In this document: positions 1 to 64,000 of the stretch, one piece after another
How the letters are laid out: every line of letters starts with the position of its first letter
How positions within the stretch are numbered: the first letter of the stretch is position 1
DNA from: Oceanidesulfovibrio marinus
GTDB lineage: Bacteria > Desulfobacterota > Desulfovibrionia > Desulfovibrionales > Desulfovibrionaceae
Assembly: GCF_013085545.1 (NCBI RefSeq)
Contig: NZ_CP039543.1
Span: forward strand, 1,612,001 to 1,676,000
Reading direction: 5' to 3'
DNA: 64,000 nt
Notes under the pieces: generated by a model
What the model saw: only the letters and a program-made list of their open reading frames with translations
What the model was told of the DNA's origin: nothing
The model's database searches: none
Translations under genes and position numbers: made by a program

Positions 1-831
1 AAAATCATGGGCGCAATGCAGGAAGTAACGCTCACGTCGCTCTCGGAGTTCCAGGGAGGCGAGGCCAGACCGGCGAGCGATCCAGGTTTCCCTGCCATCG
101 GCGCAACCGATCTGGACACGTACGAGAACAACCTGCTCGAAGTGATGCAGTTCGTCTTCAACCATGTGAAGTTCGACCCAAACAACCCTCTGGACCAGGC
201 CGTGCTGGCGGATTACGCCCAGTTGGGTGTCGTCCCCGGCAAGGAGTACGACCCGTCCGCAGTCGCCCAAATCGATGGTGCGCGCTTTCGCAAAGCCGCC
301 GACGGGTTCCGCCAATATGCGCTGGCCGCAATGCTTGATCCCGAAGTAACCGCGAGGATCACCCCGTTGATGTTCCAGCCCAAGGGACAAACAAGCCTGG
401 AGGCGATCTCCATTCTTTCCGTTGTCGGCCCTCTCGGCATACCTGTTCAGGAGGCGGCCTACCCGGCGTTGAGCACGGCCGACGGCCAGACCATGAACGC
501 GCTCAATGACTACGTCATCCGCATGAGCAAGGACGAGTTGCCTCCGGCCACAGCCTTCTGGTCCATGACCCTGTATGATACGGATAACGGGTTCTTCATT
601 CCCAATGACCGCAAAAAATACAGCGTGGGCGAGAACGCGGGCATGGAGCTGAACAAGGACGGCGGCATCGAGGTCCACATCGCGGCCGAGAAGCCCGAGG
701 GCGTGCCCGAAGCGAACTGGCTGCCTATCAACCGCAAGGACCAGAACCTGGACATCATCATGCGCATCTATGTGCCGGACCTGGAAAAGCTGAAGACCTG
801 GAAGGCGCCGAAAATCGAAAAAGCGTCTTAG
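1..831 (+). CDS. DUF1254/DUF1214 family protein, C-terminal part (cut by window edge)
   Basis: The frame is open to the left edge, so the N-terminus lies outside the window; an internal ATG is at 7. The visible 274 residues hold the end of a DUF1254 domain and a DUF1214 domain (roughly residues 160-260, with the aromatic-rich segment FWSMTLYDTDNGFF). Proteins of this family are usually about 450 residues with an N-terminal signal sequence, so about 40 percent is missing. The family's biochemical function is not established. The gene converges on the araC-type gene downstream. Family assignment is from recognised sequence features and is fairly secure. Confidence 0.75.
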   Translation, partial: KIMGAMQEVTLTSLSEFQGGEARPASDPGFPAIGATDLDTYENNLLEVMQFVFNHVKFDPNNPLDQAVLADYAQLGVVPGKEYDPSAVAQIDGARFRKAADGFRQYALAAMLDPEVTARITPLMFQPKGQTSLEAISILSVVGPLGIPVQEAAYPALSTADGQTMNALNDYVIRMSKDELPPATAFWSMTLYDTDNGFFIPNDRKKYSVGENAGMELNKDGGIEVHIAAEKPEGVPEANWLPINRKDQNLDIIMRIYVPDLEKLKTWKAPKIEKAS

Positions 832-955
832 CAAAAGCAACAGGGCCGCTTCCGCCACGCCATGCGCCAGGGTGATCATGGGCAGGCGGTCGCGGCATTT
901 GCCGAACCCCACGGGCCCCGTCGCGACACGGCACCAAGGCGTCTACCCTCGGGGG

Positions 956-1909
956 TCAGTTCCCCAGCTGCGCCGTCTCCAGCTGCGCCATCTGATGCAG
1001 CCGCTTGATGTCGCGCAGAGGCGGCGCGCCGAACAGCCGGCTGTACTCGCGGCTGAACTGCGACGCGCTCTCGTATCCCACCTGCAGCGCCGCGCTCGTG
1101 GCGTCCAGGTGATCCATGAGCATCAGCCGCCGCGCCTCGTGCAGCCGAATCCACTTCTGAAACTGCAAAGGGCTCATGGCCGTCAGCGCGCGGAAATGGT
1201 GGTGGAAGGACGACGTGCTCATCCCGGTGTGCGCGGCGAGATCGTCCACGCGCAGCTGTTGGGTGTAGTTCAGTTTCAGCCAGTCGATAGCCCGCGCGAT
1301 CTGATGGCTGTGGCTCCCTGCCGCGGCGATCTGCCGCAGCCGTGGCCCCTGACTCCCCACCAGCAGGCGGTAGGCGATCTCCCGCTGCACCAGAGGCGCA
1401 AGTATCGGTATGTCCTGCGGCGTATCGAGCAGATCGAGCAACCGCAGGAACGCGCCGAGCAACGGCAGCGACACCTCGCTGACAGCTATGCCGCGTTGTG
1501 CCTGCTGCGCCCGGGCCACGGGCAGGTTGCTGTCCACCATCAGCTGCGCGACCATCCGTAAATCGAGCTTCAACTTCAGCCCGAGGTACGGCGTCTCCTC
1601 GGTCGCCTCGGTCACCTGGGACACCACGGGCAACCCCACGGACGTAATCAGAGAATGGTGGGCGTCGTACCTGTACTCGTCTTCGCCCAGGAGCACGCGC
1701 TTGGCTCCCTGGGCCACCAGACAGATGCTCGGCTCGTGCATGTAGCTGGCCGGCTCCGTGGGCGCTGTGCATTTGTTAAGCCACAACCCGGGAACCGGCG
1801 TTTCCAGATGGCACTCTTTCCCTGTCAGCCGGCCCAGCTTTTCGGCCAGCGCACTGCGCGCGCCATTCAGGCCGTGGCCTTCCGGATATGGTATATACGA
1901 CTCGTGCAT
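956..1909 (-). CDS. AraC-family transcriptional regulator with N-terminal AraC_N cupin domain
   Basis: This is a 317-residue DNA-binding regulator. Residues about 25-190 match the AraC_N ligand-binding type (KLGRLTG near the start, then SICLVAQGAKRVLLGE). Residues about 205-305 form the double helix-turn-helix, including DDLAAHTGMSTSSFHHHFR and VGYESASQFSREYSRLFG. The start ATG has AAGGAGAG upstream. It is transcribed away from the MFS gene, with 484 bases between them, so it may control that transporter. Regulators of this subfamily often respond to small hydrophobic or aldehyde signals, but the ligand here is unknown. Confidence 0.88.
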   Translation of the reverse strand: MHESYIPYPEGHGLNGARSALAEKLGRLTGKECHLETPVPGLWLNKCTAPTEPASYMHEPSICLVAQGAKRVLLGEDEYRYDAHHSLITSVGLPVVSQVTEATEETPYLGLKLKLDLRMVAQLMVDSNLPVARAQQAQRGIAVSEVSLPLLGAFLRLLDLLDTPQDIPILAPLVQREIAYRLLVGSQGPRLRQIAAAGSHSHQIARAIDWLKLNYTQQLRVDDLAAHTGMSTSSFHHHFRALTAMSPLQFQKWIRLHEARRLMLMDHLDATSAALQVGYESASQFSREYSRLFGAPPLRDIKRLHQMAQLETAQLGN

Positions 1910-2393
1910 GCAAACTCTCCTTGCCCCTGTCCTTATATAAGCCTGCTCCCTTTGGGCAATACACTCACCGTGGATTTTGGGCTATCAGGCAAGAATTCGG
2001 CAGAATCAATCTATCATTTGTCGTCATGCCGGCATTAAAAAGCAACACGTACGAAAGTGCTCGGTGTTTTTCGGAATTGACTGCCCGCCCCCAGGCTGTA
2101 GGTTACGGGCTCGGCAAGAATGCGCCTTGAATCCGGCACACGATCACCACGATTACAGTCCACCATACGTAATGCGCAACGCACATGCGGACGCCGCGCT
2201 GTCCGGACCATTGGAGCAGGTGCGCCTGGCGTTGTGTTTTGTTGAGTACGAAGTCTTCAAAACGAGTATACTCTTTCGGCATGCCTCGTTTTTTTGCACA
2301 CCTTGGCATACAGGCGAAGGGCGTTCGCCATGCGCCGGCAGCAAGACGTCGTGAACACGGCCCTGCCCCGCTTCGCCTTACAGGATATTGATT
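1910..2393. other. 484-base divergent intergenic region
   Basis: This stretch holds the promoters of the divergent AraC regulator and MFS genes. A weak plus-strand candidate is TTGAGT (2242-2247) with TATACT (2267-2272), spaced 19 bases apart. No convincing reading frame, repeat or terminator was seen. Confidence 0.4.
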
Positions 2394-3632
2394 ATGTCTG
2401 CGGAAGAAATCCAGACGTCCAACAACAGCCGTTGGAGCCTGCCGGCGCTTCTGCCGCTCATGGGTGTTGTTTTCGCCTCCTTTCTGGTCATCGGCATGGC
2501 CATACCCGTGGTCCCGCTCTATGTATCGCACGGGCTCGGCCTCGGCACGTTCATGGTCGGCCTAGCTGTCAGCTGCGAGTTCGCCACGGCGCTGTTCTCG
2601 CGGATCTGGGCCGGACACCACGCCGACACCCGGGGGGCCAAGCGTACGGTGATCATAGGCTTGATAATGGGCGCCATCGCCGGCCTTCTCTACGTCGCCT
2701 CCTTGTCGCTGCTGTCCATGCAAGGCCTTTCGATCCTGGTCCTGCTCCTGGGCAGGGGGCTGCTCGGCGCAGCGGAAAGCTTCGTCATCACCGGCGCACT
2801 GAGTTGGGGCCTGGCAACCGCAGGCGTACAGAACGCCGGCAAGGTCATTGCCTGGCTCGGGACGGCTCTGTGGGCCGGCTTTGCGGCGGGCGCTCCGGCA
2901 GGCACAGCCCTTTACGACGACTATGGGTTCATTTCCATCGCCCTGGGCACGATCATCCTGCCGCTGCTGACCCTGCTCTTTGTCGTGCCGCTCACCGCAA
3001 AACAGGCCACGAATCGATCATCCAGCGCCCTGAAGGCGATGACCCAGGTCCTTGGCGTTGTCTGGCTTCCGGGCATCGGGTTGGCCCTGACTGCGGTGGG
3101 GTTCGGCGCCATCACCACGTTCGGCGCCCTGCTCTTTGCACATCGGGACTGGAGCTCAGCCTGGCTCGTTTTCACGTCGCTCAGCGTGGCCTTCATTCTT
3201 GGACGGATCCTGTTCGGCCATCTGCCGGACAAGCTCGGCGGCGCCCGCGTGGCTCTGGTCAGCGTTTTGGTCGAGGCCTTCGGCGTACTGCTGATCTGGC
3301 TTGCGCCGTCACCAACGCTGGTGTTCATCGGAGCAGCCTTCACTGGCCTGGGCTACTCCCTGGTCTACCCCGGCTTCGGCCTCGTGGCGGTTCATCTTGC
3401 ATCGCCGGAAAACTACGGGTTGGCCATGGGAACCTACACGGCGTTTCTCGATCTGTCCCTGGGGCTTGCGGGTCCGTCGCTTGGGCTCGTCGCGGCCCAC
3501 ACCGGACTGGGCTCGGTGTTCCTTGTCAGCGCAGTGGTCGTACTCTGCGCAACCCCCATCGCACTATATCTTCTGAAAACCAGGGCCGCAGTGCGTGCAA
3601 CCAGCCAGGAAGAACGCCTTGACAATGCCTGA
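2394..3632 (+). CDS. MFS transporter (YfcJ/YhhS-like)
   Basis: This is a 412-residue, 12-helix major facilitator protein of the inner membrane. The loop after helix 2 carries the MFS motif (GHHADTRGAKRTVIIG), and the first helices resemble the E. coli YhhS/YfcJ group of putative efflux proteins. The ATG at 2394 is preferred over an in-frame TTG at 2388 because AGGA lies 8 bases upstream of it. The divergent AraC-type gene is its probable regulator. The substrate cannot be told from sequence; sugar or drug export is usual for relatives. Confidence 0.85.
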   Translation: MSAEEIQTSNNSRWSLPALLPLMGVVFASFLVIGMAIPVVPLYVSHGLGLGTFMVGLAVSCEFATALFSRIWAGHHADTRGAKRTVIIGLIMGAIAGLLYVASLSLLSMQGLSILVLLLGRGLLGAAESFVITGALSWGLATAGVQNAGKVIAWLGTALWAGFAAGAPAGTALYDDYGFISIALGTIILPLLTLLFVVPLTAKQATNRSSSALKAMTQVLGVVWLPGIGLALTAVGFGAITTFGALLFAHRDWSSAWLVFTSLSVAFILGRILFGHLPDKLGGARVALVSVLVEAFGVLLIWLAPSPTLVFIGAAFTGLGYSLVYPGFGLVAVHLASPENYGLAMGTYTAFLDLSLGLAGPSLGLVAAHTGLGSVFLVSAVVVLCATPIALYLLKTRAAVRATSQEERLDNA

Positions 3633-3761
3633 CACTCAATAAAAAACGCCTGAAGCGGCCGCGCCGAGCAGGAGAGGCTTCTTGAAAACCCGGCCATGGC
3701 CCTCCCAGACGTTCTGAAACAACGCGTCCCACATATCGCGAGACTCTGGAGGACAACCGAC

Positions 3762-4175
3762 ATGGAAGTTATAAAGAACGGCTCGCAGGCCTCGATCGAG
3801 GGGCCGTCCGAATGGTTCACCGGCACGGTGCGCATCGACCCGCTGTTCATGAAGGCGGATGAGCCCTCGCGCGTGACCGGCGCCGCCGTCACCTTCGAGC
3901 CCGGCGCGCGCACGGCCTGGCACACCCATCCCCTGGGCCAGACTCTGATCGTCACGGCCGGAGCAGGGCTGGTGCAGCTTGACGGCGGCCCTATCGAGAA
4001 CATCCGCCCTGGCGACGTGGTCCGCATCGCCCCGCATGAAAAGCACTGGCACGGCGCCGCCCCGGCCACGGCCATGACGCACATCGCCATCCAGGAGGAG
4101 CTCAACGGCTCCACCGGCGAGTGGCTGGAGAAGGTGAGCGACGAGCAGTACCCGTCCGCTCTTGACCTCAGATAG
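3762..4175 (+). CDS. Small cupin protein resembling cupin-type hydroxynitrile lyases
   Basis: This is a 137-residue single-domain cupin. The start is ATG 3762, which has a GGAGG site 10 bases upstream; an in-frame ATG at 3696 lacks such a site. Cupin motif 1 ([15 protein letters not shown]) and motif 2 ([19 protein letters not shown]) supply His, His, Gln and His metal ligands. From memory, the overall sequence ([22 protein letters not shown]) is strikingly like the Mn-dependent cupin hydroxynitrile lyases of Granulicella and Acidobacterium. That activity may be a side reaction, and the physiological role of the family is unclear. It stands alone between the MFS and aldo-keto reductase genes. 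Confidence 0.8.
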
Positions 4176-4396
4176 GCTGCGGCCGAGCAAGTCGCGCACA
4201 GGCCGTCGGTATAACCGTGCCGACGGTGTCGATTACGCCGCATCCGACATTTTTCTGTGACGTTGTGGAGAATCGGGCAAAAATCAAGCAGGAATATGCG
4301 TTCCCTGCTCCTGTCGCTTCGAGTATCAATCAAGGCTGCTGTGATGGACCAGCCGCCTGACGTATCAAGCCCTCTGCACAACGAAGGAGAAGTACA

Positions 4397-5599
4397 ATGC
4401 TTTACAGAACCATGCCCAAAAACGGAGACCAGCTCTCTATTCTCGGATTCGGATGCATGCGCCTGCCCGTGGCGGATGGCGCCATCGATGAACCGCGGGC
4501 CATCGCCCAGATCCGCAGCGCCATAGACAGCGGCGTCAACTATCTGGACACGGCCTGGCCCTACCACGACGGCGAAAGCGAGCCCCTGCTCGGCAAGGCG
4601 CTGAAAGACGGCTATCGCGAGAAGGTCAAGATCGCCACGAAGCTGCCAACGTGGCTGGTCAAGACCCGCGACGATATGGATAAGCTCCTGAACGCCCAGC
4701 TGAAAAAACTGGGAGTCGACCAGATCGACTACTACCTGATCCACGCCTTGCACGGCGCCTCGTGGGACTCCATGAATGCGCTCGGCGTCCGCGACTTCCT
4801 GGACAAGGCCCAACAAGACGGCCGCATCGTCAACGCCGGCTTCTCCTTCCATGGATTGGCCGAGGACTTTGTGCGCATCATCGACGCCTACGACTGGACA
4901 TTCTGCCAGATCCAGTACAACTACCTGGACGAGGAGTTCCAGGCAGGCACCAAAGGGCTGCAGTATGCCGCATCCAAGGGTATAGGCGTGATCATCATGG
5001 AACCTCTGCGCGGCGGCAACCTGGGTCTTCCCACACCGCCCCCGGCTGTTGCTGAGATCTGGGACGAGGCCGCAACAAAACGTACACCTGTGGAGTGGGC
5101 CCTTCGCTGGGTCTGGAACCACCCGGAAGTCACGGTGGTGCTCTCGGGCATGAACGAGGAAGCACACATCGAGCAGAACCTGGCTATTGCCGACAAGGCT
5201 GAAGCGAACTCCCTCACCCGGGAGGAGCTGAACCTAGTGGACCGCGCCAGGAAAAAGTACCAGGAGCTGATGCAGGTTGGCTGCACCGGCTGCGCCTACT
5301 GTCTGCCCTGCCCTATGGGCGTCCAGATTCCCAAGTGCTTCGACTTCTACAACCGGATGCACATGTTTGGGGACGAGAACCGGGCGAAGTACATGTACGT
5401 CGCCTTTGTAAGCGGCCTGACCAGCAACGAGGACCCCGGTTTTGCCTCCCAGTGCGTTGCCTGCGGCGAGTGCCTGGAGAAGTGTCCGCAGGGAATTCAA
5501 GTTCCAGATATGCTTGAAAAAGTTGCCGCGGAAATGGAAGGACCGGACATCCAGGAGCGCCTCGCCATGGTTGAAGCGCATTTGAGAGCCAACCCCTAG
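4397..5599 (+). CDS. Aldo/keto reductase with C-terminal [4Fe-4S] clusters (COG1453 type)
   Basis: This is a 400-residue cytoplasmic oxidoreductase. Residues 1-280 form the aldo-keto reductase barrel (FGCMRLPV, NYLDTAWPYHDGESE with the Asp/Tyr catalytic elements, then KVKIATKLPTW). Residues about 297-390 add two ferredoxin-like cysteine clusters, CTGCAYCLPCP and CVACGECLEKCP. The fusion suggests electrons pass between NAD(P)H or ferredoxin and an organic carbonyl. AAGGAGAAG precedes the start. It is followed by a perfect inverted repeat and then the lar genes, but no functional link to those is evident. Substrate unknown. Confidence 0.88.
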   Translation: MLYRTMPKNGDQLSILGFGCMRLPVADGAIDEPRAIAQIRSAIDSGVNYLDTAWPYHDGESEPLLGKALKDGYREKVKIATKLPTWLVKTRDDMDKLLNAQLKKLGVDQIDYYLIHALHGASWDSMNALGVRDFLDKAQQDGRIVNAGFSFHGLAEDFVRIIDAYDWTFCQIQYNYLDEEFQAGTKGLQYAASKGIGVIIMEPLRGGNLGLPTPPPAVAEIWDEAATKRTPVEWALRWVWNHPEVTVVLSGMNEEAHIEQNLAIADKAEANSLTREELNLVDRARKKYQELMQVGCTGCAYCLPCPMGVQIPKCFDFYNRMHMFGDENRAKYMYVAFVSGLTSNEDPGFASQCVACGECLEKCPQGIQVPDMLEKVAAEMEGPDIQERLAMVEAHLRANP

Positions 5600-5609
5600 C
5601 CGCTGTTTT

Positions 5610-5647
5610 GGATTAGACGACGCGTATACGGGCGCGTCGTCTAATCC
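5610..5647. repeat. Perfect 15-bp inverted repeat (hairpin) after the aldo-keto reductase gene
   Basis: Arms 5610-5624 (GGATTAGACGACGCG) and 5633-5647 are exact reverse complements around an 8-base loop. No T-tract follows, so it is either an unusual terminator or a protein-binding or RNA-stability element in front of larC. Confidence 0.6.
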
Positions 5648-5722
5648 TGACGATTCCAAGCCCGAGCTTTTTTCCGTGATATGGCCCCACTCCCAAAAAA
5701 CCAACCGCACCCCATTTCTTCC

Positions 5723-7174
5723 ATGAAAATACTGTACTACGACTGCTTCGCCGGCATCAGCGGCGACATGAATCTGGCTGCGATGATCGACCTGGGCGTG
5801 GAGCCCGAGTATCTGCGGTCCGCGCTCTCCAAGCTCGGGCTGGACCACGAGTTCGAGCTCAAGGTATCCGCCGACTCCCGCCACGGCATCTGTGGCACGC
5901 GCGTGGACGTGGAGCTGAAAAACCAGGACAGCGCACATGATCACAATCATCATGGGCACGAGCACGGCCACGGGGATGCGCATGAGCACGGGCATCATGA
6001 CCACGATCACAACCACGGTCATGAGTACGGTCACGAACATCACGGCCACTCCCATGGACATGGCCACGAGCACGCGGCGCATGCGCCGGACCATCCGCAC
6101 AGCCATGCAGATCATGACCATGTCCAACATTCTGGACACGAGCACGGACATGACCATGTCCATGATTCTGGACACACGCACGGCCATGCGCATTGTCATC
6201 ATGGGCATGCGGCCCATCGCAACCTCGCGGATATCGAGGCGATCATCATGGCCAGCACACTCGCCGATGCGATCAAGGAGACCAGCCTGGCCATCTTCCG
6301 CAAGGTAGCGCAGGCCGAGTCGAAGGTGCACGGCAAGCCCATCGACGAGGTTCATTTTCACGAGGTCGGCGCCACGGACTCCATCGTGGACATCGTGGGC
6401 GCGGCCATCTGCCTGCACCGGCTGGGCGTGGACGCGGTGTGGGCCTCCCCGGTGGAGCTGGGCGGCGGTTTTGTCCGCTGCGCGCACGGGCTGATCCCGG
6501 TGCCTGCGCCGGCAACCATTGAGATCCTTCATGGAGTTCCGACCACCCGCGGCAAGGTGCAACAGGAAACCACCACGCCCACGGGCGCGGCCATCCTCGC
6601 CGCTCTGGTGGAGAAGTTCATTGATTCTCCTGAAATGATTACGGAAAAAACAGCCTATGGCATCGGCCACCGGGAATCCGAGATTCCCAACGCCCTGCGC
6701 GTCCACCTGGCCGAGGCTGCTCTCCCCGAAACTTCCGAATCCGGGGCCAACGCGCGTCTTCTGCAGTGCAATATCGACGACATGACGGCCGAGATGCTGG
6801 GCGCGGCCATGGACTTGCTGATGGAGAAAGGCGCCAGGGACGTACACTTCACGGCCATCCAGATGAAGAAGAACCGGCCGGGCACCTGCCTCTCGCTGCT
6901 CTGCGATGAGGCGGACGAGGCGCGCTTCAAGGAGCTGCTCTTCCGCCACACGACCACCCTGGGAATCAAGAGCATCCGTCTGCACAAGACCGCGCTGGAT
7001 ATCTCCTTCGAGCAGCTGGACACGCCGCTGGGCAGCGTGACCATGAAGAACGCCATCCTGGACGGGCGGATCATCCGATCCAAACCGGAGCTGGAGGAGT
7101 GCCGGGATATCGCCCGGCGCAACGACATGCCCCTGTCCGAGGTCTACGCCGTCATCGAGAAGTCCAGGAAGTAG
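5723..7174 (+). CDS. larC: LarC, nickel insertion enzyme for nickel-pincer cofactor, with long His-rich insert
   Basis: LarC inserts nickel, with CTP, into the sulfurised pyridinium mononucleotide to complete the nickel-pincer cofactor. This copy is a continuous 483-residue frame, unlike Lactiplantibacillus plantarum, where larC1 and larC2 are joined by frameshifting. The N-terminus MKILYYDCFAGISGDM and the segment VHFHEVGATDSIVDIVGA are hallmark LarC (DUF111) sequences. Residues about 72-167 are a low-complexity insert with about 43 histidines, mostly as H-G/D/E-H units. The insert probably binds or stores nickel. The start is ATG 5723, chosen because it opens the conserved N-terminus; an in-frame ATG at 5681 is less likely. 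larE follows after 8 bases. Confidence 0.95.
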   Translation: MKILYYDCFAGISGDMNLAAMIDLGVEPEYLRSALSKLGLDHEFELKVSADSRHGICGTRVDVELKNQDSAHDHNHHGHEHGHGDAHEHGHHDHDHNHGHEYGHEHHGHSHGHGHEHAAHAPDHPHSHADHDHVQHSGHEHGHDHVHDSGHTHGHAHCHHGHAAHRNLADIEAIIMASTLADAIKETSLAIFRKVAQAESKVHGKPIDEVHFHEVGATDSIVDIVGAAICLHRLGVDAVWASPVELGGGFVRCAHGLIPVPAPATIEILHGVPTTRGKVQQETTTPTGAAILAALVEKFIDSPEMITEKTAYGIGHRESEIPNALRVHLAEAALPETSESGANARLLQCNIDDMTAEMLGAAMDLLMEKGARDVHFTAIQMKKNRPGTCLSLLCDEADEARFKELLFRHTTTLGIKSIRLHKTALDISFEQLDTPLGSVTMKNAILDGRIIRSKPELEECRDIARRNDMPLSEVYAVIEKSRK

Positions 7175-7182
7175 CCGCTATT

Positions 7183-7998
7183 ATGTCGCAATCCGATCAC
7201 AATCCGGACGCCAGGTACAAGAGCCTGCTCCAATCATTGCGCGAGATGGACGCCGCCGTGGTCGCCTTCTCGGGCGGGCTGGACAGCACGTTCCTGCTCC
7301 ACGCCGCGCGCCAGGCCCTGCAGGACAATGTCCTGGCCGTGACGCTCGCCACACCGTACATGTCAAAAGCCGAGATCGAAGAAGCAAAGTGCGCGGCCCG
7401 TGCGATGGGCGCGCGCCACGAGATAATCGAGCTGCCCTTCCCGGAGTCCATCCGCACCAACCCGGCGGACCGCTGCTACCTCTGCAAGCACAGCCTGTTC
7501 TCGCATCTCATGGAAATGGCACGCAAAAAAGGCATCGGACACGTGCTGGACGGCACCAACCTCGATGACCTGGGCGACTACCGGCCCGGCCTCAAGGCAT
7601 TGCGCGAGCTCGGCGTGGAAAGCCCGCTCCTCGCCGCCGGGCTGAGCAAGCAGGACCTGCGGACTCTGGCCCGGGCCCATGGCCTGGACGTCTGGGACAA
7701 GCCGGCTGCAGCGTGCCTGCTCACGCGCATCCCGCACGACACGCGCGTGGACGAGGACGAGCTCAGACGCATCGAGCAGGCCGAGCTCTTCCTCAAGGAT
7801 ATCGGCTTTTCAGCAGTGCGGCTGCGCAGCCACGATGATATCGCGCGCATCGAGGTGCCGCCCGAACAGGTGGCCGAGGTGGTACGGGCCAACGCGGAGC
7901 ACGGCATTGACAAACGGCTCAAGGAGCTGGGCTATCGCCACGTCACCGTGGACCTGGCCGGCTACCGCATGGGCAGCCTGAACAAAAACGGGACGTAA
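7183..7998 (+). CDS. larE: LarE, ATP-dependent sacrificial sulfur transferase
   Basis: LarE activates the carboxylates of the pyridinium dicarboxylate mononucleotide with ATP and donates sulfur. The 271-residue protein has the PP-loop motif SGGLDS at residues 30-35, a CYLC pair at 98-101 and a cysteine at 178 (AACLLTRIP). That last cysteine lies where L. plantarum LarE has Cys176, which gives up its own sulfur. It begins 8 bases after larC and is followed by a strong hairpin repeat before larB. The three genes form the full biosynthetic set (B, C and E). Confidence 0.93.
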   Translation: MSQSDHNPDARYKSLLQSLREMDAAVVAFSGGLDSTFLLHAARQALQDNVLAVTLATPYMSKAEIEEAKCAARAMGARHEIIELPFPESIRTNPADRCYLCKHSLFSHLMEMARKKGIGHVLDGTNLDDLGDYRPGLKALRELGVESPLLAAGLSKQDLRTLARAHGLDVWDKPAAACLLTRIPHDTRVDEDELRRIEQAELFLKDIGFSAVRLRSHDDIARIEVPPEQVAEVVRANAEHGIDKRLKELGYRHVTVDLAGYRMGSLNKNGT

Positions 7999-8082
7999 CC
8001 TTTCTATGTTTTTCCATTTATCCGCATCGTTTGTCGCTCCCCGCATCTGTCCCAGGCCTTTTCGATTCCGCGCTCATAAGCC

Positions 8083-8165
8083 CGTTAAAAAGTTCTGGAA
8101 GGGGGAGCGCGAGGGGGAAAGCTTCTTTCAAGAAGTTTCCCCCTCGCATACCTTTTTCAACCTCA
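8083..8165. repeat. GC/T-rich palindromic intergenic repeat between larE and larB
   Basis: The core hairpin pairs 8109-8120 (GCGAGGGGGAAA) with 8136-8147, and an inner stem pairs 8122-8127 with 8130-8135. It is flanked by AAAAAG on the left and CTTTTT on the right, so it could end transcription in either direction. The element has the look of the dispersed palindromes common between Desulfovibrio genes. It may reduce larB expression relative to larCE. Confidence 0.6.
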
Positions 8166-8187
8166 AGTAAAACAAGCTGTTTAAACA

Positions 8188-8967
8188 ATGGACGCACACG
8201 ATACTTTGCGGCGGCTGCTGACGGAAATCCGCGACGGCAACCTGGACGTGGACAAGGGAATGGAGCAGCTGCGCGACTTCCCGGTGATGGACATCGGTCA
8301 CACTAAGATCGATCTGCACCGGGCCTTGCGCAACGGCTTTCCCGAGGTGATTTACGGTGAAGGCAAGACGCCCGAGCAGATCGGCGAGATTTTCGAGCGC
8401 ATGGGCGAGCACGCCAACGTCCTGGGCACGCGCGTTTCGCCCGAGGCCGCGGCGCATGTGCAGTCCATCTGCCCGGATGTTCTGTACAACGCCCTGGCGC
8501 GGACCCTGACCTGTGCGCGGCATGAGATCGACTACCGCGAGGGCGAGGTCGTCATCGTCACGGCCGGGACCTCGGACCTGCCTGTGGCCGAGGAGGCGCG
8601 CGTTACCTGCGAGATGCTCGGCAGCCATGCGCGGGTGATTTCCGACGTGGGCGTGGCTGGCATCCACCGGCTCCTGGACCGGCTGGACGACATCCGCCCT
8701 GCGCAGGTAATCATCGTGGTGGCGGGCATGGAAGGCGCGCTGGCCAGCGTCATCGGCGGGCTCGTCTCCCAACCCATCGTGGCCGTGCCCACCTCGGTCG
8801 GCTACGGCGCCTCGCTCTCCGGCTTCACCGCGCTCATGGGCATGCTCACCTCCTGCGCCAGCGGCGTCACCGTGGTGAACATCGACAACGGCTTCGGCGC
8901 GGCCTGCGCGGCCTGCAAGATCACCAAGCTCGTTGCCTCCCTGTCTGACGGCAAGAGCCAGGCATAA
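8188..8967 (+). CDS. larB: LarB, carboxylase/hydrolase of nickel-pincer cofactor biosynthesis
   Basis: LarB carboxylates nicotinic acid adenine dinucleotide and hydrolyses it to the pyridinium dicarboxylate mononucleotide, the first step of cofactor synthesis. The 259-residue protein has the LarB N-terminal region and a C-terminal AIR-carboxylase-like domain (residues about 120-255: VVIVTAGTSDLPVAEEA, VVAGMEGALASVIGGLV, VPTSVGYGAS). It follows larE across a palindromic repeat and ends at a hairpin shared with the convergent lrgB. No larA lies next to it; a LarA homolog is at 34573-35850. Confidence 0.93.
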   Translation: MDAHDTLRRLLTEIRDGNLDVDKGMEQLRDFPVMDIGHTKIDLHRALRNGFPEVIYGEGKTPEQIGEIFERMGEHANVLGTRVSPEAAAHVQSICPDVLYNALARTLTCARHEIDYREGEVVIVTAGTSDLPVAEEARVTCEMLGSHARVISDVGVAGIHRLLDRLDDIRPAQVIIVVAGMEGALASVIGGLVSQPIVAVPTSVGYGASLSGFTALMGMLTSCASGVTVVNIDNGFGAACAACKITKLVASLSDGKSQA

Positions 8968-9028
8968 AAAATGGGACGGTGGCCGCTTCCATGCTGCTTG
9001 GACAGGATGGAGAAGCGGCGGCCGTCCC
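8966..9028. terminator. Hairpin between larB and lrgB
   Basis: GGGACGG (8973-8979) pairs with CCGTCCC (9022-9028), with extended imperfect pairing inside. A run of six A on the left (8966-8971) reads as TTTTTT on the minus strand, so it is a good terminator for lrgAB and may also stop larB transcripts. Confidence 0.65.
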
Positions 9029-9052
9029 GTTATCCGCCGTGTCGGGGCTTTG

Positions 9053-9760
9053 TTACCGGAGAACGGTAAATATCGAGGCTGCGACCACGTTGACCATGCC
9101 CACCAAGATCATGAGCAGCCCGGCTATAGTGCCTTCTTCCGCGCCCACCTCGTGCGCCTTGGCTGTTCCGGCGGCGTGCGCGGCAACCCCCATCATGGCG
9201 CCGCGCGCAAGGGCCGACCGCAGAGGCAGCCGGCGCATCATGAACTCGCCGAGGAGCGAGCCGAGTAGTCCCGTGATGATCACGAAGATGGCCGTCAGGT
9301 CCGATATCCCACCGATATCCTTGGACACGTTCATGGCAAAGGGCGTGCTCATGGAGCGCGGCAGCAGGCTCAGGCGCAGGGAGCCGTCAATGCCGAGAAG
9401 CGTGGAGAACGCCCAGCCCGTAAGCACTGCCGTGGCGCTGCCGGCGACCATGCCTATGATAAGGAGCGGCCAGAAGCGGCGGATGAGGGCGCGGTGCTCG
9501 TAGATGGGCACGGCAAAGGCCACGGTTGCCGGACCGAGCAGAGCCACGAGCCAGCTCGTGGCCTGGTAGTAATCCCGGTAGGATACCTGGAAGTAAAGCA
9601 CCACGGCGATGAGCAGCGCCGGCGCCATGGCCAGCGGCATCTGCCACCATTGATGCCAGCGGCGGTAGATGCGTTTGGCGGCCAGGTAGAGCCCGATTGT
9701 CAGCACGGACCAGCAGCACGCCTGGACCAGCGGGTCATTCCAATGAATCGGCAACGTCAT
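9053..9760 (-). CDS. lrgB: LrgB/CidB family membrane protein
   Basis: This is a 235-residue hydrophobic protein of the LrgB family, which works with LrgA-type holin-like proteins and is now linked to pyruvate or glycolate transport and to control of murein hydrolase activity. The motifs LLGPATVAFAVPIYEHR and LRLSLLPRSMSTPFAMNVSKDIGG are typical. The start at 9760 overlaps the end of lrgA by 4 bases (ATGA), showing translational coupling. A hairpin terminator follows. Confidence 0.88.
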   Translation of the reverse strand: MTLPIHWNDPLVQACCWSVLTIGLYLAAKRIYRRWHQWWQMPLAMAPALLIAVVLYFQVSYRDYYQATSWLVALLGPATVAFAVPIYEHRALIRRFWPLLIIGMVAGSATAVLTGWAFSTLLGIDGSLRLSLLPRSMSTPFAMNVSKDIGGISDLTAIFVIITGLLGSLLGEFMMRRLPLRSALARGAMMGVAAHAAGTAKAHEVGAEEGTIAGLLMILVGMVNVVAASIFTVLR

Positions 9761-10155
9761 GTCCGCATCCTCCAGCGATAGAAGATATCCACGGTCAGGG
9801 CCGTGACGCTCATCACCGCCACGGTGCCGGCGAAGATGACTGCCAAGATCTTCAGTCCGATAAGACCGAACAGCTCCCGGTGCTCGGTAATGGCCGGTAC
9901 GGCCGGAATGAAGAAGAGCAGCATCTCCCCGATGTACCATTCGGCGCCGCGGCGCAGGCTCGAAATGCTAAGCCGGCGGCACATCAGCATGCTATAAGTG
10001 GCAATCATGCCGATGATGCCGCCGGGTATGGGAAAGCCCAGCAAACGGACGGCGGCTTCGCCCGCCCACCAGACCATAAATAGAAGACCGATCTGCGCCA
10101 GACGGCTGCGGTGGAACCTGCGGCGCAATGGGATCGTTATTCTTCGCGTACTCAT
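9757..10155 (-). CDS. lrgA: LrgA/CidA family holin-like protein
   Basis: This 132-residue small membrane protein has about four hydrophobic segments, with RLLGFPIPGGIIGM (the family's PG..IGM hallmark) and WYIGEMLLFFIPAVPAI. The start ATG at 10155 lies 6 bases after AGGAG. It is the first gene of lrgAB. The LysR gene starts 88 bases away on the other strand, an arrangement like CidR-controlled cidAB in Gram-positives. Confidence 0.85.
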   Translation of the reverse strand: MSTRRITIPLRRRFHRSRLAQIGLLFMVWWAGEAAVRLLGFPIPGGIIGMIATYSMLMCRRLSISSLRRGAEWYIGEMLLFFIPAVPAITEHRELFGLIGLKILAVIFAGTVAVMSVTALTVDIFYRWRMRT

Positions 10156-10224
10156 GTCCATCTCCTGGAGAGGACAGTAAGACCGGCCGGACGATGATTC
10201 AAATGACTTGTATTTCTTGACTCC

Positions 10225-10239
10225 ATTCCGTATTGGAAT
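10225..10239. promoter_or_regulatory. LysR-type operator (ATTCC-N5-GGAAT)
   Basis: ATTCCGTATTGGAAT is a perfect 5-bp dyad with the T-N11-A spacing of LysR boxes. It lies 4 bases upstream of the LysR start and 70 bases upstream of lrgA, suited to autoregulation and lrgAB control. Confidence 0.55.
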
Positions 10240-10243
10240 AGTC

Positions 10244-11173
10244 ATGGAATTTCGCAAGATTCAGATGTTCATCGAGGTTGTGCGGCAGCAGGGTTTTTCC
10301 CGCGCCGCCGAGGTCGTGTTCAGCACGCAGTCCAATGTGAGCAAGGCGGTACGGCAGTTGGAGAACGAGCTGGGCGTGCAGCTTCTCGACCGCGGCGTCC
10401 GCGGGATTGCGCCCACGGCGGCCGGCGAGGTGGTCTTTCGCCGGGGGCTGAGGCTGTTGGCCGAGCGCGACGACATGATGGAAGAGATCGCCGCGATTCA
10501 GGGGCTGCAGAAAGGGACACTGCTGCTGGGATTGCCGCAGATCGGCGCGAGCGCTTTGTTCGCTCCGGTCTTCACCCTCTATCACCAGCGCTACCCGGGC
10601 ATCGACATCCAGCTCGTGGAGCACGGCAGCGACCAGCTCGAAGAGATTCTGCGCGCCGGCGAAGTGGAGCTCGCCGCCTCGTTGCTACCGGTACCCAACG
10701 ATTTTGAATGGCAGGAGATCCGCCGGGAGCCGCTGGCGGCGCTTATCTCGCCCGTGTACGATCACGTAATCGAACACGATGCTGGCCGCGCGACCACACT
10801 CGCCGACCTCAAGGACGTGCCCTTCATCCTGTTCGAGGACGGTTTCGCCCTGAACCGGATCATCCTGGCCGCGTGCAGGCGGCACGGGTTCGAGCCCAAC
10901 ATCATTGCGAAAAGCAGCCAGATCAGCTTTATCTGCGAGCTTGCCTCGGCCGCGCTGGGCGTGGCTTTTCTGCCCCGGTTGATCGCCGAGATGCGGCGTG
11001 GGCCGGGGGTGCGCGTCGTCGCGCTCGACGAGCCCGAAACCGACTGGCACATGGCAGCTATCTGGCGGCGCGGCGGCTACCTGTCCCACGCGGCGCGCGT
11101 GTGGCTCGACATTCTGCACGACCTCTACCCCGGCGAGCGCAGCACGGACTTGGAATCGGAACACAAGGCGTAG
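10244..11173 (+). CDS. LysR-family regulator, probable regulator of lrgAB
   Basis: This 309-residue regulator has an N-terminal winged helix (MEFRKIQMFIEVVRQQGFSR, then VFSTQSNVSKAVRQLE) and a substrate-binding domain from about residue 90. The divergent position beside lrgAB and a LysR box at its own start suggest a CidR-like role; CidR senses central-metabolite overflow in Firmicutes. ATG 10244 is chosen because it begins the conserved domain. Ligand not known. Confidence 0.85.
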   Translation: MEFRKIQMFIEVVRQQGFSRAAEVVFSTQSNVSKAVRQLENELGVQLLDRGVRGIAPTAAGEVVFRRGLRLLAERDDMMEEIAAIQGLQKGTLLLGLPQIGASALFAPVFTLYHQRYPGIDIQLVEHGSDQLEEILRAGEVELAASLLPVPNDFEWQEIRREPLAALISPVYDHVIEHDAGRATTLADLKDVPFILFEDGFALNRIILAACRRHGFEPNIIAKSSQISFICELASAALGVAFLPRLIAEMRRGPGVRVVALDEPETDWHMAAIWRRGGYLSHAARVWLDILHDLYPGERSTDLESEHKA

Positions 11174-11502
11174 CGTCCCTGACGGGCTGGCCTGGCTTAT
11201 GGGCAGAGTAGAGCCGTCACGTATTTCATTCCCCGGAGGACCTAGCTGGACCGGCGCGTGTAATGACTCCGCACTGGCCTTTCCCGCCCGCAGGAGCTAG
11301 AGAAGGCCGGACGTCAGGACGCGCAGAATGCCCGCCTGTACCGTGTTTATGCGAAAACACGGGAGTTGAATTCGCTCGATCATTGTTTCATAGTGGGCCG
11401 CTTCGGCCCCCACCCGAGCGCATCGTGACGCCCATCTGTGGGCGCCCACCGTATTGAATTGCCCCGGCACAGGCCGTTGGGCGTCATCATTCAGGAGTCA
11501 TC
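11174..11502 (+). promoter_or_regulatory. 329-base leader with three hairpins upstream of the trans-sulfuration gene
   Basis: Hairpins seen are 11341-11362 (CCGTGTTT/AAACACGG), 11393-11413 (GTGGGCCG paired with CGGCCCCCAC, with a bulge) and 11430-11443 (GCCCA/TGGGC). The first may end the LysR transcript. The last two could be a regulatory leader of the downstream gene. I could not match it to a known SAM riboswitch. Confidence 0.35.
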
Positions 11503-12684
11503 ATGAGCAACGACCAGCAGTACAAACCGGCCACACAAGCTGTGTGGGCCGGCGAACAACGCCTATTTGAAGGCAACGCCACGCAGGTGCCCGTGGTGCA
11601 CAGCGTGTCCTTCGGCTACGACGACATGGAAGAGTGGATGGACGTGGCCCTGGGCAACAAGCCCGGCCACATCTACAGCCGCAACACCAACCCCACCGTC
11701 GATGTCTTCGAGGAGAAGGTGCGCGTGCTGGAGCACGCCGAGGCGGCCACCAGCGCCTCCACCGGCATGGGCATCATCAGCAGCACCCTCTTCACCCTGC
11801 TCGCTCCCGGCGACCGCGTCGTCTCCGTCAAGGACACCTACGGCGGCACCAACCGCCTGTTCACCGAGTTCCTGCCCCGCCAGAATGTGAACGTGACCCT
11901 GTGCGACACCATGGACGAGGACGAGGTGGAGGCCGAGGTGGCTAAGGGCTGCAACGTGCTCTACCTGGAGACGCCCACCAACCCGACCATCAAGATCGTG
12001 GATCTGGAGCGCCTGGCCCGCGTAGGCAAGGCTGCCGGCGCCGTGGTGATTGTGGACAACACATTCGCCACGCCCATTAACCAGAACCCCCTGCTCCTGG
12101 GCGCGGACCTGGTCGTACACAGCGCCACCAAGTTCATGGGCGGCCATGCCGACGCCCTAGGCGGCGTTGTTGCCGGCAAGGAGGAGCTGATCAAGCGCAT
12201 CTACGGCTACCGCGAGATCGTGGGCGGCACCCTGCACCCCATGTCCGCCTACCTGCTGCTGCGCGGCATGAAGACCATGCACCTGCGCATCCAGCGCCAG
12301 AACGAGAACGCCCAGGCCCTGGCCGAGTTCCTGAGCGGCCATCCCAACGTGGAGCGCGTGCTCTACCCCGGCCTGCCCGACCATCCGGGCCACGACATCG
12401 CCCGCAAGCAGATGCGCGGCTTCGGCGGCATGCTCAGCTTCATCGTCAAAGGCAACACCTTTGAGGACGCCGCCCGCTGCCTCACCCGCCTGAAGCTGGC
12501 CCGCCGCGCCGCCAACCTGGGCTCGGTGGAGACCATTGCCGGGCCGCCGGCCACCACGAGCCACGTGGAGTGCACGGCCGAGGAACGCGCCGCCATGGGC
12601 ATTCCGGAGAGCCTCATCCGCTACTCCGTGGGCATCGAGGACGTGGAAGACCTCAAGGCCGATCTGGACCAGGCCCTGCGCTAA
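11503..12684 (+). CDS. Trans-sulfuration family PLP enzyme (cystathionine gamma-synthase / O-acylhomoserine sulfhydrylase type)
   Basis: This is a 393-residue fold-type I PLP enzyme of sulfur amino-acid metabolism. It has YSRNTNPTVDVFEEKV, the substrate and PLP loops (TSASTGMGII, DTYGGTNRLF), VDNTFATP and the Schiff-base lysine in HSATKFMGGH. The C-terminal part keeps SLGSVETIAGPPATTSH. Close relatives include cystathionine gamma-synthase, O-acetylhomoserine sulfhydrylase and methionine gamma-lyase, and sequence alone does not separate them. AGGAG precedes the start, and a strong intrinsic terminator follows, so it is a single-gene unit. Confidence 0.88.
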   Translation: MSNDQQYKPATQAVWAGEQRLFEGNATQVPVVHSVSFGYDDMEEWMDVALGNKPGHIYSRNTNPTVDVFEEKVRVLEHAEAATSASTGMGIISSTLFTLLAPGDRVVSVKDTYGGTNRLFTEFLPRQNVNVTLCDTMDEDEVEAEVAKGCNVLYLETPTNPTIKIVDLERLARVGKAAGAVVIVDNTFATPINQNPLLLGADLVVHSATKFMGGHADALGGVVAGKEELIKRIYGYREIVGGTLHPMSAYLLLRGMKTMHLRIQRQNENAQALAEFLSGHPNVERVLYPGLPDHPGHDIARKQMRGFGGMLSFIVKGNTFEDAARCLTRLKLARRAANLGSVETIAGPPATTSHVECTAEERAAMGIPESLIRYSVGIEDVEDLKADLDQALR

Positions 12685-12712
12685 GAGCCTCGCCCACCCA
12701 ATCCTGCCATTG

Positions 12713-12747
12713 ACGGGTCCGTACGTGCTGCGGACCCGTTTTTTTTG
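12713..12747 (+). terminator. Intrinsic terminator after the trans-sulfuration gene
   Basis: ACGGGTCCG (12713-12721) pairs with CGGACCCGT (12731-12739), followed by eight T. It is a textbook plus-strand terminator. Confidence 0.9.
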
Positions 12748-12780
12748 TGCCTGCGATTAGCGGACCCATCCACCGCATCC

Positions 12781-12822
12781 TAAAGCAAACCGCCCCGCCG
12801 ATCTCTGTGACCGGCGGGGCGG
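12781..12822 (-). terminator. Terminator of the first TRAP operon
   Basis: CCGCCCCGCCG (12790-12800) pairs with CGGCGGGGCGG (12812-12822). On the minus strand the stem is followed by TTTGCTTT. Confidence 0.7.
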
Positions 12823-12869
12823 ATGTGGCGCGACATTCGTCGGCGCGCTTGATGTCGGGCTCATCCCTG

Positions 12870-14144
12870 TTACCGCAGCATGTTGGGCAGTACGGTGATG
12901 ATGGACGGGAACATGGTGAACGCCAGCAGCGAGAGCAACAACGATATCAGATACGGCAACGACGCCCGCATCACCTTTTCCAGCGGCACCTTGGTGATGG
13001 CGCTGGCCACGAACAGGTCCAACCCCACGGGCGGCGTGATGCAGCCGATGGCCAGGTTGATGACCATGAGCACGCCGAAGAACAGCGGATCGATGCCGAG
13101 CTGCTCGACCACAGGCAGCAGGATGGGCGTGAGAATGACCACCGCGGCCGAGGCGTTGATCAGCGTGCCGATGACCAGCAGCAGCACGTTCACCATCAGC
13201 AGGAACATGATCGGCGAGCTCGTGATGGAGACCATAAACGCGCCGATGTGGTGGGGAATCTCCAGGTTGGTCATGAGCCAGCCAAAGACCTTGGCCGCGC
13301 CCACGATGAACATGATGATGGTGGTGCCGATGACCGCCTGGAAGATGATCTTGGGAAAGTCCTTGATCTTCAGCTCGCGGTAGATGAACAGGCCTACCAC
13401 GATGCCGTAGACCGCGGCCACGGCGGCCGCCTCGGTGGGGGTGAAGATGCCGCCGTAGATGCCGCCGATGATGATGACCGGTGTGAGCAGCGCCCAGAAC
13501 GAGTCTTTGAAGCACTTGAATACGGACACCGCCGAGAAGGAGCCTTCCTTGGGGATGCCCTCCTTCCTGGCCAGGAACCAGCTCACGGCGCACATGACCA
13601 CGCCCATGAGGAAGCCCGGCAGCAGGCCGCCCATGAAGAGGTCGCCGATGGAGGTGTTGGCGATGACGCCGTAAACAACCAGGGTGATGGAGGGCGGGAT
13701 GACGATGCCCACGGTGCCGCCGGCGGCCACGATGCCTGTGGCCAGCTCACGGCGGTAGCCCTTCTTTTCCATCTCGTTGACCATGGTGGAGCCGATGGCC
13801 GCGGTGGTGGCGGCCGAGGAGCCGGAGATGGCGGCGAAGAACATGCCGGCCACGGCCACTGCCTGGGCCAGTCCGCCGCGGAAGGAGCCCACCAGGGCGA
13901 GCGCGAAGTTCACGAGCCGGGTGGTCACGCCGCCGGCGGACATGAAGGCGCCGGCCAGCATGAAGAAAGGCACGGCCATGAAGGAGAAGGAGTCGATGCC
14001 CGAGTACATGACCTGCGTGACCATGACCTGCGGCATGTCCATGAACGTAAACAGGACCAGGGAGGCGGAAAGCGCCAGGGCGAACGCCACGGGCACGCCG
14101 ATCGCCGTCATCACCAGAAATGAGAGGAGAAGTGTCGCTTCCAT
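12870..14144 (-). CDS. dctM: TRAP transporter large permease (DctM family)
   Basis: This 424-residue inner-membrane protein is the sodium-coupled channel subunit of a TRAP importer. It is very hydrophobic, with typical segments AGAFMSAGGVTTRLVNF, GSSAATTAAIGSTMV, IPPSITLVVYGV and IFTPTEAAAVAAVYG. It starts 4 bases after dctQ ends, and an intrinsic terminator follows. The substrate (a carboxylate) is set by DctP and not readable here. The CitA/CitB-like two-component genes upstream suggest a di- or hydroxycarboxylate. Confidence 0.92.
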   Translation of the reverse strand: MEATLLLSFLVMTAIGVPVAFALALSASLVLFTFMDMPQVMVTQVMYSGIDSFSFMAVPFFMLAGAFMSAGGVTTRLVNFALALVGSFRGGLAQAVAVAGMFFAAISGSSAATTAAIGSTMVNEMEKKGYRRELATGIVAAGGTVGIVIPPSITLVVYGVIANTSIGDLFMGGLLPGFLMGVVMCAVSWFLARKEGIPKEGSFSAVSVFKCFKDSFWALLTPVIIIGGIYGGIFTPTEAAAVAAVYGIVVGLFIYRELKIKDFPKIIFQAVIGTTIIMFIVGAAKVFGWLMTNLEIPHHIGAFMVSITSSPIMFLLMVNVLLLVIGTLINASAAVVILTPILLPVVEQLGIDPLFFGVLMVINLAIGCITPPVGLDLFVASAITKVPLEKVMRASLPYLISLLLSLLAFTMFPSIITVLPNMLR

Positions 14145-14148
14145 GGGG

Positions 14149-14670
14149 TTACTCCGCTGGAGGGGTCTGTTGCGGGACCTCGCAGGCGCTCTGGCGGCGG
14201 GTCACGATGCAACGGTAAATGCGGATGGAGTCCTTGATCAGGTAGAGCAGCATCAACAGGCCGGACAAGGGCATGACGAAGTAGACGAAGCTCATGGACA
14301 GCCCCAGCCCCGGCGATGTCTGAAAGGACATGGTCCGGGTCATCTTGGTGCCCTGCACGATGAGCAGGCCGATGAAAATGTAGCTGCACACGTTGATGCA
14401 GATCTGCAGGAAATCGCCAAAGGCCGTGCCCTCGAACTTCCTGGGCAGAATCTGCACAGCCAAGTGGCCTTCCTCGCCCATGATCAGCGCGGACCCCAGG
14501 AAGACGACCCAGACGAAGAGCATGCGCGCCAGCTCCTCCGACCAGTCCGGCGAGAAGTTGAACACGTAGCGGGTGATGACCTGATAGAAGATGATGGCCA
14601 GCATCGCCCCCATGGCGATGACTGATATGTAGAACAGGACCGCGCGGACAAATTTCAGTAGCTTCTCCAT
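14149..14670 (-). CDS. dctQ: TRAP transporter small permease (DctQ family)
   Basis: This is a 173-residue, four-helix membrane subunit. Features are the family pattern YQVITRYVFNFSPDWSEELARMLFVW near residues 30-55 and a C-terminal basic tail. DctQ supports DctM and the docking of the periplasmic binding protein. It is translated just before dctM; a hairpin lies between it and the upstream dctP. Confidence 0.9.
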   Translation of the reverse strand: MEKLLKFVRAVLFYISVIAMGAMLAIIFYQVITRYVFNFSPDWSEELARMLFVWVVFLGSALIMGEEGHLAVQILPRKFEGTAFGDFLQICINVCSYIFIGLLIVQGTKMTRTMSFQTSPGLGLSMSFVYFVMPLSGLLMLLYLIKDSIRIYRCIVTRRQSACEVPQQTPPAE

Positions 14671-14858
14671 CTCTCACCTCTTCCGTGATTGTGGCGGCGG
14701 CGCGATGGCTCGCAGGCGCAGAGTCGGCCGTGGAGCGATGTCCCGGAAACGCAGCCGGGCGGCCTGGAGATGAAGCGCCGCCCTCCCAGGCGCGGGTACC
14801 CCAAAAACCGTTTACCGGCAGTGAATCCGTCAGCCGACCCCACGCGCTATGTAATCAG

Positions 14859-14890
14859 TACGGCCCGGCCATCCATCGAACCGGGCCGTA
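14859..14890 (-). terminator. Hairpin between dctP and dctQ
   Basis: TACGGCCCGG (14859-14868) and CCGGGCCGTA (14881-14890) form a perfect 10-bp stem without a strong T-run. It is likely an attenuator or mRNA stabiliser that raises dctP over dctQM. Confidence 0.6.
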
Positions 14891-14904
14891 CTGCGAGCCG
14901 GCCC

Positions 14905-15879
14905 CTACTCAGCCAGGGCCTTGATTTTGTCCAGGTTGTCCTGGCCCACCTCGTCGGCGAACATCTCGTGCACAGAGACAGTAGCTTCGGCAAAGGGCTC
15001 GCGGTCAACCTCGATGACCTCGATCTTGCCGGTGGCCTTGATCTTGTCCCAGTACTCGTTGTCCTGGTCCTCGGAGAGCTGGCGCTGCCAGGCGATGGCC
15101 TCGTCGGCGGCTTCCTGGACGATGGCCTTCTGGTCGTCGGAGAGCTTGCCCCAGGAGATCATGGAGATGAGCATGGGCTCCGGGGAGTAGGCGTGGGCCG
15201 TGAGGGAGGCGTAGTCCTGGACCTCGAAGAAGCGCTTGGTCCAGATGTGGGCGCTGGGGTTCTCCTGGCCGTCCACCGTGCCCTGCTGCATGGCGGAGTA
15301 CAGCTCGCCGAAAGCCATGGGCGTGGGAGAGGCGCCGAGAGCCTTCATGGTTTCGACATAGATCTTGTTGTTCATGACGCGGATCTTCAGACCTTCCATG
15401 TCCGCGGGCGTCTTGATGGGCCGGACGTTGTTGGTCATGTGGCGGATGCCGTTCTCCATGTAGCCCAGCAGCTTGATGCCCTTGGGCTCCAGCTCCTTGC
15501 CGAGCTCCATGCCCACCGTGTCCAGAGACTTGTACGCATGCTGGCGATCCTTGAAGAGGAAGGGCAGGTCGAAGATGGAGATCTTCGGCTGGAACTGGCC
15601 CAGCACGGCGGTGCCCACCAGGGCCATGTCCACGGTGCCGTAAATAAGGCCTTCGATGAGATCCTTCTGGCCGCCCAACTGGGAGGACGGGAATACCTTG
15701 ACCTCGATCTCGCCGCCGGACTTTTCCTTCACCAGCTCGGCGAACTTCTCCGCGCCCTTGCCGTAGGGGTGCACAGGCTCGGCGATGTGGCCCAGCTTCA
15801 GCACGGTGGCGGAGTATGCAGGCACGGCCATGGCCAGCGCGAGCAGCAGCACGAAAATCGTCAGCATCCGTTTTTTCAT
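14905..15879 (-). CDS. dctP: TRAP transporter substrate-binding protein (DctP family)
   Basis: This 324-residue periplasmic binding protein has an N-terminal signal peptide (MKKRMLTIFVLLLALAMAVP, cleavage near AYSA). DctP features include LKGLKIRVMNNK-like text (read as MEGLKIRVMNNKIYVETMKA), the conserved carboxylate-binding arginine in that segment, FGELYSAMQQGTVDGQENP and WGKLSDDQKAIVQEAA. Start 15879 is chosen for its signal peptide and AAGGAGA site. It is the first gene of dctPQM, downstream of the two-component pair and probably controlled by it. Confidence 0.92.
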   Translation of the reverse strand: MKKRMLTIFVLLLALAMAVPAYSATVLKLGHIAEPVHPYGKGAEKFAELVKEKSGGEIEVKVFPSSQLGGQKDLIEGLIYGTVDMALVGTAVLGQFQPKISIFDLPFLFKDRQHAYKSLDTVGMELGKELEPKGIKLLGYMENGIRHMTNNVRPIKTPADMEGLKIRVMNNKIYVETMKALGASPTPMAFGELYSAMQQGTVDGQENPSAHIWTKRFFEVQDYASLTAHAYSPEPMLISMISWGKLSDDQKAIVQEAADEAIAWQRQLSEDQDNEYWDKIKATGKIEVIEVDREPFAEATVSVHEMFADEVGQDNLDKIKALAE

Positions 15880-16191
15880 GGGAACTCTCCTTGGCATTGC
15901 AGTTTTTAGGCACCATTGCCCAAATGCGTCGGGGATATGCATTGACCCAAATCGTTGAAGGCATCCCATGAATTGCATAAAATACAGAAAATATGGCGAT
16001 TTAGACCGTAAGAAGCTATTTCTCCTTACTGCCCTTTTTGTTCATATTGTTCACGGGGCAGATTGGCGGGAAATACAAAGGCAGGAGCCGCCCCGAAGCA
16101 ATACGGGACAACAACACAGACTACCCTTTGGAAAATCGGGCAGGCAGCCTGGGAGGCGGCGCTTTGGGAAGCGCCTGCGAGAAATGGACGA
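15880..16191. other. 312-base region upstream of dctP
   Basis: It lies between the response-regulator gene and dctP on the same strand, and should hold the dctPQM promoter and the regulator's binding site. The 15960-16060 part is AT-rich. I found no well-spaced sigma-54 site and no clear terminator. Confidence 0.35.
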
Positions 16192-16878
16192 TCAGACCTT
16201 GAAGTAACGGCGCTCGGGCCGGCCCACGGAGCCGTAGACCACGTCCGGCACCAGAAAGTCCACGGAGACCAGATACTCCAGATAGCGACGGGAGGTGGAG
16301 CGGCTCACACCCACGCGTGCGGCCACGTCCTCGGCAGAAAGGCCGGCGCTGGCGTCCTTGGAGTGGAACACGGCGCAGATCTTCTCCAGGGTCAGGGCGT
16401 CGATGCCCTTGGGCAGGTCTTCCTTGCCCTCGCCTATGTTCTTGGCCGCCGGCCGCAGGGAGTCCACGGTGCACTGCTCCACCACGTCCATGTGCGAAAG
16501 ACGGGAGCGGTACCAGCGGTACTTCTCCAGGCTCTCATGGAAGCGGGAGGCGATGACCGGCTTGATGATGTAATCGAACACGCCGCCGCGCATGGCCTGC
16601 CGCAGAGGAGCGACCTCCTTGGCCGCGGTGATGTAGATGACGTCCGTCTCCATGCCCTGGCCGCGGATGTGGTGCAAAAGATCCATGCTGGTACCCTCGG
16701 GGAAGTAGAGGTCGAGCAGCACCAGGTCGGGCTGCAGGGAGTCCACCATGTCCATGGCGTCGGACAGCCCCTCGGCAATGCCCGCCACGGCAAAGCCCTC
16801 CACCCGCTCCGTGAACCGGCGATGCAGATCGGCGATCCGCGGGTCGTCCTCCACAATGAGCACTCGAATCTCTTTCAT
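16192..16878 (-). CDS. Response regulator, CitB/DcuR family
   Basis: This 228-residue protein has a receiver domain (VLIVEDDPRIADLH; phospho-acceptor Asp in LVLLDLYFPEG; ITAAKEV; FDYIIKP) and a C-terminal helix-turn-helix (AEDVAARVGVSRSTSRRYLEYL). Start ATG 16878 overlaps the kinase stop (ATGA), indicating coupled translation. In this family the paired kinase senses external citrate, fumarate or similar acids and the regulator turns on transport genes. The TRAP operon directly downstream is the likely target. Confidence 0.9.
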   Translation of the reverse strand: MKEIRVLIVEDDPRIADLHRRFTERVEGFAVAGIAEGLSDAMDMVDSLQPDLVLLDLYFPEGTSMDLLHHIRGQGMETDVIYITAAKEVAPLRQAMRGGVFDYIIKPVIASRFHESLEKYRWYRSRLSHMDVVEQCTVDSLRPAAKNIGEGKEDLPKGIDALTLEKICAVFHSKDASAGLSAEDVAARVGVSRSTSRRYLEYLVSVDFLVPDVVYGSVGRPERRYFKV

Positions 16879-18533
16879 AGCATGCACCGCGCCGCCTTTG
16901 GGATGGCCACGGTGAAGAGCGCTCCGCCCTGCTCGCTCTCCGAAACCGTTATGTTGCCGTTCATGTCTTCCAGCCGCAGCTCCACCAGATAAAGGCCCAG
17001 GCCGCGGCGGCGTTTGCCCTTGGTGGAGACGCCCTTGCTGAAAACGTGCTCCAGCCTGCCGGGGGGGATGCCCGGCCCGGAGTCGCCCACCTCGAAGATG
17101 AGCTCGTTGCCCAGGTCGGTGAACGAGAGCTCGACACGGCGCGCCGAGGCGGGCTGATCCACCACGGCCTCGATGGCGTTGTCAATGAGGTTGCCCAGGA
17201 TGGTCACCACGGCCTCCTGGTCTATCCACTCGGGCACGTCCACCATGCTGCTTTCCGGGTCAATATGGAAGTCCACGCGCACCTCCTTGGCCCGGCTGTA
17301 CTTGCCCAGGATGATGGCCGCGATAACCGGATGGGGCACGGTCTGCTGCAGAAAGCGGATGATGTCCTGATACCCGGTGGCCTCCTTGACCACCAGGTCC
17401 AGCGCCTCCTGGTAGGCCTGAATCTGGATCAGGCCGCCGATGGTGTGCAGCTTGTTTGAGTACTCGTGCGTCTGTACGCGCAGCATCTCGATGTACTGCT
17501 GCACTCGCGCCAGCTCCCGCGCCACGTGGTCCAGCTCGTCCTTGCGGCGGAAGCTGACTGTTGCTCCTTTCACAACGCCATCGTGGCGGAGAGGCACCGT
17601 GTTGATGATCATGGGCAGGCCGTTCACGGTGCGCTCCATGTCGTACTCGGCCTCGCCCGTGCCCATGGCCCGATGCAGATTGAAGCCCGGCAGTACCTCG
17701 TCCAGAGGCCGGCCCTCCATGCGATCGTCCGGCGAAAGGCCGGCGTAGCCCTGGGCCGCGCGATTCATCAGCCGGATGGAGCCCTGCCTGTCCACGGCCA
17801 CCACGCCCTCGCGGATGGCCTCCAGCACCGCGCCGCGCTCCAGATAGAGGTTCGCGATCTGGGACGGCTCCAGCCCCAGGGTGATGCGCTTGAGATGCCG
17901 GGCGATGAGCACGGCGCAGAGAAAGCCCAGCATGGTCATGGCCGCGATGAAGAGCATGGGCCGCTGGAGGTTCTGACGGATGGTGGCGTGCAGATTTCTG
18001 GTCAGGTAGCCCACACTGGCAAAGCCGATGACCGGGGTGTCGCCCTCCTCGTCCGGATAGGGGCTGTAGATGGGGGAGAAGCCGCGCAGGGACGGACCGA
18101 GCGTGCCCACGGCCTCGGATACGTAGGACTTGCCCTCGTGCACCACCGGGCCGGTGTCTCCGCCCACGAAGTACTGGCCGATGCGCTCCACCACCGGGTG
18201 GGAGTAGCGTCTGCCGGTCGTGTCCGCCACCACCACGTACTCCGCGCCGATGTCGTGGCGGATGTTCTCGGCGATCACCTGGATGAAGCCGTCTGGATCA
18301 CCCGAGTACAAGGCCTGGCGGACGGTCGGGATGCGCGCGACCATATGGGCGGCGTCCAGGGCGCTCTGGCCCACCTGCTCGCGCAGGATCTTGGCCGTTA
18401 CGTGGGAGACGAGGTACCAGCTGATGCCGATCTGCAAGAGCACCAGTGCCGAGACCATGAACAGCAGATGCTGCTGGAGCGTCTTGGGCTTCAGGAGGGA
18501 GAACAACCGGGCGACGGGCCTGCGAAATTCCAT
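16875..18533 (-). CDS. Sensor histidine kinase, CitA/DcuS family
   Basis: This 552-residue membrane kinase has TM1 near residues 25-45, a periplasmic sensor domain to about 190, TM2 near 195-215, a PAS domain (RLMNRAAQGYAGLSPDDRMEG) and a kinase core. The family's short H-box is HEYSNKLHTIGGLIQ, and ATP-lid motifs GDSGPGIPPG and GLGLYLVE follow. The start is ATG 18533, with AGGA upstream. It is probably a direct sensor of an extracellular carboxylate imported by the dctPQM system next door. Confidence 0.92.
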   Translation of the reverse strand: MEFRRPVARLFSLLKPKTLQQHLLFMVSALVLLQIGISWYLVSHVTAKILREQVGQSALDAAHMVARIPTVRQALYSGDPDGFIQVIAENIRHDIGAEYVVVADTTGRRYSHPVVERIGQYFVGGDTGPVVHEGKSYVSEAVGTLGPSLRGFSPIYSPYPDEEGDTPVIGFASVGYLTRNLHATIRQNLQRPMLFIAAMTMLGFLCAVLIARHLKRITLGLEPSQIANLYLERGAVLEAIREGVVAVDRQGSIRLMNRAAQGYAGLSPDDRMEGRPLDEVLPGFNLHRAMGTGEAEYDMERTVNGLPMIINTVPLRHDGVVKGATVSFRRKDELDHVARELARVQQYIEMLRVQTHEYSNKLHTIGGLIQIQAYQEALDLVVKEATGYQDIIRFLQQTVPHPVIAAIILGKYSRAKEVRVDFHIDPESSMVDVPEWIDQEAVVTILGNLIDNAIEAVVDQPASARRVELSFTDLGNELIFEVGDSGPGIPPGRLEHVFSKGVSTKGKRRRGLGLYLVELRLEDMNGNITVSESEQGGALFTVAIPKAARCML

Positions 18534-18729
18534 TGCCGTCCTGTCTTGAAGTGAGAGTGAAGGCCCGCGATGAGCGGCCTCAAACGCCACGCCTCCTCTG
18601 CGTTTCGGTTTTCCTTCCTACGAGCACGCGTCGAAAAACACAAGCACTCTATATTTCAGATAGTTAGGGGAGCAGCAGGTCAAGAGCACGGCGTTCGGGC
18701 GCCGGAGCTCCATTTTATTTTTTAAAATT

Positions 18730-18754
18730 CAACAAAAGTTGTTGACTTCAACAA
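18730..18754. promoter_or_regulatory. CAACAA/TTGTTG operator array upstream of the YheO-like regulator
   Basis: CAACAA (18730-18735), TTGTTG (18739-18744) and CAACAA (18749-18754) form two overlapping inverted repeats. They overlap a possible -35 (TTGTTG) with CATGAT 17 bases on. A related imperfect site (TTGTTGA-N6-TTAACAA) is at 53702-53721, upstream of the second TRAP operon. Confidence 0.5.
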
Positions 18755-18811
18755 AAATTAGCATGATTGTGTCTTTAACAATTTTGCTCACCCCAGGCGC
18801 GGAGAAGTACC

Positions 18812-19459
18812 ATGATTCGGGAAAACGTTGCAATTTTTGAAACCATGAAACGTGTGGCCGACGGTCTGTCCAACGCCATGGGCAAGAACTGTGAGGTCGT
18901 GCTCCACGACTTCTCGGATCTCAGCGCCTCGCTCATCCACGTGGCCGGCGACCTCACCCAACGCCAGATCGGCGCGCCCATCACCGACCTCATCTTCAAG
19001 ACGTACAAGGACAAGGGGGACCAGGCGGAAGACCTGGCCGGCTACCGCACCATCTTCAACGGCCGGATCATGAAGTCCTCCACCACGTTTCTGCGCAACA
19101 GCGCCGGCCAGGTTATCGGCTGCCTCTGCATCAACCTGGACGTGACCGATTTCCTGAACGCCAAGGCCGCCCTGGACGAGTTCACCCATTTTTCCGCCGA
19201 TTCGTCACAATCGCCCGAGCGGTTCGCCTCCTCGTTCCAGGAGACGCTGGAGTCCATTCTGGACGAGACCGTCGCCGAGATGGGCAAGCAGCCCGCCACC
19301 ATGGACAAGGACGAACGCCTGGAGTTCATGCGTCGCCTGAACACGCGCGAGGTTTTTGTCTTCAAGGGAGCAGTGAACCAGGTCGCACGATTGTTCGGTG
19401 TTACCCGCTACACTATTTATAACGATTTAAAAGAGATCCGTGAGACAGACCTTGTCTGA
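18812..19459 (+). CDS. YheO/DauR-like transcriptional regulator (PAS_6 + HTH_22)
   Basis: This is a 215-residue regulator. The N-terminal YheO-type PAS domain covers residues 8-115 (CEVVLHDFSDLSASLIHVAG, GYRTIFNGRIMKSSTTFLRN). The C-terminal helix-turn-helix is near 165-210 (FVFKGAVNQVARLFGVTRYTIYNDL). Relatives include DauR, which controls D-amino-acid catabolism. It is the first gene of a co-directional series with RidA, a TTT transporter and lyases, so it probably controls that operon and responds to an amino-acid-like molecule. GGAG precedes the start. Confidence 0.88.
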   Translation: MIRENVAIFETMKRVADGLSNAMGKNCEVVLHDFSDLSASLIHVAGDLTQRQIGAPITDLIFKTYKDKGDQAEDLAGYRTIFNGRIMKSSTTFLRNSAGQVIGCLCINLDVTDFLNAKAALDEFTHFSADSSQSPERFASSFQETLESILDETVAEMGKQPATMDKDERLEFMRRLNTREVFVFKGAVNQVARLFGVTRYTIYNDLKEIRETDLV

Positions 19460-19479
19460 CACGGAGAAAGGAGGTTCAA

Positions 19480-19866
19480 ATGTCCAATGAGGCCGTCTCC
19501 ACCGAAAAGGCTCCGAAAGCTGTCGGTCCCTACTCCCAGGCTGTGAAAACCGGTAATCTGCTCTTTGTTTCCGGCCAGCTTCCCATCGACCCTGCAACGG
19601 GCTCCATGGTGGAAGGCACTATCCAGGACAAGACCCGCCGTTCCTTGACCAACCTGGCCGCCGTGGCCGAAGCCGGCGGCACGTCCCTGAAGAACGCCGT
19701 GAAGGTCACCGTCTTTCTCGCCGACATCGCGGACTTCGCAGCGGCCAACGAGGTGTACAAGGAATTCTTCGAGAGCCCCTTCCCGGCCCGCAGCGCCGTG
19801 CAGGTCGCCGCGCTGCCTCTGGGAGGCCAAATAGAAATCGAGGCCATTTTTTCTATTCCGGCCTAA
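19480..19866 (+). CDS. ridA: RidA family enamine/imine deaminase
   Basis: This 128-residue trimeric YjgF/RidA protein hydrolyses reactive enamines such as 2-aminoacrylate, released by beta-eliminating enzymes. The family's carboxylate-binding arginine is R104 (PARSAVQVAALPLGG), with E121 (IEIEAI) at the active site. It begins 20 bases after the regulator with an AAAGGAGG site. Its place in an operon with a cysteine-desulfidase-like enzyme fits removal of 2-aminoacrylate. Confidence 0.92.
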   Translation: MSNEAVSTEKAPKAVGPYSQAVKTGNLLFVSGQLPIDPATGSMVEGTIQDKTRRSLTNLAAVAEAGGTSLKNAVKVTVFLADIADFAAANEVYKEFFESPFPARSAVQVAALPLGGQIEIEAIFSIPA

Positions 19867-19884
19867 ACACAACAGGAGGACTAC

Positions 19885-20835
19885 ATGAAACGTTTGCTGA
19901 CCATTTTCGTGATGGCGTTGGCCCTTGTCGCGATGGCCGCCGGCGCGTCGTTCGCCGCCGACTATCCTTCCCGCAACATCAAGATCATCGTGCCTTTCGC
20001 TCCGGGCGGCGCTGTGGACTTCACCAGCCGCCTCATCTCCGAGGTCGCTCCCCAGTACTTTGACGGCAAAAAGATCATTGTGGAGAACATGCCCGGCGGC
20101 GGCGCCGTCATCGGCCAGACTTTCGTTTCCCAGGCCAAGCCCGACGGCTACACCATCCTGGCCTACACCTCCTCCGTGGTGAACAACCCCATCACTAAAA
20201 AGACCATTTACACCTACAAGTCCTTCCAGCCCGTGGTGATGTACTGCTTCGACCCCGAGGTTCTGGTCGTGCCCACGGACTCCCCCTATAAGACGCTGGA
20301 AGACTTCCTGGCCGCGGCAAAGGAGAAGGAGATCTCCATCGCCACTCCCGGCTTCTCCACCTCCCACCACGTTGCCGCTCTGGTGCTGGAAAAGAAGAGC
20401 GGCGCCAAGTTCAGCTTCATCCACAACGAAAGCGCGGCCATGCAGTTGCAGCAGCTCATGGGCGGCCATGTGGAAGCCGGCTTCATGTCCTCCGGCGAGG
20501 CCAGCGGCTACGTGGACGGCGGTACGATCCGCGTGCTGGGCATCATGCAGGAAGAGCCGCATCCGGACTTCCCGGGTGTTTCCACCTTCCGCGAGGCCGG
20601 CGTGGACATGCTCTGGGGCACCTTCCGCGGCCTGGCCGTGCCCAAGGACACCCCCAAGGAGATCGTGGATTACCAGGCGGCTGGCTTCAAGAAAGTCATC
20701 GAGGACCCCAAGTTCGTCGAAGGCATGAAGAAGGCCGGCTACCCGGTGGTCTACCGCGGGCCTGAAGCGTTCGAAAAGTACGTGGACGGCGTGGCCGAGG
20801 TTATGCAGGAGATCCTGCCGACCCTGAAGAAGTAA
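19885..20835 (+). CDS. tctC: TTT transporter binding protein (TctC/Bug family), operon 1
   Basis: This 316-residue periplasmic binding protein has a signal peptide (MKRLLTIFVMALALVAMAAG) and the Bug-family pattern YPSRNIKIIVPFAPGGAVDF, then ENMPGGGAVIGQTFVSQAKPDGYT. It delivers a carboxylate to TctAB. It lies 18 bases after ridA. A GC-rich hairpin follows before tctB. The ligand is inferred only from context: a succinyl-amino acid is proposed. Confidence 0.92.
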   Translation: MKRLLTIFVMALALVAMAAGASFAADYPSRNIKIIVPFAPGGAVDFTSRLISEVAPQYFDGKKIIVENMPGGGAVIGQTFVSQAKPDGYTILAYTSSVVNNPITKKTIYTYKSFQPVVMYCFDPEVLVVPTDSPYKTLEDFLAAAKEKEISIATPGFSTSHHVAALVLEKKSGAKFSFIHNESAAMQLQQLMGGHVEAGFMSSGEASGYVDGGTIRVLGIMQEEPHPDFPGVSTFREAGVDMLWGTFRGLAVPKDTPKEIVDYQAAGFKKVIEDPKFVEGMKKAGYPVVYRGPEAFEKYVDGVAEVMQEILPTLKK

Positions 20836-20847
20836 GGTCATTCCGAA

Positions 20848-20877
20848 GCGCCCTCGCCCTTTTCCGGGCGGGGGCGC
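20848..20877 (+). terminator. Hairpin between tctC and tctB
   Basis: GCGCCCTCGCCC (20848-20859) pairs with GGGCGGGGGCGC (20866-20877), 12 bp with one U-G. No T-run follows, so it is more likely an attenuator or a 3'-end stabiliser of the binding-protein message. Confidence 0.6.
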
Positions 20878-20907
20878 CCTGTACCCCGCCATGCGGAGGA
20901 ACACTCC

Positions 20908-21360
20908 ATGCTGCTCAAGAAAATAGACACCTGGCTTTCCATAGTCTTCTTCGCCACCGGCGTCGTGGTTTACAAGATGGCATCGGGCTTCGACGACATA
21001 CCTTCGCGGTTCCCCATACTGCTGGCCATCTCGTTCATGGTTCTCTCGGCCCTTCTGTTCGTGAACACGTTCTTCAAGGTGCGCAGACAGAATGGACCGG
21101 AAGAAGCCCCGGCGCATGGCTGCCACCGCTACATCATGCCGGCCATGGTCACCGTGGTCATGTGCGCCTACGCCGCCGCGTTGGAGTTCGCAGGGTTCAT
21201 CGCCCCGTCCGTGCTGCTGATGCTCTTTGTGGGCTGGGTGCTGGGCTATCGCCGCTCCGGCTTGCTGCTCCTGGTCTCGCTGCTCTTTGTGCTGGCTGTA
21301 TACGGCGTCTTCGGCGTGCTTCTGGGTGTGCCGCTGCCCCGGCTGCCTTTCATGGAATAA
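20908..21360 (+). CDS. tctB: TTT transporter small membrane subunit (TctB), operon 1
   Basis: This 150-residue membrane protein has about four hydrophobic segments (IVFFATGVVVYKMASGF at the start, then LLLVSLLFVLAVYGVFGVLL) and ends with the family's LPRLPF segment. GGAGGA precedes the start. It forms the membrane complex with TctA. Confidence 0.88.
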   Translation: MLLKKIDTWLSIVFFATGVVVYKMASGFDDIPSRFPILLAISFMVLSALLFVNTFFKVRRQNGPEEAPAHGCHRYIMPAMVTVVMCAYAAALEFAGFIAPSVLLMLFVGWVLGYRRSGLLLLVSLLFVLAVYGVFGVLLGVPLPRLPFME

Positions 21361-21396
21361 TTACTCGTTCAGACATTTCTTCGCAGAGAGAACGTC

Positions 21397-22944
21397 ATGG
21401 AACACATCATCGCTTCATTCGTCCATCTGGCCAACCCGACCGTCTTCCTCTTCCTGCTGGCAGGCGTCGCCGTGGGCCTGACCGTCGGTTCCATCCCAGG
21501 GCTCAACGACAGCATCACCCTTGCCGTGCTCATCCCGGTGACCTTTTCGATGCACCCTGACTACGCATTCCCTCTGCTGGTGGGCATCTACTGCGCGGCC
21601 TGCTACGGCGGCTCCATTCCCGCCATACTGCTGCGAATACCAGGCACGGCGTCATCGGTGGTCACAGCCCTGGATGGCTACGCCATGGCCCAGAAGGGCG
21701 AGGCCGGGCAGGCGCTGGGCATCTCCACCACCAGCTCCGTGTTCGGCGGCATCACCAGCTCCATCATCCTGCTTTTCTTCGCGCCCATCCTGGCCAGCTA
21801 CGCCCTGCGCTTCGGACCGCCCGAGTACTTCGCCCTGGCGCTGATGGGCCTCTCCACCGTGGCCGGCATGTCCGGCGGCAACATGGTCAAGAGCCTCATC
21901 GTCTGCCTCATCGGCCTGCTCATCTCCACCGTGGGCATCAGCCCTCTCACCGGCTACCCGCGCTTCACCTTCGACAGTCCCAACCTCTACGACGGCATCC
22001 CCTTCATTCCCATGCTTATCGGCCTGTTCGGCGTCACCAGCGTGCTGGAGCTTGCCGAGTCCATCTGCGAGCAGCGGCTGCGCAGCCGCGCCGGAGAGGA
22101 TGTGGAGATCAAGATTCCGCGCATCGGCCGCGTGCTGCCCAAGTGGTCCATGGTCAAGCGCCTGCTGCCCACCTGGATGATCAGCTCCGGCATCGGCAAC
22201 GTCATCGGCATCATTCCCGGCGCCGGCATGCTCATGGCCATCTACATGGCCTACGACCAGACCGCGCGGCGGCACAAAGACAAGGATTTCGGCAGCGGCG
22301 TGCCCGAAGGCGTGGCTGCGCCCGAGGCGGCGAACAACGCGGTGGTGGCCAGCTCCATGGTGCCCCTGCTCTCCCTGGGCGTGCCCGGCAACTCCACCTC
22401 GGCCCTGTTCCTGGGCGCCCTGCTCATCCAGGGTCTGCGTCCCGGCCCCGCGCTCTTCCGCGACACGCCGGATATCGCCTACCTCATCGTCGTCTCCTTC
22501 CTGGTGGCCAACATCGTCATGGCGCCCATGGGCATCTTCCTGGGCCGCACCCTCTCCCGGCTGATATTCAAGCTGCCGCGCGAGGTGCTCGGCGCTGTCA
22601 TCTCCGTGCTCTGCCTGACCGGCGCATTCGCCGTGGGCAACAGCGTCTTCAACATCTGGGTGGCCATCGGCTTCGGCGTGCTGGGCTACGTGTTCAACAA
22701 GTGCGACCTGCCCCACTCCCCGCTCATCCTGGCCGTGGTCCTGGGCGCCATGATGGAGCGCGGGCTGTTCCAGAGCCTCACGCTCTCCCACGGCTCCCTG
22801 TCGATCTTCGTCACCCGGCCCATCAGCCTGGTGCTGCTCATCGGCGCGCTCTTCTTCGTGGCCACGCCGCTCATCAAGAGCGTGTACAGGCGGCGCAAGA
22901 ACGGCAAAAACGGTAAGAACGGCGAAGGAGCGCAACATGCCTAG
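21397..22944 (+). CDS. tctA: TTT transporter large permease (TctA), operon 1
   Basis: This 515-residue membrane permease has the family hallmarks GLTVGSIPGLNDSITLAVLIP, YCAACYGGSIPAILLRIPGT, VAAPEAANNAVVASSMVPLLSLGVPGN and AVVLGAMMERGLFQSL. It is the channel of the tripartite carboxylate importer. Its end overlaps the PrpD-like gene by 8 bases, so import and metabolism are translated together. Confidence 0.93.
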   Translation: MEHIIASFVHLANPTVFLFLLAGVAVGLTVGSIPGLNDSITLAVLIPVTFSMHPDYAFPLLVGIYCAACYGGSIPAILLRIPGTASSVVTALDGYAMAQKGEAGQALGISTTSSVFGGITSSIILLFFAPILASYALRFGPPEYFALALMGLSTVAGMSGGNMVKSLIVCLIGLLISTVGISPLTGYPRFTFDSPNLYDGIPFIPMLIGLFGVTSVLELAESICEQRLRSRAGEDVEIKIPRIGRVLPKWSMVKRLLPTWMISSGIGNVIGIIPGAGMLMAIYMAYDQTARRHKDKDFGSGVPEGVAAPEAANNAVVASSMVPLLSLGVPGNSTSALFLGALLIQGLRPGPALFRDTPDIAYLIVVSFLVANIVMAPMGIFLGRTLSRLIFKLPREVLGAVISVLCLTGAFAVGNSVFNIWVAIGFGVLGYVFNKCDLPHSPLILAVVLGAMMERGLFQSLTLSHGSLSIFVTRPISLVLLIGALFFVATPLIKSVYRRRKNGKNGKNGEGAQHA

Positions 22945-24304
22945 CTCCATCTCCGATTCCCTGGCCGGGTACATCTGTTCCGTCCGCGCGGCCGATCTGC
23001 CCGAGGAAGTGACGCGTAAAGCCGGGCTTTGCGCCATCGACTACCTCGCAGCGGCCTGGAACGCCCATGGGGTCGAGCTATCCACCGCCTACACCGACTA
23101 CGCCGCATCAATGGCGGGCAAGACTATCGGTGCGGCGCACGTCATCGGCGACGGGCAGCTCCCCCCCATATGGGCCGCATTCGCCAACGCGGCCAAGGGC
23201 CACGTGACCGAGACCGACGACGGCCACCGCCAGTCCATCATGCACATCGGCGTGGTGGTCATGCCCGTGGTCCTGGCCCTGGCGCAGGAGCGCGGCCTGA
23301 GCGGCGCCGAGATGCTGGAGGCCATGATCTGCGGCTACGACCTGGCCATCCGCGCCGGCGAGTGCTTCGGCCCGGAGCATTACGCCACCTTCCACACCAC
23401 GGGCACGGCCGGCACGTTCGGCGCGGCAGCCGCCGCGGCCAAATGCTGCAAGCTCACGCATGAGCAGACGGTGTGGGCGTTGGGCCACGCCGGGACCCAG
23501 GCCGCCGGTGTCTGGCAGTTCCTGCAGGACGGCGCGGTGCGGGCCAAACCCTTCCACCCGGCAAAGGCCGTGCAGAACGGCATGCAGGCCGCCCTGCTGG
23601 CCGAGGCCGGCATCGCGGGTGCCACGCGCATCTTCGAGGGCGACAAGGGAATCTGCGCCTTTGCCGCACCCAAGCCGCGCTTCGAGGCCCTGACCGACAG
23701 ACTCGGCGAGCACTTCAAGATCTCCGAGGTCAACTTCAAGGCCTACCCCACCTGCGGCCAGACCCACAGCATGCTGGACGCCACGGCCGCGATCATGGAG
23801 CGCGAGAGCATTACCGCCGCCGACGTGAAGAGCGTGGAAGCAAACGTGTATCAGCGCGCCATCGATATCGCCGGCATTGCCGAGCCCGTGAATCTGGAGC
23901 AGGCCAAGTTCTCCAACCAGTTCTGTCTGGCCTTCCTGCTGACGCGGGGCGCACTCACATTCGCCAATTTTACAGAGGACGTCGTAGAGGACGCTGCCGT
24001 GCGCGAGCTCTCCCACCGCGTATCCTTGAAGTTCGACGCCGAGATGGACGCCGGGTTCCCGGCCAGCCGGCCGTGCCGCATCGTGGTCCGTTGCAAGGAC
24101 GGCCGCGTGCTTTCTCAAGAAAACCGCTTCCGCAAGGGCGACCCCGAGAACCCCATGTCCGCCGAAGACATGCAGGAGAAGCTGGAGCAGCTGACCGGCT
24201 CACTGCTTTCACCGTCCCAGCGACAGAACATCGTCTCCTGGGCCCTGGATCTAGAACACCGCGCGGCGGTGGAACCGTTTTTGTTCACCATTTGCGATAG
24301 CTGA
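22937..24304 (+). CDS. MmgE/PrpD family protein (possible epimerase)
   Basis: This 455-residue cytoplasmic protein belongs to the MmgE/PrpD fold (CAIDYLAAAWNAHGVELS, FANAAKGHVTETDDGHRQSIMHIG, ICGYDLAIRAGE, FHTTGTAGTFGAAAAAAK, KAYPTCGQTHSMLDA). Known members are 2-methylcitrate dehydratase and iminodisuccinate epimerase; B. subtilis YxeQ of S-(2-succino)cysteine breakdown is also in the family. It is coupled to tctA upstream and followed after 12 bases by a fumarase-superfamily lyase. The epimerase-plus-lyase pairing is known for iminodisuccinate, so stereochemical inversion of a succinyl group is a reasonable role here. Function inferred only. Confidence 0.85.
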   Translation: MPSSISDSLAGYICSVRAADLPEEVTRKAGLCAIDYLAAAWNAHGVELSTAYTDYAASMAGKTIGAAHVIGDGQLPPIWAAFANAAKGHVTETDDGHRQSIMHIGVVVMPVVLALAQERGLSGAEMLEAMICGYDLAIRAGECFGPEHYATFHTTGTAGTFGAAAAAAKCCKLTHEQTVWALGHAGTQAAGVWQFLQDGAVRAKPFHPAKAVQNGMQAALLAEAGIAGATRIFEGDKGICAFAAPKPRFEALTDRLGEHFKISEVNFKAYPTCGQTHSMLDATAAIMERESITAADVKSVEANVYQRAIDIAGIAEPVNLEQAKFSNQFCLAFLLTRGALTFANFTEDVVEDAAVRELSHRVSLKFDAEMDAGFPASRPCRIVVRCKDGRVLSQENRFRKGDPENPMSAEDMQEKLEQLTGSLLSPSQRQNIVSWALDLEHRAAVEPFLFTICDS

Positions 24305-24316
24305 CGAGGAATAGCC

Positions 24317-25699
24317 ATGTCCCATATCATTGATTCGGAATTCTACGGCGGTAGCTGGTGCACGCCTGAGATGCGCGAGGTCTTCGACGACCGCAAACGC
24401 TACCAGCGCTGGCTGGACATCGAGGTCGTGCTGGCCGGAGTGCAGGCCGGGCTGGGCGTCATCCCCAAGGAGGCGGCCGCCGAGATCAAGGCCAAGGCCC
24501 ACGTCGAGGAGCTCGACACCGACTTCATCAAGGACGAGCTGGCCAAGACCGGCCACTCCCTGGTGCCCCTGCTCAAGGCCGTGCAGAAGCGCTGCGAGGG
24601 CAACCTGGGCGAGTACATCCACTACGGCCCCACCACCCAGGACATTGAGGACACCGGCGGTGTGCTGGAGATGAAGGACGCCTCCAAGCTGATCTTCCGC
24701 GACCTGGCCAAGCTCGAATCCACCCTGCTCAAGCTGTCCGCCAGGTACGAGTCCTTCCCCATGGCCGGACGCACCCACAACCAGCAGGGCCTGCCCATCA
24801 CCCTGGGCCTGAAGTTCGCCAACTGGGCGGCCGAGCTGCGCCGCGGCATGGAGCGCGTCAAGGACATGCAGAAGCGCGTGTTCGTGGGCATGCTCCACGG
24901 CGGCACCGGCACAATGGCCGGCCTGGGCGAGCAGGCCTACCCCACGGCAGAAGCCGTCATGAAGGAGCTGGGCCTTGCCCTGCCCCCCACGGGTTGGGGC
25001 AGCGCACGCGACATCGTGGCCGAGTACCAGACCGTGCTGGGCCTGCTGGCCGGCACCGTCGGCCGCATCGCCAACGAGATATTCCAGCTCGCGCGCACCG
25101 AGATCGGCGAGTTCCAGGAGCCCCTGGGCGAGCACTACGTGGGCAGCAGCACCATGCCGCACAAGCGCAACCCCGAGGTCACGGAGTTCGTGGTGGCCAT
25201 GACGCGCGTGGTCATGAGCAACGTGCAGCTCGCTCTGCAGTCCATGGTGGCGGAACACGAGCGCGACACCCGCGCCTGGCGGCTCGACTGGCACTCCATT
25301 CCCGAGAGCAGCATGATGCTGCACAAGGCCCTGTCCGCGCTGGTCTTCGTGGTGGACGGCCTGGTCATCGACGAGGCGCGCATCACCGAAAACCTGGACA
25401 TGCTCCACGGCATGCTTTTTTCCGAGGCGCTTATGTTCCAGCTGGGCAAGAAGGTGGGCAAGCAGACCGCGCACCATCTGATCCGCGACACCATCCTGGC
25501 CGCCACGGCGCCCAAGGGAAAGACCTTCCGCGAGCTGCTGTTCGAGAACCCGGATATCGCGGCCAACCTGACAAAAGACGAGCTGAACGAGCTCATGGAT
25601 TACTCCAAGCACATCGGACAATCGGTGCGCCAGGTGCACGACGTCATCGCTACGGCCAAAACGCTGGGCGCGACCGACGAGGAGTTTTTACAATGTTGA
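24317..25699 (+). CDS. Fumarase/aspartase-superfamily lyase (adenylosuccinate/argininosuccinate lyase-like)
   Basis: This 460-residue enzyme carries the superfamily signature GSSTMPHKRNP (residues about 277-287), the HYGPTTQDIEDT segment and the AGRTHNQQGLPITLGLKFA segment. Members cleave C-N or C-S bonds of succinyl compounds to release fumarate. Adenylosuccinate lyase proper is unlikely, because the gene sits in a catabolic operon with a TTT importer, an MmgE/PrpD protein and a cysteine desulfidase. S-(2-succino)cysteine lyase or an N-substituted aspartate lyase are the leading options. GAGGA precedes the start. Confidence 0.88.
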   Translation: MSHIIDSEFYGGSWCTPEMREVFDDRKRYQRWLDIEVVLAGVQAGLGVIPKEAAAEIKAKAHVEELDTDFIKDELAKTGHSLVPLLKAVQKRCEGNLGEYIHYGPTTQDIEDTGGVLEMKDASKLIFRDLAKLESTLLKLSARYESFPMAGRTHNQQGLPITLGLKFANWAAELRRGMERVKDMQKRVFVGMLHGGTGTMAGLGEQAYPTAEAVMKELGLALPPTGWGSARDIVAEYQTVLGLLAGTVGRIANEIFQLARTEIGEFQEPLGEHYVGSSTMPHKRNPEVTEFVVAMTRVVMSNVQLALQSMVAEHERDTRAWRLDWHSIPESSMMLHKALSALVFVVDGLVIDEARITENLDMLHGMLFSEALMFQLGKKVGKQTAHHLIRDTILAATAPKGKTFRELLFENPDIAANLTKDELNELMDYSKHIGQSVRQVHDVIATAKTLGATDEEFLQC

Positions 25700-25794
25700 G
25701 ACAACGTTCCAGTGCGCAGGATGACGGGGCGTGTTGCCCTGGCCAGTCCACCTCGCACACAGGCCAGCCTCTCTGCGCGGCCAAGGAGACAGAT

Positions 25795-27075
25795 ATGGAT
25801 CTGCACGAATTTTTCGCCAATGAAGTGAAGCCGGCCATGGGCTGTACCGAGCCGGTGGCTGTGGCCCTTGCCGCGGCCTACGCCGCCAGGGAGTTCGAGG
25901 GTGAGATCGAGTCCATCGACCTGGACGTCTCGCTGAACATCTACAAGAACGGCCGCGACGTGGGTATTCCCGGCGCCATGGGCCAGCGCGGCAACCGCAT
26001 CGCCGTGGTCCTGGGCGCGCTGGCCGGCGACGCGGACAAGGGTCTGCTGGTGCTGGAAGGCATTCCGGAGACCGTTGTGGAAAAGGCCAAGGCCATGGTG
26101 GACGCCGGCGTGGTCAATGTCAGCGTGCGCGACGAAGGTCCCAGCATTTACGTGGCCGTCACCCTGCGCAACGCGGACTGCGAGGTCTGCGCCGTGGTCC
26201 AGGACCGGCACGATACGCTACGGAAGGTGACCAAAAACGGCCAGGTGGTCTTTGACAAGCCGGCGACCGAGGCCAAAAGCAAGGCCGGGCTGCCACCCTA
26301 CCTGGAAGAGCTCATGACTCTCGGCATCCAAGAGCTGTGGGATCTGGCGAGCTCCATCGACAAGGATCTCGAAGGTTACATGCTCGAAGGCGTGCAGATG
26401 AACATGGGCGTAGCCAATCAGGGGCTGGAAGGCTCCTGGGGCCTGGGCGTGGGAGCCACCCTGGCGGAGCACAAGGACAACTCCGGCCTGCTGGCCACCG
26501 TGAAGAAGCTGGCAGGCGCCGCCGCGGATGTGCGCATGTCCGGCAAGTCCGCCGCAGTGATGAGCAGCGCAGGCAGCGGCAACCACGGCATCACCGCCAT
26601 CATTCCCGTGGCCGTGGTGGGCGAGGCCGTGGGCGCTCCCCAGCGCCTCATCGCCGAGTCCGTGGCCTTCAGCCATCTGGTGACCGGCTATGTGAAGACC
26701 TACACCGGCCGGCTGACCCCCATCTGCGGGTGCTCCGTGGCTGCCGGAGCAGGCGCGGCCGCCGGCATGGTGCGCGTATTGGGCGGTACCCCGGACATGG
26801 CCGAACACGCCGTGGCCTCGCTCATCTCCTCACTCATGGGCATGCTCTGCGACGGGGCCAAGGGCTCCTGCGGTCTCAAGGTCTCGGCCGCCGCCGGCGA
26901 AGCGTACGCCGCCGCGCTCATGGCCATGGACAAGCGTGGCGTGCAGCAGGACGAAGGACTGGTCTCCCCGGACATCCGCACCACGTGCCTGGCGTTGTCC
27001 AAGCTGTGCACCAAGGCGTTCTCCAACACGGACAAGGTCATCGTGGAGCTGTTGCAGCTCCGGCCCGACAGCTAG
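25795..27075 (+). CDS. CyuA/UPF0597 family, L-cysteine desulfidase-like Fe-S enzyme
   Basis: This 426-residue protein belongs to the UPF0597 (YhaM/CyuA) family, which is related to L-serine dehydratase alpha subunits and includes L-cysteine desulfidase, giving pyruvate, ammonia and sulfide. Conserved cysteines likely to hold an Fe-S cluster lie in VKPAMGCTEPVAVALA, PICGCSVAAGAG and KGSCGLKVSAA; the glycine-rich SSAGSGNHGITAIIP is also typical. The start is ATG 25795 with AAGGAGA upstream. It is the last gene of the operon; if the lyase upstream frees cysteine, this enzyme would complete its breakdown and RidA would clear the 2-aminoacrylate. Confidence 0.88.
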   Translation: MDLHEFFANEVKPAMGCTEPVAVALAAAYAAREFEGEIESIDLDVSLNIYKNGRDVGIPGAMGQRGNRIAVVLGALAGDADKGLLVLEGIPETVVEKAKAMVDAGVVNVSVRDEGPSIYVAVTLRNADCEVCAVVQDRHDTLRKVTKNGQVVFDKPATEAKSKAGLPPYLEELMTLGIQELWDLASSIDKDLEGYMLEGVQMNMGVANQGLEGSWGLGVGATLAEHKDNSGLLATVKKLAGAAADVRMSGKSAAVMSSAGSGNHGITAIIPVAVVGEAVGAPQRLIAESVAFSHLVTGYVKTYTGRLTPICGCSVAAGAGAAAGMVRVLGGTPDMAEHAVASLISSLMGMLCDGAKGSCGLKVSAAAGEAYAAALMAMDKRGVQQDEGLVSPDIRTTCLALSKLCTKAFSNTDKVIVELLQLRPDS

Positions 27076-27150
27076 AAAACACCGCTTCGAATTTCATGGC
27101 GCGGCCTGTTGATATGCCACCAACCTAGCCCTCCTGAGCGCCATGAACCA

Positions 27151-27186
27151 GCGCCCCCTTTCCATGCCATAGCGGAGAGGGGGCGC
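27151..27186. terminator. Hairpin after the cyuA-like gene
   Basis: GCGCCCCCTT (27151-27160) pairs with AGGGGGCGC (27178-27186) around a 17-base loop. It sits between convergent genes and has only a weak T-run, so it could end transcription from either side. Confidence 0.45.
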
Positions 27187-27290
27187 TTCAAGTACGCAGC
27201 ATGCCGCACCGGAGCTGCCACGGCTCCGGCATCGCGCAATTGCATCAAGATATTTTGCAGGATGCCCGGAGGGCGTCGTACTGCCGGCTC

Positions 27291-27947
27291 CTACCCTGCC
27301 TTCTGCCCGTCCCCCTGGTCCTGCTTCTCCCGCTTCAGCCACCAGGAGACCACGGTCTTCGCATGGGCCAGAGCGTTTTTCAGCCTGGGGGTGAAGGTGA
27401 TGCGCAGCCGCTCGCCCGCGCACTCCAGAGCGTGGATCTCCATGGAGTCCATAATCGCGTCCAGGCGGGAGTCTTCGCCGTCCAGCTCCACGCGGACCCG
27501 ACCGTCCCTGTCCACCACGCCAAGCTTCTCGTTGAGGAACGATTCGCCGAAAAGCGTGTTGAAGGTGCGCGTCACGGCCATCTGCAGCGCGTTCATCACC
27601 TTGCCGTCCATGGTCACGTCCTGCCGGGCGATCCTGAAGAGGAGCACGTGCTCGTCGTCGGTCCAGACAACGCCGTCCGGCACGAGGTCCACATCGAAAG
27701 CGCCGCCGCCCCGGGCCGGAAAGCGGCCTGTAACGTGGATGAGACTGTCCTTGAGCCGGACTCGGAGGTCTTCCACGCCCTTGTCGGTCATGACCGAGGC
27801 GATGCGGGAGTCGAGCCGCGACAGCTCGCGGTTGCCAATGCCGATGGTGTGCGGTCCGGCGCAGAAGTCCGCAATGGCGTCCTTGCCTTTCAGGGCCTCC
27901 CGGCCCAGGGCTTCGGCTTTTTTCAGAAGATGCTGCAGTGTGCTCAT
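27291..27947 (-). CDS. Conserved-looking hypothetical protein, function unknown
   Basis: I do not recognise this 218-residue protein. It opens with a lysine-rich helix (MSTLQHLLKKAEALGREALKG). The middle alternates short hydrophobic and charged strands (GGGAFDVDLVPDGVVWTDDE), as in a soluble beta-rich domain. It ends with a basic, tryptophan-containing tail. No signal peptide, membrane segment or cysteine cluster is evident. ATG 27947 is chosen because sequence upstream of it in frame looks non-coding. It converges on the cyuA operon. Confidence 0.6.
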   Translation of the reverse strand: MSTLQHLLKKAEALGREALKGKDAIADFCAGPHTIGIGNRELSRLDSRIASVMTDKGVEDLRVRLKDSLIHVTGRFPARGGGAFDVDLVPDGVVWTDDEHVLLFRIARQDVTMDGKVMNALQMAVTRTFNTLFGESFLNEKLGVVDRDGRVRVELDGEDSRLDAIMDSMEIHALECAGERLRITFTPRLKNALAHAKTVVSWWLKREKQDQGDGQKAG

Positions 27948-28213
27948 ACCATGCTGTTCCGCGTCGATGCGATAAGCCGGAGCGTGAAGGCGCAGCACGG
28001 CCACGCCCATGCGGCAAGGACTCGTTCCATGATAATCACCCCACAGGTTCGGGGCAAGGGAGGAGGCAACCATGGGCGGCATCTATCCAGGCATTAATGG
28101 ACCGGTAGCCGACAGGGCGTCTCAGGATCGTGCGGAAATGACAACGGCGGGTCGGCAGTGCGGAGCGCGGTTCGCGCCCGACCTGGACGGCGTGAAGGGG
28201 CCGTTGCCGGCAA

Positions 28214-28810
28214 CTAGTCCAGGACCCCCAGCTTGTCGCGGCAGTGTTCCAGGTAGCCGAGAACCTTCTGGTTTCTGCGAATAAAGTGCGGGGCGAAGCC
28301 GGAGAGCGTGATGTAGGCGCCAAAGTTCTCCCACGCGCCGTTGCTCTTGATCTCCTTGAACATGTACTTCTCCTGGTCGCTCCAGGTCTCGTCGTCCTTA
28401 AGTACCGTGGGCATCTTGAGACTGCCTTTTGCAAACAGCAGCCAGATATCGGCAATGCTGCTCTCCAGTCTTGGAAAGCCAAACGCCTTCTCTTCCGCCA
28501 TTTTCACGTAGCTTCCCAGGACAAACCAGACCAATCGCCTTTGATTGATGTCGTAATTCGGTCCGGGAACGTTCTCCAGGCTTTTCAGGAGATAGAGGAT
28601 GAAGTCCTTGTACGTCAGGAAGAACCCATACTTCTCTTTATAAATCTCAAAGTATGAGTCCACCAGCTTGTAGGCGATCAGCTCCATCATCCACGCACGC
28701 TGCGACTGCTTTTGCAGGCACTGTGCAAGGATGGTGACCAGATCGTGGTCATCGAGATCAAGCAGAACACTCAAAGGGTGCCCTGCTTTCCCTTTTCCAC
28801 TAGAAGACAT
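28214..28810 (-). CDS. Hypothetical soluble protein, function unknown
   Basis: I do not recognise this 198-residue, mostly helical and charged protein (CLQKQSQRAWMMELIAYKLVDSYF, aromatic-rich IYKEKYGFFLTYKDFILYLL). There is no signal peptide. ATG 28810 follows AGGGGGG by 8 bases; ATG 28816 is an alternative. The coding sequence is slightly less GC-rich than its neighbours. It lies on the same strand as the preceding unknown gene, 266 bases from it, without an obvious shared function. Confidence 0.6.
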   Translation of the reverse strand: MSSSGKGKAGHPLSVLLDLDDHDLVTILAQCLQKQSQRAWMMELIAYKLVDSYFEIYKEKYGFFLTYKDFILYLLKSLENVPGPNYDINQRRLVWFVLGSYVKMAEEKAFGFPRLESSIADIWLLFAKGSLKMPTVLKDDETWSDQEKYMFKEIKSNGAWENFGAYITLSGFAPHFIRRNQKVLGYLEHCRDKLGVLD

Positions 28811-29162
28811 GTCCATATCCCCCCTGGATGGAACCAATGCCCTCGAATGCGGCTGGAATTGGACGAAACCACTGCGGAGCGGCGTTCCCCCGAATACCGA
28901 CTCGATTGTGCCACACTATAGTCATATCAGCTAACAATAACAAGACATTCGTCCAGTCCGGCCAAAGCGCCGCTGTCACTGACTTAGATCCGGCAACGCA
29001 GCGGAGCCTACGGGAACGTATCGATGTGGCCAATACGCAGGATGCTTCGGCATGGAGATGCATGCGCCTTGGCACCGGAGGCTCAAAAACTAACTCCCGG
29101 CGATCAGGATGAACAGAGGGATAACTGCGATCCGAGTGGGGTCGTCAGGAAACAGGAAGGGC
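28811..29162. other. 352-base intergenic region
   Basis: It lies between the end of the aldolase-ended operon and the start of the hypothetical gene, both on the minus strand. It should contain the terminator of the first and the promoter of the second. No strong hairpin with a T-run or coding frame was seen. Confidence 0.35.
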
Positions 29163-29927
29163 TCAGCGCAGGGCGTAGGAACGCATCAGCTCGCTCACGG
29201 TCCTGCGTACGGCGTCGTACATCGGGTCGAGGCCGTTGGGGAAGGATTCGGCGGCTTGCGACGGGGTCTGGCGCACGCCTTCTGCCAGGGCGCGGTCCAG
29301 CTCGGAGTGGGCGTTGATCTTGGCTACGCCGACACGGATGGCGGCGGTCCGCTGGTCCGGGGTGAGCTTGCTGGCCCCGTGCAGCACCAGACCGGCGCCA
29401 AGGCCGGCCAGCGCCTCGATGATTCCGGCGTGAAACGGCCAGTGCGCCGGCACGGACACTGCGAGCCAGTCCACGCCGGTGCGGGCCACGAAGTCCCGCG
29501 CCTCGTCCAGGGAGAAGACGCCGAGCGGGCCGATCTCCCCTTCTATCTCCACGCCGTGGGCATGGGCCGCCTGCACGCATTCACGTGTTCTGGTGATGTT
29601 CGATTCCAGATCCAGGGCCGAGCCGTCGAACATGACAGAGGTGCAGCCGGCGTCCAGGGCGGCCAGCACCTCGCCCAGGGACCGGCCATGATTGAGATGC
29701 ACCGCCACGGGCATGGCTGTCTTGCCCGCGGCGGTGCAACATGTGGAGGACAACGTCTGGAAATCCACATCAGGCGTGTAGCCGATGCAGAGGGCGGCCG
29801 GGAGTCCGGTCTCCTGGGCGGCGGCGATGATCGCCTCCACACAGCCCCGGTCCCGTGCGGCAAAGCAGCCGAAAGCTTTGCCGGAACCGACGGCGGCCCG
29901 GAGATCGGACAACCCGGCCTGGGTCAT
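29163..29927 (-). CDS. Class II fructose-bisphosphate aldolase family protein (GatY/KbaY-like)
   Basis: This 254-residue barrel protein is of the zinc aldolase family. It has the VHLNHG metal motif (H77 and H80), TSVMFDGSALDLESN, EGEIG, and a later LHGASKL histidine. In typical class II aldolases the first motif reads H-x-D-H, with the Asp as catalytic acid; here it is Asn79, so chemistry may differ. It is the last gene of the larA-like/suyAB-like/TTT operon and is coupled to tctB (one-base overlap). It may cleave a product of the dehydratase or lyase upstream. Substrate unknown. Confidence 0.8.
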   Translation of the reverse strand: MTQAGLSDLRAAVGSGKAFGCFAARDRGCVEAIIAAAQETGLPAALCIGYTPDVDFQTLSSTCCTAAGKTAMPVAVHLNHGRSLGEVLAALDAGCTSVMFDGSALDLESNITRTRECVQAAHAHGVEIEGEIGPLGVFSLDEARDFVARTGVDWLAVSVPAHWPFHAGIIEALAGLGAGLVLHGASKLTPDQRTAAIRVGVAKINAHSELDRALAEGVRQTPSQAAESFPNGLDPMYDAVRRTVSELMRSYALR

Positions 29928-30379
29928 CAGCTTGCCTCGAAGAAGGAGCCGGACGGCAGCGGCACCATGAGGAACTCTTTGAAGATGAAGTAGAACATCG
30001 TTACCACGACAACAGCCAAACCGGCGCTCACCAGGATGTTGCGCGTCGTCAGTCCTTCCTCACCCAGATACAGCGTCATAACGGTGAAGAAGAGGAAGCT
30101 GGACGGCAGGAACCCGAGAAACGGCATGATGGCCAGGTAGATAATGAGAATGACCAGGCCCACGACGACGTTGTTCCGCTCCGTGACGGAGGTGAAGAAC
30201 TCGACCCGTTCCGGCTTGATGAAGCCCTTGATCAGCTCCAGCACGGCCAGGGCCACGAACACCGTCAGGCAGTAGTTGACGAAGATGCCGCCCAGTTTGC
30301 TGAGGTCACGAGTGGCGAAGAAGATGACCGCCGCGATGACCAGCGACGCACTGCCGATGAGAATGTCGGAGTTAAGCAT
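29927..30379 (-). CDS. tctB: TTT transporter small membrane subunit (TctB), operon 2
   Basis: This 150-residue four-helix membrane protein (SASLVIAAVIFFATRDLSKLGG, VGLVILIIYLAIMPFLGFLPSSF, YFIFKEFLMVPLPSG) is of the TctB type. It overlaps tctA by 8 bases upstream and the aldolase by one base downstream, so all are translated together. Here tctB follows tctA, the reverse of the order in the other TTT operon. Confidence 0.85.
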   Translation of the reverse strand: MLNSDILIGSASLVIAAVIFFATRDLSKLGGIFVNYCLTVFVALAVLELIKGFIKPERVEFFTSVTERNNVVVGLVILIIYLAIMPFLGFLPSSFLFFTVMTLYLGEEGLTTRNILVSAGLAVVVVTMFYFIFKEFLMVPLPSGSFFEAS

Positions 30380-31922
30380 TCTTCACACCCTCCTCGATAT
30401 TGCAGGCGCAGCCTTCCCGCCGCTGTTTCCTTTTGTGTTTCCACGATGCGTAAATGGGCCACAGGGCGGAGAGCAGCGAGAGCGTGATAAGCACGATGCT
30501 GATGGGCCGGAAGACCATATAATGCACCACGCTGCCGGTCGCGTGACCTGCGAGCATGGACTGGACGAGCCCTTCCTCGACGAACGGTCCCAGGATCAGT
30601 CCCAGGACAATGGGCGCGGGGTGGAACTTCAGCTTGTTGGAGATGAAGCCGACCACGCCGAAGATCAGCATGATCCAGACGTCCAGCATGTTGTTGCGGA
30701 TGGCGTAGGAGCCAAGCACCGTCATGAAGATGATGACCGGAGCGAGGAACCTGGAGGGAATGTTGATGATCCGCGAGAATACGAAGGAGCCGAAGCAGCC
30801 GATGATGGTGACAAAGAACGCCGCCACGAGCAGGGCCATCATGAAGGCGTAGACAACCTGGCCGTGCACGGTGAAGAGCTCGCCGCCGGGGCGCATGCCG
30901 TGGAGCATGAGCGCGCCGAGGATAACCGCGGCCGGGGGAGAGCCGGGGATGCCCAGGGTGAGCAGCGGAACCAGCGAGCCGGGAGCCATGGCGCTGTTGG
31001 CAGCCTCACTGGCCGCCACGCCCTTGATGGTTCCCTTACCAAATTCTTCAGGGTTCTTGTCCCATCGACATGCTTCGTTGTAGGATACCATACTGGCGAT
31101 GTTGCCGCCTGCGCCAGGAGCAAAGCCGACCACGGTGCCGATGAACGCCGAACGGAACATGAGCACAGGCTTCTTGAACAGAGAACTCATGACCTCCCAG
31201 ACAACGGAGAGCTCCGGCTTGGCGTTTTCAGACGAGTACTTGGCCTGGCGCTTGCCGATGACGCTGCCCAGGATCTCGGGCAGGCAGAAGAAGCCGATGA
31301 GCGCGACGATGAGCTCGATGCCGGCCTGCATTTCAGGATGACCGAAGGTGAGCCGCACGTCGCCGCCGATGGGCGCCATGCCGATGGTGGACAGCAGAAG
31401 ACCCAGCGCGCCGGCCAGGAACCCTTTGAGCACGGAGCCCGTGGACAGGGTGGCGATGATGGTCAGGCCGAAGACGCCGAGCCAGAAATATTCGGGGGGA
31501 CCGAACTTGAGGGATGCGGCGGCAAGGGGGGGCGCCGCAGTAAGCAGCACGATGTTTGCAACAAGGCTGCCGAAAGACGAGGCGACCGCGGCGGCCACCA
31601 GCCCGTGCTGGGCCATGCCTTTCTGAGAAAGCGGGAACCCGTCAAAGCTGGTGGCGATAGCCGCCGGGGTTCCAGGTGTGTTGATAAGAATCGCGGGTAC
31701 CGCGTCGCCATACATTGCACCGACATAGATGCCTGCGAGCATGATGAGGCCTGCGGTCGGAGCCATCGTGAAAGTAAACGGCACCAGTAGCGCGAGTCCC
31801 ATCGTCGCAGTCAAGCCGGGCAGGGCGCCGAAAACGATGCCCGCGAACACACCGATAAAGAGGAAGAGCAAATTAGCCGGAACGAACACGTGTTCCAGGC
31901 CTGCGACGGCAAGATCGAACAT
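30372..31922 (-). CDS. tctA: TTT transporter large permease (TctA), operon 2
   Basis: This 516-residue permease has the TctA pattern GIVFGALPGLTATMGLALLVPF, YVGAMYGDAVPAILINTPGTPAA, AASEAANSAMAPGSLVPLLTLGIPGSPPAAV and LGLILGPFVEEGL. It transports the ligand of the TctC encoded just upstream. It is clearly a different paralog from the one at 21397-22944, consistent with a different substrate. Confidence 0.93.
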   Translation of the reverse strand: MFDLAVAGLEHVFVPANLLFLFIGVFAGIVFGALPGLTATMGLALLVPFTFTMAPTAGLIMLAGIYVGAMYGDAVPAILINTPGTPAAIATSFDGFPLSQKGMAQHGLVAAAVASSFGSLVANIVLLTAAPPLAAASLKFGPPEYFWLGVFGLTIIATLSTGSVLKGFLAGALGLLLSTIGMAPIGGDVRLTFGHPEMQAGIELIVALIGFFCLPEILGSVIGKRQAKYSSENAKPELSVVWEVMSSLFKKPVLMFRSAFIGTVVGFAPGAGGNIASMVSYNEACRWDKNPEEFGKGTIKGVAASEAANSAMAPGSLVPLLTLGIPGSPPAAVILGALMLHGMRPGGELFTVHGQVVYAFMMALLVAAFFVTIIGCFGSFVFSRIINIPSRFLAPVIIFMTVLGSYAIRNNMLDVWIMLIFGVVGFISNKLKFHPAPIVLGLILGPFVEEGLVQSMLAGHATGSVVHYMVFRPISIVLITLSLLSALWPIYASWKHKRKQRREGCACNIEEGVKNA

Positions 31923-31961
31923 TAGACCTCCCGGAAGTGAATCTCACTTTCCATGCAGATA

Positions 31962-32003
31962 TCCGGCAGGAGGGGCCATCCACCAGGACGGCCCCCTGCC
32001 GGA
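31962..32003 (-). terminator. Hairpin between tctC and tctA, operon 2
   Basis: TCCGGCAGGAGGGGCC (31962-31977) pairs, with small bulges, with GGCCCCCTGCCGGA (31990-32003). There is no T-run on the coding (minus) side. It occupies the same place, after a binding-protein gene, as the hairpins of the other three importers. Confidence 0.6.
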
Positions 32004-32018
32004 CTTTTATCGGGTACT

Positions 32019-32969
32019 CTACTTCTTGAACTTCTCCACAACAGGCTTCCAGTCTTCAACCTTCTGCTGGATGTACTCAGCGGCTTGCTGCGCATCCAAG
32101 GCCATGGGGACAAAGCCGTCCCGGAGCATTTGCTCCTGCACCTTGGGATCATTGGCGATCTTCAGGAAAGCGTCCTGGAGCACCTTGATCTTCTCATCCG
32201 GGGTTCCGGGAGGGGCACCGGCGCCACGGTCAATGGAAGCGTAGAGGTTGTAGCCCAGCGACTCAAAGGTGGGGACATCGGGCATGGGAGCGAAAGGCTC
32301 CTTGGTGCCGAAGGCCAGTACACGGAGCTTGTCCGCGTGCTGATACAGGTCGTTGGAGTTACCCCACAGAGCCTGAACGTGGCCGCCCAGGAACGCGGCC
32401 ACTGCGGGCGCGGCGCCCTTGTAGGGAACGTACGTGGTCTCGATGCCGGCCTTTTCCTGCAGCTGCAGGTTGGCGATGTGGTGACCGGACCAGGTGCCGG
32501 AGCCGCCCGTAACCACGGCGCCGGGGTTGGCTTTGGCGTACTGGATCAGGTCATCCAGAGTCTTGAACTGCGAATCCTTGAGTACGGCGAGCCCGATCGG
32601 AGTGGTCTGGAAGAAAGCGATGGGCTTGATCTGGGAGGTCTCGAATCCCGCGTTGCCGCGCGCCAGAGGCTGGAGCACGATGTGCGGCACGTTGATACCG
32701 GCGATGGTGTAACCGTCCGGCTTGGAGCGGGTGAGCTCCGCCCAACCAACGGAACCGCCGCCGCCCGGCTTGTACTGAATGATGACGCTGGTGCCGAGAA
32801 TGTCTTCCAACATCGGCTGCTGACGGCGCGCCTCGAGGTCGGACTGACCACCCGGGTTAAAGGGAATCGTGTAGGTGATAGGTTCGGAAGGATAATCCTC
32901 AGCATGAGCAATGAGGCCCAGACCGAGCACCAGTGAGAATGCCAAGGCCATGACTATGAGTTTTTTCAT
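32019..32969 (-). CDS. tctC: TTT transporter binding protein (TctC/Bug family), operon 2
   Basis: This 316-residue periplasmic protein has the signal peptide MKKLIVMALAFSLVLGLGLI (cleavage after AHA). The Bug pattern is YPSEPITYTIPFNPGGQSDL, then YKPGGGGSVGWAELTRSKPDGYT. The start 32969 follows an AGGAGAG site. The acidic residue common at the ligand loop of amino-acid-type Bug proteins cannot be judged by eye. Its operon suggests sulfolactate or an aldonate as ligand. Confidence 0.92.
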   Translation of the reverse strand: MKKLIVMALAFSLVLGLGLIAHAEDYPSEPITYTIPFNPGGQSDLEARRQQPMLEDILGTSVIIQYKPGGGGSVGWAELTRSKPDGYTIAGINVPHIVLQPLARGNAGFETSQIKPIAFFQTTPIGLAVLKDSQFKTLDDLIQYAKANPGAVVTGGSGTWSGHHIANLQLQEKAGIETTYVPYKGAAPAVAAFLGGHVQALWGNSNDLYQHADKLRVLAFGTKEPFAPMPDVPTFESLGYNLYASIDRGAGAPPGTPDEKIKVLQDAFLKIANDPKVQEQMLRDGFVPMALDAQQAAEYIQQKVEDWKPVVEKFKK

Positions 32970-33082
32970 GGTCCACTCTCTCCTATGGGCTAGGGTTTGA
33001 TGCAATCCGCCATACTTCCCAATAAAGCAGGCAGTTCCTCCGGCGAATGACTGCTGGAGGAACTGCACTTACTACTAAACTT

Positions 33083-34246
33083 TTAAGCGCTCCGGTAGAG
33101 CTTGGTCATAATGAACTCCCGATGTTTCAGAGCTTCCTGCGCAGTCATACGGCCGTTGCAGGTACGACGGAGCATATCGAGAAGATTGTCGCCGGATTCC
33201 TCCAGGGTCATCTCGCCGCGGAGGATGGCGGAGCAGTCGTAGTCGATGTGCTCGCTCATGTCTGAAGCAGTGTTCGGGTTGGCTGTCAGCTTGATCACCG
33301 GCTCGATGGGGTTGCCGATGATGTTGCCCTGCCCCGTGGGGAAGAAATGGGCCACGAAGCCGGCAGCTGCGCACAAAGTGACCATCTCGGCCGCAGCGGA
33401 CGACGAGTCCATGAACCAGAGGCCGGGGCCGGTGGGAGCCTCGGCAGGTTCCAATACGCCGACGTACCTGGCTTTCTTGCCGATCTTCTGCAAGTTGCCG
33501 AACGCCTTTTCCTCAATGGTGGTCAGGCCGCCCTTGATGTTGCCCTTGGTGGGCTGGGAGCCGGACAGGTCGTCAGTTTTGTACTCGTTGATGAAATCGT
33601 TGTACGCCTTCCAGGTTTGATAGAACTTCTCGCCGATCTCGGGGGTGGCGGCGCGCTCCTTGGCCACCATCTCTGCGCCGGTGATCTCGCTGGTCTCGCC
33701 GAAGCAGCAGGTCGCGCCGGCTTCCACCAGTTTGTCGATGGCGGCGCCCACGGTGGGGTTGGAGGCAAGACCGGAGGTGGTGTCGGACTCGCCACACTTC
33801 ACGCTGACCCAGACCTCGGACAGGTCCACGTCCTCGGTCTGCAGCTCGGAGGCCCACTGTGCGTACTCTTTGGCCTTCTTGGAGGCTTCCATGATGGTCT
33901 TGTGGTCGCCATTGCGCTCGATGGAGAAGCCGGTCACGGGCTTGCCGGTCTCGGCGATGCCGTCCACGATGATAGAGGTCCACTCCGGCTCGATACCGAT
34001 GACAACGACGGCGGCGACGTTGGGATTGGAGCCTATGCCGATGAGAGTCCGGAAAAGAAGCATGAGGTCTTCGCCGAACTGCAGACGACCATACGCATGG
34101 GGGAGCGCGATGGTGCCGTGGATATTGTTGGCCACGGCCTCGCTGGCTGCGTTGGAAAGGTCGTCCAGGGGCAGAATCGCAACATGGTTGCGGATGCCCA
34201 CCCGTCCATTCTCGCGTCTGTATCCTTTTACTTTTCCAAGACCCAT
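33083..34246 (-). CDS. UxaA/GarD-family large subunit, best match (2R)-sulfolactate sulfo-lyase beta (SuyB)-like
   Basis: This 387-residue protein begins [20 protein letters not shown], the family's NGRxGVRN motif, and contains [19 protein letters not shown] and [17 protein letters not shown]. The family holds altronate and galactarate dehydratases and SuyB, which with SuyA splits (2R)-sulfolactate to pyruvate and sulfite. E. coli UxaA is one chain with several conserved cysteines; here the SAF part is separate and those cysteine positions near HAYGRLQFG and VIGIEPEW are replaced, which favours SuyB. An aldonate dehydratase remains possible. Upstream, the small subunit ends 4 bases before this start. 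Confidence 0.75.
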
Positions 34247-34250
34247 AGTC

Positions 34251-34529
34251 TTACCACCTCTTGGTCTTGAGATTCTGGGTGTGCACGTGGTCGCCCTTCT
34301 TGATGGAGGATACGACCCGGCCGATGTCGTGGCCGTACTTGATCACGGCATCGTCCGCATTGTGGTCGACCATTGCAATCTTATGACCAAGTGGAATGTC
34401 GTCGTTGGCCTGCACCTCGGTCGGTTGCTGGGTGTCCATGTACAGGCCCTTGACGCTCTCGCCAGCCTTGATGTCCACCGTGGCCACGCCAACAGAATCG
34501 GCTTTCTCGTGAACGAGAAATTGAATCAT
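34251..34529 (-). CDS. SAF-domain small subunit (SuyA-like / UxaA N-terminal domain)
   Basis: This 92-residue SAF domain corresponds to the N-terminal domain of altronate dehydratase and to SuyA. Hallmarks are [30 protein letters not shown] and the end [17 protein letters not shown] precedes ATG 34529. It pairs with the large subunit encoded next. The separate-subunit layout is that of (2R)-sulfolactate sulfo-lyase, with split sugar-acid dehydratases as the alternative. Confidence 0.75.
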
Positions 34530-34572
34530 CCTGACCTCCGTTTGAGTAATTCTTAAGGCCCTCGTGTTACGA

Positions 34573-35850
34573 CTATTCTCCGGAACCGCCCCCGGACGCG
34601 AGGGTGAAGTACGTAGCGTTCGCATTGGGCACCACACCCACGCGAACACGTCCTTCAAACGACTTCAGCCAGCTATCGATGCGCTCCTGCGGATCGGCTT
34701 TGGTCATCATGCAGCTTCCCAGAACCGATTGGTCGAGCTCCGTGGCCACGGCCACCTCGAACGCGTTCAGTGTCCGGCTGAAAAGGAACGCCTTGTGGGC
34801 GCCCATTCGAAAACCGTTCTGCTTGAAGTCTTCAAACACCTCGACAGGCTCGTCGAACCGACAGACATACTCGAAGTAGTCCTCGTCCCCGATCCCCTGG
34901 CCGCAGGATGCGAGCAGCAGAATCTTGCCGCCGGGCTCTGCCGCGCGCGAGGAGAGGTTCAGCCCTTTTTGCGCCTGGTACAGGCAGATGTCCTTGGGAT
35001 GGCCGCCGCAGGAGGCGATGACGATGTCGTACTGATGCTCGATGGTGACGCCGTAAACCGAAGCGCAGACCTCGGCGCCGGCAGCCAGTACGGCCTCGGG
35101 ATTGCCAGCCCACAGACCAACTACCTGCTTGTTCTTGTCCAGGACCACGTTCACGGCCAGGTACACCCCGGCCATGCGGCCCATCTCGTTGAGGTCCTCG
35201 CGCACCGGGTTGCCTTCGCGCACGCCGGCCTGGGCCTTCTCGTGGAACATCAGAGCGTGGTTGCCCTGGATGGTCTTGGCCCCGGCGCAGCCCACAGCCA
35301 TGCCCTTGGCTCCACCCGTAAAGCCGGCGAACTGGTGCGGGTCCAGAAGGCCCATGACGATCTTCATGTCACCGTCGGCAAAGGCCTTGTTGACGAACAC
35401 GGGCGTGCCGCGGCTCGTGTTGCCGTAGTCCGTCATGGGCGCCCGCTTGGCGTCGTGCGGTACGACGGTGTAGTCGGCCAGGACCTCTTCGGGCAGGATG
35501 CGCTCCAGCGCCTCCCTGTCGTGAGGCGGATGCAGCCCGCCGCCGACCACGATGGTCACGTCCTCGGGGCGTAGCGACGGATAGGCGCGGTGCAGACGCG
35601 CGAGAAGCAGCGGCAGGAGAGTCTTGGTGGGGAACGGACGAGTCTCGTCCGGTACGGCTATTGAGACTGAGGCCGGGGCGGCGCGCTCTTCCAATCGGGG
35701 AAGCTGGAGCGGGCGGTCGAGCGCGCCGTCCATTGCCTCAGCCAGATCCTCGATCAACGGGAGGGAGGTCGGTTCCAGAACATCGACCTCGGCTTGATCG
35801 GGGAACACTAAAGTCTTTTTTGAATGGCCATATTTGAGCGTGATATCCAT
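34573..35850 (-). CDS. LarA-family nickel-pincer racemase/epimerase homolog
   Basis: This 425-residue enzyme belongs to the LarA superfamily of nickel-dependent 2-hydroxyacid racemases and epimerases. All key sites are present: PDETRPFP (D68, R71), GGGLHPPH (H107), DPHQFAGFTGGAKG (H172 and K182, the lysine that bears the cofactor in LarA) and QGNH (H198). These match L. plantarum LarA D72, R75, H108, H174, K184 and H200. As first gene of a sigma-54-controlled operon with SuyAB-like subunits and a TTT importer, it probably inverts C2 of the imported hydroxyacid. Sulfolactate is my preferred substrate; an aldonate is the alternative. The larCEB genes in this window can supply its cofactor. Confidence 0.88.
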   Translation of the reverse strand: MDITLKYGHSKKTLVFPDQAEVDVLEPTSLPLIEDLAEAMDGALDRPLQLPRLEERAAPASVSIAVPDETRPFPTKTLLPLLLARLHRAYPSLRPEDVTIVVGGGLHPPHDREALERILPEEVLADYTVVPHDAKRAPMTDYGNTSRGTPVFVNKAFADGDMKIVMGLLDPHQFAGFTGGAKGMAVGCAGAKTIQGNHALMFHEKAQAGVREGNPVREDLNEMGRMAGVYLAVNVVLDKNKQVVGLWAGNPEAVLAAGAEVCASVYGVTIEHQYDIVIASCGGHPKDICLYQAQKGLNLSSRAAEPGGKILLLASCGQGIGDEDYFEYVCRFDEPVEVFEDFKQNGFRMGAHKAFLFSRTLNAFEVAVATELDQSVLGSCMMTKADPQERIDSWLKSFEGRVRVGVVPNANATYFTLASGGGSGE

Positions 35851-35880
35851 GAATTCCTCGCTGGTTTCAGTTTTCTATGA

Positions 35881-35895
35881 GCAATGCATGTGCCA
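35881..35895 (-). promoter_or_regulatory. Sigma-54 (-24/-12) promoter of the larA-like operon
   Basis: The minus strand reads TGGCACATGCATTGC, exactly the TGGCAC-N5-TTGC consensus with 10 bases between GG and GC. It lies 31 bases upstream of the larA-like start codon. Confidence 0.88.
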
Positions 35896-35946
35896 TTTTT
35901 TCACAATCATCGAATTCGCTGAAATATAGTGCTTTTTTTCCGCCGA

Positions 35947-36004
35947 GCCCAATAATCGGCATCGCCGCGGTGCCCAATACCGGGCATTTTGCCCAATATT
36001 GGTC
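35947..36004. promoter_or_regulatory. Three GCCCAATA-type enhancer sites for the sigma-54 activator
   Basis: GCCCAATAATCGGC (35947-35960), GCCCAATACCGGGC (35972-35985) and GCCCAATATTGGTC (35991-36004) are direct copies of an imperfect palindrome. They lie about 50-125 bases upstream of the -24/-12 promoter, the normal range for an enhancer-binding protein. Confidence 0.75.
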
Positions 36005-36139
36005 TTGATCGCGTCTTTTTTCTGTCATACGGTTGTAACACCCGTGGTTGCTGGGATAAGCCCTTTTTTCCCCAACTCCACATCGGCATAGTATGTTTTG
36101 AGCATTAAAAAAACTTAACAAGAACGGCACAATAAACGT

Positions 36140-36153
36140 GCCCAATATTCGGC
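36140..36153. promoter_or_regulatory. Fourth GCCCAATA site, at the activator's own start
   Basis: GCCCAATATTCGGC ends 6 bases before the activator start codon, so binding there would block its own transcription or translation start, giving negative autoregulation. Confidence 0.65.
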
Positions 36154-36159
36154 GACCAA

Positions 36160-37698
36160 ATGCACCTCAATCCAGCCACCCGCTATCAGGTCCTGCTCAC
36201 CATCAACAACGCCCTGGTCAACCAAACCACCCGTGACAGCCTCTTCAAAGCCCTGGCCGGTGAGCTCGGCAAGATCTTCGAGTTCGACCGCCTTTCCATC
36301 AATCTTTACGACGAGTTCCAAGGATCACTGAGCTACTTCGCCACGGCCGAGGGCATCACCCCGGAGGCCATCGAGGGCGATTCCCGGCCCCTGGCCCAGG
36401 GCTCCATCGCCAAGACAGTGATCCGCTCGCGCGAGCCCCTGGTCATACCCGACCTGCGCAAGCACACCTACTGGCCTTCCGTGCAGGCCATGGTGAACGC
36501 CGGCCTCAATGCGACCATGGCGTTCCCACTCATCACCCGCGGCAACGTGGTGGGCTCCATGCACCTCTCCTTCCGCACGCCGCCGGAGCACATGGAGGAG
36601 CTGGCTGGATTCCTCAATGTACTTTCCGGACAGTTGGCCATCGCCGTGGACAACATGCTGGCCCACAGCCAGCTGACCGCCCTGAACCGCAGGCTCCAGC
36701 TGCAAAAGGACTTTCTCCTCAAGCAGTCGGAGAACATCTACGATCCCGAGAGCTTCTTCTACGTATCCACTGCCATGCGCAGCGTTATGGGCCAGATACA
36801 GATGATCTCGGAGACGGACGCCTCCGTGCTCGTCACCGGGGAGACCGGCACAGGAAAGGACTACGTGGCCCGCTACATCCACTCGCTCAGCCCGCGGCAG
36901 TCCAGCTTGTTCGTCAAGGTGAACTGCCCCGGCCTGGCCTCCACCCTGTTTGAGAGCGAGCTCTTCGGCCATGCCAAAGGCGCATTCACAGGCGCCCACG
37001 CAAAGCGTGTGGGCCGGTTCGAGATGGCCGCCGGGGGCACGCTGTTTCTGGACGAGATTGGCGACCTGCCCCTGCCGCAGCAGGCCAAGCTGCTGCACGT
37101 TCTCCAGGACAGGACCTTCGAGCGGGTGGGCGACAACCAGCCCATCCAGGCGGATTTCAGGGTCATCGCCGCCACGAACAAGGATCTGGAGCAGGCCATC
37201 CGCGACGACGAGTTCCGCGAGGACCTCTTTTACAGGTTGAACACCCTCTCCCTGCACATCCCGCCGCTGCGGGAACGCAATGACGACATCCCCCTGTTAC
37301 TCGACCGGCTGTCGACTGCAGAGTCCGTTTCCCTCAACCGCCCTGCACCGGAGTTCAGCGCCGAGGCCGTGGAGATACTGCTCCACTACCCGTGGCCCGG
37401 CAACGTGCGCGAGCTGAAGAACCTGGTGAAACGATTGATCATCCTCCATCCGGGCAAAACCATCGGCGCAGGTATTGTGGAGGGCATGCTGCAGCCCGAG
37501 CAGACCGAGGAAAACTCGCTGTGCCGCTTCCCTTCCCTGGCCGAGATGGAAAAACGGCACATCGAAAAGGCCTTGGCCCTGGCCGGCGGGAAGGTGGGCG
37601 GACCCTGCGGCGCGGCAAAACTTCTGGGCATTCCCCGCTCCACCCTGCAGTACCGCATGAAAAAGCATGGCGTTGAAACCGCCGTGGCAGGCGCTTGA
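36160..37698 (+). CDS. Sigma-54-dependent activator, GAF-AAA+-Fis type (FhlA/NorR-like)
   Basis: This 512-residue activator has an N-terminal GAF sensor domain (about residues 20-170), an AAA+ domain with Walker A GETGTGKD, the sigma-54-contacting GAFTGA loop, Walker B GGTLFLDEIGDL, and a C-terminal Fis-type helix (GAAKLLGIPRSTLQYRMKKHG). It is divergent from the larA-like operon, whose promoter is of the -24/-12 type, and GCCCAATA sites sit between them. It is therefore the likely dedicated activator, sensing the imported acid or a product through the GAF domain. Confidence 0.93.
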   Translation: MHLNPATRYQVLLTINNALVNQTTRDSLFKALAGELGKIFEFDRLSINLYDEFQGSLSYFATAEGITPEAIEGDSRPLAQGSIAKTVIRSREPLVIPDLRKHTYWPSVQAMVNAGLNATMAFPLITRGNVVGSMHLSFRTPPEHMEELAGFLNVLSGQLAIAVDNMLAHSQLTALNRRLQLQKDFLLKQSENIYDPESFFYVSTAMRSVMGQIQMISETDASVLVTGETGTGKDYVARYIHSLSPRQSSLFVKVNCPGLASTLFESELFGHAKGAFTGAHAKRVGRFEMAAGGTLFLDEIGDLPLPQQAKLLHVLQDRTFERVGDNQPIQADFRVIAATNKDLEQAIRDDEFREDLFYRLNTLSLHIPPLRERNDDIPLLLDRLSTAESVSLNRPAPEFSAEAVEILLHYPWPGNVRELKNLVKRLIILHPGKTIGAGIVEGMLQPEQTEENSLCRFPSLAEMEKRHIEKALALAGGKVGGPCGAAKLLGIPRSTLQYRMKKHGVETAVAGA

Positions 37699-37858
37699 TC
37701 CGCTGCGTTTATCTCTGAACTGGTTCCTATGATTGCATCTTTTGACTTGTGCCGAAAAGCACGATCTCGGTCGTCGCATCCCGCGCTCATTGCCGTGTCA
37801 GGTGTGTGCTCGTCCCCGACCGTTGCGGGCCAGCGCCTTCAGGAATACAAGCACCCTC

Positions 37859-38776
37859 ATGGCTGAAGACCTCGCTCTTTTTTCCATAACGGCCACGGCC
37901 ATTGTCATCGAGGCCGCGCCGTTCCTCCTGCTGGGATCGCTCCTGGGCGCGATCATCGAGGTCATGGTTCCGGATGAAGCCCTTGCCCGCCTCCTCCCAC
38001 GGAACGCCGTGGGCCAGGTCGCCGTGGGACTCTTTGCCGGCATGATTCTGCCCACATGCGAATGCGGCATCGTGCCCATCGCCCGGCGGCTACTTCAGAA
38101 AGGCGTTCCACCCCGGACCGCCCTGCCCTATATGATGGCCGCGCCTGTGGTGAACCCGGTGGTTATCGCATCGACCCTCTACGCATTTCAGGGTGATGTA
38201 ACCGTTGTACTGCTCCGGATTCTGCTGGTCATTGTGCCGGCTGCCGGTCTCGGGCTGGCATTGGGCAACCTGCCAGGGCATCTGGTTCTGCGGCAGGGTG
38301 CACTGCCATTGGACCACGGTTGCGGGGAGCACGACCACGGCTGTGGTTGTGGTTGCTGCAGCCACGCCTCGGGAAACCGACTCAAGGACATTTTCCTCCA
38401 CACGGCTGCGGAGTTCGTTTCCATGGCCCGGTTCCTGGTTCTGGGCGCGGTCGTGGCCTCCGCATTCAAGACATTCCTGCCGCCGGCAATACTCACGTAC
38501 ATCTCGGACAACACGTTCCTGGCCATCGGCGGGCTCATGGCGCTCGCCATCCTGCTCTCGGTCTGCTCGGAGGCCGATGCCTTTGTGGCGGCGTCCCTGG
38601 CTGGCTTCCCTTTGACCTCCCAGGTCGCGTTCATGGCCATCGGCCCCATGGTGGACCTCAAGCTCGTGCCGATGTTCCTGGCTGTCTTCAACCGCCGGAT
38701 CGCCATCGCTCTCACCGTTGTGCCGTTGGTCGTGGTTTTCGTGCTCGCGTACTTCCTGGCCCTGGGGGGCTGGTGA
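37859..38776 (+). CDS. Permease of the SO_0444/YcgR (COG0701) family
   Basis: This 305-residue multi-helix membrane protein carries the CEC motif (PTCECGIVPIARRL) typical of the family and a Cys/His-rich loop, HGCGEHDHGCGCGCCSH, which suggests metal binding. Members include putative Cu/Zn efflux permeases and B. subtilis YcgR. It is paired with a DUF1980/TIGR03943 partner that starts one base after it ends. Direction and metal are not established. The start at 37859 is chosen at the beginning of the conserved part; its ribosome site is weak. Confidence 0.82.
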   Translation: MAEDLALFSITATAIVIEAAPFLLLGSLLGAIIEVMVPDEALARLLPRNAVGQVAVGLFAGMILPTCECGIVPIARRLLQKGVPPRTALPYMMAAPVVNPVVIASTLYAFQGDVTVVLLRILLVIVPAAGLGLALGNLPGHLVLRQGALPLDHGCGEHDHGCGCGCCSHASGNRLKDIFLHTAAEFVSMARFLVLGAVVASAFKTFLPPAILTYISDNTFLAIGGLMALAILLSVCSEADAFVAASLAGFPLTSQVAFMAIGPMVDLKLVPMFLAVFNRRIAIALTVVPLVVVFVLAYFLALGGW

Positions 38777-38777
38777 C

Positions 38778-39677
38778 ATGGCCTCGCTCGTCCGACTTCT
38801 GGAAGCATGCCTCCTGGCCTTGGCCGGGGCGTTCATGCTCGTGTTGGCCACGTCCCCCATGTACTGGCATTTCTTCAACCCGAAGTACTCGTGGCTGACA
38901 TTCACGGCCGGCGCAATCGTCGCCCTGCTCAGCCTTGCCGGTTTGCTGCATCGTACGCGCACGCCAAAAGCAAGCGAGATCGCCAGCCTCGCAGTCTTCC
39001 TCGTTCTTGCCGGACTGGCCGTCACCCTGCCAAACCCGTTGTTCGACGTCCCTCCTTCCGGCATAACCAGCAGCGATTCATTCGAGCCGTTCTCCCAGCC
39101 GCCCGGTGACGCGCAAGCCATGGCCAATGCGGAAAATCCACCCGATACGTTTGGACTAGGCGGCGCGTTTCCGGCCAATCCAGGCGCTGACGTACCGGCG
39201 CCAACCTTCGATGTGACGGAGGAAGAAAACGGATCGCGGTTCACCATGGACGGGGTCGAGTACATCAAGACCAACATCGCGGAGCTGATCCTCGCCGAGC
39301 AGGAAAACCGCCTGGAGCCGGGCGGCGCGTACTCGGTGCAAGGGCTTGTGGCGCGAACCCCGGAGCTGGACGAGGCAGGCTACATCGCCGTCACCCGGCT
39401 ATTCATCGTGTGCTGTTTCGCGGACGCCACAGGCGTCGCCTATCTGGTCGATGTGGATGACCCGCAGAGCTACACCCAGGGCCAATGGGTGCATGCAGCC
39501 GGAACGCTCGCGCCTGCCAAGACACTGCCGAAGACGCTGCCGATCGCCATACCCGGCGCGTTCACCGCCATTCATGGCGACAAGTTCGCCATCAGCGCTG
39601 CGCGCGTTGAACCCGGTCCTGTGCCGGGCATGCCGTTCCTGTTTGAGCTTCGTGGCAAGGAGCCCTACGTCTATTAG
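38778..39677 (+). CDS. TIGR03943/DUF1980 family partner of the permease (YcgQ-like)
   Basis: This 299-residue membrane-anchored protein has two N-terminal hydrophobic segments (residues about 5-25 and 35-55), a Pro-rich linker, and a C-terminal domain with VARTPELDEAGYIAVTRLFIVCCFADATGVAYLVD. This is the DUF1980 signature and always occurs next to COG0701 permeases. The cysteine pair CC may bind metal. The linker is unusually long. Its role is presumably to assist the permease; unproven. Confidence 0.82.
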   Translation: MASLVRLLEACLLALAGAFMLVLATSPMYWHFFNPKYSWLTFTAGAIVALLSLAGLLHRTRTPKASEIASLAVFLVLAGLAVTLPNPLFDVPPSGITSSDSFEPFSQPPGDAQAMANAENPPDTFGLGGAFPANPGADVPAPTFDVTEEENGSRFTMDGVEYIKTNIAELILAEQENRLEPGGAYSVQGLVARTPELDEAGYIAVTRLFIVCCFADATGVAYLVDVDDPQSYTQGQWVHAAGTLAPAKTLPKTLPIAIPGAFTAIHGDKFAISAARVEPGPVPGMPFLFELRGKEPYVY

Positions 39678-39685
39678 GACCTCTG

Positions 39686-39785
39686 AAAATGCTCTTTCGC
39701 CCCGTGGCAGGATCAGAATCGCCCCCACGCGACGGTCGAATATCATTGGAGATACTCCCTCCGTGCGGAGCCCGCCTTTCTTACA
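39686..39785. repeat. Dispersed intergenic repeat, copy A
   Basis: The segment starting AAAATGCTCTTTCGCCCCGT is repeated, with about 15-20 mismatches over 80 bases by eye, at 47077-47176. Both copies include TCGAATAT and ATACTCCCTCCG-like stretches and lie between genes. Confidence 0.6.
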
Positions 39786-39839
39786 ACAATCTTAAATCCC
39801 TGTTTTTGAGACAGCTCCTGGCGCCATAGGGTGCGGCGT

Positions 39840-41813
39840 TTATCGCGAGGCTTCGTTGAGCTCCTGGATGACCTCGTGCAGCTCGCTGGCCAGGGCCGTG
39901 ACATTCTCGATCGCCTCGGTTGATCGCTCCACGCTCTGCGTTGTGCTCCGGGAAATGCCACTGATCTCCTCCGTGGCGCTATTGATTTCCTCGCTGGCTG
40001 CTGATTGTTCCTCGGCCGCCGTGGCAATGGATCGGACCTGATCGGCCGTGCTGACCACGGTATGCAGAATTCGTTTCAATGCTTCCCCGGCCTGATTCGC
40101 CAGTTCTGAGCTTCGACTTACAGCGGCGAACGCCGTGTCCATGGAGTCTATATTCGTGGTCGCGCCGTGCTGGATTCCAGCAATGGATGCGCCCACCTCT
40201 TCTGTCGCGCGCATGGTTTTTTCCGCCAGCTTGCGTACTTCGTCGGCCACCACGGCAAAGCCGCGGCCCTCTTCGCCAGCCCGCGCCGCCTCGATGGCGG
40301 CGTTGAGCGCCAGCAGATTGGTCTGGTCGGCAATATCGGAAATAACGCTCAGGATGGCTCCTATCTGCTCGGCCTGATTCCCCAGCTCAGAAAGGCTTGT
40401 CTTCATGGTGTCTGTTATCTGCATCACCTCGTCGGATGCGGTAACAACATCCGAAACGATCTGGGAGCCCTCTGTGGCAAGATCTCTGGCGCTGTCAGCG
40501 CCTTGTGCCGCACTGCCCGCATTGCGTGCTACCTCCAGAACGGTGGCGTTCATCTCTTCCATGGCCGTAGCTGTTTCGCTGATGCGCGACTGTTGCAGCT
40601 CCGTCCCGCTGGACATGGCCTCTGCCTGGGAAGAAAGTTCATCCGCAGCTTCTGCCAGATTGCCGGCAATGATGGAGGCGCGCTGTGCCACCCCAGCCAT
40701 CTTCTCCACAAGGCGGGCCACATTTTCTTTTTCGGTTTGCGCTTCCTGCATGGCATCCTGCGCATGGAGCGTCTGGCGCTGAGCCTCGTCGCTCTGGGCC
40801 TGTGCTTTATCCATGCTGTTCTTAAGGTCCGTGACCATGGACGCAACGGAATGGCGCAACGATTCCAGCTCACCAGTGAATGAAAACTCCAAACAGGCCT
40901 CGTGGTGGCCATTGGCCACATCATGGGTGCAGCGTTGCAGGCTTTGCAGGGGGCGCATTATGGAGCGGATTGTGGATACAATGCCTACAATCAGAAACAA
41001 AGCCGCAAAGCTTTCCACAATGAGCATGGTGTTGAACAGGAAATCCTGCAACGTACTGGCTTTGTTCGTAAAGAAAGCCGCCAGTTCGTTCAGCAGGGGC
41101 TCAAGCGTCGCTGTGGTCTCGCTCAGACTCAGGCGGCTCTTCTTCAGTTGCTCAGCTTCAGCAACATAAGCGCTGAAAGCCTCTGCATATGTATCCAGAA
41201 GTCCATTCACCCGGGTTTTAGTTACGGTGTCCAGGGTGCCGGATACTTGGATATCGGCCCGCATGGCGCCGAGATCCTTTTCGAATTTGTTGAGATACTC
41301 CGGGTCTCCGCGAATAATATAATCTTTTTCTCGGCGGCGGAGCATGAGCATATCTGCCAAGAGCTCGTTATCGTTACGTTCCGAAACGGCTTCCTCGACC
41401 TGGTGGACCGCATCTCGCAGAGTGCCGCGCAAGCCTTTGTTCTCATCCAGCCCCAAGGTTTCCACAGCTTTCGCGGCACTCATGAAATGTTCGAGATATG
41501 ATTCGAGCAAGGCGCCGGCTTCGGTCGCTTTTTCACCATAATCACTCTCCCGTGCAGCTATGGCTTCCAGCTGTGCCTGTGCCTGGGCTACGTGATGCTG
41601 CACCTGGTCGATATACTCCAACCTCCTGCGTTCAATGAAATTTTTTTCGTAGCGCCTGGCCTGCAACATGCCTACTTCGGCACTCAACGAATTTTCGCTG
41701 GCGGACACGGCCTTTTCGATGAGGCGGATGCCGGTAAAGGTCACTACGAAAATGGCAACCAGAGCAGTCAAAGCGATTCCACCGATTAGGTATAGCTTTT
41801 GTTTGATAGTCAT
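39840..41813 (-). CDS. Methyl-accepting chemotaxis protein with HBM sensor domain
   Basis: This 657-residue chemoreceptor has TM1 (residues about 6-28), a helical bimodular periplasmic domain ([12 protein letters not shown] and [16 protein letters not shown] repeats are typical of HBM), TM2 (about 265-287), a HAMP segment and the signalling hairpin with the conserved tip [38 protein letters not shown]-type sequence (seen from [11 protein letters not shown] onward). HBM receptors sense organic acids such as TCA intermediates in Pseudomonas. No C-terminal CheR-docking pentapeptide is visible. Start MTIKQKL is preferred to an upstream in-frame ATG. Confidence 0.92.
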
Positions 41814-42336
41814 ACATCTTCTCGTCATCGATTATGGGCGATGGTTAAGGATGGCTCGCACTGAATACGATCAAGCTATGCATACCATACTTCTATACCA
41901 ATATCGATGTATATGGCGAATAAAACAAACAAATGCGCACAGATTATAGGTGGCATATGAAATGTCTATATGGGCAGCGAAGATATATCGCCACGATTGA
42001 GTATAATTTCGGTTGGTAATCCAGGCGCATAGCAACATGTTCGGCCAGAGGCCATCTCCAGAGGCCTCAGTCGGATAGCGATGCACCCGAGCTGGACGAA
42101 CGCCAGGAAGTTCTCGAAACGATACTCGTATCGCACCACCCGCCGCCTGAAGTCTGCAATCAGGCGAAAAGGCGTTCAACGTACCATCGTCTGCGATATC
42201 TCGAAGCGGAGTCACTCCATGCGGCGAAGCGCCGGCCACGTGCACGGCGACAGAAAGACCGGCAGCGCCCTGCCCTGCCACGTAAAAAAAAGCACGCCAA
42301 TGACGTGCTTCTGAATAATAGTTTCGCACTCCCAGA
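41814..42336. other. 523-base AT-richer region with an insertion-sequence remnant
   Basis: It lies between the chemoreceptor and DUF1127 genes. The left part (41830-41990) is AT-rich and without a gene; the right part holds the transposase remnant described separately. Confidence 0.5.
42060..42300 (-). pseudogene. Degenerate IS5-family transposase fragment
   Basis: On the minus strand 42066-42125 encodes RYEYRFENFLAFVQLGCIAI, the typical C-terminus of IS5-family transposases. Just upstream, VERLFA is followed by a TGA where Trp is expected and then by a one-base frameshift. Farther upstream VAVHVAGASPH resembles the family's middle part. Much of the gene is missing, and no terminal inverted repeats were found. 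Confidence 0.6.
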
Positions 42337-42696
42337 CTAGCCGCTTTCGCGGCAGCCTTTGCATGCTATCTTCAAATGCCGCTCAGGCGTCTCCGCTCTG
42401 GGGTTCTGCTGTCTGCGTTCTCTGGCCAGCCGCATCTGTCGGGCCTCCTCCAGCCGCTCCTGATCCGTCAGCATCCGCGCCTGCCGGCCTTCCCGGATGG
42501 CCGCAACAACCTCGTCACGCCTGTAGCCGATATCCTTGAGTAGCCGTGGGTCCATCCGCTCCAATTCGTGCAAGTACATGGCGTTTCGCCGCCAGGTGGA
42601 TGCCTGCGCCACCATCCGCACGGGCAGCATAGCCAAGAAAACCACGATACGCCCCAATACGCCGAGCACATTCGCGAAACCCCAGATGATCATCAT
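42337..42696 (-). CDS. DUF1127 family small protein
   Basis: This 119-residue protein has one hydrophobic segment (residues about 5-28) and the DUF1127 motif WRRNAMYLHELERMDPRLLKDIGYRRDEV. Proteins of this family are small, abundant RNA-related or stress-linked regulators in alphaproteobacteria. GGAGG precedes ATG 42696, which is preferred over 42771. It is divergent from the LysR gene, a common pairing for DUF1127 genes. Confidence 0.75.
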   Translation of the reverse strand: MMIIWGFANVLGVLGRIVVFLAMLPVRMVAQASTWRRNAMYLHELERMDPRLLKDIGYRRDEVVAAIREGRQARMLTDQERLEEARQMRLARERRQQNPRAETPERHLKIACKGCRESG

Positions 42697-42826
42697 GACG
42701 TCCTCCCGTTGTCCAAGACGGTTGACCAGGCGGGTCAATTCCCGCTTGACATGGGGGATATGCTGATGCACTCAGCCAGATAAGACAAACGAATTGATTT
42801 TATGATTACCATTAGCGGAGATGATG

Positions 42827-43741
42827 ATGGGACTTCCCGTGGATCTGCTCCAGACATTCGTGGCCGTGGCCGACGCCGGTGGCTTCACCAAGGCCGCCGA
42901 GGCGGTGAACCGCACGCAATCCGCCGTGAGCCAGCAGATCAAGCGGCTTGAGGAGGAGCTGGGCCGCGAGCTCTTTGTGCGCCAGGGCCGGAACATCCGT
43001 CTGTCCGCGCACGGCGAGACGCTGCTGCCCCACGCCCGGCGCATCCTCCACGCCCATGAGGAAGTCTACGCCGCGCTGGCCCAGCCGGACATGACCGGGC
43101 TGGTGCGCCTGGGCGCGCCGGATGACTATGCCATGTACTTTTTGCCCAAGATCCTGGCCCGCTTCTCGGAGGCCTTTCCCTTTGTCCAGGTGGAGGTGCG
43201 CTGCGAACCCAGCTCCGCGCTGCTCCCGGCTCTCGCCCGTGGCGAGCTGGACCTGGTGGTGGCCTCGTGCACCGGCTCCTCAGACCCAGGCAGGGTCATC
43301 GGCTACGAGCCTCTGGTCTGGGCCACCTCGGCGCATCACATCGTCCACGAGCAGACGCCCGTGCCCCTGGCCGTGTTCCAGCAGGGCTGCCTCTTCCGGC
43401 ACTGGGCCACCAACGCCCTCCGGGCCATCCGCCGCGAGTACCGCATTGCCTACTCCAGCGCCTCCATCAACGCCATCCAGGCTGCCGTGAGCGCCGGCCT
43501 CGCCGTGGCGCCCATCGGCGTGCACTCCCTACCGCCCGGCGCACGCGTGCTCCGGGAGGAAGAGGGCTTCCCCCTGCTGCCCACAGCCAGCGTGAACCTG
43601 CACCGCAACCCGGAGTCGCGCTCCGAGGTGGTGGACTGCCTGACCGAGCACGTGACCGAAGGCTTCCGCGGCCAGAGTATTGCCACGTCAGAGCCACCGG
43701 ACATTCAGGCCATGGCGGCCGCCTCCATCTGCAGCGTGTAG
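42827..43741 (+). CDS. LysR-family regulator (LrhA-like)
   Basis: This 304-residue regulator has an N-terminal winged helix (LLQTFVAVADAGGFTKAAEAVNRTQSAVSQQIKRLEEELGRELF, characteristic of the LrhA/PecT branch) and a ligand-binding domain. Three tandem ATGs lie at 42821, 42824 and 42827; the last has a GGAG spaced 6 bases. It probably controls itself and the divergent DUF1127 gene. Ligand unknown. Confidence 0.86.
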   Translation: MGLPVDLLQTFVAVADAGGFTKAAEAVNRTQSAVSQQIKRLEEELGRELFVRQGRNIRLSAHGETLLPHARRILHAHEEVYAALAQPDMTGLVRLGAPDDYAMYFLPKILARFSEAFPFVQVEVRCEPSSALLPALARGELDLVVASCTGSSDPGRVIGYEPLVWATSAHHIVHEQTPVPLAVFQQGCLFRHWATNALRAIRREYRIAYSSASINAIQAAVSAGLAVAPIGVHSLPPGARVLREEEGFPLLPTASVNLHRNPESRSEVVDCLTEHVTEGFRGQSIATSEPPDIQAMAAASICSV

Positions 43742-43822
43742 GGTTGTTTGCGCGCGAAATGCAGCGCTAAATCGTGAAGGGCTCTGTTTTACTTGTACTT
43801 GCAGGGTCACGCCCTTGCTCCA

Positions 43823-44011
43823 TTATATCATCCCAAAGTGCCGAAAAGCCGCCTCTATTTGAGAGACCCTACCCGTTGGGCAAGGGTGCGTCCGGTTCGA
43901 ATTGACTGGCGCCAACCCGTGCATTTCCTTCACATGTGCAACCCAACAGGTCTTTACCCCCTGACCATAATTCTGCCGAACCCAATCCTGTATTTGACGA
44001 TATGTAGCCAA
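43823..44011 (-). CDS. Conserved 62-residue small protein, TTG start
   Basis: The peptide MATYRQIQDWVRQNYGQGVK..., with TCWVAHVKEMHGL in the middle and ending AAFRHFGMI, resembles a short protein found in many bacteria (YKTCWIAHVKE and FRHFGMI are its constant parts in my memory). The function is not known to me. Translation begins at TTG, placed 6 bases after a strong AGGAGG. The middle part appears shortened relative to relatives. Confidence 0.65.
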   Translation of the reverse strand: MATYRQIQDWVRQNYGQGVKTCWVAHVKEMHGLAPVNSNRTHPCPTGRVSQIEAAFRHFGMI

Positions 44012-44053
44012 TCTTTTCCTCCTATCTCAACCTATTGAGCTGCATTAGCGATA

Positions 44054-45076
44054 TCATTCCGCCGCCTCGGCCACCTGCTCCGCCAGCGTCAGGAGCTGCC
44101 GGCTGTCGTGGAGCCCGTCGATGAACCGTTCCGGAATCCCGCCCAATCCGACCACAGCACCGGACATGGCGCCGGTCAGAGCGGCGCGCGCCATGTTGTT
44201 GCCACCGCTGTTGACGGCGTGGAGCACGGCGGATTCGAAGTCGCCCTCGAACCGGGCGGCAAAGTAGACGGCCGCCGGCATGAGCGATGCCAACGGGCAG
44301 GCCAGGCCGTATAGCCGCGCCGCTTTCCACGCCGGCTCGATGGCGATGGCCGGGTCCTTTGCGCACTCGCTGATCCAGGTGACATTGAGCACGTCGTCGA
44401 TGAAGCCGTACTCGACGGTCTCTGCCGGAACCGGCATGGCCAGGGACTTGCCGGCATCGCGCAGCCCGTTCATCACATGTTGCTTGGCGTCCGGCATCGA
44501 TGCGCCGTTAACCAGCGCATGGACCAGCAGGCCAAAGGCCACGGACCGGCCCGCCGTCTCGGCGGCGCGGTGGGTGAGGATCACGTTGGCTGTGATCGCA
44601 TCGTAGCAGGCGCCCATATCCCCGGCGTAGCGTCCGGCCAGCACAGGCACGCGGATCGCGGCCTCGGCCGTGCTCGCCAGACTGCCGGACTGCCGCCACG
44701 GCTTGTTCACCTTGATCCGCGCGTGCCACACCTCGCGCATGGCCTGGTCTGTGTAGCGGCCCCCCTTGGCCGTACCATCCAGGATTTCGAGCAACGAATC
44801 CACCCGACCGGTGAAGTCGTCCTCGTCATACCCGCCCTTCTCGGCCACGGACTCCAGAAGCATGGCGGTCACCTGGCCGGTCTGCGAGCTTTCGCCCGCC
44901 TTCAGCCCCGCGTGGTAGCGCCCCTGCTTGGGCTCCGTATAACCGTCGATCCAGTCGCCGTAGTCCTGCCGTAACGTGTCGAGATCGTAGTACCAGTGCG
45001 GGCCAACGCCCAGGGCGTCGCCGATAAGCGAGCCCATGATGGTTCCGGCGATGCGTTCCTTGCGGCTCACGGACAT
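44054..45076 (-). CDS. ADP-ribosylglycohydrolase family protein (DraG-like)
   Basis: This 340-residue all-helical enzyme of the DraG/ARH family removes ADP-ribose from proteins or small molecules using two metal ions. Visible motifs are IMGSLIGDALGVGPHWYYDLDTL at the start and NSGGNNMARAALTGAMSGAVVGLGG near residue 300, where metal-binding Asp or Asn residues lie. Some family acids (the second metal Asp) look replaced by Asn, so activity is not certain. Start 45076 follows AAGGAGA. It is a single gene. Confidence 0.85.
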   Translation of the reverse strand: MSVSRKERIAGTIMGSLIGDALGVGPHWYYDLDTLRQDYGDWIDGYTEPKQGRYHAGLKAGESSQTGQVTAMLLESVAEKGGYDEDDFTGRVDSLLEILDGTAKGGRYTDQAMREVWHARIKVNKPWRQSGSLASTAEAAIRVPVLAGRYAGDMGACYDAITANVILTHRAAETAGRSVAFGLLVHALVNGASMPDAKQHVMNGLRDAGKSLAMPVPAETVEYGFIDDVLNVTWISECAKDPAIAIEPAWKAARLYGLACPLASLMPAAVYFAARFEGDFESAVLHAVNSGGNNMARAALTGAMSGAVVGLGGIPERFIDGLHDSRQLLTLAEQVAEAAE

Positions 45077-45504
45077 GTGCAATCTCCTTGTCGCTGCATT
45101 CGGGCAGCGTGTAATCATCCAATCATTTTCGCCGCCTGGCCGTTCCACCTCGCATCAATTGCGCATCGACATCCGGCCGCCGGCGACGGGTCGTCTCAAC
45201 ATACACGGGAGCAGCGCCACGCAACTCCCTGCCGTTGTTTATCGCAGCAGCGCTCCGCCGTGGCGATGGGTAGATAAAGGCGATGCATTTGCATCGATGC
45301 GCGCGTGCAGCATGGTGCTCGATCATGACCCGGTGCTTTGCAGGATATTGCAGAAGGTCAGGATGACCATTGCATGGACGGCGATATCCCCGCCATGATA
45401 TACGTATTTATTGGAATGCTCGCCCGTGGGTTTCGCTCCCCGGCCGCCCTCAGGCGTTACGATACCATACAACGATACGTTCAAACAGCTCTGGGAGATA
45501 CGAT
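45077..45504. other. 428-base divergent intergenic region
   Basis: It separates the ADP-ribosylglycohydrolase gene and the HdeD-like gene. ACGATAC is repeated at 45459-45465 and 45471-45477, close to the HdeD-like gene. No coding frame is convincing. Confidence 0.35.
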
Positions 45505-46053
45505 ATGAACTCCAACCCCGGCTCAATCCTCATGATTCGCGGCGCCGCCGCCATTCTTCTCGGCCTTTTCGCCCTGCTCTGGCCCGGCATCGGTCTGTTG
45601 CTGCTGCTTCTTCTGGTGGGCGCGTACGCTTTGGTGGACGGCGTCCTGGCCCTGTGGACCGCATGGACCCGGCGCCGCCAGGGCATGGGGCACGGTCTTG
45701 TGGTCATCGAGGGCGTGGCCGGCGTGCTGCTCGGTCTGATGCTGCTCTTTGCGCCCGGCTTCTCCAGCCTCGTGCTGATCACGGCCGTGGCCATCTGGGC
45801 GCTGATCACCGGTTTCGCCCAGCTGATGGACGCCTTCAGCCCGGTGGAACGCTCCCGCACCGGAATGCTGGCCCTCAACGCGCCGCGCTGGGCCGTAGGC
45901 CTCAGCGGGTTGTTGTCCATGCTCTTCGGCGTGCTGCTTCTGGCCTGGCCGCGCGCCGGCATCACAGCCATCGTCTGGATCATCGCCTTTTACGCCCTGG
46001 CCGGTGGCGTCATCGTTTTCTATCTGGGCATGCGCCTGCGCAACCGCAGCTGA
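45505..46053 (+). CDS. HdeD/DUF308 family membrane protein
   Basis: This 182-residue, six-helix membrane protein has the DUF308 repeats GAAAILLGLFALLWPG, GVAGVLLGLMLLFAPG and GLLSMLFGVLLLAWPRAG. In E. coli, HdeD contributes to acid resistance at high cell density. GGGAG precedes the start; a strong hairpin terminator follows. Confidence 0.86.
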   Translation: MNSNPGSILMIRGAAAILLGLFALLWPGIGLLLLLLLVGAYALVDGVLALWTAWTRRRQGMGHGLVVIEGVAGVLLGLMLLFAPGFSSLVLITAVAIWALITGFAQLMDAFSPVERSRTGMLALNAPRWAVGLSGLLSMLFGVLLLAWPRAGITAIVWIIAFYALAGGVIVFYLGMRLRNRS

Positions 46054-46086
46054 CCTTCTGCCTCGCCTATCGTTTCCCGCCATTTC

Positions 46087-46131
46087 AAGGGCGCGCCGCA
46101 TCGATTCCCGTCCGATACGGCGCGCCCTTTT
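46087..46131 (+). terminator. Terminator after the HdeD-like gene
   Basis: AAGGGCGCGCCG (46087-46098) pairs with CGGCGCGCCCTT (46118-46129), with further ATCG/CGAT pairing inside and a short T-run. Confidence 0.75.
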
Positions 46132-46273
46132 GCCTATAACACCCAATAATTAAATCACATCAAAAGATTGTCCCCATCACTGATACATACCCTTTACGCC
46201 CCCATGTGATGGTCCTATCACTTTACCATAGGCGGTTTGTTCCCAGCACCCATCAACTCAAAGGGGGTTTGAC

Positions 46274-46693
46274 ATGAAAATCCTGGCTGCAATCGACAAC
46301 TCTGATTTCGCAAAGCATGTTCTGGACAAGGCCATTGATCTTGCACGCACGGAGAACGCCAAGCTGTCCGTAATGACCGTGGTCAACTTCTCTCCGTACT
46401 TCATGGGCGCCGGAGAGATGCCACCTTCCGTGGTGGACAGCGTCCACGCAAATGCCAAGAAGCTCATGAAGCAGGCCGAGCAGCAGGCCAAGGACAAGGG
46501 CGTGACCGTGGATACGATGGTACGGGAAAGCTACTCGCCGGCGGCGGCCATTGTGGAAGATGCGGAAAAGACCAATGTCGACATGATCGTGGTGGGGCAC
46601 AAGGGCGTTTCCGCCATCGAGCGTTTCCTGGTGGGCAGCACGGCCGCCAAGGTGGTTTCCCACGCCCCCTGTTCCGTGCTTGTGGTCCGCTGA
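46274..46693 (+). CDS. Universal stress protein (UspA family)
   Basis: This 139-residue UspA-fold protein begins MKILAAIDNSDFAKHVLDKA and has the ATP-binding loop G-x2-G-x9-G-S/T (VGHKGVSAIERFLVGSTAAKVVSHAPC). It probably binds ATP and acts in stress adaptation. AAAGGGGG precedes the start. The FmdB-like zinc-ribbon gene follows after 40 bases. Confidence 0.92.
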   Translation: MKILAAIDNSDFAKHVLDKAIDLARTENAKLSVMTVVNFSPYFMGAGEMPPSVVDSVHANAKKLMKQAEQQAKDKGVTVDTMVRESYSPAAAIVEDAEKTNVDMIVVGHKGVSAIERFLVGSTAAKVVSHAPCSVLVVR

Positions 46694-46733
46694 CCAAGAC
46701 TGTGTCGGGGCTCATGGCAAGGAGGCTGTTTCC

Positions 46734-46898
46734 ATGCCCATGTACGAGTACCTGTGCAATGAATGCGGCGCCGTGTTCACCGAGATTCTGACGGTGGCGG
46801 AGATGGAGAAGCGCAAGATGCCGTGTCCCAAGTGCAAATCAAAGGACGTGAAACGCATCGTGTCGCACATCCATACGATAACGACCAAGAAGAGTTGA
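46734..46898 (+). CDS. FmdB-type zinc-ribbon small protein
   Basis: This 54-residue zinc ribbon begins MPMYEYLCNECGAVFTEI and has a second CPKC pair, typical of FmdB-family putative regulatory proteins. AAGGAGG lies upstream. It is probably in the same transcript as the universal stress protein. Function unknown. Confidence 0.88.
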   Translation: MPMYEYLCNECGAVFTEILTVAEMEKRKMPCPKCKSKDVKRIVSHIHTITTKKS

Positions 46899-47213
46899 GC
46901 ATCGTGCGCAGATATCGACGGGATTGACGCCGCGATTGGCGGCGAAACTGGACTGCGGCCATTCGCAGAGCAGCCAAACGGCCTTCCCGGAGGGCGAGCC
47001 TCTCCAGAGCAGGAGAAACCCAATGCAAGGGGACGCGATACGCACCGCGCCCCCTGTTTTTTTAGAAGCCTTCTCAAAAATGCTCTTTCGCCCCGTGGCA
47101 GCGTCAGGCTCGCCCACACGAAGGTCGAATATTATTGGATATGCTCCCTCCGCGTGGAACTCGCCTTCCTTGCCACAAGCCAAAACTTCTATTGTTGAGA
47201 TGACTTCTACCAG
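46899..47213. other. 315-base intergenic region with dispersed repeat copy B
   Basis: It separates the FmdB-type and ferredoxin genes. The right half is the second copy of the dispersed repeat; the left half is unremarkable. Confidence 0.4.
47077..47176. repeat. Dispersed intergenic repeat, copy B
   Basis: It starts AAAATGCTCTTTCGCCCCGT and aligns with 39686-39785. Shared blocks are the first 24 bases and GGTCGAATAT, after which the copies diverge. Confidence 0.6.
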
Positions 47214-47811
<598 letters not shown>

Positions 47812-48162
47812 ATGGCCAATCAGGATTTCCCCGGTGTTTGCTACGCAGGCTGCCAGGATAAGGATTGCAAAATCACCCCCATGGACACCGACGCCGCCAA
47901 TGAACGCGTGACCAAGCTGCCCACGGGGTACACCAAGACTCTGGTCAAGAGCCTGGCCTACGCCTTTCCGGACAAGCTGAGCGACGAGGCCGACGCCTAC
48001 ATGGTGTTCGACGCCATGAAGGCCGTCATCACCAACGTGCTCAAGAACAGCGACGTGATTGAGCTCGAAGGCCTGGGCGAGTTCCGCGTGGACCCGGCCG
48101 GCGGCCGCAAGCACGTGGTCTTCACCCCCACCCGCGCCCTGGAGGATGCGGTCAACGAGTAG
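47812..48162 (+). CDS. HU/IHF-like DNA-binding protein with Cys-rich N-terminus
   Basis: This 116-residue protein has an HU-like domain in residues about 40-115 (KTLVKSLAYAFPDKLSDEADAYMVFDAMKAVITNVL, then LEGLGEFRVDPAGGRK, the beta-arm region). The N-terminal 25 residues contain three cysteines (CYAGCQDKDCK), which normal HU lacks, and could bind metal or respond to redox. AAGGAG lies upstream. The typical proline-tipped arm of HU is not obvious, so a divergent paralog is likely. Confidence 0.65.
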   Translation: MANQDFPGVCYAGCQDKDCKITPMDTDAANERVTKLPTGYTKTLVKSLAYAFPDKLSDEADAYMVFDAMKAVITNVLKNSDVIELEGLGEFRVDPAGGRKHVVFTPTRALEDAVNE

Positions 48163-48185
48163 CCGCCCCCGAACCACCAGCAGAA

Positions 48186-48218
48186 AAGGCCGGCGTCCTG
48201 GATGGGGCGCCGGCTTTC
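48186..48218. terminator. Bidirectional terminator between HU-like gene and cooC
   Basis: GCCGGCG (48189-48195) pairs with CGCCGGC (48208-48214), flanked by AAAA and TTT, so it can serve both convergent genes. Confidence 0.7.
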
Positions 48219-48300
48219 GTATCGTATACAGTGCGGCTCGCTCCGGCAGGCAGGGCAACGACGCCCCGCAACCGCCCACAAGCCTCTGCGAATGATGGCC

Positions 48301-49077
48301 CTACTTCCGCCGGCCTTCCTCCAGCATTGCGAACAGCGACCCCACCCGCGCATCGATATCCTCCTGCTCCGGCAGGTCGAGCACGGACGGCGATTCGAGC
48401 TGGCGCTCCACCAGACCCTGCATGGGCGGGAAGGTCACGACGCGGTCCGGCAAGCCCTCAACAGCCAGTGACGCCGGGGCCGAAGCCACGCGGTTCAAGA
48501 CGAGCACCTGGTTGTCGAGCCCCAGCTCGCCGGCCAGCCGGCTGATGGAGGCGGCCGTTTCCAGACCGCGGAAGCTGGGCTCGCTGACCACCACCAGGCC
48601 GTCCACGCCCTCGATGGCGCCGCGGCCCAGGTGCTCCACCCCGGCCTCCAGATCCACCACCACGTAGTCGTTGCGCTCCAGAAAAAGGTGCGCCAGCAGC
48701 GCCTTGAGCAGTGCATTGGCCGCGCAGGCGCAGCCGCTTCCGGCCGCGGCCACCGTGCCCATCACCAGCAGCTTCTTGCTGCCGGAGCCATTGCCGCCGG
48801 ACACGGGCGCGTCCACGGCCAGGCTCTCCGGCAAGTCGTCCACCTGCGCCGAGATGGCGAGAAGCCCCTGACCGATGCGCTCCCGCACCAGGTCCTCGCG
48901 GGTGACCAGCGGCGCCGGCAGCGATGCCGACAGCAGGCCCGAGGCCTGTCCCAGGGACAATGCCGTGTCAGCGTCGAGCATCCAGACGTGCGCGCCCTGA
49001 CGCGCCAGATAGTCCGACACCCACGCCGCCAGTGTCGTCTTGCCCACGCCGCCCTTTCCGGCGAACGCGATCTTCAT
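48301..49077 (-). CDS. cooC: CooC, nickel-insertion ATPase for CO dehydrogenase
   Basis: This 258-residue MinD-type ATPase begins MKIAFAGKGGVGKTTLAAWV (deviant Walker A) and has the CxC motif (GSGCACAANALL), which forms a metal site at the dimer interface in CooC. It loads nickel into the C-cluster of CooS. It follows cooS on the same strand after 252 bases, which contain palindromic repeats. The start is ATG 49077. Confidence 0.92.
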   Translation of the reverse strand: MKIAFAGKGGVGKTTLAAWVSDYLARQGAHVWMLDADTALSLGQASGLLSASLPAPLVTREDLVRERIGQGLLAISAQVDDLPESLAVDAPVSGGNGSGSKKLLVMGTVAAAGSGCACAANALLKALLAHLFLERNDYVVVDLEAGVEHLGRGAIEGVDGLVVVSEPSFRGLETAASISRLAGELGLDNQVLVLNRVASAPASLAVEGLPDRVVTFPPMQGLVERQLESPSVLDLPEQEDIDARVGSLFAMLEEGRRK

Positions 49078-49184
49078 GAGCTCTCCTTGCTGCTGTCCAT
49101 ATGGTTGTGCCTTCGGCGATTGTACAAAGACACGCCTTTGGCAGCTCAAAGCCTTATGCCTCCGGCGGCCGGGGGAACCAGCCA

Positions 49185-49320
49185 CCGAGGGGCGCTGCCC
49201 CTCGTGCACCCCGCCAGGGAGCTTAGCTCCCTGGACCCGTAACGGGTCCAGGAGACCCAGAAAGGGGTCAAGGGGCCTGGGCCCCTTGCGGGGTTGAAGG
49301 GCAGCGCCCCTCAACTGCCA
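49185..49320. repeat. Palindromic repeat cluster between cooS and cooC
   Basis: A row of small GC palindromes is visible: GAGGGGCGCTGCCCCTC, CAGGGAGCTTAGCTCCCTGG, ACCCGTAACGGGT, AAGGGGCCTGGGCCCCTT and AGGGGCGCTGCCCTT-like. Such clusters are common in Desulfovibrio intergenic DNA. It may stabilise cooS mRNA and lower cooC expression. Confidence 0.6.
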
Positions 49321-49329
49321 GAGAGCCTC

Positions 49330-51216
49330 CTACGTCAGCCCCAGGCCGGTGCGCTTGGCCTGGATGCGCGCATCGATCTGCTCAGCCGCCTTGAAGGGGT
49401 CGGGCTCCACGATGAAGTGCGCGCCCACCACGTCGTCCAGGCCGCCCAGGGCGAGGTTGGTGACGGTCTCGCTGCCGGTGATGTGCGGCGGCAGGCCCAG
49501 GTGGGTAAAGATGCCGCTGGCCACGGCGTACAGGCCGATGGCGGCCGCCTTTTCCGAGTACCACTCCGGCGCGCTGGCGGCCACGGGCAGGTCGGCGATG
49601 TCCACGCCCAGGGCGTTGGCCAGCACGGCGCAGAGGTGGATGATGCGTGCGTTGTCCACGCAGCTGCCCACGTGCAGCACCGGCGGAATGCCCAGGGATT
49701 CGCACACGGCCTTGAGCCCGTCGCCGGCCTGGGACGCGGCTTCCGGCATGAGCAGGCCGGCCTTGCCCAGGGCCGAGGTGGCGCAGCCGGTGCAGAGCAC
49801 CAGGATGTCGCGCTTGATGAGCTCCTTGGCCAGGTTTGTGTGCACGTAGTCCTGCTTCAGCTTGGGGTTGTTGCAGCCCACGATGCCCACGGCGCCGCGC
49901 ACGGAGCCGGCCTTGATCGCCTCGATGAGCGGGTCGGGCGTGCCGCCCAGAGCGCCCAGGATGGCCTCGTTGGAGAAGCCGGTCATCATCTGCATGGGTC
50001 CCTGGGGAATCTGCACGCGGCTCTGGTCGCGCTCGGTGAAGGCCTCGATGGCCATGCGCACAACCTGGTCCGCCTTCTCGCGAGCATTCTTGTAGTTGAA
50101 CTCCACGTGCTCCGCGCCGGTGAAGTGCGCCTTGTTGGAGGTGGAGACGAACTTGGTGTGGTAGCAGTGCGAGATGGTCACCAGGCTGGGCATGATGCAC
50201 TGGTAGTCCACCAGCATCAGGTCCACGGCGCCGGTCACGATGGTCAGCTCGGTCATCAGGTGGTTGCCGGCCATGGGCACGCCCTGGCGCATGAGCAGCT
50301 CGTTGCCCGTGCAGCAGAGCCCGGCCACGTTGATGCCTGCCGCGCCGGCGGACTTGGCCGCCTGGATGAACGTCTCGTCGCGGGCCGAGGCGAGCAGCAT
50401 CTCGGAGACGATGGGGCTGTGGCCATGGACCAGGATGTTCACGTGGTCCTTTTTAAGCACGCCCAGGTTCACCTCGGTCATGCCCGGCTTGGGCGTGCCG
50501 AAGACGATGTCCGAGATCTCGGTGGCGATCATGGAGCCGCCCCAGCCATCGGACAGGGAAGTGCGCGCCGCGTGCAGGCAGATGCTCACCGCGTCGCTGT
50601 CCACGCCCATGTGGGTACGGTGCATCATCTCCACCACTTCCCAGTCCACGCCGCGGGGGGCGATGCCCACCTTTTCCCAGAGCTCGCGGCGTTTTTCCGG
50701 CACGCGCGCGGCAAAGGAAAGCCGCTTATTGGAGCCGAAGCCATAGTCGCGGGTGAAGAGCGCGGCCAGCTCGGCCGCGATGGCCTTGTCGTCCTTGTCG
50801 TCCGTGCTGAGGCCTACCTCGCCGGCGATGCGCCGCAGCTTGTCGCTGTCTTTGATAACGTAGTCTGTGGTCTCGCCGGCTCCGATGGCGGCCAGGGTCT
50901 CGACCAGGTCACGCCCGTGGTCCGAGTGCGAGGCAGCGCCGGCGGCCACGAACCGGCCGAAGTTGCGCGCCACGGTCAGGTCGGCGTCGGCGCCGCATAC
51001 GCCGTGGGCCTTCTTTTCGCTGTCCGGCTTGATCCGGCACGGACCCATGACGCATTTCTTGCAGGTCAGGCCAGTTTCGCAAAACTTGCAATGGGGGGTC
51101 TGTCCTTCGAGGCGGTCCCAGACGGTCTGGATGCCCTCGGCCTCCGCCTTGCGGATCATGGCCTTGGCGTCATCCCACAGAGTCAGATCGTCGATGCCCC
51201 GTTTTTCCTTTGCCAT
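49330..51216 (-). CDS. cooS: CooS, anaerobic Ni-Fe-S carbon-monoxide dehydrogenase
   Basis: This 628-residue catalytic subunit oxidises CO to CO2 in the cytoplasm. The B/D-cluster cysteines are in CKFCETGLTCKKCVMGPCRI near residues 50-70. C-cluster ligands lie in the later cysteines (CCTGNELLMRQG, GCNNPK, CTGCATSALGKAGLLM, GSCVDNARI). GGGAGG precedes ATG 51216. It is followed by cooC and preceded by cooA with a CooA box, so it is CO-induced. No cooF or hydrogenase subunit is in the window. Confidence 0.96.
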   Translation of the reverse strand: MAKEKRGIDDLTLWDDAKAMIRKAEAEGIQTVWDRLEGQTPHCKFCETGLTCKKCVMGPCRIKPDSEKKAHGVCGADADLTVARNFGRFVAAGAASHSDHGRDLVETLAAIGAGETTDYVIKDSDKLRRIAGEVGLSTDDKDDKAIAAELAALFTRDYGFGSNKRLSFAARVPEKRRELWEKVGIAPRGVDWEVVEMMHRTHMGVDSDAVSICLHAARTSLSDGWGGSMIATEISDIVFGTPKPGMTEVNLGVLKKDHVNILVHGHSPIVSEMLLASARDETFIQAAKSAGAAGINVAGLCCTGNELLMRQGVPMAGNHLMTELTIVTGAVDLMLVDYQCIMPSLVTISHCYHTKFVSTSNKAHFTGAEHVEFNYKNAREKADQVVRMAIEAFTERDQSRVQIPQGPMQMMTGFSNEAILGALGGTPDPLIEAIKAGSVRGAVGIVGCNNPKLKQDYVHTNLAKELIKRDILVLCTGCATSALGKAGLLMPEAASQAGDGLKAVCESLGIPPVLHVGSCVDNARIIHLCAVLANALGVDIADLPVAASAPEWYSEKAAAIGLYAVASGIFTHLGLPPHITGSETVTNLALGGLDDVVGAHFIVEPDPFKAAEQIDARIQAKRTGLGLT

Positions 51217-51322
51217 ACGTACCTCCCGCGTTTCACGTTGCGTCATTCCGGTGTGAAAAACGCATTCCGTGTCCGTTCTTTCCTCGTCAATGGGGACGAT
51301 ACGTGGTTTCGGCTATCGTGTT

Positions 51323-51338
51323 TGTCGCATGCCCGACA
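51323..51338 (-). promoter_or_regulatory. CooA-binding site upstream of cooS
   Basis: TGTCGCATGCCCGACA is a perfect TGTCG-N6-CGACA palindrome, matching the known CooA operator type. It lies 107 bases upstream of the cooS start. A direct repeat CGACACTT is at 51334-51341 and 51344-51351. Confidence 0.8.
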
Positions 51339-51354
51339 CTTCGCGACACTTTTT

Positions 51355-52038
51355 TCACTTTTCCGTGGGGCAAAACTCCACAAGGCCAGCGGCGCAACGC
51401 AATCCGTCCAGATCCGGCAGGAAAAAGACGCCGCGGCCGCGCTTTTCCAGAAGGCCCTGCCGGGCAAACTCGGTGATCAGGGTCGAGACGGTCTGGCGCG
51501 AGGCGCCCACGGCGTCGGCCACCTGCTGCATGGTCAGGCCCAGACGGATCTCCACGCCGTTGGCCTCGCCATGGCTCAGGCGCTCGGCGCGCGACTGGGC
51601 GAGCAGAAGCTGGGCCAGCCGCTCGGACGAGCTCTGGAACGCCAGGCTGCGGATGGTTTCGAAGGAGTTGCTGAGCATTTGCCCCAGCACGCGAACCATG
51701 GTCTTGGTGAACTCCGGCACGTCCACCAGCCGGCGGCTCACCTCGTTCACCGGCGTGACCAGCAGTTCCACGGGCTGGTCCATGGCCTCCACATAGGTGC
51801 CGCTGTGGGTGGCGTAGATGTCGCCGGGGCCCAGAATGGCCAGGGTGAACTCCTTGCGCTCGCACGAAAGGAACACCCGGACCACGCCGGAACGGATCAC
51901 GAAGACCAGATTCTCGTGGGAGTCCGGGCTATACAGGAGAGCGCCGGCAGGCAGGGAGCGCGCATGGAAAAGCTCGCGCAGCACGGCATGTTCGGGACGC
52001 TCCAGCTCTGCCAGGAGATCGATTTCCGAAAAACGCAT
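51355..52038 (-). CDS. cooA: CooA, heme-based CO-sensing Crp/Fnr-family activator
   Basis: This 227-residue CRP-fold regulator has the CooA heme-pocket segment GDIYATHSGTYVEA, with His78 aligned to the R. rubrum heme ligand His77. R. rubrum Cys75, the ferric-heme ligand, is here Ala76. The C-terminal helix-turn-helix is MQQVADAVGASRQTVSTLITEF. GAGGAG precedes ATG 52038. It sits upstream of cooS in the same direction, with a CooA box between. Confidence 0.9.
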   Translation of the reverse strand: MRFSEIDLLAELERPEHAVLRELFHARSLPAGALLYSPDSHENLVFVIRSGVVRVFLSCERKEFTLAILGPGDIYATHSGTYVEAMDQPVELLVTPVNEVSRRLVDVPEFTKTMVRVLGQMLSNSFETIRSLAFQSSSERLAQLLLAQSRAERLSHGEANGVEIRLGLTMQQVADAVGASRQTVSTLITEFARQGLLEKRGRGVFFLPDLDGLRCAAGLVEFCPTEK

Positions 52039-52388
52039 GGACTCCTCGTATGTGCGCGAAAAGGGTTGGGGATCACTCCGATTCCTGGTGCGGACAAGTA
52101 TGATAAAATACTGCCTGACACCCTTCTTGTAAATCCGGCCCGGCAACCCGCGTGCCCTCTCGATTCGTTCCCGCGCCGCGTTCTCTTGCTCCCAATGAAT
52201 TCCCCCATGGAATTCGCCCTTTTCCACAGCTCCGCCATGCACTTTTGCGAGTAATGGGTGTACTATCGCCACATAGCAAACTCGGGCGGCTCAGGGTCGT
52301 CTCGTTCTCCGTGCTCCCATGCGAAACTGCCGGCAGCTTACTCCGGCGGGAAGCTCGCGCTACGCCACCTTCTGGAGGGAATATCTCG
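52039..52388. other. 350-base divergent intergenic region
   Basis: It separates cooA and the UPF0104 gene. It holds their promoters. No hairpin or reading frame of note was seen. Confidence 0.35.
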
Positions 52389-53381
52389 ATGCCCCCGGCT
52401 AAAGGCTCGCTTCGGAAGTTCTATCCGCTCATTGGAGCGGTGGTTCTGTTTCTCGGCGTCATCGTCCTCGCCGTGGGCTACTCCAGTGAGCGCCGCTTCA
52501 TCCAACTGCTCACCAATATGGACGCCAAGTGGATCTGCGCGGCCGTGGGTCTGCAGGTGACCACCTATCTGGACTCCGCGCTGGCGTGGCGGGTGGCGCT
52601 CTCCAGCCAGGGAAAGCGTGTTCCGCTTCTGGAGTTCGTGCAGCTCGGTCTGGCCAAGCTCTTCACCGACCAGGCCGTGCCCTTGGGCGGGGTGAGCGGC
52701 GCATTGCTCATGGTGCACGCCCTGGGCAACCGCGGCGTGGAGCGCGCCGTGTGCCTGGGCATCTTCCTGCTGGTGATGGTGTCCTATTATACGGGATACG
52801 CCCTGATGGTGGGCGCGGCGCTGATCGTGCTGTTCGTGGCCGGGGACATGAACGATCTGCTGTTGGGCATGGCCGTGGCCTTCGGCGCGGTAGCAATCAT
52901 TGTGCCGGGCGTTGTTTTCTGGATACGTCGCCATCCGGGGCACAAGCTGCCGAAGTTCGTAACGCGCCTGCCCGGCGTGCCGCTCCTGCTCCAGGCCCTG
53001 GGCGAAGCCTCCTCCGACCTGATCCGCAACCGCCGGCTCTTCATCACCGTCTCTTTGCTGCAGGCGTCCGTCATTATCCTCGACGGCCTGACTTTGTGGA
53101 TCATGCTCAAGGCCCTGGGCCTGCACCTGGGCATCCCCCAGGCCTTTGCCAGCTTTGTCATGGCATCGGTGGTGGCCACACTGACCATCTCCCCCGGCGG
53201 CCTGGGCAGCTTCGAAGGCGGGTGCGTGGCCATGCTGCACATCTTTGGCGTGCCGCTGGACGCCGGGCTCACGGCAACGCTGCTGCTGCGCGGCTTCACC
53301 TTCTGGCTGCCCATGCTGCCGGGCATGTGGTTCGCCCACCGCGAGATGGGTTGGAGGCGCACGCATGGACACAAGACATGA
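52389..53381 (+). CDS. UPF0104/lysylphosphatidylglycerol synthase-like membrane protein
   Basis: This 330-residue protein has about eight hydrophobic helices and the family patterns LFTDQAVPLGGVSGALLMV and SPGGLGSFEGGCVAMLHIFGV. Members of this family are flippase-like domains of MprF and hopanoid or lipid-related proteins; the function of this one is unknown. The start is ATG 52389 after GGAGG. A 7-bp stem follows (53387-53405). Confidence 0.82.
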   Translation: MPPAKGSLRKFYPLIGAVVLFLGVIVLAVGYSSERRFIQLLTNMDAKWICAAVGLQVTTYLDSALAWRVALSSQGKRVPLLEFVQLGLAKLFTDQAVPLGGVSGALLMVHALGNRGVERAVCLGIFLLVMVSYYTGYALMVGAALIVLFVAGDMNDLLLGMAVAFGAVAIIVPGVVFWIRRHPGHKLPKFVTRLPGVPLLLQALGEASSDLIRNRRLFITVSLLQASVIILDGLTLWIMLKALGLHLGIPQAFASFVMASVVATLTISPGGLGSFEGGCVAMLHIFGVPLDAGLTATLLLRGFTFWLPMLPGMWFAHREMGWRRTHGHKT

Positions 53382-53784
53382 CGCCTTCCGGAGACCGACT
53401 CCGGAGAACGCTTTGATCTGGTAGGAATGCCGCCCGGCCATGGACCCCCTTCCCCCCACCCTGGCCGGCATTGTAGGCGCGTGCGTGCTGAGCACCGAGC
53501 TGTTCAAGCACCGATTCTTCAGGAGCTAGCCGCCTCCACGCCGAGCCAGACAGCAACGGCGGCATATGTACTCCCGCTGTCCCGCAACACTTCTGAAACC
53601 CCCAAAACGCCTTGACGGACTGGCCGCGCTTTTGTGACGATCCCGCGTCGAACCGCCCATTATTTGGAATGTAAGCTGCATATGACTGATGCTGCTGTGT
53701 CTTGTTGACGAATTTTAACAAAAGTGTGTAATCCGACCCACTACACCTTGCAACATTAACAATCTTGTACAGGGAGACTCCTCC
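53382..53784. other. 403-base region upstream of the second TRAP operon
   Basis: It contains a hairpin (TCCGGAG at 53387-53393 with CTCCGGA at 53399-53405), a possible 29-codon frame at 53440-53529 without a good ribosome site, and an imperfect TTGTTGA/TTAACAA dyad at 53702-53721. The 53650-53784 part is AT-rich and should hold the operon promoter. Confidence 0.45.
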
Positions 53785-54873
53785 ATGAAACGACTTCTCA
53801 CCGTGTTTGCCGCCGTGCTCCTTGCCGTGGCGCTGTCGTCCTCCGCTTTTGCGGACCCGGTCGCCATCCGCATCGCCAACTCCGGTCCGGACAAGCCCGG
53901 CAACCGCACTGTCAAGGCCGGCCAGATCTTCATGAACGTCGCCAAGACCATGAGCAACGGCGAGCTCGATCCTACCTTCTACCACGCCAGCCAGCTCGGC
54001 GCCGAGCGCGAAGCCCTGGAAGGCGTCCAGATCGGCACCATCGAAATGGCCACCCTTTCCGGCGGCCCCGTACCCGGCTTCTTCCCCGAGGTGATGGTCT
54101 TCGACATCCCCTACCTCTTCTCCAGCAACGCCGCGGCCTGGGAGTTCTTCAACTCCGACTTCATGCAGAAGTTCAAGGACGAGTTCGTGAAGAAGACCGG
54201 CGTGCGCATTCTGGCCATTACCGAGAACGGCTTCCGCCATTTCACTAACAAGAAGAATCCGATCCACGTGCCGGCCGACCTCAAGGGTCTGAAGGTCCGC
54301 ACCATGCAGAACCCGGCCCACATGGCCATGGTTCAGGCCATGGGCGCCGACCCGACCCCCATCGCCTTCAGCGAGCTGTACATGGCGTTGCAGCAGGGCG
54401 TGGTGGACGCCATGGAATGCCCCATCGCCCTGATCCACGACATGAAGTTCTATGAGGTCCAGGACTACATGGTGCTGGACGGCCACCTGTACAACCCGCT
54501 CTTCGTGTTCGTGAACGAATCCTTCTACCAGGGCCTGTCCGACACCCAGAAGAAGGCCCTGGACGAGGCGTCCAAGCAGTTCGCCATCGCCCACTGCGCC
54601 TTCAACCAGGAGGCCAACGGCGAAGCGCTTAAAAATCTTGCGGACCAGGGCATGGAGATTTACCATCCCACCGCCGAGGATCTCACGAAGTTCCGCGACA
54701 TCGCCCAGCCCGCCGGACTGAAGTACATCCGCGAGAAAATCGGCGACGAGTGGGTCGACGCCGCGCTGAAGGCCGCCGCCGAGGCGGAAGCCACCGTGGC
54801 CGGCAAGGAAGACGCCATCGTCCAGGAATACATCGACACCGCCAACAAGGCGCTGGCCGAGGCCCAAAAGTAG
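53785..54873 (+). CDS. dctP: TRAP transporter substrate-binding protein (DctP family), operon 2
   Basis: This 362-residue periplasmic protein has the signal peptide MKRLLTVFAAVLLAVALSSS (cleavage near AFA). DctP motifs are HASQLGAEREALEGVQIGT, LKGLKVRTMQNPAHMAMVQAM (binding arginine), PIAFSELYMALQQGVVDAMECP and LSDTQKKALDEAS. It feeds the DctQM encoded next. A hairpin separates them. Its ligand is unknown; the operon's oxidase suggests a 2-hydroxyacid or an amino-acid-derived acid. Confidence 0.93.
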   Translation: MKRLLTVFAAVLLAVALSSSAFADPVAIRIANSGPDKPGNRTVKAGQIFMNVAKTMSNGELDPTFYHASQLGAEREALEGVQIGTIEMATLSGGPVPGFFPEVMVFDIPYLFSSNAAAWEFFNSDFMQKFKDEFVKKTGVRILAITENGFRHFTNKKNPIHVPADLKGLKVRTMQNPAHMAMVQAMGADPTPIAFSELYMALQQGVVDAMECPIALIHDMKFYEVQDYMVLDGHLYNPLFVFVNESFYQGLSDTQKKALDEASKQFAIAHCAFNQEANGEALKNLADQGMEIYHPTAEDLTKFRDIAQPAGLKYIREKIGDEWVDAALKAAAEAEATVAGKEDAIVQEYIDTANKALAEAQK

Positions 54874-54906
54874 CCCGGCTGCCGCCGTTTCATACGCACT
54901 CTATCC

Positions 54907-54934
54907 GGGGCCGGTCGCCAGTGCGGCCGGCCCC
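54907..54934 (+). terminator. Hairpin between dctP and dctQ, operon 2
   Basis: GGGGCCGG (54907-54914) pairs with CCGGCCCC (54927-54934). No T-run follows; it is probably an attenuator or stabiliser. Confidence 0.6.
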
Positions 54935-54949
54935 TTCAGGTCAAAGACA

Positions 54950-55579
54950 ATGCCTTGGCTCCGCCCCCTATCGTACAGCATCAACCTGCTTGCCAACTGG
55001 CAGGTCAAGCTCTGCGGCGCGCTCATTGTGGTCACTGGCATCGCCATGACCATCATCATTCTGCTGCAGGTCTTCTTCCGGTTTGTTATTTACGCCCCAT
55101 TTCCATGGAGCGAGGAGATAGCCCGCTTCATCATGATCTGGATGGCCATGTTCGGCAGCGTTATCGCCTTCCGACGCGGCCGGCACATCGGCGTGCGCTT
55201 CGTGGTGGAACGCCTGCCCGTCGGCGTATACGACCGCTTCATCGCTCCGGTGGTGCAGCTCACCACCATCAGCTTTCTGGCGCTCCTGGCCTGGCAGGGC
55301 TGGCAGCTTGCCTACCGCAGCCGGTTCCAGGTCTCCCCGGCGTTTGATCTGCCCATGATCTACCCCTATCTGGCCGTCCCGGTGGGCATGACCATGATGG
55401 TGCTGGACGTGCTGGGCGACTTCCTGCACGACCGCTGCCCCACGCCGGCAGGCTCCACCGCCAACATCGCCACGTCCTCCCTGGTGGATCTGGACACCAT
55501 TGCCGCCTGCGCCCGCGAAGAGCAGGAGAACGGGACCGCCGATACGGCGGAGGCTACGAAATCGGGGGCGAACTCATGA
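54950..55579 (+). CDS. dctQ: TRAP transporter small permease (DctQ family), operon 2
   Basis: This 209-residue four-helix protein carries LQVFFRFVIYAPFPWSEEIARFIMIW, the DctQ signature, and an unusually long hydrophilic C-terminal tail (last 40 residues). It overlaps dctM by 4 bases (ATGA). Confidence 0.88.
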   Translation: MPWLRPLSYSINLLANWQVKLCGALIVVTGIAMTIIILLQVFFRFVIYAPFPWSEEIARFIMIWMAMFGSVIAFRRGRHIGVRFVVERLPVGVYDRFIAPVVQLTTISFLALLAWQGWQLAYRSRFQVSPAFDLPMIYPYLAVPVGMTMMVLDVLGDFLHDRCPTPAGSTANIATSSLVDLDTIAACAREEQENGTADTAEATKSGANS

Positions 55580-56856
55580 TCGCCATCGTCGCCGTCGTCT
55601 TCATCCTCACCCTGTTCCTCGGTGTGCCCGTGGCGCTGTGCCTGGGCCTTTCCGCCCTCTCCGGCCTCACGGTCATGGATACCCCGTTCATCCTCCTGGC
55701 CCAGCGCTTCTTCCAGGGCATGAACTCCTTCCCGCTCATGGCCGTGCCGTTCTTCGTGCTGGCCGGCGAGCTCATGAACCAGGGCGGCACCACCCAGCGG
55801 CTCATCAACTTCGCGAGCATGCTGGTGGGCCGCGTTCCCGGCGGCCTGGCCCAGACCAACGTGGTCGCCTCCATGTTTTTCGGCGGCATCAGCGGCTCGG
55901 CAGTGGCCGACGCGGCGGCCATCGGCTCCATCATGGTGCCGGGCATGGTGCGCAAAGGCTACGGCCCTGGCTTCAGCGCGGCGGTCACCGCGGCGTCCTC
56001 CACCATGGGGCCCATCATTCCGCCGTCCATCTTCATGGTCATCATGGGCGTCACCACGGGCCTGTCCATCGGCGGGCTGTTCGCTGCCGGCATCATACCA
56101 GGCCTGATGCTGGGCTTCGCCATGATCGCCTACAGCTACTTCGTGGCCATCCGCCGCAACTATCCAAGGGAGACCGAGCCCGTCACCAAGGAACGCGTGA
56201 TGCGCGAGCTGCTGAGCGCCGGCCCGGCGCTGCTGGCTCCTGTGGTCATCCTGGGCGGCATTCTGGGCGGCGTGTTCACCCCCACCGAGGCCGCGGCCGT
56301 GGCCGTGCTCTACTCCGCGCTCCTGGGCGTGTTCGTCTACCGCGAGCTGGACCTCAGGAAGTTCGTCGACGTGCTCATCAACAGCGGCGTCACCACCTCG
56401 GTGCTGCTCCTGATCATCGGCATGGCCAACATCTTCGCCTGGGTGCTCACGGCGGAGCAGGTGCCGGGACGCATCGCGCACATGCTCCTCAGCCTCACCG
56501 AAAACCCGTACCTCATCTTGCTGCTCATCAACGCCTTCCTCGTGTTCATCGGCATGTTCCTGGAAGGCGGCGCGGCCATCATCATCCTGGCCCCCACCCT
56601 GCTGGCCGTCACCACCCAGGTGGGCATCGATCCCCTGCACTTCGGGCTGATCATGGTGCTGAACATCGTGGTGGGCCTGCTCACGCCGCCGCTCGGGGTC
56701 TGTCTGTTCGTGGTCTGCGGCGTCACCGGCCTCAGTCTGCAGCGGGTGACGCGCGCTGTCGTGCCATTTTTATTCATTGAGTTCGGCGTGTTGCTGTTGG
56801 CAACGTACTTCCCCGGACTGATCCTGTTCCTGCCGCGTCTCTTTGGCTACATGTAA
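55576..56856 (+). CDS. dctM: TRAP transporter large permease (DctM family), operon 2
   Basis: This 426-residue permease carries AGELMNQGGTTQRLINFASMLVG, GSAVADAAAIGSIMVPGM, IPPSIFMVIMGV, FTPTEAAAVAVLY and LTPPLGVCLFVVCGV, all DctM hallmarks. It is the sodium-driven channel. The aminotransferase gene begins 10 bases later. Confidence 0.93.
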   Translation: MIAIVAVVFILTLFLGVPVALCLGLSALSGLTVMDTPFILLAQRFFQGMNSFPLMAVPFFVLAGELMNQGGTTQRLINFASMLVGRVPGGLAQTNVVASMFFGGISGSAVADAAAIGSIMVPGMVRKGYGPGFSAAVTAASSTMGPIIPPSIFMVIMGVTTGLSIGGLFAAGIIPGLMLGFAMIAYSYFVAIRRNYPRETEPVTKERVMRELLSAGPALLAPVVILGGILGGVFTPTEAAAVAVLYSALLGVFVYRELDLRKFVDVLINSGVTTSVLLLIIGMANIFAWVLTAEQVPGRIAHMLLSLTENPYLILLLINAFLVFIGMFLEGGAAIIILAPTLLAVTTQVGIDPLHFGLIMVLNIVVGLLTPPLGVCLFVVCGVTGLSLQRVTRAVVPFLFIEFGVLLLATYFPGLILFLPRLFGYM

Positions 56857-56866
56857 AGGCAATCTC

Positions 56867-58033
56867 GTGAAAACATCCATTGCTTCATGCGTTTCTTCCA
56901 TAGGTTTCAGTGCCATACGCCGTATGATGTTCATGGCTCAGGACTACGACGACGTCGTGACCCTGGGCATTGGCGAGCCCGACATGGACACGCCGAAACA
57001 CGTTATCCGCGCGGCCATGAACGACGCCCTGGCCGGCTGGACCCACTACGCCCACTCCCAGGGCGACCCGGAGCTGCGCCAGGCCCTTTCCGACAGCCTC
57101 CTGGCAGCGGGCCGCGACGTCTCGCCGGACCGCATCCAGATCACCCACGGCGCCATGGGCGCTCTCGTGGCCGTCATGCGCAGCCTGCTCTGCGACGGCG
57201 GCGAGGTGCTCACGCCCGAACCCCACTTCCCGGACTACGCCGCCCACGTGGGCTTTGCCGGCGGGAAGCTCGCCACGGTACAGGCCCGCTTCGAGGACGG
57301 CTTCATTGTCCGGCCGGACGAGCTGGAAGCCGCCGTGAACGAGAACACACGGATGCTGCTGCTGAACAGCCCGGGCAACCCCACGGGCGCGGTGCTGCCC
57401 GGCGAGGTGCTGGACGCCATCGCCGAGATAGCCGTGCGCCGCGACCTCTTCGTGGTCTCGGACGAGGTCTACGACGCCATGAGCTTTGACGGCCCGGCTC
57501 CGAGCATCTTCGACCGTCCGGGCATGTCCGAGCGCTGCCTCGTGGTCAACTCCTTCTCCAAGACCTACGCCATGACCGGCTGGCGCGTGGGTTACTGCTA
57601 CGGCCCGGAGTGGCTCATGCGCGAGCTCATCAAGGTCGTCAGCTACTCCACGGCCTCGGCCAGCACGCCGGGCCAGCGCGCCGGACTGGCCGCCCTGCGC
57701 GGTCCCAAGGAGCCGTTCCAGGCCATGGTGGACGAGTTCACCCGCCGCTCGCAGTACGTCTACTCGCGCCTTGCCGAGATGCCGGGCCTACGCGTCAACA
57801 GGCCCCAGGGCTCGTTCTATATGTTCGCAGACGTCTCCGGCTCCGGCATGGACGGCCTCGCATTTGCCGAGACCCTGCTCAAGGAGGAGCAGGTGGTGGT
57901 CATTCCGGGCGAAACCTTTGGCCCGTCCTGCCAGCCGTTCATCCGCATCGCCTGCACCGTGCCCATGGATCGTCTGGAGATCGCCATGGACCGCATGGAG
58001 CGATTCATGAAGCGGCATGGAGAGACGGCGTGA
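56867..58033 (+). CDS. PLP-dependent aminotransferase, class I fold
   Basis: This 388-residue aminotransferase has GIGEPDMDTPKHVI, LNSPGNPTGAVL, SDEVYD, the PLP lysine in SFSKTYAMTGWRVGY and the carboxylate-binding arginine near FIRIACT. Its substrate may be the imported amino acid or one made from it. GTG start at 56867 is inferred from the shortest reading with a complete fold. The stop overlaps the next start. Confidence 0.9.
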   Translation: MKTSIASCVSSIGFSAIRRMMFMAQDYDDVVTLGIGEPDMDTPKHVIRAAMNDALAGWTHYAHSQGDPELRQALSDSLLAAGRDVSPDRIQITHGAMGALVAVMRSLLCDGGEVLTPEPHFPDYAAHVGFAGGKLATVQARFEDGFIVRPDELEAAVNENTRMLLLNSPGNPTGAVLPGEVLDAIAEIAVRRDLFVVSDEVYDAMSFDGPAPSIFDRPGMSERCLVVNSFSKTYAMTGWRVGYCYGPEWLMRELIKVVSYSTASASTPGQRAGLAALRGPKEPFQAMVDEFTRRSQYVYSRLAEMPGLRVNRPQGSFYMFADVSGSGMDGLAFAETLLKEEQVVVIPGETFGPSCQPFIRIACTVPMDRLEIAMDRMERFMKRHGETA

Positions 58034-59421
58034 GCCTGCACGCCGAACTCAAGGCCGCGCTGCGCAAGGCCGTGCCCACAGGGTATCTGGATGCGCCCGA
58101 GGATTTGCGCGTTTACTCCTACGACATGTTCGCACGGGCCGAGCCCGAGGCCGTGGTGCTGCCCGAATCCACAGAGCAGGCGGCCGAGGCCCTGGCCCTG
58201 GCCGAACGGTTCGAGACCCCCGTCACCCCCCGCGGCTCCGGCACCAGCCTGACTGGCGGGCCCACGCCTGTCCGCGGCGGCCTGGTGCTGGGTACGGCGC
58301 GCATGAACAAGGTGCTCGATCTTTCGCGCGCGGACCGCATCGCCCGCGTCCAGGCCGGCGTCATCACCGCTCAGCTGCAACGCGCCGTGTTGGAGCAGGG
58401 GCTGTTTTACCCGCCCAACCCCACCTCGGCCGACTACTGCACCCTGGGCGGCAACGTGGCCACCAACGCCGGCGGCGCCAGCGGCGTGAAGTACGGCGTG
58501 ACGCGCGACTACCTGACCGGCCTGACCGCAGTGCTGCCCGGCGGCGAGATCCTGGCCACAGGCGGCCGCTGCATGAAGGACGTGGCCGGCTACGACATCA
58601 CCCGGCTGCTCTGCGGCAGCGAGGGCCGGCTGGCGCTCATCACCGAGGCCTCCGTGCGGCTCTTGCCCAAGCCGGAAGCCGTCCGCGCCATGAGCGCCTA
58701 CTTCACGGACCTCAAGGCAACGGCCGAGGCCGTGGCCGCCATCATGTCCTCCGGCTACGCGCCGTGCACGCTGGAGCTCATGGACCGGGCATTCCTGAAG
58801 GCCGTAAAGCAGGCCTACGACTTCGACTTTCCCGCGGAGGCCCAGGCCCTGCTGCTCATCGAGGTGGACGGCCCAGAGGCCACCCTGGGCGGCCAGATGC
58901 AGGCCATCGCCAGGCTGTGCAAGGAGCACGGCGCGTTCCAAACTACAGTGGCCGCTGACGAGACCGAGCGCGCAGCACTCTGGCAGGCCCGCCGCGGCGG
59001 CACCGCCGCCCTGGTCCGGCAGGTCAGCTTCATGGTCAGCCTGGACTATGCCGTGCCCGTCTCCCAGCTGCCGGCAGCCGTGGAAGGCATCGGACATATC
59101 GGTCGTAAACACGGGCTGGATGTCGCGGTCATCGCCCACGCCGGCGACGGCAACCTCCATCCCATGGTCATCTACGATCCTTCCGACGCGGCGCAGTCCG
59201 CCGCCTTTGCCGCGTTCGACCGCGACGCCTGCAACGCCGTGCTGGAGCTCGGCGGCACCCTGAGCGGCGAACACGGCATCGGCCTGGAGAAGGCCGCGCA
59301 CCTGCCGCGCCAGCTCTCCCCCGCGTTCCTGCGGCTGGCGCGTGAAATCAAACGATCTTTCGACCCGCGCGACCTGCTCAACCCCGGCAAGTGCGAGTCT
59401 TTCTGCAGCAATGAAGACTGA
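58030..59421 (+). CDS. FAD-binding 2-hydroxyacid oxidase subunit (GlcD-like)
   Basis: This 463-residue flavoprotein has the FAD-binding_4 domain (PVTPRGSGTSLTGGPTP, NPTSADYCTLGGNVATNAGG) and the FAD-oxidase C-terminal domain (IAHAGDGNLHPM, SGEHGIG, RSFDPRDLLNPGK). Family members oxidise glycolate, D-lactate or other D-2-hydroxyacids. It starts with GTG overlapping the previous stop and overlaps the FeS-subunit gene by 11 bases, so the two form one enzyme. Confidence 0.93.
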   Translation: MSLHAELKAALRKAVPTGYLDAPEDLRVYSYDMFARAEPEAVVLPESTEQAAEALALAERFETPVTPRGSGTSLTGGPTPVRGGLVLGTARMNKVLDLSRADRIARVQAGVITAQLQRAVLEQGLFYPPNPTSADYCTLGGNVATNAGGASGVKYGVTRDYLTGLTAVLPGGEILATGGRCMKDVAGYDITRLLCGSEGRLALITEASVRLLPKPEAVRAMSAYFTDLKATAEAVAAIMSSGYAPCTLELMDRAFLKAVKQAYDFDFPAEAQALLLIEVDGPEATLGGQMQAIARLCKEHGAFQTTVAADETERAALWQARRGGTAALVRQVSFMVSLDYAVPVSQLPAAVEGIGHIGRKHGLDVAVIAHAGDGNLHPMVIYDPSDAAQSAAFAAFDRDACNAVLELGGTLSGEHGIGLEKAAHLPRQLSPAFLRLAREIKRSFDPRDLLNPGKCESFCSNED

Positions 59422-60673
59422 CCCCGACGTTCTTTCGACCGACGCCCCGCAATGCGACCGCTGCGGCCGCTGCCTCTCGGTCTGCCCGGTCTACTCCGTC
59501 TCCCACGTGGAAACCGACTCCCCCCGCGGCAGAACCGATCTGACCAGCGCCGTGACCTCCGGCGAGCTCAACCCCGGCCCGCGCTTCTTCGAGGCCGTGG
59601 ACCGCTGCCTGCTCTGCCGCTCCTGCGCCGTGGCCTGTCCCAAGGGGGTGGATACCGCGTCCAATGTCCTGGCGGCGCGCGCCGAAGTCTCCCGTCCGCA
59701 TGGTCCTGGAGCCCGTCTCGGCGAGGCGGCCATGGATGCGCTCATCCCCCACCGCTCGCTCATGTCTGCCTGCGTGCGCACCGCCGGCGTATTCTCCCGA
59801 TTGCTGCCCGCGGACAAGGCCGGCCGTCGCCATTTCCCGGAGTACCTGCCCCAGATGCTTTCCGGACGTGGCGTGCCCCCTATCACGGGCCGGCCGCTGC
59901 AGAAACGGTTGCCCTCCCTGGTGCCGCGCTCTCCGGGCTCGCCCAACCGCGGCCGCGCCGTGTTCTTTACGGGCTGCTTCTACGGTCTGGTGGACTTCGG
60001 ACCGGGCCTCGCCGCCGTGAAAATGCTCTGCGACAACGGCTTCGACGTCCTCATTCCGCCGGACCAGCAATGCTGCGGCGCACCCGCGCTGTTCAGCGGC
60101 AGGCTCAAGAGCTTCAAGACCGTGCTGCGCAAGAACCTGCGTTCCCTCGCAGCCGTGGAAGGACCAATTCTCACGGCCTGTCCTACCTGCGCCTCGGTGC
60201 TGCGCGCCCATTACCCGGAGATTGCCGCCCGAATGGGCGGTCCGGAGGCGGAGCAGGCCAAAAGCCTCGGCCCTCGGGTGCAGGAGGCGTTGACCTTCCT
60301 GGCCGGGCTTTCATCCCTGTCCCTGCCGGGTTCGACGCAGATACGCAGCGCGGCCGTGCATCAGCCCTGTCACTTTGTCCATGCCGGTGGCGACCCGGCC
60401 GCCGTGGCCGATCTCATGCACAAACGCGGCGTGGAGCTCGTCATGAACGGCGAGACCGCCTGCTGCGGCGGGGGCGGCGTCTCCAGCCTCAAGAACCCGG
60501 ACCTGGCGCGGGAGCTGGGAAGCGCCGCGGCCGGAAAAATCGCGGCGAGCGGCGCGGAGGTCGCGTCCGCCGCCTGCCCGGGCTGCGTGCTTCAGATAGG
60601 CTCACATCTCGGCAAGGCCGGCTCGAACATGCCGGCTATCCATCCCCTTGAAATCCTTTGCCCAATACGATGA
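59411..60673 (+). CDS. Fe-S subunit of 2-hydroxyacid oxidase (GlcF/DUF224 type)
   Basis: This 420-residue partner has two [4Fe-4S] motifs (CDRCGRCLSVCP and CLLCRSCAVACP) and two CCG-type domains (CCGAPALFSG, TACPTCASVL; then HQPCHF, CCGGGG, CPGCVLQ). It passes electrons from the GlcD-like subunit to a quinone or heterodisulfide-reductase-like partner. It overlaps both neighbours. Confidence 0.92.
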   Translation: MKTDPDVLSTDAPQCDRCGRCLSVCPVYSVSHVETDSPRGRTDLTSAVTSGELNPGPRFFEAVDRCLLCRSCAVACPKGVDTASNVLAARAEVSRPHGPGARLGEAAMDALIPHRSLMSACVRTAGVFSRLLPADKAGRRHFPEYLPQMLSGRGVPPITGRPLQKRLPSLVPRSPGSPNRGRAVFFTGCFYGLVDFGPGLAAVKMLCDNGFDVLIPPDQQCCGAPALFSGRLKSFKTVLRKNLRSLAAVEGPILTACPTCASVLRAHYPEIAARMGGPEAEQAKSLGPRVQEALTFLAGLSSLSLPGSTQIRSAAVHQPCHFVHAGGDPAAVADLMHKRGVELVMNGETACCGGGGVSSLKNPDLARELGSAAAGKIAASGAEVASAACPGCVLQIGSHLGKAGSNMPAIHPLEILCPIR

Positions 60674-62286
60674 CCATGAACGCTATACTTTATGACAACG
60701 CCGATGTCGTAACCATGGATGACAACACGCCCCGGACGGACGCCGTGCTTGTGCGCTGCGGCCGGGTGGAGGCGCTGGGCGAGCAGGCCCGCGCCCTGGC
60801 CGGAGAGTCCGCCGAAAGGCGCGACATGCACGGGGCCTGCATGGTTCCCGGTTTTACGGAAAGCCACATCCACTACTTTGACTGGGCCCTGGCGCTCAAG
60901 CATCTCATGCTGGACAAGGCGCGCGGCCTTCCCGACGTGCTGGACGCCGTGTCCGAAGAGGCGGCCAAGCCGGAGCGGGAGTGGGTCATCGGCTACGGCT
61001 GGTACGAGGGCGGGTGGCCCGAGCAACGCATCTTCACCCGCCGCGATCTCGACGCGGTCTGCCCGGACAAACCCGCCGTGCTCTGGCGCGCCGACCTGCA
61101 CCTGGCCGTGGTCAACACCAAGGCGCTGGAAGCGGCCGGCATCGCCAGAAACGCTGGCCAGCCCGCCATGGGCCGCATCGACGTGGACGAGAACGGCGAG
61201 CCCACCGGCGTGCTGCGCGACTGGGGCATCAACCCGGTCCGCACCCTGGCCCTGGCTTCGCTGACGGACGAGGATATTGACGAGGCTTTTGCCGATGCCC
61301 AGAAGGAGCTGCACCGCTACGGCATCACCGGCGTGCACGACCTGCGGCTCATGGGCGGCCTGGAGGCCGGCCCGGCCCTCTCGGCCTGGCAGCGGCTCCG
61401 CCACTCCGGCAGCATGCGGCTGCGTTCCTGGTGCTGCATGGCTGTGGAGCATCTGGAAGAGGCAATCCGCCTGGGCCTGCGCACCGGCATGGGCGACGAG
61501 TGGCTGCGCATGGGCCACTTCAAGGTCTACTCCGACGGTTCCATGGGCGCGAAAACCGCCTGGGTGCTTGATCCGTACCGCAAGAGCAGCGCCGGCTCCG
61601 GCCTGCCCATGTTCGCCATGGACGAGATCGGCCGGCTGCTGAAGCTGGCGCGGCAAAGCGGTAACTCCCTGACGATCCACGCCATTGGCGACCACGCCGT
61701 ACGCGACCTGGGGACGCTGCTCCGCGAGACCGAGTCTTGCACCGCATCGCAGCGGTTTGCGCCGGACCGCATCGAGCACATGCAGATGGTGCGCACCGAG
61801 GACCTGGATTGCTACGCCGGGCTCAAACCCGGTAGCGTAGCCGTCTCGGTGCAGCCCCTGCACCTCGTCCTGGACATGGACATGATCGACGGCGAGTTCG
61901 GCGAACTGGGTCGCTTCACCTACCCCTTCGCCTCCATCCTCAAGGCCGGCATGGCCCTGGCCTTTGGCTCGGACTGCCCGGTCACGCACTTCGACCCGCT
62001 TCTGGGCATGCACGCGGCCGTGGCGCGGAATGTGCCGGGCTGCGAGGCCACGCCCTGGCACGGTCAGGAGTGCGTCAGCGCGGAGGACGCCCTGCGCGCC
62101 TACACCGTGGGCCCTGCCGCGTCCTGCGGGCTGGAGAACGAGGCGGGCTCCATTGCGCCAGGCAAGCTGGCCGACTTCGCCGTGCTCTCGAAGAACCCGC
62201 TGGAGATCCCCACGGCCGAGCTGACCGGCATCGATGTGCTGCAAACGGTCGTGGCCGGCGAGTTCGTGTTCTCAAAATCCAAGTAG
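60670..62286 (+). CDS. Amidohydrolase, YtcJ-like (amidohydro_3)
   Basis: This 538-residue metal-dependent hydrolase has the N-terminal metal motif GFTESHIHYFDWA, HAIGDHAVRDLG, the catalytic Asp in AFGSDCPVTHFDPL and the C-terminal GSIAPGKLADFAVLSKNP. YtcJ-type enzymes act on N-acyl or cyclic amides, many of them unknown. The start is ATG 60670 overlapping the upstream stop. As the last operon gene it may open or deacylate the imported compound before transamination and oxidation. Confidence 0.9.
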   Translation: MTMNAILYDNADVVTMDDNTPRTDAVLVRCGRVEALGEQARALAGESAERRDMHGACMVPGFTESHIHYFDWALALKHLMLDKARGLPDVLDAVSEEAAKPEREWVIGYGWYEGGWPEQRIFTRRDLDAVCPDKPAVLWRADLHLAVVNTKALEAAGIARNAGQPAMGRIDVDENGEPTGVLRDWGINPVRTLALASLTDEDIDEAFADAQKELHRYGITGVHDLRLMGGLEAGPALSAWQRLRHSGSMRLRSWCCMAVEHLEEAIRLGLRTGMGDEWLRMGHFKVYSDGSMGAKTAWVLDPYRKSSAGSGLPMFAMDEIGRLLKLARQSGNSLTIHAIGDHAVRDLGTLLRETESCTASQRFAPDRIEHMQMVRTEDLDCYAGLKPGSVAVSVQPLHLVLDMDMIDGEFGELGRFTYPFASILKAGMALAFGSDCPVTHFDPLLGMHAAVARNVPGCEATPWHGQECVSAEDALRAYTVGPAASCGLENEAGSIAPGKLADFAVLSKNPLEIPTAELTGIDVLQTVVAGEFVFSKSK

Positions 62287-62351
62287 CGTAGAGCGACGCC
62301 GACAAAGGCGTTGTGTCCAACGTAGCACAGAGCCCGACAAGCGAGATAAGG

Positions 62352-62394
62352 AAAAAGGGTGCTGTCCGATTGGGGCGGCACCCTCTCTTTTTCT
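62352..62394. terminator. Terminator hairpin after the amidohydrolase gene
   Basis: GGGTGC (62357-62362) pairs with GCACCC (62378-62383), with GCC/GGC extension inside. CTCTTTTTC follows on the plus strand and a T-run on the minus strand, so it works in both directions. On the minus strand it lies just after the tRNA-like 3' fragment. Confidence 0.7.
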
Positions 62395-62397
62395 GAA

Positions 62398-62430
62398 GCC
62401 GACGAAGAGACTTGAACTCCTGGCCTGCTT
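62398..62430 (-). other. tRNA 3'-end-like fragment (possible att site)
   Basis: The minus strand reads AGGAGTTCAAGTCTCTTCG then TCGGC, fitting a T-stem, TTCAAGT loop, T-stem and acceptor 3' strand. The 5' two-thirds of a tRNA does not lie upstream on that strand, so it is a fragment, as left at one end of an island inserted in a tRNA gene. Confidence 0.4.
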
Positions 62431-62487
62431 ATTAGCAATCTATTCTTTTCACGCTGTTATTTCAGACTATGTCGTATCTATCTTCTA

Positions 62488-63402
62488 TTACATTTTGGCC
62501 GGTGTTGTTGCCGTTTGAGCTGTTGTTCTCAACAACTGCAGAAACATTCGAATAAGCTCGTTCTCATTTTCATTTTTCCGCTGTATCATAAAGTAATTCA
62601 CATCATTTGGTTTTATATCCGTCTTAAGTTCTTTCATGAGACCTTGATCAAGGTATCGTCGGACGCAACAACGAGGAAGGATGGTTATCCCGGCATCTGC
62701 AAGAACAAGATTCTTGATGGATTCCATATCCGGAAGGATGGTCGGTGTGCGCATACCAGAGTACCATGATTGTTTTTTGAGCCACCTCATGGCAACGTCA
62801 TGCACTTTGGTTCCCTTTTCTCGGATAATAAAAGGCTGATTCGCACAATCCCCATGCTCTAACTCGTAGCTGTATGTTGCATAACGCGGTGAGCTGATGG
62901 CAAGAACGCATGGCTCAACAAGAAGCGTTGTAAACTTGAGCCGGGAGAACCCTGGGGAACGTGGAGCAAAACCGAGATCTACAAAAGAATTCTGAACCCA
63001 TGTCGCTGTGGTATAGGCATTTCCAAAATGGAGCCGAATATCTACATGGGGGTATGTTTCTAAAAGCGTTTTAAATATGGGGGTCAAAAAATATGTACCC
63101 ATGACGGAAGATGCAGCAATATTCAACGTGCCGCACATTCCGCTTTCCTGGCTCATTGTCGTGCCTTTGATATCATCAATAATCCTAAATATTTCATGAG
63201 CCTTTTGGAGAAGCTGCTTCCCCTCCACTGTCAGGCGAATTTCCGAGCTGGAGCGGACAAACAACTGATACCCTAACTCCTGTTCGAGTGACTGGATATG
63301 GTGTGTCACGGTGGGCTGCGTTATAAAAAGATCCTGTGCAGCTCGCGTGAAGCTCCGTGTCGAAGCAACCTTGATATATGTTTGTAGGTGAGAAAGGTTC
63401 AT
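62488..63402 (-). CDS. LysR-family regulator, AT-richer than its surroundings
   Basis: This 304-residue regulator has MNLSHLQTYIKVASTRSFTR and FITQPTVTHHIQSLEQELGYQLF in the winged helix, and a CysB-like ligand domain. GGAG precedes ATG 63402. Codon use is clearly less GC-rich than in the rest of the window, which suggests acquisition by transfer. The neighbour it controls is not in view; the next gene upstream in the sequence is probably beyond 64000. Confidence 0.88.
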   Translation of the reverse strand: MNLSHLQTYIKVASTRSFTRAAQDLFITQPTVTHHIQSLEQELGYQLFVRSSSEIRLTVEGKQLLQKAHEIFRIIDDIKGTTMSQESGMCGTLNIAASSVMGTYFLTPIFKTLLETYPHVDIRLHFGNAYTTATWVQNSFVDLGFAPRSPGFSRLKFTTLLVEPCVLAISSPRYATYSYELEHGDCANQPFIIREKGTKVHDVAMRWLKKQSWYSGMRTPTILPDMESIKNLVLADAGITILPRCCVRRYLDQGLMKELKTDIKPNDVNYFMIQRKNENENELIRMFLQLLRTTAQTATTPAKM

Positions 63403-64000
63403 GGCCAGCTCCATCACTATCAATTTATATATTCAGTAAAATTTGTGCGTCCGTTGCCGAAGTTTCAATGACTGACCAGTTCCACAAACCTCTGGACAGA
63501 AAACGCCACGAGAGCCAGCAGCTCGCATTTTCCCCTCTTATACTCTTGGCAAAACAATAGGTCTGTCGCTGCTGTCCCTACCTCAACACAATACACACGT
63601 GCCCCTGACGTGATGCGGCCTTCCGCGTCGACAATCACCATAGAAAGCATCCAATGCAGAAGCATGCTTGAAAGCTCCTGCAATATTTGGCGCTGATTTC
63701 TTCTGATCGGGCATCGACTCGCGCGCGTCGGCTCCCCGGATATCGGGCATTTTTCCAGCCAGTTAACTCCGCCTGTCCGTGATGCCCAACCTGCGGCAGG
63801 AGCCGGTACGGGCACTTCGTTCACGCAAGTTTCGCCTTTTGCAGCCCACGCCCTGCTGCCACGAGTATCTCTGCTGCGCTTAAAATTCCATACACCTGCC
63901 CTCAATAATTTTGGGTCAGAATCAATAGTCGGCATCTTGCTTATGGCTGTTTTCTGCTGGCGCCGGGGCAACCCCGGGGCGTGCCGCACACGGCATGCAT
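63403..64000. other. 598-base end region without a convincing gene
   Basis: An open frame on the minus strand (63465-63989) ends with a short plausible part: ATG at 63669 preceded by GGAGC, then MLLHWMLSMVIVDAEGRITS. Its upstream part reads like non-coding sequence. I cannot identify it; it could be a small gene of about 66 residues or a remnant. No terminal repeat or integrase gene was found. Confidence 0.35.

Follow-up and report, generated by a model that had tools for sequence, protein, structure and literature searches.

What a nickel-pincer racemase homolog (LarA) does at the head of an operon that also encodes a sulfo-lyase is the question raised by this locus. The sequence evidence indicates that LarA is probably a sulfolactate racemase, a single redox-neutral enzyme that would feed the (2R)-sulfolactate sulfo-lyase SuyAB. 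Given that a nickel-cofactor racemase, SuyAB and a probable importer are found in one operon of a sulfite-respiring bacterium, LarA probably converts the unusable enantiomer of sulfolactate to the usable one. Sulfolactate (3-sulfolactate) is common among the sulfonates that take part in the sulfur cycle; only the (2R) enantiomer, according to published descriptions, is a substrate of SuyAB.

Organization and regulation of the operon

Seven minus-strand genes, in the order larA-suyA-suyB-tctC-tctA-tctB-class II aldolase, occupy positions 35850-29163 of the window, that is, of the whole 64-kb stretch of DNA that was analysed. An earlier note had claimed this operon, and both its order and its coordinates are borne out, with the families backed by Pfam HMM matches. 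The larA homolog (34573..35850, 425 aa) carries Lar_N (PF09861, 169 bits) and LarA_C (PF21113, 49 bits), and is followed after 43 nt by suyA (34251..34529), which encodes a separate 92-aa SAF-domain small subunit (PF08666, 25.7 bits, scored with two extra codons included). The gene for the large subunit, suyB (33083..34246, 387 aa; PF20629/PF04295, GD_AH_C 284 bits and GD_AH_second 117 bits), lies only 4 nt further. A gap of 113 nt leads to tctC, the TTT solute-binding protein (32019..32969; PF03401, 172 bits), and one of 96 nt to tctA, the large membrane subunit (30372..31922; PF01970, 485 bits). The latter overlaps with the downstream tctB, the small membrane subunit (29927..30379; PF07331, 47 bits), which in turn overlaps with the gene for the class II aldolase homolog (29163..29927; PF01116, F_bP_aldolase, 148 bits). 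A terminator-like stem-loop 3' of the aldolase gene (29095..29109, minus strand) was found by pattern scan only.

The genes for the nickel-pincer cofactor are located in the same window, on the plus strand at approximately 5.7-9.0 kb, and all exceed the cut-offs of their models: larC for nickel insertion (matched stretch 5732..7147; TIGR00299, 226 bits, cut-off 90; NF052512, 138 bits, cut-off 50), larE for sulfur insertion (7174..7998, start approximate; TIGR00268, 314 bits, cut-off 150) and larB (8188..8967; NF033503, 293 bits, cut-off 175). The genome also contains dsrA (653 bits, cut-off 393) and a second SuyAB copy, whose cluster includes TRAP-like genes and a dehydrogenase from the HIBADH/sulfolactaldehyde-reductase superfamily.

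Divergent from the operon is the gene for a GAF sigma-54 enhancer-binding activator (36160..37698, plus strand; PF00158, 227 bits, GAF, Fis-type HTH); 19 of 86 loci likewise have a homolog of this activator transcribed away from a SuyAB-type operon. The sequence TGGCAC-N5-TTGC, which we take to be the sigma-54 promoter consensus, is located 30 nt upstream of larA (35881..35895, minus strand) and is the only exact match in the window, with at least one match to the pattern found in 28 of 100 shuffles. The end coordinate 35895 of the earlier note is the edge of this site, while larA starts at 35850. Three copies of TATTGGGCA are present between regulator and operon (35971-35979, 35990-35998 and 36139-36147, minus strand) and are candidate activator sites. 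Among the 19 loci with a divergent activator homolog, five have the same sequence in the interval separating regulator from operon, L010, L015 and L021 with two copies each and L016 and L020 with one each; the remaining 14 do not. Near the operon, no RNA elements were detected at gathering score, and sigma-70 promoters were no more frequent than expected by chance. We infer that expression would occur from the sigma-54 promoter, driven by the divergent activator.

Identity of SuyAB

The earlier note held that a large subunit placed clearly among the sugar-acid dehydratases would speak against sulfolactate; the tree came out for SuyB. The protein of the window falls inside a 50-row SuyB clade (support 100/100) that holds the SuyB of a Cupriavidus hpsN-suyAB locus, and not with E. 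coli UxaA and GarD, which are found beyond a branch of 1.5 changes from this clade. The rows of this tree come from 56 loci chosen by hand, L026 being represented by two rows that are alternative readings of the same gene. The GarD model (TIGR03248) gives the window protein 149 bits against a cut-off of 731. Its identity to the SuyB of the 80 loci kept, out of 327, is 68-82%, and SuyA homologs (41-83% identity) are found upstream of SuyB in most of 82 loci.

Family and residues of the LarA homolog

The LarA of the window belongs to the LarAH5 class, with 575 bits on NCBIfam NF052595 (cut-off 462). Alignment with Mar2 (LarAH6, PDB 6d6z) shows that D68, R71, H107, H172, K182, H198, Q292 and K295 are all present, which confirms the claim that the cofactor residues (R71, K182, H198) and the catalytic residues (H107, H172, K295) are complete. 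Besides the superfamily and the cofactor residues, the two proteins have the GAHK motif in common; nonetheless, they match with only 225 bits (phmmer), fall in separate clades of the LarA tree, and the catalytic histidine is followed by Y-K in Mar2 and by Q-F in the window protein. Superfamily placement, which the earlier note had proposed as a check, puts the protein in LarAH5 and away from the hexonate epimerase model, which gives it only 31 bits against a cut-off of 500. In the first LarA tree the duplicates L114 and L129 were omitted and loci repeating the same genes (L001-L004, L122-L128, L130 and others) were not entered; the second was built additionally without L131, L135, L142, L145, L150 and L151, which are partial or distant.

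In NCBIfam, NF052595 goes by the name malate racemase; sulfolactate and malate are close analogues. The reference enzyme of the class, Mar1 of Desulfitobacterium hafniense, shares with the window LarA the family, the cofactor and catalytic residues and the GxHK motif, a likeness established via the family model. Malate is turned over by Mar1, and also by LarAH62; Mar1 has no activity with 2-hydroxyglutarate, and its activity with tartrate is reported as promiscuous (PMC7583248, PMC11770544). Given that its KM for L-malate is 55 mM, and that a native role of malate was doubted by the authors (PMC7583248), malate need not be the native substrate here. The passages on Mar1 in these two papers do not name sulfolactate, whereas the operon context of the window LarA points to it. 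An HQF...GxHK signature is found across LarAH5 and does not set the SuyAB-linked members apart; the HQF loop was dropped as a mark of sulfolactate specificity because Bacillota LarAH5 proteins without SuyAB share it.

Linkage of LarA and SuyAB across genomes

Of 327 confirmed SuyB loci 80 were kept, and 15 of these have a LarA on the same strand as SuyB, 47-6143 bp away. Because the loci were fetched by SuyB, this rate does not come from a random sample. LarA is upstream of SuyB in seven of the linked loci and downstream in eight. Cultured bacteria in which LarA adjoins SuyAB include Desulfovibrio cuneatus (L082) and Nitratidesulfovibrio oxamicus (L036). Among 395 genomes of Desulfobacterota, the phylum of the window, nine have a close LarA (a class set after a gap between 337 and 224 bits was noticed), 18 have SuyB and six have both, always on one contig and within 11 kb (Fisher p=2.8e-7, with kinship of the genomes ignored). 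In Bacillota, the phylum of genome G395, LarAH5 is found in 8 and SuyB in 21 of 398 genomes; the three that have both (p=0.006) carry them as neighbours. The locus scan and the genome sample overlap (e.g., L040 is G372 and L021 is G315), and therefore their counts are not independent. On the LarA tree, the linkage label must have changed four times or more. In L163, a LarA of another class (199 bits on the LarAH6 model, cut-off 500) is placed directly upstream of suyAB, and the LarA of L013 (404 bits, below the LarAH5 cut-off) is without equivalents of H108 and R74 of Mar2.

SuyB at E<=1e-100 was not found in five of the eight Bacillota genomes with LarAH5, which means that no one substrate fits the entire LarAH5 class, nor in three of the nine Desulfobacterota genomes with a close LarA. 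Two of these three have tctC and tctA after LarA, with no SuyAB in the examined stretch, and in the third LarA is at a contig end; several contigs are short, so that a missing neighbour there means little.

These genomes bear on the possibility that LarA is a true malate racemase, with the TTT system importing an electron donor (malate or a dicarboxylate like it), SuyAB providing sulfite as acceptor, and the genes merely co-regulated. That some LarAH5 genes adjoin TTT genes without SuyAB fits this explanation, as do the NCBIfam name and the malate activity of Mar1 and LarAH62. It is nonetheless unlikely, given the high KM of Mar1, the repeated linkage with SuyAB in two phyla, and the absence of malic enzyme and malate dehydrogenase among the seven genes of the operon. 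Moreover, the genome has two other malate-type LarAs: the first, with 450 bits (LarAH6 cut-off 500), adjoins a malic enzyme homolog, and the second scores 551 bits.

Importer and aldolase

In slcHFG the tctB-type gene comes last (PMC5812351), and the TctC-TctA-TctB order found here beside sulfolactate genes matches that arrangement. By gene order, the TTT system is a probable SlcHFG-like importer of sulfolactate.

The aldolase has no place in the sulfolactate scheme. Alignment with 1rv8 shows HLNHG instead of HLDHG; the aspartate replaced by asparagine is the catalytic residue of class II fructose-bisphosphate aldolase. At E<=1e-25 the aldolase was found in only 2 of the 395 Desulfobacterota genomes, the own genome included, and was for this reason dropped as a core gene. 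A pathway using every gene can be drawn if the aldolase releases another 3-substituted lactate or a larger sulfonate, LarA sets the C2 stereocentre of that compound and the SuyAB-like pair cleaves it. Relatives with LNH for LDH do adjoin SuyAB in L031 and L060, which are nonetheless the only such cases among 82 SuyB loci; this rarity, together with the position of SuyB within its own clade, makes such a pathway improbable. Least credible of all is the second proposal of the earlier note, in which LarA would 2-epimerise an imported aldonate, a UxaA-type pair would dehydrate it and aldol cleavage would follow. This pathway also uses every gene, the aldolase included, and a TTT system for galactarate/glucarate provides a precedent (PMC5812351), but it is contradicted by the SuyB tree, by the GarD and hexonate epimerase scores, by a regulator of the type found with SuyAB operons and by the absence of a kinase among the seven genes.

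Comparison with the SlcC/ComC pair

Racemising sulfolactate is so far known only from the enzyme pair SlcC and ComC. In Taurinivorans muris, a related sulfite respirer, (2S)-sulfolactate is converted by this pair to the (2R) form before SuyAB (PMC10507020), which indicates that a racemisation step is needed. The systems of Chromohalobacter, Paracoccus and Taurinivorans have the net job, the SuyAB partner and an SlcHFG TTT importer with tctB after tctA in common with what is proposed here (PMC12421959, PMC5812351, PMC10507020). They differ in employing two dehydrogenases, where one nickel enzyme is proposed for the window operon and the genome has no close SlcC. Another sulfite respirer with SuyAB, Desulfovibrio sp. 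DF1, respires DHPS/sulfolactate with DhpA, SlaB and SuyAB, a system with which the second SuyAB cluster of the window's genome can be compared; no LarA was noticed in the passages describing it (PMC6278857), while the window operon has one.

Genes of the SlcC and ComC types occur together beside SuyAB in none of the 15 LarA loci versus 15 of the 65 others (p=0.031, one of several tables tried). The queries, two Methylobacterium proteins, owe their names to family and neighbourhood and are not proven enzymes. For SlcC alone, the counts are 1 of 15 versus 17 of 65 (p=0.09; p=0.24 in the 31 full-length loci), and the idea that LarA and SlcC strictly exclude each other was dropped; a ComC-type gene is also present in three LarA loci. 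The operon contains no SlcC, and the best SlcC-like protein of the whole genome reaches 126 bits (38% identity), where the proteins called SlcC beside SuyAB score 165-625 bits. The sole Ldh_2 protein of the genome, encoded far from the operon, could be a ComC (177 bits and 42.5% identity to the query; 249 bits on the NCBIfam sulfolactate dehydrogenase model). Given that all five ComC-type SuyAB neighbours tested (160-277 bits) also miss the 500-bit cut-off of this model, it decides nothing on ComC and was dropped as a test.

Proposed function and significance

The sulfolactate reading of the earlier note gains support from the SuyB clade, the LarAH5 membership and the recurrent linkage in Desulfobacterota and Bacillota. 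The substrate and direction that we infer are as follows. Sulfolactate would be imported by the TTT system, and LarA, with a cofactor made by larCEB, would interconvert the (2S) and (2R) forms through hydride transfer from C2 to the cofactor and back, H107 and H172 serving as acid/base. The GAHK motif (H352-K353) may hold the sulfonate; in Mar2 its lysine is believed to contact malate at the second carboxylate. SuyAB would then split (2R)-sulfolactate to pyruvate and sulfite, the former supplying carbon and electrons and the latter passing to DsrAB. More tentatively, and with somewhat less than even confidence, the SuyAB-linked LarAH5 branches in general may be sulfolactate racemases, in an arrangement that arose several times, once from another LarA class (L163), and Mar1 may also be such an enzyme and not a malate racemase.

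No link between LarA and sulfolactate was found in the literature searched, within which sulfolactate would be both a new substrate and a new pathway step for nickel-pincer enzymes. If the proposal is true, the SlcC/ComC pair would have a counterpart in one redox-neutral nickel enzyme that does alone the job shared by two enzymes elsewhere. A native substrate would also be gained for a LarA branch in which the KM of the reference enzyme for its assigned substrate is 55 mM. Nickel would thereby be tied to organosulfonate respiration and sulfide formation.

Operon architecture and control region

All seven genes of the operon proposed in the earlier note were re-found, and its gene calls and coordinates proved correct. 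They form a compact minus-strand run from 35850 to 29163, in the order larA, suyA, suyB, tctC, tctA, tctB, and a class II aldolase, with intergenic distances of 43, 4, 113, and 96 nt and overlaps at the final two junctions. A GAF sigma-54 activator gene (36160-37698) lies divergent from the operon, and the sequence TGGCAC-N5-TTGC, the sigma-54 consensus, is found on the minus strand at 35895-35881, 30 nt ahead of the larA start. This is the sole exact match within the window and, given that 28 of 100 shuffles also contain at least one, the worth of the site rests on its position. Three copies of TATTGGGCA are located between this site and the activator; the whole window holds four, where shuffles average 0.34 and not one in 100 had as many. 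The same motif is found between regulator and operon elsewhere among the SuyB/LarA neighbourhoods gathered, twice each in L010, L015, and L021 and once each in L016 and L020. Activator homologs are divergent from the operon in 19 of the 86 loci examined (one of these, L083, has a doubtful reading frame), the first recognised gene being suyA in 13, larA in 4, and slcC type in 2. This indicates that the regulator type accompanies SuyAB operons regardless of the racemisation genes. In the importer, tctB is placed downstream of tctA, an order shared with SlcHFG, which imports sulfolactate (excerpts of PMC5812351).

Identity and origin of the large subunit

Judged by its sequence, the large subunit of the operon is SuyB. 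The earlier note had proposed comparing it with UxaA and GarD, and the Escherichia coli representatives of both fall outside the 50-row SuyB clade that contains the window protein (support 100/100, stem of 1.53 changes) in a 61-row tree, in which several of the outside rows have long branches and the clade member L026 was entered twice. Identity to the 80 loci kept from 327 confirmed relatives (genome_contigs) is 68-82%. Among plasmid records, 13 of 316 share 60-80% identity with it, the next listed being at 39.6%; to this near group belong a Cupriavidus pinatubonensis locus annotated with hpsN and hpsO, and a Methylobacterium locus carrying an NAD(P)-dependent and an Ldh-family oxidoreductase, which were taken as SlcC and ComC types.

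The closest tree rows to the window SuyB are from SAR324 and Desulfobacterales, with none from its own family, while the second SuyB of the genome (L093, genome 1588219-1589367) groups with L031 and L060, which suggests possible lateral acquisition of the window operon. The two SuyAB copies of this genome come from different tree branches. Close to the second suyAB (L093 1704-9371) are a HIBADH/sulfolactaldehyde-reductase superfamily dehydrogenase and genes labelled TRAP-importer-like by sequence look only, and this set resembles the DHPS degradation genes of Desulfovibrio DF1. Nitratidesulfovibrio oxamicus carries a tandem suyAB in two near-identical copies (L036 1864-5816).

LarA family and candidate substrates

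The window LarA scores 575 bits with the NCBIfam LarAH5 model (cut-off 462), 370 bits with LarAH6, and 31 bits with the hexonate epimerase model. Alignment with Mar2 shows that all residues for binding of the nickel-pincer cofactor and all catalytic residues are present. The GAHK motif is also retained, the lysine of which is thought to contact the second carboxylate of malate in Mar2 (PMC7583248, in part). The catalytic histidine is followed by Q-F in the window LarA and in all rows of the LarAH5 clade except L013 (Q-Y) and L202 (Q-I), whereas Mar2 has Y-K. The SuyAB-linked LarA of L013 (273-1520) has no equivalents of one catalytic histidine and of the cofactor-binding arginine of Mar2. The LarA tree unites the LarAH5 rows in one clade of 31 (support 100/100), 23 of them SuyAB-linked, and its starred branches require that the linkage label changed at least four times, by gain or loss.

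Malate is probably not the substrate of the window LarA. For Mar1, the LarAH5 reference, excerpts of PMC7583248 give a KM of 55 mM for L-malate, which is possibly not the native substrate, and name tartrate and 2-hydroxysuccinamate as candidates; excerpts of a 2024 paper (PMC11770544) term the tartrate activity promiscuous, and neither this nor the 2020 paper (PMC7583248) has the word 'sulfolactate' in its main text. The O. marinus genome has four LarAs over the Pfam cut-off. One comes immediately after a malic enzyme homolog, shortly beyond the right edge of the window (L094 6205-8741, genome 1676204-1678740), and reaches 450 bits with LarAH6, below the cut-off of 500, and another reaches 551 bits with the same model. 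The latter groups with Mar2 (100/95), the L094 protein lies on the same side with weak support, and the window LarA is elsewhere. The L094 protein is likely a malate racemase near the LarAH6 type, and with these two the organism has better malate candidates than the window LarA.

Linkage of LarA with SuyAB

LarA is present in 15 of the 80 SuyB loci, a descriptive rate, given that the loci were retrieved via SuyB and many contigs are short. It is always on the strand of SuyB, 47-6143 bp apart, seven times upstream and eight times downstream. Of the linked LarAs scanned, those of L060, L011, L036, L082, L156, L157, and L019 passed the LarAH5 cut-off and that of L013 missed it. Among 395 unselected genomes from the window's phylum, SuyB (E<=1e-100) was found in 18, a close LarA (at least 337 bits, the next being 224) in 9, and both in 6 (Fisher p=2.8e-7, uncorrected for relatedness), and in all six the two are on one contig within 11 kb. 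Two of the other three close LarAs are followed by tctC and tctA, with no SuyAB within the stretch read, and the third, which ends a contig, has an activator of this type in divergent orientation.

A second sample covered 398 genomes from the phylum of the Halanaerobiaceae genome that carries L031. LarA (E<=1e-80) occurred in 8, all over the LarAH5 cut-off, and SuyB in 21; three genomes had both, as neighbours in each case (p=0.006). Two of these loci read suyA-suyB-larA-tctB-tctA-tctC in one direction, and in the third LarA and SuyAB are divergent with GntR-like and ComC-type genes between. In L163 (13110-16643), a LarA that belongs to another class and scores 199 bits with the LarAH6 model is directly upstream of suyA and suyB, in a single run with a transaldolase-like small gene (fructose-6-phosphate aldolase model, 196 bits, cut-off 246), perhaps an independent recruitment of a nickel racemase in a sulfosugar pathway.

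Proposed replacement of the dehydrogenase pair

In the known route of (S)-sulfolactate use with SuyAB, the dehydrogenases SlcC and ComC act jointly as racemase (excerpts of PMC12421959, PMC9594981, and PMC10507020), and in the sulfite respirer Taurinivorans muris they are encoded with slcHFG and up-regulated on racemic sulfolactate (PMC10507020, in part). The two types occur together in 15 of the 80 loci, in none of the 15 with LarA versus 15 of the 65 others (p=0.031). The difference for the SlcC type alone (1/15 versus 17/65, p=0.09) is not significant, and the ComC type is present in three LarA loci. Among the 12 of the 395 genomes with SuyB and without a close LarA, both dehydrogenase types are near SuyAB in four (G321, G315, G138, and one of two SuyBs in G282), a different LarA is near SuyAB in one (G013), and neither was found within the stretch read in seven (the contig of G094 being short). 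The best match to SlcC in the window's genome reaches 126 bits (38% identity). The single Ldh_2 protein, which may be a ComC, reaches 177 bits (42.5% identity to the ComC query), where six SuyAB neighbours score 194-346 bits, and all five ComC-type SuyAB neighbours tested fall short of the NCBIfam model.

Aldolase and genomic setting

The aldolase is an accessory gene without a place in the sulfolactate reading. It matches PF01116 and has a length of 254 aa, short of the 284 aa or more in the listed aldolases of solved structure. The Asp of the HLDHG motif is catalytic in class II aldolases, and here this position is Asn. Such LNH homologs adjoin SuyAB in three loci (window 29163-29927, L031 2052-2843, and L060 from about 11.2 kb), and the aldolase was found (E<=1e-25) in only 2 of the 395 genomes.

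The window also holds larC, larE, and larB, each above its cut-off, and the genome encodes dsrA (653 bits, cut-off 393), so that sulfite could serve as electron acceptor. On the plus strand at 21397-27075, a TTT-like subunit (labelled by inspection), an MmgE/PrpD protein, a lyase of the fumarase/aspartase superfamily (469 bits with the XcbD 3-sulfopropionylcysteine synthase model, cut-off 600), and a serine dehydratase alpha protein (SDH_alpha) stand in a row. At a guess, the set might take up a succinylated amino acid, for example S-(2-succino)cysteine, epimerise it, and cleave its C-S or C-N bond.

No paper linking sulfolactate with nickel-pincer, using 'sulfolactate racemase', or joining 3-sulfolactate with lactate racemase was found in a search outside which most subscription papers lie. 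One match for sulfolactate with LarA proved to be the author name Lara, and 'racemase', where shown in the excerpts of sulfolactate papers, refers to SlcC/ComC or stands in the title of a 2010 Chromohalobacter paper. The window LarA is predicted, most likely correctly, to be a nickel-pincer sulfolactate racemase that would replace the two-dehydrogenase step, and the sulfolactate LarA operon would represent known parts in a new variant combination.
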